In this document: positions 1-25,408 of the stretch, piece after piece
Position numbering within the stretch: the stretch's first letter is position 1
How the letters are laid out: the number at the start of each line of letters is the position of its first letter
DNA from: a virus
Length of the DNA stretch: 25,408 nucleotides
Strand: one strand, 5' to 3'
Virus record (IMG/VR): IMGVR_UViG_3300035670_001157
Location: 1 to 25,408 of that record
Made by a program: the position numbers and the translations under genes
The notes under the pieces: model-generated
Told to the model about the DNA's origin: nothing
Seen by the model: the letters and a program-made list of their open reading frames with translations, nothing else
The model's database searches: none

Positions 1-302
1 TGATTGGCAACGGCAGCAAGGTGAAGGTCGCGTTCTCCGTCTGGGGCTGGGAGGACAAGTTCGGCAAGAAGGGCGTGAGTCTGAGCTTCGAGGCTCTGCA
101 GGTGCTCGACCTGAAGCCGTACGAGCGCAAGGACCCAGCCGAAGCGTTCGGCGTGGAGAACGGCTACGTCGTTGAGACGCCGGCGGATTCCTTTACCGAA
201 TCGGTGAAGGAAAAGGAGGAGGCCCTGACTCCCAGTCAGCGGCTGAAGCAGCGGGCGGCCAAGCCGGCTGACGACGAGATCGACGAGGAGATCCCGTTCT
301 GA
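1..302 (+). CDS. Single-stranded DNA-binding protein, T7 gp2.5-like (5' end missing)
   Basis: The reading frame is already open at position 3 and runs off the left edge, so the N-terminus is missing; about 99 residues are visible. The first visible residues are I-G-N-G-S-K-V-K-V, followed by GVSLSFEALQVLDLKPYE, the pattern of the last OB-fold strands in phage ssDNA-binding proteins of the gp2.5 type. The protein ends in an acidic tail (DDEIDEEIPF). In this class such a tail with a terminal Phe contacts the DNA polymerase and helicase and shields the DNA-binding face. A GTG at 21 could be taken as a start, but the upstream in-frame residues fit the family, so it is internal. The stop overlaps the rusA start (TGATG). 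Expected role: coating ssDNA and coordinating replication and annealing-based recombination. Confidence 0.8.
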   Translation, partial: IGNGSKVKVAFSVWGWEDKFGKKGVSLSFEALQVLDLKPYERKDPAEAFGVENGYVVETPADSFTESVKEKEEALTPSQRLKQRAAKPADDEIDEEIPF

Positions 303-661
303 TGAAGACCGCCGACTTCGAGCTCAGGGTTCCGCTGATGTCGAAGGCGCGGCCCCGCTCCCCCCGTGGTGGCGGCCGGCCCTACATGCCCAAGGCCTAC
401 ATGGACTGGAAGGCCAACGTCAGGGCAATCCTTGGCGAGTGGTGGACAACCCCACCGCTTGAGAAGGTCAACGTCCTGGTGCTGGTGTTCCGCGGCCCGG
501 CCCGAGGCGATCTCGACAACCTTGCCGGAGCTGTGCTCGACAGCGGCAACGGCCTGATCTGGACCGACGACCGGGTGGGTGTGCTGCCCACCCTCGCCTT
601 GCGCTGGACCAAAGCCGCCAAGGCAGACCAATCCATCTACCTGAAGGTGATCTGGGAATGA
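302..661 (+). CDS. RusA-family Holliday junction resolvase
   Basis: A 119-residue protein, the usual size for RusA. It contains GDLDNLAGAVLD (residues 69-80) followed by GLIWTDDRVG (84-93). In E. coli RusA the metal-binding aspartates are D70, D72 and D91; here D70, D72 and D89/D90 line up almost exactly. The lysine that follows the DxDN motif in RusA (K76) is replaced by Gly. The family makes paired nicks in four-way DNA junctions. In T7 the gene after gp2.5 encodes endonuclease I (gp3), which clears branched DNA before packaging, so this is probably a functional replacement in the same slot. GAGGAG at 285-290, inside the acidic-tail codons of the preceding gene, can serve as its ribosome-binding site. 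Family assignment is strong; activity is inferred. Confidence 0.85.
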   Translation: MKTADFELRVPLMSKARPRSPRGGGRPYMPKAYMDWKANVRAILGEWWTTPPLEKVNVLVLVFRGPARGDLDNLAGAVLDSGNGLIWTDDRVGVLPTLALRWTKAAKADQSIYLKVIWE

Positions 662-882
662 AAAGTCCCTACCCTCCTCGCGCTGAACAAGAGTGCGCGA
701 ACTGCTTCTACGTCAAGCTTTTTGACAAGGAGATCACTGTCGACGGCTCTGATCATTACGAGTGCCGCCGCCGCGCGCCGGTGGCCGTGACAGGGCTTCA
801 GGCCAGCTACCACAACTACTGGCCTGGGGTTCACCCCTACGACTGGTGCGGCGAGTGGGCCCCGCAGGAGGTGCCCGCATGA
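658..882 (+). CDS. Small four-cysteine protein, possible zinc binder
   Basis: A 74-residue protein overlapping the resolvase stop by ATGA. It contains C13-A-N-C16, C36 and C64, four cysteines that could hold one zinc ion (CxxC...C...C). It is rich in Trp and Tyr near the C-terminus (YHNYWPGVHPYDWCGEW). I do not recognise a named family. Small proteins of this form, with an N-terminal CxxCxY and a terminal WCGE segment, are familiar from phage and prophage accessory regions, but no function is established that I know of. It lies between a resolvase and a DUF6378-like gene, in what looks like one early transcription unit. Confidence 0.7.
   Translation: MKSPYPPRAEQECANCFYVKLFDKEITVDGSDHYECRRRAPVAVTGLQASYHNYWPGVHPYDWCGEWAPQEVPA
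866..871 (+). promoter_or_regulatory. Ribosome-binding site setting the start at 879
   Basis: A perfect AGGAGG lies 7 bases before the ATG at 879. The same frame stays open upstream to about 762, so this site decides the start. Confidence 0.75.
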
Positions 883-1157
883 GCCAAGACATGACCGCCC
901 TGCTGGAAGAGCGGGGCGCCCGCTACGGGAAGTTCATTGACCACGCCTGGGTGACGCAGACACTGAAGACCACGATTGCCCACCACGCCAAGAAAAACAA
1001 AGAGGGCCTTGCTGATGACCAAAGGGAAGCTCTCGACATGATCTGCCACAAGATCGGGCGTATTGTTTGCGGTGACCCTGACTACGTGGACAGCTGGCGT
1101 GACATTGCTGGCTACGCCCTGCTGGTAGCCGATCGGCTTGAGGGGGTGCTGCGATGA
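879..1157 (+). CDS. DUF6378-like phage protein
   Basis: Starting at the ATG at 879 gives 92 residues beginning MSQDMTALLEERGARYG. The frame is open further upstream, but 879 has a perfect ribosome-binding site and makes the usual ATGA overlap with the preceding stop. The pattern LLEERGARYGKF near the start, REALDMICHKIGRI in the middle and SWRDIAGYALLVADRLE at the end is that of a widespread phage/prophage family (DUF6378-like). Family members often sit near nucleotide-metabolism or replication genes. The function is unknown. It is all-helical by appearance, with conserved His, Lys and Asp residues, and has some resemblance to MazG-like helical proteins, but I see no clear ExxE metal motif and do not claim that activity. 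Confidence 0.75.
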   Translation: MSQDMTALLEERGARYGKFIDHAWVTQTLKTTIAHHAKKNKEGLADDQREALDMICHKIGRIVCGDPDYVDSWRDIAGYALLVADRLEGVLR

Positions 1158-1735
1158 AGTGCCCGAATTGCGGTCACGACAAAAGCAGGACCACCGATAC
1201 CGATCGGGCCTACGGAGGCATCCGCCGCTATCGCACTTGCCGCAACTGTGGCCATAGGTTTGTCACCCTCGAGCGCATCGAGAACTGGGATCCAGTGATG
1301 GGGAACTACGCCCCTGCCGAAGGTTCTGCGCCGGCCCTGGCAGTGGTGCCCGACCATTTTGTTGAGCCCACCAAAAAGGTCGCCAGGCACGTGGCCAGCC
1401 TTGATGAAGACTGCCTCGTCAACGTGGCAGCCGAAGCCCAGCCGCTGCTCGTGCAGTGGTGGAACGAAAGCCGCAAGAGCAAGCACAAGGGCAACGCCAC
1501 CTGGACCGAGGCTGCCTGGCTGGCCAGCGTTCAGCGTGTCGCCAAGCTGTCACACCATCAGCAGATCGCCTTGTGCGAGGCCGGTGTTGAGCACGGCTGG
1601 CAAGCGTTAAAGCTCGACTACCTCGACGCCCGCGGCAGTCGAGCAAAGCCCGCACCCACAGCAGCTGGGCGCCCCATGCCCAAAGACCCGTCAATGATTG
1701 CCGCCCTTAAGCAATGGCCAAGCCAAACCGCCTGA
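1154..1735 (+). CDS. NrdR-type zinc-ribbon protein with a replication-protein-like tail
   Basis: 193 residues. The N-terminal ~45 residues form a clear zinc ribbon, C3-P-N-C6 ... C29-R-N-C32-G-H-R-F, followed by VTLERIE, nearly identical in layout to the DNA-binding ribbon of the repressor NrdR. The ATP-cone domain that senses nucleotides in NrdR is absent. The C-terminal part (about 85-160) contains an acidic/Trp-rich stretch, then WTEAAWLASVQRVAKL, then EAGVEHGWQALK (142-153). The G-W-Q-x-L ending resembles the last helix of many phage replication or helicase-loading proteins; this resemblance is from memory. The probable role is a DNA-binding regulator or replication accessory. A GAGGGGG tract at 1139-1145 serves as ribosome-binding site. 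It overlaps the previous gene by ATGA and the next by 22 bases. Confidence 0.7.
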   Translation: MKCPNCGHDKSRTTDTDRAYGGIRRYRTCRNCGHRFVTLERIENWDPVMGNYAPAEGSAPALAVVPDHFVEPTKKVARHVASLDEDCLVNVAAEAQPLLVQWWNESRKSKHKGNATWTEAAWLASVQRVAKLSHHQQIALCEAGVEHGWQALKLDYLDARGSRAKPAPTAAGRPMPKDPSMIAALKQWPSQTA

Positions 1736-2253
1736 CGCCGGAGACGTTTCTGGCGGTCGCCGAAATGATCGCGGCCCAGCTGCGCATCAAAGAAGCCGAT
1801 CGCTGGAGTCCGCATATCTGCCGGCTGAAGTTTCACAGCTTCACCACTGAGTTCCAGGAGATCAACGAGACCCAATTCATGTGGGCCGCTGAGCAATGGA
1901 TTCAGGGACTCGACCCCGACAAGTTCAAGCGCTACCCAACCTGGAAGGAATTGATGGCACCGCTTTACAGAACCGAGAACGGACTGGCCAACAGGAGCTG
2001 GGGCTTCCGTGAATCGCTCCCTGCCTTTGCAAGGCCCAATGCCGAGCAGCAAGCCCTGTTGCCCGGCAGTCCAGAGTCCCTGGCCGCACCACCCGACCCC
2101 CATAACGCCGCGGCTTACGTGCCGTTTCAGTGCGACCAGCAGCACCCGATGCTGCCACCTGGTCACGATGAAACGCCTGTGCTCACCCCTCAGAAGTGGG
2201 CTGACTATCTGAAGTGGGTAGCCGAAGAAGAGGCCCAGCTCGCTGATGCCTGA
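1714..2253 (+). CDS. Conserved phage protein of unknown function, possibly replication-associated
   Basis: 179 residues starting inside the end of the zinc-ribbon gene (22-base overlap). The first ~90 residues are helical: LTPETFLAVAEMIAAQL, then NETQFMWAAEQWIQGL (51-66), then FKRYPTWKELMAPLYR (71-86), followed by GLANRSWGFRE. The rest is Pro/Ala/Gln-rich and probably unstructured. The helical part, with a Trp-rich helix followed by a YPTW segment, is loosely similar in plan to small phage helicase-loader or replisome-organizer proteins, where a helical bundle is followed by a flexible tail. The match is weak and no function is claimed. The start lacks a good ribosome-binding site, suggesting translational coupling to the upstream gene. 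Confidence 0.65.
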   Translation: MAKPNRLTPETFLAVAEMIAAQLRIKEADRWSPHICRLKFHSFTTEFQEINETQFMWAAEQWIQGLDPDKFKRYPTWKELMAPLYRTENGLANRSWGFRESLPAFARPNAEQQALLPGSPESLAAPPDPHNAAAYVPFQCDQQHPMLPPGHDETPVLTPQKWADYLKWVAEEEAQLADA

Positions 2254-2453
2254 TGGAGCCGCTCATCAGCAGGGCGGAGCTAATTGGCATCCTCGAGCGA
2301 GGTTTGCTGACTGGCAAATGGTCCGTCTTCCAGTTCAACCGCGGCGCCACTGACGTCGTGCTTCCAAGCCGCGAGTTTCTTGAGCAACACCCTGAGTTCA
2401 CCGACATGCAGTTCCGCGACTTGGCGGCGTTCAGAAAGCAGGGGCACCAATGA
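2253..2453 (+). CDS. Small hypothetical protein
   Basis: 66 residues, coupled to the previous gene by TGATG. It reads MEPLISRAELIGILERGL near the start and FLEQHPEFTDMQFRDLAAFRK near the end, and is probably a small alpha/beta protein. I do not recognise the family. Its reality is supported by exact stop/start coupling on both sides (ATGA with the next gene) and by protein-like composition, without stretches of rare residues. It belongs to the compact block of unknown genes between the resolvase and the exonuclease. Confidence 0.55.
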   Translation: MEPLISRAELIGILERGLLTGKWSVFQFNRGATDVVLPSREFLEQHPEFTDMQFRDLAAFRKQGHQ

Positions 2454-2677
2454 GTTGGCACCAGTTTCACAAAGGACAGACCGTGTTGATTCGCGCCCTT
2501 GGCGGATGGATCAAGGGACACGTCAGCGAGGTCTACGACGCCTCGGCTTCAGTGGTCCACGACCGCGGTTCACAAGTGATCACTACACGCATCCACGACC
2601 TACGCAGCATTCGGCCATGGCAAAACAAGTCCAGCAAGCCCTCGACCTTGAACGATCAGCAGTCGTTCGACTTCTGA
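2450..2677 (+). CDS. Small protein, possible SH3/KOW-like fold with a C-terminal QQSFDF tail
   Basis: 75 residues. The body HKGQTVLIRALGGWIKGHVSEVYD...VVHDRGSQVITTRIHDLRSIRP has alternating beta-strand and turn-Gly spacing like small SH3-like or KOW-like barrels. This is a by-eye judgement. The last six residues are QQSFDF (70-75) after a flexible Ser/Lys/Pro linker. A Q-x-x-hydrophobic-x-F ending resembles bacterial sliding-clamp-binding peptides. It starts in an ATGA overlap with the upstream gene, with a G-rich tract (AGGGG) just upstream. Function unknown. Confidence 0.55.
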   Translation: MSWHQFHKGQTVLIRALGGWIKGHVSEVYDASASVVHDRGSQVITTRIHDLRSIRPWQNKSSKPSTLNDQQSFDF

Positions 2678-2793
2678 CGATGGCAAGACAGCGATGCCAC
2701 GAGGCCGAAGACGAAGGCGCTAATTACGTCTCGACTTGGTGGGGCGGATACGCCCGCGCCCTGGAAGATGTGATTGACATGGAGGGCCAGTGA
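2617..2793 (+). CDS. Small hypothetical protein overlapping its upstream neighbour
   Basis: With the ATG at 2617 it is 58 residues and overlaps the previous gene by 61 bases; an ATG at 2680 would avoid the overlap and leave 37 residues. Neither has a convincing ribosome-binding site. I prefer 2617 because the extra segment (LDLERSAVVRLLTMARQRC) continues a plausible amphipathic helix. The C-terminal half reads ANYVSTWWGGYARALEDVIDMEGQ. Its stop is shared with the next start by ATGA, so the frame is probably used. No family recognised. This is the least certain gene in the block. Confidence 0.45.
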   Translation: MAKQVQQALDLERSAVVRLLTMARQRCHEAEDEGANYVSTWWGGYARALEDVIDMEGQ

Positions 2794-3020
2794 TGGGATG
2801 GCTTGTACCAAAGCGTTTGCCATGTGAAGGGCCTGAGCCGATCATCGGCCCTGGCGTCAGCAGGCCCAGGGCTAACGAATCAACGCGTGAGTACCGCCTG
2901 ACCGTTAAGCAACCTGGCAAGCCAGCCATGCGCGTCACGATCCCTGCCCCAAGCAAGTCCAAGGCAATCAAATACTGCAAAAACCGCTGGCCCGATGCTG
3001 TTGTGGAGGCCCTCAAATGA
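2793..3020 (+). CDS. Small basic hypothetical protein
   Basis: 75 residues from the ATG at 2793, which has GGAGG at 2781-2785 seven bases upstream and overlaps the previous stop. A GTG three bases earlier is in frame but less likely. The N-terminal third is Pro/Gly-rich. The second half (YRLTVKQPGKPAMRVTIPAPSKSKAIKYCKNRWPDAVVEAL) looks like strand-strand-helix, with many Lys/Arg, and may bind nucleic acid. The pattern of a strand ending in TIPA followed by SKSKAIKYC is typical of small phage proteins that I cannot name. It couples to the next gene by ATGA. Confidence 0.6.
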   Translation: MGWLVPKRLPCEGPEPIIGPGVSRPRANESTREYRLTVKQPGKPAMRVTIPAPSKSKAIKYCKNRWPDAVVEALK

Positions 3021-3217
3021 AACTGCTTGACGAGTTGACCGAGCTGTACTGGTCCCTGGGCGAATACAGCATTGACGACAAGCGCCGCATGAAGACGGTG
3101 ATCAAAGAGATCGCCAAGCGCGTGCGCACCTGGGCCCCTGACCCCGGGCAGGCCCGCATCTGCTACCTGGCCATTAACGAGGTGGCCGACCGACTTGAGC
3201 GGGAGGTGGAGGAATGA
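3017..3217 (+). CDS. Small helical hypothetical protein
   Basis: 66 residues, almost entirely helical in appearance: MKLLDELTELYWSLGEYSIDDKR, then MKTVIKEIAKRV, then ARICYLAINEVADRLEREVEE. Coupled by ATGA to genes on both sides. It ends directly at the exonuclease start, and its last codons (GGGAGG at 3201-3206) supply the ribosome-binding site for that gene. No family recognised. Confidence 0.6.
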   Translation: MKLLDELTELYWSLGEYSIDDKRRMKTVIKEIAKRVRTWAPDPGQARICYLAINEVADRLEREVEE

Positions 3218-3954
3218 AAGCCCTGATCGACGCGGAGTACTACCTCTACCGAGCAGCTTGCGGTTGCGAGATCGAGGTCGAGTGGGCCCCGGATGATTGG
3301 ACCTACCTCTGCCGCCACGGCGAGGCCCAGGCCACGTTTCAAGACACCATTGGCGAGTTCCGCGATACTCTCCCGGATCACCAGCCGGTGCTGGTCTTCG
3401 GCGATCGGGTGTCGTTTCGCTATGGGGTGTGGCCGCAGTACAAGGGCAACCGCAAGAAGTACCGCCGGCCCGCCGGCTACCGGCAGCTGACCGAGTGGGT
3501 CAGCAAGGCGGCCCAGGCTCGCGGGTGGGAAGTGGCCAAGCTCGCCGACGTGGAAGGAGACGATGTGCTTGGCATCCTCTACGAGGAGGGTGACGTGATC
3601 GTGTCCGTTGACAAGGACATGCTCACCCTGCCTGGCCTGCATCTGCGCGATGGCGAGATGCTCGAGGTGGGCAAGGCTGAAGCCGATCGCAACTTCTTTG
3701 CCCAGGTGCTCACTGGCGACGCCAGCGACAACTACCCCGGCTGCCCTGGCTATGGCCCGGTGACGGCACAGAAAGCCTTGGCCGGTTGCACTGCAGAGGT
3801 GGAGATGTGGAAGGAAGTGGTCAGGGCTTTTGAGAAGAAGGGCTTCGGCGAGCCCTACGCCCTGGCTCAAGCCCGCTGCGCACGCATCCTCAGGCCGGGC
3901 GAGTACGACTTGACGGCCGGGGCTCCCCTGCTATGGAGTCCGCCGGTAGCCTGA
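3214..3954 (+). CDS. 5'-3' exonuclease, T7 gp6-like
   Basis: 246 residues, shorter than T7 gp6 (300). Motifs of the FEN/5'-nuclease superfamily appear in order: LIDAEYYLYRAA with D6, YKGNRKKYRRP (76-86, the basic arch region), EGDDVLG (114-120), VSVDKDMLTLPG (130-141) with D133 and D135, and TGDASDNYPGCPGYGP (167-182), the helix-3-turn-helix DNA-binding motif with metal-binding aspartates. In T7 this enzyme removes RNA primers and degrades host DNA to nucleotides, and is needed for recombination. GGGAGG at 3201-3206 is its ribosome-binding site, 7 bases upstream. Its location just before the structural genes matches the T7 order. The C-terminal ~20 residues (LTAGAPLLWSPPVA) overlap the next gene by 22 bases. 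Confidence 0.92.
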   Translation: MKALIDAEYYLYRAACGCEIEVEWAPDDWTYLCRHGEAQATFQDTIGEFRDTLPDHQPVLVFGDRVSFRYGVWPQYKGNRKKYRRPAGYRQLTEWVSKAAQARGWEVAKLADVEGDDVLGILYEEGDVIVSVDKDMLTLPGLHLRDGEMLEVGKAEADRNFFAQVLTGDASDNYPGCPGYGPVTAQKALAGCTAEVEMWKEVVRAFEKKGFGEPYALAQARCARILRPGEYDLTAGAPLLWSPPVA

Positions 3955-4160
3955 GGGAGTTCTGCATCCCTGCAGTGCTTCACCCGGTCGTTACTGATGA
4001 GCTGATCAAAAAGCTCAAAGGCGTCTTCCCTGACGCACCCGGTAGATCCATGTCGCACCGGGACATTGATCACTGGATTGGCCAGCAGGAGGTCATTGGT
4101 TACCTCAAAAAACTGCTTGAAGAGCAGCAGTCTGAGCCGCTCAACCTGGAGGACCTCTGA
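3933..4160 (+). CDS. Small hypothetical protein following the exonuclease
   Basis: 75 residues starting 22 bases inside the exonuclease gene. It reads CIPAVLHPVVTDELIKKLKGVFPD, then SMSHRDIDHWIGQQEVIGYLKKLLEEQQ, ending acidic (LNLEDL). Small proteins with a VVT-x-E-L-x-x-x-L...FPD segment occur next to gp6-type exonucleases in cyanopodoviruses as I remember them, without an assigned function. The GGAGG near 4148-4152, inside its last codons, is the ribosome-binding site of the next gene, and the two genes share TGATG. A shorter start downstream is possible, as no strong ribosome-binding site marks 3933. Confidence 0.6.
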   Translation: MESAGSLREFCIPAVLHPVVTDELIKKLKGVFPDAPGRSMSHRDIDHWIGQQEVIGYLKKLLEEQQSEPLNLEDL

Positions 4161-4591
4161 TGTGCTTTGGAGGCGGCGGCAGCCCAGCGACGATCGTCAT
4201 GCCGGACACCCGTGCATACGACCGGCAGGCTGATCTTCAAATGCAGGCGATGCGCGAGACCCAGAACATGGGCGTCGCACTGAAGCAGATGGAGCTCAAC
4301 CGCGCTCTGTCCAGCCAGCAAGATGTGCTGACGCAGCTACGAGATTTCAAGATAGAACAGGCTGACAGGGAGCAATTCAAGGCCGAGGAGACAAGTGCCA
4401 ACGCTGCGCGGATCAACGCGATCCTCGGCGCGCCACCGCCCGAGCCATCTGCAAAGGCCCCCGTGGTCGGCAGCGATCGGGAAGGTCTTGTAAAGGCCAA
4501 GGGCAAAAAGCGATTGCGAATTGACCGGGTAGAGCGGGCGGCTGCCACCACGCAAGCCAGCGGCGCTGGACTCAACATCACCACTTCGTAG
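4160..4591 (+). CDS. gp7.3-like virion/tail protein, copy A
   Basis: 143 residues starting MCFGGGGSP. The middle (about 20-90) is a polar, Gln/Met-rich helix likely to form a coiled coil. The end is basic, KAKGKKRLRIDRVER, then Ala/Thr-rich, finishing SGAGLNITTS. T7 gp7.3 ends, as I recall it, in a basic stretch followed by SSGGGINI. The position between exonuclease and portal and this ending support a gp7.3 relationship. In T7, gp7.3 is a minor tail-associated protein needed for adsorption and ejected at infection. It is the first of three consecutive genes with the same termini and carries four extra residues after the NI motif. Confidence 0.6.
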   Translation: MCFGGGGSPATIVMPDTRAYDRQADLQMQAMRETQNMGVALKQMELNRALSSQQDVLTQLRDFKIEQADREQFKAEETSANAARINAILGAPPPEPSAKAPVVGSDREGLVKAKGKKRLRIDRVERAAATTQASGAGLNITTS

Positions 4592-4593
4592 CC

Positions 4594-5088
4594 ATGTGCT
4601 TCTTCTCTCAGCCATCTGCGCCGCAGATCATTTACCAGGGCCCCAGCCAAGCTGACATGGACGCCAGCAACCAGGCGCTCGAGCAGTACCGGCAGCAATC
4701 ACTGGCACAGCAGGAGCAGTTCGCCGCTGCCCTGCAACAACAGATTGACGATGCCAATGCGCAAGCCCAGCGGCAACGTGAATCGTTAGAAGCTGCACGC
4801 CTTGAGGCCGAGTCGGGGCTGACATCGCAAAAGCGGCAGGCCGAAGAAGACCTGCTGTCACAGCGTCAGAAAGCTGAGCTGGACATGGCTGCCCAAAAAG
4901 CAGGTGCCGCTTCTGAGATGGCTGCTCAACAAAGTGCTTCGTATGGGGTGTCGGTCAGCAATGTCACGCCAGAAAATGCGATGACGACAGAAGCCCCGAA
5001 GCCAAAGGATAAAAATAAAAGTACTCTTAAGATTACTCCTGGAGCCACGGCGGCAAGCCAAGGCACGGGCCTCAACATAGGAGTTTGA
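4594..5088 (+). CDS. gp7.3-like virion/tail protein, copy B
   Basis: 164 residues starting MCFFSQPSAPQIIYQGPS. Residues ~20-110 form a long heptad-like helix rich in Gln, Ala and Glu (QQSLAQQEQFAAALQQQ and so on). The end reads STLKITPGATAASQGTGLNIGV, matching the L-[RK]-I ... G-x-G-[LV]-N-I ending of copies A and C. It begins two bases after the stop of copy A, without an obvious ribosome-binding site. The last codons (AAC ATA GGA GTT) contain TAGGAG, which doubles as the ribosome-binding site of copy C. The local AT-rich patch around 5008-5040 stands out from the surrounding GC-rich sequence. Confidence 0.6.
   Translation: MCFFSQPSAPQIIYQGPSQADMDASNQALEQYRQQSLAQQEQFAAALQQQIDDANAQAQRQRESLEAARLEAESGLTSQKRQAEEDLLSQRQKAELDMAAQKAGAASEMAAQQSASYGVSVSNVTPENAMTTEAPKPKDKNKSTLKITPGATAASQGTGLNIGV
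5078..5083 (+). promoter_or_regulatory. Ribosome-binding site inside the NIG codons of copy B
   Basis: TAGGAG lies 7 bases before the ATG at 5091. It is formed by the Ile-Gly codons (ATA GGA) of the conserved GLNIG ending. It decides between the ATG at 5091 and a TTG at 5085. Confidence 0.65.
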
Positions 5089-5090
5089 AT

Positions 5091-5780
5091 ATGTGCTCCG
5101 CTCAAAGCGCGCCACCGCTAACTATTCAGCAAACACCAACGGCTGCTTTGCAATCGCAGCTCGATTCTAATCTTTTTTTGCGTGTCTCACCGGGCAACGT
5201 TATTGCGCAAATGCCGTCAACGCCGGCCGGTGCAGCGGGCTACAGGGCTGGAATGGCTGCGCGCGAGAGAGCCATTAACCAAAGACAGCAAATCGTCGAG
5301 GAGCTCGACCGTCGGGATGCCTTGCAGAAAGAGCAAGAACGAATTGCGCAGGAGCGTCAGCAGATTCTCGACCAACAGATGAAGGATCGGCAAAGGCTGA
5401 CAGAAGAAATGCTTACCCAGCAGCAAAAAGCATCTGCCGATGCCGAGGAATCGCAGCGGCAAAGTATCGCCCAGCTTGCGCAGGCAAGGGCTGCTCAGCA
5501 GCAGGAAATACTGCGGATGCAAACAGGCCAAGCTGCTGAGATAAAAGCACAGCGGCAGTCTCAAGAAGCCGAAATTGCCAAGCAGCAACTTGCTTCTGAT
5601 GCTGCTTCTTCTTCCCTCAGAGCGCTCGCAGCTCGTAGACCCATGACCTCGGCGCCAACGGCGACACAAAGCAAGCGCAAGGGCAGGAGGTCCGGCAGTC
5701 GAACTGGCAAACCCGCTAATGATCTGCGCATTGGCTCGTCAAACGTTGCCACTGGCGCAGGCGTCAACATAGGAGGTTGA
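5091..5780 (+). CDS. gp7.3-like virion/tail protein, copy C
   Basis: 229 residues from the ATG at 5091, starting MCSAQSAPPLTIQQTP. This start is preferred to the TTG at 5085 because it has TAGGAG at the right distance and gives the MC start seen in copies A and B. Residues ~60-175 form a very long Gln/Glu/Arg-rich coiled coil. The end carries a basic patch (SKRKGRRSGSRTGK), then NDLRIGSSNVATGAGVNIGG, the same L-R-I ... GxG-[LV]-N-I module. It is the longest of the three copies. Its last codons form AGGAGG, the portal gene's ribosome-binding site. Expected location: the virion, probably tail or core-associated. Confidence 0.6.
   Translation: MCSAQSAPPLTIQQTPTAALQSQLDSNLFLRVSPGNVIAQMPSTPAGAAGYRAGMAARERAINQRQQIVEELDRRDALQKEQERIAQERQQILDQQMKDRQRLTEEMLTQQQKASADAEESQRQSIAQLAQARAAQQQEILRMQTGQAAEIKAQRQSQEAEIAKQQLASDAASSSLRALAARRPMTSAPTATQSKRKGRRSGSRTGKPANDLRIGSSNVATGAGVNIGG
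5771..5776 (+). promoter_or_regulatory. Ribosome-binding site of the portal gene inside the NIGG codons of copy C
   Basis: A perfect AGGAGG, made from the Ile-Gly-Gly codons of the preceding gene, sits 5 bases before the portal ATG at 5782. Confidence 0.7.
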
Positions 5781-5781
5781 G

Positions 5782-7428
5782 ATGAGCTGCTCAAAACGCT
5801 ACAGGGCACTGGAGTCTGACAGAAATTACTACCTGGAGAGGGCTCGCACCAGTGCCAGGCTGACCCTGCCGTACCTGATCCCGCTCAGCGACGAGCCTTA
5901 CGCGCATGACACTCAGATATTCCCCTTGCCCTGGAACGGCATCGGGGCAAGAGGAGTGCACAACCTCGCCAGTCGGCTGCTGCTGGCCCTGCTGCCGCCG
6001 ACCGAGACGTTCTTCCGCTTCACGATCGACGAGATCGAGATGGTTAAAAGCGAGCAGCAGCTTGCTGCCGCTGGCACCAGTCCCGAGGAGATCGGCAAAT
6101 CAAAAAGCGAGCTTGACTTGGCCCTGGCGCGGCTTGAGCGCGCTGTGCTGCGCAGCATCGAAACCTCCAACGATCGGGTGGCGGTGCACGAGATGCTGCT
6201 GCACCTAGTGATCGCCGGGAACGTGCTGATGTATGTCTCCGATGATGGCCTCAAGTGCTATCACCTCAACCGCTACGTCTGCCGTCGTGACTTAATGGGC
6301 AATCCCATTGAGGCCATTGTTTGCGAGCAGCTTTCGATTGAGTCATTGCCGGCCAAAGCGCGGCAGCTGCTCGAGGAAGACGACGGCGACGTCGAAGGCA
6401 TTGTTGACGATGACGATCACATGCCTGAGTACGAACGTGTTGTCAGGCTCTACACCCACATCGAGTGGGAGGGCAACAAGGTCAAGTGGTACCAGGAGAT
6501 CAAGGACCAGGAGATCCCCGGCACCCGTGGCACCGCAAGCATCAACGAGTCGCCCTGGCTGCCGCTGCGGATGTATCGCATCGACGGCCAGGCGTACAGC
6601 CCGGGCTATGTCGAGGCGGCCTGCATTGCTGACCTGCAAACGGCTGAGGCCCTGAGCCAGGCGATCGCCGAGGGCTCACTGGTGTCGGCCCAGGTCAAGC
6701 ACCTGGTTAAGCCCAGCGGCATCGCCAACCCCAAAAAGCTGGCCGAGGCTCCCAACGGCGCCTACCTGCCGGGCAACCCTGACGACGTGTTCACCATCCA
6801 GGTGAACAAGGCGGCCGACTTGAATGTCGCTGCGCAGGGCCTGGCTCGGATCGAGGCCCGGCTGGCGCAGGCGTTCATGCTTGCAGACGTGCGCGACTCA
6901 GAGCGCACCACGGCTGAGGAGGTCAGGCTGCAGGCGCTGCAGATCGAGAACAGCCTGGGGAGCATCTACGCCATCCTCACCACCGAGTTCCAGCAGCCCT
7001 ACGTGGCGCGGAAGCTGGCGATCTTGACCCGCAAGGGCAAGCTGCCCAAGCTGCCGCCGGAACTGGTAAAGCCGGTCGTGAGCGTGGGCCTGGCTGCGGT
7101 TGGCCGCGGCAACGACCTGGAGAAGACAGCCCGGTTCATGACGATCCTGCAGCAGGCGCTGGGGCCTGAGGGGATCGCCACCTATGTGATGCCGGCCGAG
7201 CTGATTCGCCGGCTGGCCGGAGCCATGGGCATGGACATCATCGGCCTGGTCAAGACCGAGGAGCAACTGGCCCAGGAGCAACAGCAGCAACAGCAGATGG
7301 CGATGGTTCAGCAGGCGATGCAGGCCGGCATGGCCGACCCGCAAAAGCTGGCCAACGCCGCTGCCACGACGCAGGACATGGCCCAGCCCATGCCTCCGCA
7401 ACCACCCACTGAGGAGCCCATTGCATGA
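5782..7428 (+). CDS. Portal (head-tail connector), T7 gp8-like
   Basis: 548 residues (T7 gp8 is 536). The start, RYRALESDRNYYLERARTSARLTLPYLIP, and the following NGIGARGVHNLASRLLLALLPPTETFFRF are the standard gp8 opening. Other familiar segments are HLVIAGNVLMYV, PWLPLRMYRIDGQAYSPGYVE, a region beginning RIEARLAQAFML, then ERTTAEEVRLQALQIENSLG, and PYVARKLAILTRKGKLP. The C-terminus is a Gln/Met/Pro-rich tail (about 490-548). Twelve copies are expected to form the ring at one capsid vertex, through which DNA enters and leaves and onto which the tail tubes attach. The stop overlaps the scaffold start by ATGA. Confidence 0.96.
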   Translation: MSCSKRYRALESDRNYYLERARTSARLTLPYLIPLSDEPYAHDTQIFPLPWNGIGARGVHNLASRLLLALLPPTETFFRFTIDEIEMVKSEQQLAAAGTSPEEIGKSKSELDLALARLERAVLRSIETSNDRVAVHEMLLHLVIAGNVLMYVSDDGLKCYHLNRYVCRRDLMGNPIEAIVCEQLSIESLPAKARQLLEEDDGDVEGIVDDDDHMPEYERVVRLYTHIEWEGNKVKWYQEIKDQEIPGTRGTASINESPWLPLRMYRIDGQAYSPGYVEAACIADLQTAEALSQAIAEGSLVSAQVKHLVKPSGIANPKKLAEAPNGAYLPGNPDDVFTIQVNKAADLNVAAQGLARIEARLAQAFMLADVRDSERTTAEEVRLQALQIENSLGSIYAILTTEFQQPYVARKLAILTRKGKLPKLPPELVKPVVSVGLAAVGRGNDLEKTARFMTILQQALGPEGIATYVMPAELIRRLAGAMGMDIIGLVKTEEQLAQEQQQQQQMAMVQQAMQAGMADPQKLANAAATTQDMAQPMPPQPPTEEPIA

Positions 7429-8309
7429 CCGCAACACCGACGCCTGAGCTGCAGAGCCTTGTCGCCCCCGGGCAAGAAAACGAGATCGACCAGTTCCTTG
7501 AGGAGCTCGAGCAGGAGCAGGCCCAGCTCAACGCCGAGCCCAAGGAGGCCGAGCAGGAATCGCTGCTGGCCGGCAAGTTCAAGAGCACCGAGGAGCTCGA
7601 GCGGGCCTACCTGGAGGCGCAGAAGCTGATCAGCCAGCGTGGGCAGCAGACCCCCGAGCCCGAAGCCAAGCCGCAGCTGACTCCCGACCAGTACACACCT
7701 GACCTGGGCAAGCAGCTGTACGGCGACACGGTGGCGACCGCCATCGAGGCCGCTGAGATCAACCCGCTGGAGATGGCGGAGAAGGTTTACGCAGGCCAAG
7801 ACGTCAGCAGCTATGTGGACGCCTTGGTGGAGAAGGGCGGACTACCGCGCGGGGTGGTGGAGACCTACCTGCAAGGCGTCGCCCCTGCCAAGGGCAACGT
7901 TCCGGCGCAACCGGATGGTTCGGCTGGCGAATTGAGCGATGCCGACGTGACGGAGCTCAAAAGCATGGTCGGCGGGGAACAGCAATTTCAGCAGCTAAGC
8001 CAGTGGGCTATCGACAACCTCGACCCGCAAGAGCTGGCCGATTACAACGCCGCGGTAGATAGCGGCAACAAGGCTGCGGCTCGATTTGCGCTGAGGCAGC
8101 TGCAAGTGCGTGCAGCCGGTGGCGGGGCCCAGGAGCCAAAGCTGATTGGCGGCGGCACTGCGGTCAAGGCAGATGTGTTTGAGACCGATCAGCAGGCGGT
8201 TGACGCCCGGTCCAAGCGAGGCAAAGACGGGAAGTTTCTGTATGAGGCCGACCCGAAGTATCGGCAGTGGTACGACAAGACCCTCGCCAGGTCAAACGTT
8301 TTTCTGTAA
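7425..8309 (+). CDS. Capsid assembly scaffolding protein, T7 gp9-like
   Basis: 294 residues (T7 gp9 is 307), strongly acidic and Gln-rich. An N-terminal coiled coil (QENEIDQFLEELEQEQAQL) is followed by LLAGKFKSTEELERAYLEAQKLI, a segment characteristic of podoviral scaffolds. A Pro/Glu/Lys-rich linker comes next, and the C-terminal part ends in FLYEADPKYRQWYDKTLARSNVFL, the portion expected to contact the capsid protein. Position between portal and capsid fits. GAGGAG at 7411-7416, in the last portal codons, is the ribosome-binding site. The scaffold directs prohead assembly and is lost on DNA packaging. Confidence 0.92.
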   Translation: MTATPTPELQSLVAPGQENEIDQFLEELEQEQAQLNAEPKEAEQESLLAGKFKSTEELERAYLEAQKLISQRGQQTPEPEAKPQLTPDQYTPDLGKQLYGDTVATAIEAAEINPLEMAEKVYAGQDVSSYVDALVEKGGLPRGVVETYLQGVAPAKGNVPAQPDGSAGELSDADVTELKSMVGGEQQFQQLSQWAIDNLDPQELADYNAAVDSGNKAAARFALRQLQVRAAGGGAQEPKLIGGGTAVKADVFETDQQAVDARSKRGKDGKFLYEADPKYRQWYDKTLARSNVFL

Positions 8310-8418
8310 GGTTTGGGCAAGAGCACTTCTGCAGGTGTGCAACTGACTGGGCCTCCTTAGGGAGATACCCCACGCCAGCCAAGCAAAAGCGCAGAGACTC
8401 ACTACCAACTTCAGGCCA
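8310..8418 (+). other. Untranslated leader before the major capsid gene
   Basis: This 109-base gap is the longest non-coding stretch in the window. It contains the promoter-like site at 8346-8360 and a small hairpin candidate (CTCC 8353-8356 pairing with GGAG 8361-8364, overlapping the promoter). The capsid ATG at 8419 has only AGG three bases upstream, so no proper Shine-Dalgarno site is visible. I see no gene here. Confidence 0.7.
8346..8360 (+). promoter_or_regulatory. Candidate phage RNA polymerase promoter for the capsid gene (Syn5-like)
   Basis: The sequence ACTGGGCCTCCTTAG matches 11 of 15 positions of the promoter I recall for the RNA polymerase of marine cyanophage Syn5 (ATTGGGCACCCGTAA). 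It is followed directly by GGAGATA, similar to the GGGAGA initial transcript of T7 promoters when the last G is included. It lies 58 bases before the capsid start, in the largest intergenic gap, at the place of T7 phi10. Only one clear copy was seen in this window, so the match is suggestive. Confidence 0.55.
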
Positions 8419-9426
8419 ATGGCCAACGCTTCTCTCGACCGGATTGGTCAAATTAAAGGTACAGGTGCAGTTGATGCCCTGTTCCTGAAGCTCGGTATTG
8501 CCGAGCTCCTCTCTGCATTTGATCGCGCCTGTGTCTTCAAAGGCAAAGTGCGTGAGCGCAACATTAAGGGTGGCAAGTCTGCTGCGTTCCCTGTGAGCGG
8601 CAAGGCTGATGCTGGCTACCACGTGCCTGGCACGCCGATCCTTGGGGCCACCAACAGCCCCGGCGATCGCAATGAACAGCTCATCAACCTTGACGGCTTG
8701 ATGATTGCTGATCAGGTCATCTACGACCTGGACGAGATGATGAACTACTACGACGTCCGCCAGGACGTCACTCATCAGCTCGGTCAAGCCCTGGCACGCG
8801 AGTGGGACAAGCGCGCTGCCCGCGTTCTGTATGCCGCTGCCAAGACCAGCACTGAGCCCCTGGCCAAAGCTGGTAACGCCGGCCGCATCGGTCAGAGCCA
8901 GACCCTCTCGGCTGGCTATGCCGCTGCTACTTCCAACGCCAAAGGCGATGAGCTGGTCGCCAAGATCAGCGCTCTGAAGGTGGCAATGGCCAAGAAGGAC
9001 GTGCCCACCAGCGACCTGCTGTGTGTGGTTGGTCCTGACGAGTACGACGTCCTGCTGGATTCCACCCGCGCCATCAACGCGGACTTCAATGGAGCCGGCG
9101 GCGAGAACGGATCCTTTGCCAGCGGTCGTGTGCTGCGGGTCAAGGGCATCCCCGTGATCGAGTCGAACCACGTCACCCAGGCGGCCTACACCAACGGTGC
9201 CTATGACAAGAACACTGCCTATCAGCAGGATCTGTCAAAGAACAAGGCGATCGTGTTTCACCGCGATGCCATCGGCGTGCTGACTCTGCGCAGCCCCAGC
9301 CTGCAAGTCACCCCCCAGGGTGGCGACTTCAACATCATGTACCAGGCCAGCCTGATGGTCGCCCGCATGGCGATCGGCATGGGTGTCCTGCGTGCTGAGT
9401 GTGCTGGCGTCATCGAACTTCCCTAG
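8419..9426 (+). CDS. Major capsid protein, T7 gp10A-like
   Basis: 335 residues (T7 gp10A is 345). Recognisable segments include the N-terminal arm up to VDALFLKLGIAELLSAFDRACVF, then GGKSAAFPVSGKADAGYHVPGTPILG, GDRNEQLINLDGLMIADQVIYDLDEMMNYYDVR (continuing into a spine helix), DLLCVVGPDEYDVLL, RVLRVKGIPVIESNHV, and IVFHRDAIGVLTLRSPSLQV. All are typical of the HK97-fold capsid proteins of T7-like phages. It is flanked by its own promoter-like leader and an intrinsic terminator, as expected for the most abundant virion protein. No sign of a frameshifted long form (gp10B) was seen, because the terminator follows within 25 bases of the stop. Confidence 0.96.
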   Translation: MANASLDRIGQIKGTGAVDALFLKLGIAELLSAFDRACVFKGKVRERNIKGGKSAAFPVSGKADAGYHVPGTPILGATNSPGDRNEQLINLDGLMIADQVIYDLDEMMNYYDVRQDVTHQLGQALAREWDKRAARVLYAAAKTSTEPLAKAGNAGRIGQSQTLSAGYAAATSNAKGDELVAKISALKVAMAKKDVPTSDLLCVVGPDEYDVLLDSTRAINADFNGAGGENGSFASGRVLRVKGIPVIESNHVTQAAYTNGAYDKNTAYQQDLSKNKAIVFHRDAIGVLTLRSPSLQVTPQGGDFNIMYQASLMVARMAIGMGVLRAECAGVIELP

Positions 9427-9448
9427 GCTCTGCCTGGGTGGATGTCAT

Positions 9449-9482
9449 AAGCCCCCTTGCCAGCTGTCAGGGGGGCTTTTTT
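9449..9482 (+). terminator. Intrinsic terminator after the capsid gene (Tphi-like)
   Basis: AAGCCCCC (9449-9456) pairs with GGGGGCTT (9471-9478) around a 14-base loop. The run TTTTTT at 9477-9482 follows the stem and overlaps its last two bases. This is a strong Rho-independent terminator, located where T7 has Tphi, between capsid and tail tube genes. It should lower, but not abolish, transcription of the tail genes relative to the capsid. Confidence 0.92.
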
Positions 9483-9525
9483 GTGTGTGCCGATAACATG
9501 AGGTCATCACCCCTGCAGAGAAGCG

Positions 9526-10185
9526 ATGGGCCTTGCGAATCAGGCCTTGACCCCAGGCCGCACAACGCTGCTGGAAGCGGTCAATATCTGCCTGCAGAAC
9601 ATTGGGGAGCAACCGGTCAACAGCCTTGAGAACCAGCAGATCGTCGAAGCGACGATGGCGGAGCGCACCATCCTTGAGTTCCACAAGGAAGGGCAAACCC
9701 GTGGCTGGAGCTGGAACACCGAGCAGAGCTACGAGTTTGTCAAGGACAGCGGCACCAACCAGATCACGATCCCGGCAAACGTGGTCTCGTTTGCCACGGA
9801 CGCATACCGCTGGGCGGGCCGCTTTCAGCTGCGCGGGCAACGGGTCTACGACAAGGAGAAGCGCACCTACGTGCTGGGCGCCGAGATCACGAGCCTGGAG
9901 GCCGACGTGGTGTGGCTGCTGCCCTGGGACGAATGCCCAGAAGCGTTTAACCGGTGGATCGTCATCCGCTCGGCTCGAGTGTTCAGCGATCGAGTCCTGA
10001 GCAGCGACTCGATCTTTAAGTACACGTCACTGGACGAGCAAAACGCGCTTGTCGAACTGCAGCGGGTTGAGCTCGAGCAAGCCCAGGCAAACAGCCTCAC
10101 CGGCGGGCCAGGCCTAAGGCCGTTCCCTACCTACTCGCCAGGGCTTGGCCTGCTGGGAAGGAACGAGGGGTACCTGCGTGGCTAA
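9526..10185 (+). CDS. Tail tubular protein A, T7 gp11-like
   Basis: 219 residues (T7 gp11 is 196). The start region TTLLEAVNICLQNIGEQPVNSLE, then AERTILEFHKEGQTRGWSWNTEQSY and ITIPANVVSFATDAYR are hallmark gp11 sequence. After these come RVYDKEKRTYVLG, DVVWLLPWDECPEAFNRWIVIRSARVF and a helical C-terminal tail. Twelve copies form the adaptor ring between portal and nozzle. The C-terminal ~25 residues (GGPGLRPFPTYSPGLGLLG) are longer and more Gly/Pro-rich than T7's. The ribosome-binding site is weak (GAGAAG just upstream). The gene lies 43 bases past the terminator; no separate promoter is evident. Confidence 0.93.
   Translation: MGLANQALTPGRTTLLEAVNICLQNIGEQPVNSLENQQIVEATMAERTILEFHKEGQTRGWSWNTEQSYEFVKDSGTNQITIPANVVSFATDAYRWAGRFQLRGQRVYDKEKRTYVLGAEITSLEADVVWLLPWDECPEAFNRWIVIRSARVFSDRVLSSDSIFKYTSLDEQNALVELQRVELEQAQANSLTGGPGLRPFPTYSPGLGLLGRNEGYLRG
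10165..10170 (+). promoter_or_regulatory. Ribosome-binding site setting a GTG start for tail tube B
   Basis: GAGGGG lies 7 bases before the GTG at 10178. It favours that codon over the in-frame TTG at 10145. Confidence 0.6.
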
Positions 10186-12682
10186 CCTCGTCAGCTACAC
10201 CATCCCGAATCTGGTTCAAGGGATCAGCCAGCAGCCAGACGCGCAGCGGGAACCAAGCCAGGGGGAGATACAGATCAACGGCATGAGCTCTCTGGCCGAG
10301 GGCCTGCGCAAGCGCGAATCGACGCACTGTGTCGCAAAGGTCAGCACCAGCGCGTTTGGCGATGTTTACTTTCACCAGATTCTGCGCGACCTGGGCGAGA
10401 AATACCTGGTCGTAATTGGCAAAACAGCCATCAAGGTATTTGATCTTGATGGTAATGAAAAGACGGTTTCGGCGCCATACGGATATGGCTATCTGTCGTC
10501 TGTGGTCAGCGCAAAGAGCGACATCAGGGCTGCCACTATTGCTGACTATACCTTTATCAGCAACACCAAGGCTATCCCGGCGATGGATCCGGCACTGGCG
10601 CCTGCTGTTGCAAGACCTTCAACGCATGAAGCGCTTGTGTGGGTCAAGGCAGCAAATTATGGCCAGACCTACAAGGTGAACTTAAATGGAACGCAGGCCA
10701 CGATCACCACAGCGGTCGCGGCAATTATTGTGAGTGGATCAACGACAACAGAGAATCGCATCAGTACAGAGGATATTGCCGAGAACATCAGAACATCGCT
10801 GTCCGGCGTATCTGGTGTGACGATCGCCCGAAGCGGGTCGGTGTTGCATTTTAAGAGCAGCAGCCCGATTACGATTGCGGCCTCTGACGCTAGGGCCAAC
10901 GCAGACATTACTGCTATTACTAGCTCAGTTCAGGCGTTTACAGAGCTGCCTACGATCGGGCCAGAAGGTTATCAAGTAGAAATCATTGGCGACCCTGGCA
11001 ACAACTTTGACAATTACTACGTGAAGTTTGTGCCTAGGGCTGGGGCGGGGACATTTGGCGAAGGCAGCTGGCAGGAAACCCCCAGCCCTGGCGTTGAGTA
11101 CAAGCTCAATGCCTCGACGATGCCGCATCTGCTTGTGCGGCTGCCAAGCGGCGGCTTTTATTTTGGGCCTGCCAATGGCAGCACGCAGAGCGGAGTTGCC
11201 ATCCCCAGCTGGGGCGAGCGAAGCGCCGGCGACTACGACACCGCTCCAGATCCGAGCTTCATTGGCTATCCGATTCAGGATGTCTTTATTTACAAGAATC
11301 GCCTTGGCTTCCTGGCCGACGAGAACGTCATCCTGAGCCGCACCAGGGACTTCTTTGAGTTCTTCCCGGAAACAGTTACCACGGTTCTGGATACTGATCC
11401 GATTGACCTGACGGCAAGCAATAACAGGGTCTCAATCCTGAGATATGCAATTCCGTACCAGGATGAGCTGATCATCTTCTCGGACCAGATTCAGTTCCGC
11501 TTCAACGCTGCCGAGACAATCCTGACGCCAGCCAGCGCCGTGATCACGGTGCTGACGCAGTACGAGATCGACCCCGACTGCCGGCCCATCCCGGTGCAAG
11601 GCACAATCATCTTTTGCCAGGCCAACGGGCAGTGGAGTCAGTTCCGCGAGTTCAGCGTCCGCGGGGCGGGGACCGCGCTTGTCGCTGATGCGTCTGATCT
11701 GACCGGATACGCCAGTAGCTACGTGCCGGCCGATGTGTTCAAGCTCACGGCAAACGACACCGGCAACAGTTGGTTTGCCGTGTCCAGCAAGAGCGGCTTT
11801 GCCGATCGGATCTACGTCTACAAATACTTTTATCGGAACACAGGCAGTGGCGCCGAACGTGTGCAAAGCAGTTGGAGCTATTGGCAACTAAGCGGAGCCG
11901 ACAAGATCTTGCAGATTCTTTGCGTGCAGGAGGTGATGTATCTGCTTGTCGAGTACGGCAGCGAGGTGTGGCTCGAGAAGATGCCGGTCGCTGACCGCCT
12001 GAGCGACGTTGCCCCCAACCCTTACCCGTTGCTGCTGGACCGTCGGGTTTCGACGACCACCGAGACGCCGGCGGCAATTCGAGTAGCAGCTGGCAGCTAC
12101 AACGCCACCACCAAGCAGACCACCTGGACTTTGCCCTACACAATCAAGGCCCCGACTCAGGTCTGGTCGGGCTATGGCATGACGACAAACGGTGGGGTGC
12201 TGCTGGGCTCTTCGAGCAGCGGAAACACAATCGTGGCCAACGGCGACTGGTCGGCGGCGCCGGTCTTTTTCGGCGAGGTCTACGACTTTGCTTACCGCTT
12301 CACGCGCTTCAAGCTCTACAAGGAGGTTGGCGGCGGCAAGGTGGCGGCCAACGTCGAGCGCACCCAAGTGCGCCACGCCAAGCTCCGGTACCACGAGACG
12401 AGCTACTTCGAGGTCCGTGTCATGGCCGAGCGCCGCGACATGGCCGTCTACAAGTTCGACGGCACGGTTCTCGGCAGCCGCAACTCAAGCCTGGGAACGC
12501 AGATGCCGAACGGGTTTGACCCAGAGGCCAACCGCTACTTCGAGGGCGTGTTCCAGGTGCCGATCGCCAGCAAGGGGGAGAACTGCATCATCGAGCTGCA
12601 TAACGACACGGTTCACCCCTGCAAGTTCAGCACTGTCGAGTGGGTCGGCTTAATCACCAGCCAAGCGAGGAGCCTGCAATGA
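10178..12682 (+). CDS. Tail tubular protein B (nozzle), T7 gp12-like
   Basis: 834 residues from a GTG start at 10178 (T7 gp12 is 794). I chose this start because it has a ribosome-binding site and because the resulting opening, VSYTIPNLVQGISQQPDAQR...QINGMSSLAEGLRKR, aligns with the gp12 opening. Later segments such as RIYVYKYFYRNTGS and SSWSYWQLSG, and a region around YGMTTNGGVLLGSSSS, are typical of the nozzle beta-propeller. It makes up the distal tail tube, through which DNA passes. It overlaps tail tube A by 8 bases and gp13 by ATGA. The first half is visibly less GC-rich than the second half. Confidence 0.93.
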   Translation: MANLVSYTIPNLVQGISQQPDAQREPSQGEIQINGMSSLAEGLRKRESTHCVAKVSTSAFGDVYFHQILRDLGEKYLVVIGKTAIKVFDLDGNEKTVSAPYGYGYLSSVVSAKSDIRAATIADYTFISNTKAIPAMDPALAPAVARPSTHEALVWVKAANYGQTYKVNLNGTQATITTAVAAIIVSGSTTTENRISTEDIAENIRTSLSGVSGVTIARSGSVLHFKSSSPITIAASDARANADITAITSSVQAFTELPTIGPEGYQVEIIGDPGNNFDNYYVKFVPRAGAGTFGEGSWQETPSPGVEYKLNASTMPHLLVRLPSGGFYFGPANGSTQSGVAIPSWGERSAGDYDTAPDPSFIGYPIQDVFIYKNRLGFLADENVILSRTRDFFEFFPETVTTVLDTDPIDLTASNNRVSILRYAIPYQDELIIFSDQIQFRFNAAETILTPASAVITVLTQYEIDPDCRPIPVQGTIIFCQANGQWSQFREFSVRGAGTALVADASDLTGYASSYVPADVFKLTANDTGNSWFAVSSKSGFADRIYVYKYFYRNTGSGAERVQSSWSYWQLSGADKILQILCVQEVMYLLVEYGSEVWLEKMPVADRLSDVAPNPYPLLLDRRVSTTTETPAAIRVAAGSYNATTKQTTWTLPYTIKAPTQVWSGYGMTTNGGVLLGSSSSGNTIVANGDWSAAPVFFGEVYDFAYRFTRFKLYKEVGGGKVAANVERTQVRHAKLRYHETSYFEVRVMAERRDMAVYKFDGTVLGSRNSSLGTQMPNGFDPEANRYFEGVFQVPIASKGENCIIELHNDTVHPCKFSTVEWVGLITSQARSLQ
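12667..12672 (+). promoter_or_regulatory. Ribosome-binding site setting the gp13-like start
   Basis: GAGGAG lies 6 bases before the ATG at 12679. The same frame is open upstream to 12640, so this site fixes the start. Confidence 0.65.
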
Positions 12683-13125
12683 GGTGGGCAGAGCCGACAT
12701 CTGCACGAGTGCACCACATTGCCCGCTACCTGCGGTACCAGGATCAGCTCGAAGTGCTCTACAGCGATGGCCTGACTGGGGAAGAAGCGGTCTTGGCCAG
12801 CTGGAAAAACAGCGGAATCTGTCGTTGCATAGATGCAGATGACGGGACTCCCGTGGGGATCTGTGGGCTGAATGGAGCAACCATCTGGCTGCTGGGAACC
12901 GACGGCCTGTTGGCGACCCCATCGCGTCGACAGCAGTTCATTCGCGGCGGCCGACAGTGGATCGAGGAGTTGATGGCCAGCGGCCACGGCTGCCTGGAGA
13001 ACTGGGCCCTGGCGTCCAACACAAAAACACTGCGCTGGCTGAGGCACCTGGGTTTCACGATCGACACCCCTGAGCCTCGAGGCCGGAGCGCGCAGCTGTT
13101 CTGTCACTTCTGGAGGGCTGCCTGA
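12679..13125 (+). CDS. gp13-like internal virion/assembly protein with acetyltransferase-like fold
   Basis: 148 residues from the ATG at 12679 (T7 gp13 is 138). The sequence has the gp13/GNAT-like order: a variable N-terminal part, GICGLNGATIWLLGTDGLLATPSRRQQFIRGGRQWIEELM, then LENWALASNTKTLRWLRHLGFTID. The segment WALASNTKTLRWLRHLGF corresponds to the C-terminal GNAT motif of residue-N-x-x-x-x-[RK]-[FW]-L-x-x-x-G-F. In T7, gp13 is required for infectious virion assembly but is not a stable virion component. Position between gp12 and gp14 agrees. Whether it retains any acyl-CoA binding is not evident. Confidence 0.8.
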   Translation: MRWAEPTSARVHHIARYLRYQDQLEVLYSDGLTGEEAVLASWKNSGICRCIDADDGTPVGICGLNGATIWLLGTDGLLATPSRRQQFIRGGRQWIEELMASGHGCLENWALASNTKTLRWLRHLGFTIDTPEPRGRSAQLFCHFWRAA

Positions 13126-13931
13126 TGGATCCGATTGTCGGTGGCTTGATTCTTGGCGGCCTGCAAGCCGGCATGGGCGTGCTCGGCGGCATGGCCGAGA
13201 GCGCTGCAGCTCAGCAGGACTATGTGAACCAGCGGGCGTTTCAGAACGCCAACACCGAGTTCGCGCAGTGGCAGGCGGGCTTCAACCAGCGCGTCACCAA
13301 TGCCAACGCCGAATACAACTACTGGCAGGAGACGGTCAATTACAACCAGAACCTGGCCTACAGCCGCAGTCTGCAGAACTACGAAACCCTGAAGGCGATC
13401 GCTCAGGTTGACGTGGTGCGTCAAACGCGAGGCGCCGCGCTGAGCAACTTCGTGCGCAGCAGCGAAGCAATCAATCAGGCGGCGGCCGAGGCGGCGATGA
13501 GCGAGGCGGTTGCGTTTCAGCAGTACCAGGTGGCGGCTCTCAAGGCCCGCAGTCGGGCCATGGCTGGCGGCCAGGAGGGCGCATCGGTTGACCGGTTGAT
13601 CAACGACTACGCCCGCCAGGTGGGCGACTACCAGACGATTCAGGACATCAACGAGGGACTGCGGACGCGCCAATACACCCGCGAGCAGGCCGGCGCCGTG
13701 GCGCAATACCTGAGCCAATACAACTCGCAGAGCTTCTACGAGTCGCAGCCGTACATGGAGCCGATGGCTCCGTTCATGCCGCTGCCGGCGCTGCTTGAGG
13801 CTCCGGCCCCGACCATGACCGGCTCTGGTCCGAGCGGCGCTGCGGCGGGCCTGCGGATCATGGGCGGCCTAGTGGGCGGGGTGAGCGCAGGCTTCAACAC
13901 CTTCGCCCAACTCAAGAGCGTGGCTGGCTAG
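13125..13931 (+). CDS. Internal virion protein B, T7 gp14-like
   Basis: 268 residues (T7 gp14 is 196). The N-terminus is hydrophobic and Gly-rich (IVGGLILGGLQAGMGVLGGMAESAA), consistent with the membrane-inserting segment of gp14. It is followed by a long Gln/Asn/Ala-rich helical region (about 30-205) and a Pro-rich stretch (PMAPFMPLPALLEAPAP). A second Gly-rich hydrophobic segment lies near the C-terminus (AAAGLRIMGGLVGGVSAGF). In T7, gp14 is ejected first and forms a pore in the outer membrane. GGAGGG at 13112-13117 is the ribosome-binding site, and TGATG couples it to gp13. Confidence 0.82.
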   Translation: MDPIVGGLILGGLQAGMGVLGGMAESAAAQQDYVNQRAFQNANTEFAQWQAGFNQRVTNANAEYNYWQETVNYNQNLAYSRSLQNYETLKAIAQVDVVRQTRGAALSNFVRSSEAINQAAAEAAMSEAVAFQQYQVAALKARSRAMAGGQEGASVDRLINDYARQVGDYQTIQDINEGLRTRQYTREQAGAVAQYLSQYNSQSFYESQPYMEPMAPFMPLPALLEAPAPTMTGSGPSGAAAGLRIMGGLVGGVSAGFNTFAQLKSVAG

Positions 13932-13933
13932 TA

Positions 13934-16729
13934 ATGGCAGACAACCTTCCGCTGAATCAGATCCGGCCAGCCGCCAGGCCGGTTGACAGCTTCATCAGGC
14001 CGGCGACCCCGAATGTGGCGGCCCCAGCTGCGCCGCAGATGCTGCCCAACCCACAGGGCATCCGAACCATTGCGCAAGGCAATGGCGGAAACGTGCAAGG
14101 CGTCAATCAGTTCGCCGAGCTGGCCCTGGCCCTGGCGCCGCTGGCGCGGGGGCTGGTCGATTTGGCTGGCACCGGGATGCAGATGTACGCCAAGGGTGAA
14201 TACGAGAAGGGCCGGGCCGAGGCCGCCCGAGCGCAGGCGCTGGCTAACCAGCAGATGCTGCAGTCGCAGGCGGACTACGCCAGCGAGAACCGCAAGCTGG
14301 CCCAGGTCGATCCGATCGGGGCCCTGATGATGGATCGGGTGAATCCGTATCGGTCAGCCGGACGGCAGAACACCCTCAACCGGATCGCTGGGCAAGAGAT
14401 TCCCTCGGCGGTGCTGCGCAAGTACAGAAACACTCCTGGCGCCTACGAGCTGGCGCCGGGCTCGCCTGAGCTGAAGAAGCTCGAAGCCCAGGCGGTCGAA
14501 GAAGTTACCCAGAAGTACCGGGTCAACCCGGGCTCGCCGGGCTTCGTGGAGCACGTGTTGCCAGCGATCGGCCAGGCCGGGGAGAGGCTCTACAGCCAGC
14601 ACTGGGACGATCACGTCAAGCACCAGAAAGAGACCGCTTGGCGCAACACTGCGGTCGAAGCATCGGCGATTTACCAACAGGCCCGGCAGACGGGGGCTGT
14701 CGAGTGGATGGAGTACGACCCCACCACCGGCCGGCCTATCCGCCGCATAGCCCAGGTGGGCGCCGATCGCGCAGGGTGGGAGCGCGGCTTGCAGGTGCTG
14801 ATTGGCCAGGCGGCTGATCGCTTGGCGAACGAGACGGGGATTCCTGGAGAGGCCAGCACGTTCAAACGCCAGATGTTTGAGCGACTGGCCGAGATGGCCG
14901 GCGTCAGCGGTAACACCGAGCTCAGGCGGATCCTGCTGAACGTCGAGGCCGGCCCCGTTGGCAAAGACGGTCGCCGCGCCCTGGCGGGCGAGCTCTACGG
15001 CATCGAGATGTTCGAGAGCAACAACAAGATCAGTCAGACGCTGTGGCAGCAAAGCCAGCGCCAGACCGAGCAAGGCGTTCAGCAGTTCGAGTCTGAGCTG
15101 GCCAACATCACCTATGGGATGCCGGACGGCCCGCAGCGGGGGCAGGCAATCAACGACTTGGTGCAGAAATACAGCGCCATGGGCGTGCCAGTGGGCAAGC
15201 TGATGGAGGCCACTTCGGGCATGAGCAAGACGCTCGATGACGTGGCCGGGCGCAGTTACGACCCATCGGGCACTGACGCCCTGCTGCAGGACATGCAGTC
15301 CCGGGTGGGTTCGGGCTGGAACGCCAAAGCTGCCGACCGTGAGTTCGAAAGCAGCCTGGCCAACGTGCCGCCTCAGGAGCGTGCTGCCTACCGCAAGCAG
15401 TACGCCAGCATCCGCCAGGGCAAGGAGAAGGAGAAGGACGATGTGCCGGGCCACCTGGTCAACCCGCTGATCGAAGCCAAGATCAAGGGCCGGCTGCGTG
15501 AGTTTTACGCAACCGATGAGACGGAGGCCGCCCTGCGGCCAGGGGTGAACATCACCGACTTGCTGGCCTATGGCGACGCCGACATCGCTCGCTCAAGCCA
15601 GTTGCAGCTGCAGGCCTACAGAGGGCACGTCTACAACCGCATCCAAGAGGCTGAGGCCAAGAAAGGGGCCAAGCTCTCGGCTGCTGAAATCACCAGCGTC
15701 ACCAGCCGGGCCCTGGAGGAGTACGGCAAAAACGACAGAGAGGCGCTGCTGCAGCTGTTCCCTGGCTCCAACAAGGCTCCGAACGTCCCATCGGTCGGCA
15801 GCCGTGCTCGGCCGCCTGCCCCTGGGGCTGGCGATGGCGTTGCGCCGGGCCGGCAGTCCTTTGCCAAGCCGGTCTACCCCTCGGGCCAGCTCGACAACAT
15901 CCCCGATCGCGGTGCGCGGCTGCAGAGCGGCGAGCCGGTGCTGGCCCTGCCCAGCGTGCAAGAGGAGATGGGCCGGGTGCTCAATGGCCAACCACCCAGC
16001 GCTGCGGCTGCCAGGGCTGCCAGGGACGCCGGCTACGGCAGCAACGTCGGCCGCTGGCTGCTGCGTGAAGCAGGGAACTACCCCAGCTTCACCATCCCCA
16101 ATGACGCCCGGCAACAGTTGCTGCGCAGCAGCCGCGACGCGCAGGGCGTTGCCGACCAGTTCCGCACGGCGATGGCGCCAGCCCGGCCGGTGCAGTCGGT
16201 CGCCGGGTGGTTCTTCGATGCGCTGACTGGCACGGCGCCAGCGATGGCAGCACCGAACCTGGCACAGATGAGCAGGGCCCGGGCAGGCGCGCCAACGCTG
16301 GCCACTCGTTCCGGCTCGTACCAGTCGGGTCCGCGCCCAAGCTGGGACAACGTTGTGGCCATGGCCCGAGCAAAAGGCTCCAAGTTTCCTGAGCTTGTTG
16401 CTGCTCAGTGGGCATTGGAGTCCGACTGGGGCCGATCACCAAGTGGCCGCAACAACTTTTTTGGGCAGAAAGGTCCAGGAACAAGGAAAGCCACCTGGGA
16501 GGTCGTAAATGGCCGCAGGGTTAACACCACGGCCAGCTTCATGGACTTTGCGAGCCCGGCCGACAGCGTTGGGTATCTGGTGAACAAGTGGTATCAGGGC
16601 AGAGGCGGCGCCAACAACGCCAAGACGGTTGAGGAGGCGGCGCGAATCCTGAAGCAGCAGGGATACGCGACTGACCCCGAATACGTGAACAAGTTGCTGC
16701 GCATCATCCGCAGCAACAGGAGGCCTTAA
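13934..16729 (+). CDS. gp15-like internal virion protein with C-terminal GH73/FlgJ-type glucosaminidase domain
   Basis: 931 residues (T7 gp15 is 747). The first ~620 residues are helical and charged, as in gp15: a hydrophobic helix VNQFAELALALAPLARGLVDLAG near residue 60, then long Ala/Gln/Glu-rich helices. A low-complexity Pro/Ala/Gly linker follows (about 620-790). Residues ~795-931 form a peptidoglycan-hydrolase domain: FPELVAAQWALESDWGRSPSG with the presumed catalytic E829, NNFFGQKG (840-847), an aromatic-rich middle, FMDFASPADSVGYLVN and YATDPEYVNKLLRII at the end. This is the GH73/FlgJ layout. In T7 the wall-cutting activity is at the gp16 N-terminus. It probably cuts host peptidoglycan during DNA ejection. 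No strong ribosome-binding site precedes the ATG. Confidence 0.82.
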   Translation: MADNLPLNQIRPAARPVDSFIRPATPNVAAPAAPQMLPNPQGIRTIAQGNGGNVQGVNQFAELALALAPLARGLVDLAGTGMQMYAKGEYEKGRAEAARAQALANQQMLQSQADYASENRKLAQVDPIGALMMDRVNPYRSAGRQNTLNRIAGQEIPSAVLRKYRNTPGAYELAPGSPELKKLEAQAVEEVTQKYRVNPGSPGFVEHVLPAIGQAGERLYSQHWDDHVKHQKETAWRNTAVEASAIYQQARQTGAVEWMEYDPTTGRPIRRIAQVGADRAGWERGLQVLIGQAADRLANETGIPGEASTFKRQMFERLAEMAGVSGNTELRRILLNVEAGPVGKDGRRALAGELYGIEMFESNNKISQTLWQQSQRQTEQGVQQFESELANITYGMPDGPQRGQAINDLVQKYSAMGVPVGKLMEATSGMSKTLDDVAGRSYDPSGTDALLQDMQSRVGSGWNAKAADREFESSLANVPPQERAAYRKQYASIRQGKEKEKDDVPGHLVNPLIEAKIKGRLREFYATDETEAALRPGVNITDLLAYGDADIARSSQLQLQAYRGHVYNRIQEAEAKKGAKLSAAEITSVTSRALEEYGKNDREALLQLFPGSNKAPNVPSVGSRARPPAPGAGDGVAPGRQSFAKPVYPSGQLDNIPDRGARLQSGEPVLALPSVQEEMGRVLNGQPPSAAAARAARDAGYGSNVGRWLLREAGNYPSFTIPNDARQQLLRSSRDAQGVADQFRTAMAPARPVQSVAGWFFDALTGTAPAMAAPNLAQMSRARAGAPTLATRSGSYQSGPRPSWDNVVAMARAKGSKFPELVAAQWALESDWGRSPSGRNNFFGQKGPGTRKATWEVVNGRRVNTTASFMDFASPADSVGYLVNKWYQGRGGANNAKTVEEAARILKQQGYATDPEYVNKLLRIIRSNRRP

Positions 16730-16732
16730 CCC

Positions 16733-19700
16733 ATGCCACAAGAACTAAAGCAAGTGAATGGCCGCTGGGTGGTGACAGGCGCCCAGCAGAGCAGCGACCT
16801 GGCGCCCACGGTGAAGGCTGGGTTTAAGCCGGCAGCGCCCAAGCCGCAGGCAAAGCCCAAGCCCAAGGCGCCTGAACGGCCCTGGTGGTCGAAGTTGATG
16901 AACGACGCCACCTATGAGGTCAACCAACTGCGCGCTGGCAAGCTGCCTCATCTGCGGTTGCTTCAGGCCAGCCCGATTGGCGCGCTGAACACCCAGCTGA
17001 ACCTTGGCGTTGCAGGCGCTGGCGACAACCTGGCCCGCATGGCGTATTCGCTCGCGCAGCGCCATGTGCAGAAGAAGCCCAAGGCCGATCCCAGCAGCGG
17101 AAGAGTGGGCAACCTGCTGGATCAGCTGGTGGATCACCAGTACCGGCGGCTAGGCGCCAAGCCGCCCTCACAGATGAGCCAGGGCGAGCGCAATTTGGAT
17201 CAAATGCGTCGCTCGGTGGTCGGCAACTTGCTGCTGGCACCCGTCACCCCGGGCTTCGGCGTGGCAGGTGCAACAACAACCGCCGGGCGCGTGCTGCGCG
17301 GCGGGGCTGCCTTTGCTGTCAACGAGGTGATGAGCACGATCGTTGACGACAGCACGGGCGGGAACATCGTCAACATGATCAGCCCGAGGTTGCCGTTCGC
17401 GGTCAACGTCGGTGTTGACGACATGGTTGACGCCTATGTGAAGTCGATCGCCCCCAACGCCGCGCTGAGCCTTGGCGTTGGAACGGCGGCTGGCGGCGCG
17501 TTTTCGCTGGCTCAGCGCCTTCCCAATATCCGCCGCAACACCCGTGCTCACCGCGCTGTGCAGCAAGAGGTCCAGCAGCGGGCCAAGCAGGAGTCGATGG
17601 GCATCCTGCAGAAGGACGAAGCAGACGGCCTCGACTTCACCCCGCAGGCCAAGCAACCGGCCCAGCCCGCTTCTGCTCCAGAGCCGACTTTCCAGGAGGC
17701 CAATGCGGCCATGGAAGAGCGGCTGGGGATGAACACCGCTGAGGCCGCTCCAGCGCCCGCTGCTGCGGCTGCTGAGCCCGCTCCGATCCCGACAATCGAG
17801 AACGCCACCACTGAAGACTTTGGCAAGGCCCAGGCGGCTGAGCTGCCCGATGCCGATCCAACTCTTGACCCCTGGACCTACGACCCCGACCTGCCGGAGA
17901 GCACTGCCCTGGGCAAGGCGCTTGAGGAGCTGAGCGACACCGAGATTCAGACCGTGCTCAGCGCACCCGATTTGGACGTGGTGGAGCGCGTCAACCAGGT
18001 CATCGAGGCCCGGGCCGGCATTGAGCCGCGTCTGCCTGTGTCAGCGCAGATGGTGATGGCGCCGACCGATCGACTGGCCGATGACTACCTCGAGACCGTC
18101 GCCCGCAAGCTGAGCGCCCGCGAGGACTACGAGCTGCGGCCGCTTTTTGACCCGGAGCTGAACCCGGAGCTGTGGCAGCGGGCCCAGGCGCTCACTGGCG
18201 TGGATGACGCAGCCCAGCTGAGCAAGGCCGACATGCTCGACTCGCTGAACGCCATGGCTGCTGACGGCCAGGCGCCGATCGTGAATCGAATGATGGGCGG
18301 CCAGATGCTGCCCACCGCCGAGGTGCAAGCAGCACCGCAGGTGTTCCAGTACAAGGGCGGCGTCAACGAGGCCGGCGAGCAGATCGGCAACTCGCTGGAG
18401 GGTGTCGAGCGCTGGGATCCCAATGCCGAGGGGATCATCCAGGTGTGGCGTGACGCCAACGGCGAGATCGGCGAGCCAGGCATGGCCTATGTGGTGAACG
18501 GCCACAACCGGCTGGCTGCGGCCAAGCGCATGGGCATCCCGTCCATGCGAGTGGAATACCTGGACGCTCCGACGGCGGCCGAAGCCCGGCTGCAGGGGGC
18601 AATCTCCAACGTGAGCGACGGCAAGGGGACCGTGTTCGACGCGGCCAAGCTGGCCCGCGAATACGGCATCACCGACCCAGCTCAGCTCAAGGCAATGGGC
18701 AAGCCTGGCGCCAGCGGCTTCTGGAAGGAAGGCATTGCCATGGGCCGGCTGCCTGAGGACGTGTTCACGGCGGCCGTGAACGAGCAGATCCCGCTGCGCC
18801 GTGCCGTGATCATCGGCGAGTCGGGCGCCAACGAGGAGACGATGCGCTCGGCCTATCGCTACCTGGTGCAGCAGGGGCCCGAGAACGTGAGGGAAGGCAC
18901 GCTGCGGGAGATGCTGGCGATGGCCACGTCTTCCCCAGCAGCATCCTCGAGCGGAGGCCGCCAGAAGGTGCTTTTTGAGGGCACCGAATGGGACCAGAGC
19001 TTCAACGAAGGGATGCTGGCAAAGGCCGACCTGGCTGCGGCCGTGCGGCAGATGCTGAGCAAAGAGAAGAAGCTCTTTGGCACGGTGGGCCGCCAGGCCG
19101 GACAGATCGAGCGGGTCGGCCAGGTAGATGCCGCTGCCGCCAAGGACATCAGCGGCGAGGCCAGCCGTGCGCTGACGATCTTTGACGAGCTCAAGTACAT
19201 GACCGGCCCCGTCGGCGATTTGCTTAACGAGGGCACCGAGCGAATCCTGGCCGGCGAATCAGCGGCCCAGGTGGCCAAGGGCATCAAGAACCGTCTGGCC
19301 GCCTCGATCGCCGAGGCCATGGGCAAAGAGGCGGCCCCGGCTGTGGACGTGGTGCAGGAGGACATGTTCGCTGCCGCCACCCGGGCTGCTGAAGAGCCCG
19401 CCGCGCCGATCGAGCTGACGCCCGACGAGCGTCTGGCAGCTGAGGCCCAGCTGCTGCAGCAGGCCGCGGCGAACGGCAAGATTCGCCCGCCCTCGGCGCC
19501 GATCCCTGATCTGCCTGAGCCCGCTCAGGTGCGACTGGACGCGCTCGACGAGGCAAAGCTCCCTCAAGCCACTGCCGACGAAATCCGGCTGGCGGTGGAG
19601 CACAAGCAGAGCGACGCCGCCCTGGCCTTTGAGGAGCAGCAGGCCTTGCGGGATGCAACCGAATACGAAGCCCTTACCTTTGATCAGAAAAGGGACGCAG

Positions 19701-20476
19701 GCCTGGTTGATGGCATCGAGGAAGTCTACGCCGCTGAGATCAAAGAGTTGCGGCGATCACTTGCAGAAGACATTGGAGTTGACTCTCCCCAGAACCTTCA
19801 GTCAAAGGCAGTGCGCCTGGCCGACTTGGAGGCAAGGTTTGGCTTGGCGGCTGACCTCGATGAGGCAATCACCCCTGAGGTGATGCCAAGGGAGAGCAAG
19901 ACGCCGATCGCCGATGCGTTCGGCGCCACGCTGCGGGCTATGGCGGAGTCCGATGCGCGGCTGTTCCGGGAAATCGACCAGCTGACGCAAACCACGCGGC
20001 GGGCAATTGACGAGCTGGGTGGCGGCCCCGCCCGGCCCGCCCGCCCCGAGCCACTGCGGCTGACCGCTTCTGCTGAGCAACCTGAGTTCACGCTGCCCAA
20101 GGAGCTCAGCAAGGCCTCGCCGCGCTACGGCCGCGCCACGATCCGTTTCGAGTCCGACCTGGACCGCACCGCCTACGTGCTGGCCAACGATGCGGTCAAG
20201 CCCAGCAAGTCAGCGGCCAAGTTCCGCGAGGCGCTGGAATTTGCCGGCATGAACGTGGCCGAGGTGACCGCCCACGGCAAAAAGGTCAAGGCAGCCCTCA
20301 AGCAGGCAGCGCGCGACACCACCCCAGGCAACCCAATCCAACTGCCGTCTCAACCCTTTGGCGAAACGGCTAAGCCGCCCACCAGGGCTGGCACTGACCG
20401 CGTACGGCAGCAGATTGACACCAACAACCAAACCATCGACGACATCCGCCGCAAGGCACAACAGGAGGGCTGCTGA
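16733..20476 (+). CDS. Large internal virion/ejection protein with a ParB-like domain (gp16 position, first part)
   Basis: 1247 residues. The N-terminus is Lys/Pro/Ala-rich (KPKPKAPERPWW). Hydrophobic Gly/Ala segments follow at about 160-260 (NLLLAPVTPGFGVAGATTTAG; AALSLGVGTAAGGAFSLAQ), then Ala/Pro/Glu linkers. Residues ~537-680 resemble a ParB/Srx-type domain: VFQYKGGVNEAGEQIG, GVERWDPNAEGIIQVW, YVVNGHNRLAAAKRMGIP (586-603), AAEARLQGAISNVSDGKGT, FDAAKLAREYGI. This set is known from phage-borne ParB-like and polyvalent proteins. The remainder is helical and acidic, ending in a short coiled coil (VRQQIDTNNQTIDDIRRKAQQ). No transglycosylase motif is evident. AGGAGG at 16718-16723 is the ribosome-binding site. 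It is most likely ejected with the DNA; the exact role is unknown. Confidence 0.7.
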   Translation: MPQELKQVNGRWVVTGAQQSSDLAPTVKAGFKPAAPKPQAKPKPKAPERPWWSKLMNDATYEVNQLRAGKLPHLRLLQASPIGALNTQLNLGVAGAGDNLARMAYSLAQRHVQKKPKADPSSGRVGNLLDQLVDHQYRRLGAKPPSQMSQGERNLDQMRRSVVGNLLLAPVTPGFGVAGATTTAGRVLRGGAAFAVNEVMSTIVDDSTGGNIVNMISPRLPFAVNVGVDDMVDAYVKSIAPNAALSLGVGTAAGGAFSLAQRLPNIRRNTRAHRAVQQEVQQRAKQESMGILQKDEADGLDFTPQAKQPAQPASAPEPTFQEANAAMEERLGMNTAEAAPAPAAAAAEPAPIPTIENATTEDFGKAQAAELPDADPTLDPWTYDPDLPESTALGKALEELSDTEIQTVLSAPDLDVVERVNQVIEARAGIEPRLPVSAQMVMAPTDRLADDYLETVARKLSAREDYELRPLFDPELNPELWQRAQALTGVDDAAQLSKADMLDSLNAMAADGQAPIVNRMMGGQMLPTAEVQAAPQVFQYKGGVNEAGEQIGNSLEGVERWDPNAEGIIQVWRDANGEIGEPGMAYVVNGHNRLAAAKRMGIPSMRVEYLDAPTAAEARLQGAISNVSDGKGTVFDAAKLAREYGITDPAQLKAMGKPGASGFWKEGIAMGRLPEDVFTAAVNEQIPLRRAVIIGESGANEETMRSAYRYLVQQGPENVREGTLREMLAMATSSPAASSSGGRQKVLFEGTEWDQSFNEGMLAKADLAAAVRQMLSKEKKLFGTVGRQAGQIERVGQVDAAAAKDISGEASRALTIFDELKYMTGPVGDLLNEGTERILAGESAAQVAKGIKNRLAASIAEAMGKEAAPAVDVVQEDMFAAATRAAEEPAAPIELTPDERLAAEAQLLQQAAANGKIRPPSAPIPDLPEPAQVRLDALDEAKLPQATADEIRLAVEHKQSDAALAFEEQQALRDATEYEALTFDQKRDAGLVDGIEEVYAAEIKELRRSLAEDIGVDSPQNLQSKAVRLADLEARFGLAADLDEAITPEVMPRESKTPIADAFGATLRAMAESDARLFREIDQLTQTTRRAIDELGGGPARPARPEPLRLTASAEQPEFTLPKELSKASPRYGRATIRFESDLDRTAYVLANDAVKPSKSAAKFREALEFAGMNVAEVTAHGKKVKAALKQAARDTTPGNPIQLPSQPFGETAKPPTRAGTDRVRQQIDTNNQTIDDIRRKAQQEGC

Positions 20477-20478
20477 TC

Positions 20479-23400
20479 ATGTCTGGCAACAACTGCGACG
20501 ACGCTTTCCAGCGGATCCAGGAGCTGCGGGAGGAAAACCGCAAGCTGCAGGAAATGGCCGACGCCATGGAGCGGCAGATGAAGGCCGCCGGCGTCTACTC
20601 CTATGCGCCGAAGGGCGACAGCGTGATTCTCCCGGGCCGCAGCGGCAAGCCGGTTGAGCTGGATCGGGCCGACATCGAGCGCGGTTACAAGCAGCTGGCT
20701 GGGACCATGAGCTCCCAGGAAGTGGAAGACATGGTGGCCCGCGGCTTTGACGTGGGCGCCAAACCTAACGGCGCCGATGGCCGCTTCCAGAACTACGACC
20801 GCCTGCTGCGCGAGGTGGACATCAGCACGGTCGATGACTACGCCCGCCTGGCTGAAGCCCTGGGCATCACCCACGAACGGATCGCGCCGGACGACTTTGC
20901 GTTCCTGACGCAGACCTACGACAAGGAGCGACTGACCGAGCTGGTCAGCAACTACTACCGCGATCTGGGCGTCAGCGACGCCGATCTGCTGGTCAAGGCT
21001 GCTGTCAAAACCGCGCCGGTGATTAACGCGGTGGAAAACAAGGTGTGGCTGCGGTTTTGGGCCGATCGCAGCAAACGCGTCTACCTCGACACGCTCGAGC
21101 AGATCCGCACCTACATGCAGGCCATCCCCGGCAGCCCGGTCCCGGCTGAGCTGAAGCAGGACGCCTTCAAGCAGTACAAGCTGGCGCTGGTGATGGAGCG
21201 CCACAACAACCTGGCCAGCCGCCGTCACGCGCAGGCGCTGCGCAGCCAGCAAGAGCAGATCCTGGGCCTCGAGCAGTTTCGGCTCGACCTGGGCGACGAA
21301 CAAGAGGTGGCCGAGGCGATCGGGCTCCGAGGTAAGGACCTCGACAAGGATGAGCACTTTGGCCGGGTGCTGCAGGCCATCGACGACAACGGCGTCAAAG
21401 GCGAGGAGCAACTGAGGTTGCTGATCGACACAACCGAGATTGACGGCTTGGACCCCAAATCCAAGCTCGACAAGGACTGGTTCAACACCCACATGCGCAT
21501 GGCCAATGCGCTGCTGAAGGACTCCCAGCTGGGGAACCTCAACACCCAAATCAAGATGAACGCCGGCAGCAACGCCGTGATGGCGTTCTTTGGCCCGGTG
21601 CAGCAAACGATGGCCAACGGGGTCAAGCTCACGCCGGCGGGCACGCAGCTGACTCGTGCTCCGCTGCTGGAGGCCTCAAAGATCAGCGGAGAGGCGTTCA
21701 ACTATGCGTGGACGACGATGAAGACCACCTGGCGCCGAGACCTGGACCGGGTGTTCAAGGAGGGCGTCAGCCACTACAGCGGCAATCTCGACACCTACGG
21801 CAAGAGCCTGCTGACCAACAACCAGGACCTGCTCGACATGCAGGCGATTGTCGATCAGCCCTACAAGCAGGGCGCCAACTGGGCAGCCACGCTGGCCCAC
21901 CCCCACAACCTCGCGCTATTTACCAACAAGCTGCAGGCGGCAGCGCGGATCCTGGCGTTCACCAAACCCTACGGCGCCAAGGGCGCAACCCGGGTCGAAG
22001 CTGCACTGTCAGCCCTGGGCGTTGACATGGGACAGGGTTCGCGTGGGCTGCGCATTAAAGACATCGACACCTACGTGCCTTGGAAGCCGTTCCTGCGCAC
22101 CATGGCCGGCGTTGACGAGATGTTCGGCAAGTACCAGTACCTGTTCAAGCTCAAGGCCGACCTCGAGGTGAAGGCCCGCATGGAGGGTGCTCAGCTCGGG
22201 CTTCTTAGCGAGCAGGACCGCACTGCATGGGTGCAGGCCCGAATCGACGAAGCGATCTACCAGGCCACCCCCACCGAGGCCAACATCAAGGCCTTCCGCA
22301 AGCAGAACAACCTCAAGGGCAGCGACTTTACCGACGACGAGATTGCGGCGCTGATCGCCGAGAACAACCTGGCCGGGGCACCTTCGCTGGGCACGCCCGA
22401 ATCAGCCGAGGCGCTGAACTATTCGGCAGGGATGCGCTTCCAGGATGCGCCGACTGGAGGCACTGCCGCGGCGGTGGATCGAGCCACGATGAGCCTGCGG
22501 CAAAACTGGGCAGTCGATCGCTACCTGATGCCCTACTGGCGCTCGCCATTCATGGGGATGCTGTTCGATCACCGCCTGACGACGTTTGGCGCGATCGACA
22601 CAATCAAGATGTTGGGCGCCAAGGACCCTTCGCCCGAGCTGGTTGCTCGAGTCAAGGCCGGCTGGGTGATGAGCGGCGCTCTGCTGGGCGCCTTCGGGAT
22701 GCTGGACGCCGCTGGGCTGGTTAGGGGCGGCAATGAGACCGACCCTGCCAAGCGCAACACCATCGCCGGGATGCCCCTGGGCGGCCTGCCGGTGCTGAAC
22801 ACCCTGTTTCTGTGGAAGGACATCCAGACCACGGCCGAGGCATCGCTGGCCAATGAGTACGACGCAAACGAGCTGGGCCTGGCCTGGATGAAGGTCATGA
22901 CCAACCAGGTCATGCGCCAGACCGGCATCCAGCAGGTGCAGCTGTTGATGGACGCCATGCTCGATGGCAGCCAGGCCGCCTGGGAGAAGGTGCGTCAGGC
23001 GATCGGCTTCATGGGATCTGGCCAGGTGCCCTTCTCTGGCGCCATCCGCAACGTGGAGCGCCTGGTGGGGAGCGATCGGGCCAGCTTCTTCCGTGACGCC
23101 CCTGACACCGCGGCGCAGAACTATCTGCTGGAAAAAGACAACCCGTTTGCGCAGATGGAGCAGTCGCTACGCAACTGGGCCTACGACACCCAGCCGCTGA
23201 TTGCCGGCCTGACCGGCGCCAAGCGCAAGGAGACCGACCACCTGGGCAGCCCGATCGGGCACATCAAGGGCATCAACTTCTCCAAGGGGATGCCGGGGTT
23301 CCCGTCGATCTGGCCCAGCGGAAAGATTAACGACGTGGTTTACGGCGAGCTGGACACCCAGGACATGCTCGACCCACCGGGGCCGCTGCTGACCCGAAAG

Positions 23401-23970
23401 CTCGAGGGCGTGGCCATGAGCGACGACTTGCAGGCCGAGTACAACGACATCCATGGGTCGCTCAAGGGCGACCCCAACCTGCCGCCCACGGCCCGGTTGG
23501 GGCTGGCCGGCAAGAAGGTGCAGGCGTTCTTCCCGTTCCCGGTGGAGACCGTGACGGACATGGGCATCCGCATCAAGAAGAACGGCGGCGCGTCGCTGCC
23601 GCTTTTGCAGATCCTCGACAAGGTGACGGCCGGCAAAACCAAGAAGGAGGCCTTTTACACCCTGTTCACCAGCCCCTGGTATCAGGCCGTTGAGGATGAC
23701 CCGACCACCTCGGCCAATCCGGCTGGCGGCCTGCCCCCCGCGCTGCGGCGCACCAAGACGGCCCAGGTGCTGATCAAGGGCATCACCGACTACTACGACC
23801 TGCTGACCCAGGACGAACTGGAGCGGCGCGCGGCCGCTGGTACCAGCGATGCGGCAAAGCAGTGGAGCGAGGCCAAAAACGAATTGGCGACTCAAACCTT
23901 CAAGCAATCGCAGACGCAGTTGATGCGTCTTGGCGAACGCTTGAGGGATGCGCTAAGTCCGGCAGAATAA
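20479..23970 (+). CDS. Internal virion protein D, T7 gp16-like (second part)
   Basis: 1163 residues. It opens with a coiled coil (FQRIQELREENRKLQEMADA, about residues 10-38), has a long helical middle, and a hydrophobic segment VMSGALLGAFGMLDAAGLV near residues 730-748. The C-terminal third carries sequence of the gp16 channel-forming kind: LPVLNTLFLWKDIQTTAEAS, FMGSGQVPFSGAIRNVERL, then INFSKGMPGFPSIWPSGKINDVVYGEL and a helical tail. In T7, gp16 (1318 residues) is a single protein whose C-terminal part helps form the channel across the inner membrane and pulls in the first DNA. Here the N-terminal enzymatic part is absent. AGGAGG at 20463-20468 lies 10 bases before the ATG. Confidence 0.75.
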   Translation: MSGNNCDDAFQRIQELREENRKLQEMADAMERQMKAAGVYSYAPKGDSVILPGRSGKPVELDRADIERGYKQLAGTMSSQEVEDMVARGFDVGAKPNGADGRFQNYDRLLREVDISTVDDYARLAEALGITHERIAPDDFAFLTQTYDKERLTELVSNYYRDLGVSDADLLVKAAVKTAPVINAVENKVWLRFWADRSKRVYLDTLEQIRTYMQAIPGSPVPAELKQDAFKQYKLALVMERHNNLASRRHAQALRSQQEQILGLEQFRLDLGDEQEVAEAIGLRGKDLDKDEHFGRVLQAIDDNGVKGEEQLRLLIDTTEIDGLDPKSKLDKDWFNTHMRMANALLKDSQLGNLNTQIKMNAGSNAVMAFFGPVQQTMANGVKLTPAGTQLTRAPLLEASKISGEAFNYAWTTMKTTWRRDLDRVFKEGVSHYSGNLDTYGKSLLTNNQDLLDMQAIVDQPYKQGANWAATLAHPHNLALFTNKLQAAARILAFTKPYGAKGATRVEAALSALGVDMGQGSRGLRIKDIDTYVPWKPFLRTMAGVDEMFGKYQYLFKLKADLEVKARMEGAQLGLLSEQDRTAWVQARIDEAIYQATPTEANIKAFRKQNNLKGSDFTDDEIAALIAENNLAGAPSLGTPESAEALNYSAGMRFQDAPTGGTAAAVDRATMSLRQNWAVDRYLMPYWRSPFMGMLFDHRLTTFGAIDTIKMLGAKDPSPELVARVKAGWVMSGALLGAFGMLDAAGLVRGGNETDPAKRNTIAGMPLGGLPVLNTLFLWKDIQTTAEASLANEYDANELGLAWMKVMTNQVMRQTGIQQVQLLMDAMLDGSQAAWEKVRQAIGFMGSGQVPFSGAIRNVERLVGSDRASFFRDAPDTAAQNYLLEKDNPFAQMEQSLRNWAYDTQPLIAGLTGAKRKETDHLGSPIGHIKGINFSKGMPGFPSIWPSGKINDVVYGELDTQDMLDPPGPLLTRKLEGVAMSDDLQAEYNDIHGSLKGDPNLPPTARLGLAGKKVQAFFPFPVETVTDMGIRIKKNGGASLPLLQILDKVTAGKTKKEAFYTLFTSPWYQAVEDDPTTSANPAGGLPPALRRTKTAQVLIKGITDYYDLLTQDELERRAAAGTSDAAKQWSEAKNELATQTFKQSQTQLMRLGERLRDALSPAE

Positions 23971-23994
23971 CGTCTGCAGTGGTGCATAGGTCCC

Positions 23995-25408
23995 GTGCCC
24001 TTCTCCTACGCGCAATACGCGGGCAACGGGTCCACGACGACCTTCTCGGTCCCGTTCCCGTATCTGCTGAAGGCGCACGTCAAGCTCTACACGGGCTACA
24101 ACATCCTCGATGGCACCTTCGCCACTGAGCTCGCTGAAGGCACTGACTTCAGCTGGACCAGCGGCGCCCAGGTGCAGACCACTGTGGCGCCTGCCAATGG
24201 AGTCACGCTGACAGTTCTGCGAGATACGCCCGACAGTTCACAGCTAGTGCCGTGGCAAGACGGTTCCAACCTGACGGCCGACGACTTCAACAACGCTGAC
24301 CTGCAGAACCTGTATGTGGTGCAGGAGCAGCAGGATCGAAACGATGCCGGTGCATCAGCGGCCATCGCTGCTCAGACTGCGGCAACCAACGCCAGCGCCG
24401 CTGCCACTGCAGCAACGACAACGGCAAACACGGCCAATGCCACCGCAACAGCGGCCACCACTGCTGCCAACAATGCAACAGCTGCTGCAAACGCATCAAC
24501 TGCAGCCTCAACTGCAGCAACGACAACGGCCAATCAGGCATCTGCCAATGCCGCCGCGGCTGTCAGTACAGCCAACACCGCTAGCACCAATGCCAGCAAT
24601 GCGCTGAGCACGGCCAATACAGCCGCCGCCAACGCCAGCAATGCGCTGAGCACGGCCAACACTGCGAGCACCAACGCAAGCACTGCTGTCAGCACTGCCA
24701 ACACCGCTGCAAGCAATGCGTCGGCGGCAGTGTCAACAGCAAATGCTGCCTCCAGCACCGCCACGACGGCATCAAACAATGCCACCACTGCGGTCAATAC
24801 AGCCAACAACGCGCTGAGCGCAGCCAACAACGCTGTCAGCACGGCCAACACAGCGAACACCAGCGCAAGCAACGCGGTAACAACTGCCAACGCGGCAAAT
24901 AACACTGCCAACCAAGCCGCGGCGGCCGTGTCTCAAGCGGTGTTGTTCACGCTGGTGGCGAACGTGGCGGCGATTCCGGCTAGCCCTGCCAACAACACGT
25001 ACATCGAGGTTGGCGACAGCACTGGCATTGGTTCGTTTTCGCCGTTGGCGGGCTTGCCTGGTGGCTTTGTTGGCGATCCTGGCTTGACAGTGCGGATCCG
25101 CTACACCACGTCGGGCAATACCTGGAACTACCTGAGCTACTTTGCCAACAATCCTGAAACTCGGTATTTAGGGCCTGGCAATCTTGCTTCTCAGGCAGAA
25201 GCAGAAGCGGGGTCAAACAACACAAAATGGATAACACCGCTGCGTGTGGCGCAGGCGATCACAGCGCTTGCGACTTCAGGCGCAACAGGTGGTGGCACTG
25301 ACAAAGTGTTTGTTCAAAATGACCAAGTAATTACCACCAACTACACCATTCCAGTCGGCAAGAACGCTTCATCAGTTGGGCCTGTGTCCATTGATGCGGG
25401 CGTGACTG
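23995..25408 (+). CDS. Tail fibre protein, T7 gp17-like (3' end beyond window)
   Basis: The frame runs off the right edge with 471 codons visible. I place the start at a GTG (23995), giving MPFSYAQYAGNGSTTTFSVP and then PFPYLLKAHVKLYTG, the usual opening of the gp17 N-terminal domain, which anchors the fibre to the tail. It continues LTVLRDTPDSSQLVPWQDGSNLTADDFNNADLQNLYVVQEQQD, matching the family through about residue 125. An Ala/Thr/Asn/Ser-rich shaft with 14-residue repeats follows (about 191-312), then a beta-rich region (VAAIPASPANNTYIEVGDSTGIGSF). Next is YLGPGNLASQAEAEAGSNNTKWITPLRVAQAI (391-422), a motif common in phage tail fibres. The frame is the same as that of the preceding gene, separated by its TAA. 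The ribosome-binding site is weak. The receptor-binding end is not visible. Confidence 0.88.
   Translation, partial: MPFSYAQYAGNGSTTTFSVPFPYLLKAHVKLYTGYNILDGTFATELAEGTDFSWTSGAQVQTTVAPANGVTLTVLRDTPDSSQLVPWQDGSNLTADDFNNADLQNLYVVQEQQDRNDAGASAAIAAQTAATNASAAATAATTTANTANATATAATTAANNATAAANASTAASTAATTTANQASANAAAAVSTANTASTNASNALSTANTAAANASNALSTANTASTNASTAVSTANTAASNASAAVSTANAASSTATTASNNATTAVNTANNALSAANNAVSTANTANTSASNAVTTANAANNTANQAAAAVSQAVLFTLVANVAAIPASPANNTYIEVGDSTGIGSFSPLAGLPGGFVGDPGLTVRIRYTTSGNTWNYLSYFANNPETRYLGPGNLASQAEAEAGSNNTKWITPLRVAQAITALATSGATGGGTDKVFVQNDQVITTNYTIPVGKNASSVGPVSIDAGVT
24565..24930 (+). repeat. Imperfect 42-base repeats encoding a 14-residue shaft repeat
   Basis: Four consecutive units at 24565-24606, 24607-24648, 24649-24690 and 24691-24732 encode STANTASTNASNAL, STANTAAANASNAL, STANTASTNASTAV and STANTAASNASAAV. 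More diverged 7-, 14- and 21-residue units follow to 24930. A 26-base exact repeat lies at 24592-24617 and 24634-24659, spaced 42 bases. Fourteen residues equal two heptads, and the Ala/Leu/Val spacing fits a trimeric coiled-coil shaft. Confidence 0.85.

Follow-up and report, generated by a model that had tools for sequence, protein, structure and literature searches.

Three consecutive genes lying directly 5' of the portal gene of a T7-like virus, here named A, B and C, are best read from their sequence profiles as true paralogues, and comparison with other phages suggests that the T7 proteins gp6.7 and gp7.3 are the halves of one old protein family. The window, meaning the whole stretch of DNA analyzed, is a virus record of 25,408 bases (IMG/VR IMGVR_UViG_3300035670_001157) with a T7-like gene order, and its hosts are probably freshwater cyanobacteria. 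Genes A to C with their modules, and the portal, nozzle and gp14-family genes, are on the plus strand. The three genes are separated by gaps of 2 bp, and the portal ATG follows at 5782. Gene A (4160..4591) encodes 143 amino acids running from MCFGGGG through MPDTRAYDR, GAPPPE and LRIDR to GAGLNITTS, and is the most conserved copy. Gene B (4594..5088; 164 aa) runs from MCFFSQPSAPQIIYQGPS through LKITPG to GTGLNIGV, and its N-terminus is the closest of the three to that of T7 gp6.7. Gene C (5091..5780; 229 aa) is the fastest-evolving copy and runs from MCSAQS through a long Gln-rich helix and LRIGSS to GAGVNIGG; an in-frame TTG at 5085 makes two extra residues possible. Reading of the ORFs confirms the claim of a first, sequence-only reading that three consecutive proteins of these lengths start with MC[FS] (MCF in A and B, MCS in C) and end with L-[RK]-I, a spacer and G-x-G-[LV]-N-I (LRIDR..GAGLNITTS, LKITP..GTGLNIGV and LRIGS..GAGVNIGG, respectively).

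The conserved ends can be delimited as short modules. Alignment of A orthologues places an N-terminal Met-Cys module in the first 12 codons of A (4160..4195), and hhalign comparison of N-termini and of full profiles places the corresponding module of B at 4594..4629, where it matches residues 1-12 of T7-type gp6.7. C-terminal modules were defined by alignment and profile comparison in A (LRIDR...GAGLNI, residues 119-140, 4514..4579), B (LKI...GTGLNI, residues 145-162, 5026..5079) and C (LRIGSS...GAGVNI, residues 212-227, 5724..5771). Direct reading of the sequence and a tally across loci also identify a GGAG at 5080..5083, within the codons of the terminal GV of B, as the likely Shine-Dalgarno sequence of gene C, and a GGAGG at 5772..5776, within those of the terminal GG of C, as that of the portal gene. 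A GGAG, AGGA or GAGG word is present in the last 15 bases of 49 of 64 C genes, 36 of 60 B genes (unclassified middle copies included) and 21 of 64 A genes. Since the likely ribosome-binding site of the following gene falls on the final G[GV] of B and C, these residues may be kept for translation of that gene and need not serve the protein itself.

Two kinds of comparison support the modules and the common origin of the three genes. Of 2,692 ORFs upstream of portal genes, 224 carry the C-terminal pattern, compared with 2 of 3,317 ORFs located elsewhere. Because the pattern was devised with the proteins already in view, the evidence lies in the contrast and not in the absolute rate, and this contrast argues that the ends are not due to chance. 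One of the two ORFs located elsewhere (L230 276-479) is a genuine family member, which had been the best “decoy” in the HMM test described below. Profile-profile comparison, with 30 column-shuffled profiles per pair as controls, gave scores of 70.6 for A-B (control maximum 18.1), 65.0 for B-C (17.7) and 62.9 for A-C (14.2), and it is these values, far above the shuffled controls, that lead to the reading of A, B and C as paralogues. The corresponding hhalign probabilities are 97.5%, 97.0% and 96.8%, values that for modules this short are uncalibrated for database-scale searching. The A-B alignment spans the whole length, and B-C and A-C align through the C-terminal part. The earlier proposal of a gene duplication that preserved the ends, with helical middles that differ, is supported. 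Genes A and B are under purifying selection (pN/pS 0.19-0.47), and C is under looser constraint (0.53-0.67).

The triplet is widespread among relatives of the virus. The closest phage described so far is Synechococcus phage S-SRP02, whose DNA is 73.5% identical across 68% of the region; its p036, p037 and an unannotated ORF at 24140-24709 of MW822601 correspond, in this order, to A, B and C as direct orthologues. The first two are annotated as hypothetical, and the third (locus L001 9066-9635) is an intact ORF missed in the deposited annotation; no function assigned to the three counterparts was found in the paper describing S-SRP02 (PMC8790148). The triplet is also found in MedDCM-OCT-S38-C3 and about 40 viral contigs. 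Among portal-anchored IMG/VR loci, it occurs in most clade members down to about 58-60% portal identity, and some relatives have two copies only. No virion proteomics or structure was found in the literature for this clade, and term searches of published work on P-SCSP1u, phiM1, P-SSP7 purification and ejection proteins yielded nothing on proteins of the A/B/C type.

The middles of the proteins are predicted to be long helices. An AlphaFold2 model of A contains one helix at residues 18-89 (4211..4426), with block pLDDT of 87-94 over residues 21-70 and of 65-76 thereafter. The model of C contains one long helix at residues 45-181 (5223..5633), with pLDDT mostly 90-98, and a short low-confidence helix at residues 18-28. 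At 1.5 Å per residue, the two long helices would measure about 108 Å and 205 Å if straight. In both models the ends, in which the modules sit, are low-confidence or disordered. Hydrophobic helical periodicity is significant in the middle of B (14/500 shuffles, period 3.65) and not significant in A and C (231/500 and 295/500 shuffles). The “coiled-coil middles” of the sequence-only reading are accordingly unsupported for A and C, and the heptad interpretation of these two was dropped after the shuffle test; on these models, and with no significant heptads, A and C would be called Gln-rich helical rods rather than coiled coils.

Lengths and sequences of the rods differ greatly in how well they are kept. 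Among clade relatives A ranges over 98-156 aa (the shortest A copies begin within the gene, for the most part where a contig ends), B over 128-188 aa (30 distinct sequences, with 22 further middle copies left unclassified by the script) and C over 143-589 aa, such that A and B are nearly constant and C varies strongly. Mean identity of the middles among orthologues is 0.52 for A, 0.41 for B and 0.23 for C. The 589 aa copy C of L037 (2229-3998) owes its length to a tandem FAKNLETISKAS-type repeat, does not have a Met-Cys start and still ends in LRIGSTGTSPGTGLNISV. If all three proteins are present in the virion, their unequal rods could act as a molecular ruler or as graded fillers that set or fill tail or core lengths. 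This idea is very improbable and was rejected on the length variation of copy C, which measures 147 aa in L003, 229 aa in the window and 250 aa in L012 although the portals of the two relatives are 90-93% identical to that of the window; rod length therefore does not track particle geometry, and the relatives with two copies also speak against it. The “length-defining” role proposed earlier is for the same reason unlikely, as portals remain alike over the whole span of C lengths, 143 to 589 aa. A different use of the variable rod is conceivable, in which the ends are addressing tags for recruitment into the particle and the helix works after ejection, e.g. by lining or extending a tunnel through the cyanobacterial envelope. 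Fixed ends around a rod that varies from copy to copy and extends to 589 aa in L037 would fit a host-facing or load-bearing segment; however, the middles are low-complexity Gln/Ala helices with no significant heptads in A and C, and this explanation is considered rather improbable.

The relationship to T7 was investigated with profiles of gp7.3 and gp6.7, each built from a 42-sequence set from T7-type loci. T7 gp7.3 (PF11653 VirionAssem_T7; PHROG 1320) resembles A-C in that its gene lies upstream of the portal gene, and its C-terminal module (L-S-V-x-R ... G-G-G-I-N-I, ending KKSLSVARSSGGGINI) is aligned by profile to A, to B and more weakly to C. Unlike A-C, it is single-copy, has a strongly basic N-terminal part and lacks cysteine, both in T7 itself and in all T7-type sequences (0/42). 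Scores against the gp7.3 profile are 36.9 for A, 36.3 for B and 27.5 for C (shuffled maxima 17.2, 18.6 and 15.7), with hhalign probabilities of 84-86%, 84-89% and a weak 28-37%, respectively. The kinship of the termini with gp7.3 that had been anticipated from the sequence therefore holds at the profile level, with all three proteins above every column-shuffled control and C weakly so. The sequence-only reading had credited T7 with a single such protein, whereas T7 has two relatives. The second, gp6.7 (PF17570 T7-like_gp67; PHROG 1391), is short (88 aa in T7), starts with Met-Cys (MCFSPKIKTPK) as A-C do, with Cys2 as its sole cysteine, and keeps the L-K-V half of the C-terminal module (within GRKGLKVER) without the G-x-G-L-N-I end; its gene, too, lies ahead of the portal gene. 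Against the gp6.7 profile, B scores 26.8 over residues 1-12 (control 13.4), A scores a marginal 20.2 (17.9) and the full profile of C gives no real match; in hhalign comparison of the N-termini, B reaches 93%, A matches residues 1-3 only and C is weak.

A single C-terminal HMM built without T7-type members gives T7 gp7.3 a marginal 14.1 bits (E 0.02) and gp7.3 of Pseudomonas phage WRT 18.9 bits (E 6.5e-4), the best of 3,329 other ORFs reaching 7.3 bits. HMMs built from A only, B only or C only recover T7 gp7.3 poorly, and a wider profile is needed. Pfam and PHROGs scans of A, B and C from the window gave nothing significant, including the gp7.3 and gp6.7 models. The S-SRP02 copy of A matches PHROG 1320 at E 0.041, and PHROG 1391 is reached by only one of 34 copy-A relatives (E 0.0018). 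PDB sequence searches with the A and B profiles and with the Syn5, Lo5R7ANS and P-SCSP1l counterparts matched no phage structure. The two T7 motifs can also be recognized in Vibrio phage ICP3, in which gp34 (L464 4131-4382) starts MCIFKAPS and contains SLKVKL, a gp6.7-type motif, and gp36 (L464 4825-5115) ends in SLSVSRSSGSGINI, a gp7.3-type motif. The ICP3 equivalents of gp6.7 and gp7.3 were reported as not readily identifiable in a recent preprint (PMC13320782).

Proteins with both modules occur in other phages and, in profile comparison, bridge A, B and C to the two T7 proteins. Syn5 gp36, Lo5R7ANS_39, RHEph21 and the two copies p39 and p40 of Bordetella phage BB8 each carry both modules in one protein encoded before the portal; they differ from A-C in being present in one or two copies, mostly shorter, and in having a middle that is often Pro-rich and not helical. 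They are annotated only as hypothetical or “proline-rich”. The profile of these Syn5, rhizobial and Bordetella types scores 62.4 with A, 44.8 with B, 32.6 with C, 50.4 with gp7.3 and 30.4 with gp6.7 (controls at most 15.0), with hhalign probabilities of 97% for A, 95% for B, 96% for gp7.3 and 80% for gp6.7.

Copy number was surveyed at about 330 portal loci with enough upstream sequence. One protein with the Cys end only and one with the C-terminal end only are found at 49 of 56 T7-type loci, one two-ended protein at 48 of 58 Syn5-type loci, and three two-ended proteins at 41 of 53 loci of the clade to which the window belongs. Pelagiphage-type loci mostly have two Met-Cys proteins, whose C-termini are poorly recognized by the profile. 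The portal tree shows the triplet in both branches of the clade's deepest split, with the two-copy and T7-type split states nested. The split state is found in L065, L066, L067 and L069 (the nodes that enclose them have support of 0.999 and 0.997), where copy A ends right after LRIDL and a separate protein of 250-310 aa, lacking Met-Cys, carries the GTGLNI end. In L351, a deep T7 relative, the protein at the gp6.7 position still has a GLN-type end. The nested split state and this GLN-type end suggest that the two-ended form is ancestral and that it was split at least twice. The gene would have been triplicated early in the clade, after which C would have been free to change its rod, and A and B much less.

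The second residue is a further shared feature. Cys2 is the sole cysteine in each of the three window proteins, in all Met-Cys copies counted (50 A, 30 B and 43 C) and in 42 of 42 T7-type gp6.7 sequences, and both TGC and TGT are in use across lineages, which indicates that the amino acid itself is what is kept. The “universal second-residue Cys” of the earlier description stands for A and B, whose alignments (34 and 32 sequences) have invariant M1 and C2, and fails for C, in which C2 is lost in three of 31 aligned sequences; copies of C without Cys2 are found in L005, L009, L024, L037 and the L065/L066/L067/L069 group. Lipidation or disulphide formation at this sole, codon-independent cysteine could be the main function of the N-terminus, but this is quite unlikely. 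The position of Cys2 leaves no room for a signal peptide or lipobox before it, so a standard lipoprotein signal is excluded and the lipidation suggested earlier could not follow the ordinary route. Portal proteins, as possible disulphide partners, have no cysteine column common to all families, and some C copies do without Cys2.

T7, P-SSP7 and Syn5 each have exactly two annotated Met-Cys proteins per genome, one of gp6.7 type and one of gp14 type (gp14 being assigned by position in P-SSP7 and Syn5). The gp14-family internal protein of the window (13125..13931; Pfam T7_gp14, E 4e-7) has neither a Met-Cys start nor any cysteine, unlike T7 gp14 and the proteins at this position in P-SSP7 and Syn5. 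The ORF at 12640-13125 has a weak likeness to T7 gp13 (Pfam PF11090, E 0.001, below the cut-off), and the gene in its place is annotated as an acetyltransferase in S-SRP02 and as an internal virion protein in Syn5 and P-SSP7. The gp15-position protein (13934-16729) has a C-terminal glucosaminidase domain (Pfam PF01832, E 5e-20, residues 817-929), and its S-SRP02 counterpart is annotated as an amidase. In T7 the cell-wall enzyme is carried in gp16 instead. At the gp16 position are two very large adjacent ORFs (16733-20476 and 20479-23970; 1247 and 1163 aa), as if gp16 had been split, neither of which has a Pfam match. Elsewhere in the window, an NrdR-like zinc-ribbon protein is encoded at 1154-1735 (PF22811, E 1.5e-11), though no ribonucleotide reductase gene was noticed, and tandem 42/21-base repeats, which encode Ala/Thr/Asn/Ser-rich repeats, lie at 24571-24850 in a presumed tail-fibre gene (open ORF 23995-25407).

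The T7 virion provides a structural model for the role of these ends. According to Zheng et al. 2024 (PMC11784390), residues 2-15 of gp6.7 encircle the portal barrel as twelve loops, and residues 84-98 of gp7.3 were seen by cryo-EM as six loops at the adaptor-nozzle junction, each anchored to a pair of neighbouring gp12 nozzle subunits; K84 and K85 are in contact with the DNA end. Both proteins are described as ejected, and gp7.3 has been proposed as a scaffold for nozzle assembly (PMC11784390). Homologues of both have been detected by mass spectrometry in phiPsa17 virions (PMC4517105). The resolved T7 ranges coincide with the modules common to the window proteins. By analogy, A, B and C are probably internal virion proteins of the gp6.7/gp7.3 family, docking on portal and nozzle and leaving early at infection. 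In each, a stiff Gln/Ala-rich helix would connect two flexible modules, a short N-terminal one starting with Cys2 and a C-terminal one. The N-terminal module would dock on the dodecameric portal barrel, as gp6.7 residues 2-15 do, its presumed partner being the T7 gp8-type portal protein (5782..7428; PHROG 449, E 3e-147; Pfam Head-tail_con, E 7e-66). The C-terminal module would dock inside the tail channel, where adaptor and nozzle meet, in the gap between adjacent nozzle subunits, as gp7.3 residues 84-98 do, its presumed partner being the nozzle protein at the T7 gp12 (tail tubular protein B) position (10145..12682; from the ORF list and a position match with S-SRP02). The proteins would lie along the channel from portal to tail, where they would assist seating of the nozzle on the adaptor and retain the DNA end, and they would exit before the core proteins and the DNA at infection.

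From the T7 structures we infer that the cyanophage proteins use these sites too and that both ends of one chain could be engaged at once. In T7 the portal barrel has the Cys-end loop on its outside, whereas the C-end loop lies within the channel; a single chain on both sites must therefore cross the barrel rim, which counts against two-site docking. The C-terminal module might instead touch core or channel proteins rather than the nozzle. A, B and C all retain the Met-Cys end typical of gp6.7 and gp14 in T7 and of their P-SSP7 and Syn5 counterparts, and could have taken over the role of the window gp14, which lacks it; nevertheless, the C-terminal module aligns better to gp7.3 than any part does to gp6.7, and in gp7.3 it is seen bound to the nozzle (PMC11784390), making this contact unlikely. 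A broader proposal, offered tentatively, builds on docking at portal and nozzle: gp6.7 and gp7.3 might be complementary descendants of an ancient two-ended portal-nozzle linker. In the clade of the window both ends would have been retained and the gene triplicated, the T7-type split would have re-evolved in L065, L066, L067 and L069, and the chains of the triplet would form a mixed bundle through the portal-tail channel.

Few parts of the T7 particle are as poorly understood as gp6.7 and gp7.3, and the two are covered by separate family models. The two modules pick out the ICP3 candidates gp34 and gp36 at once. If the family view is true, many “hypothetical” genes before T7-like portals would become annotatable, and natural variants with one or two ends and one to three copies would allow the role of each end to be tested. 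The conserved second-residue cysteine, common also to T7 gp14, would become a clear experimental target.
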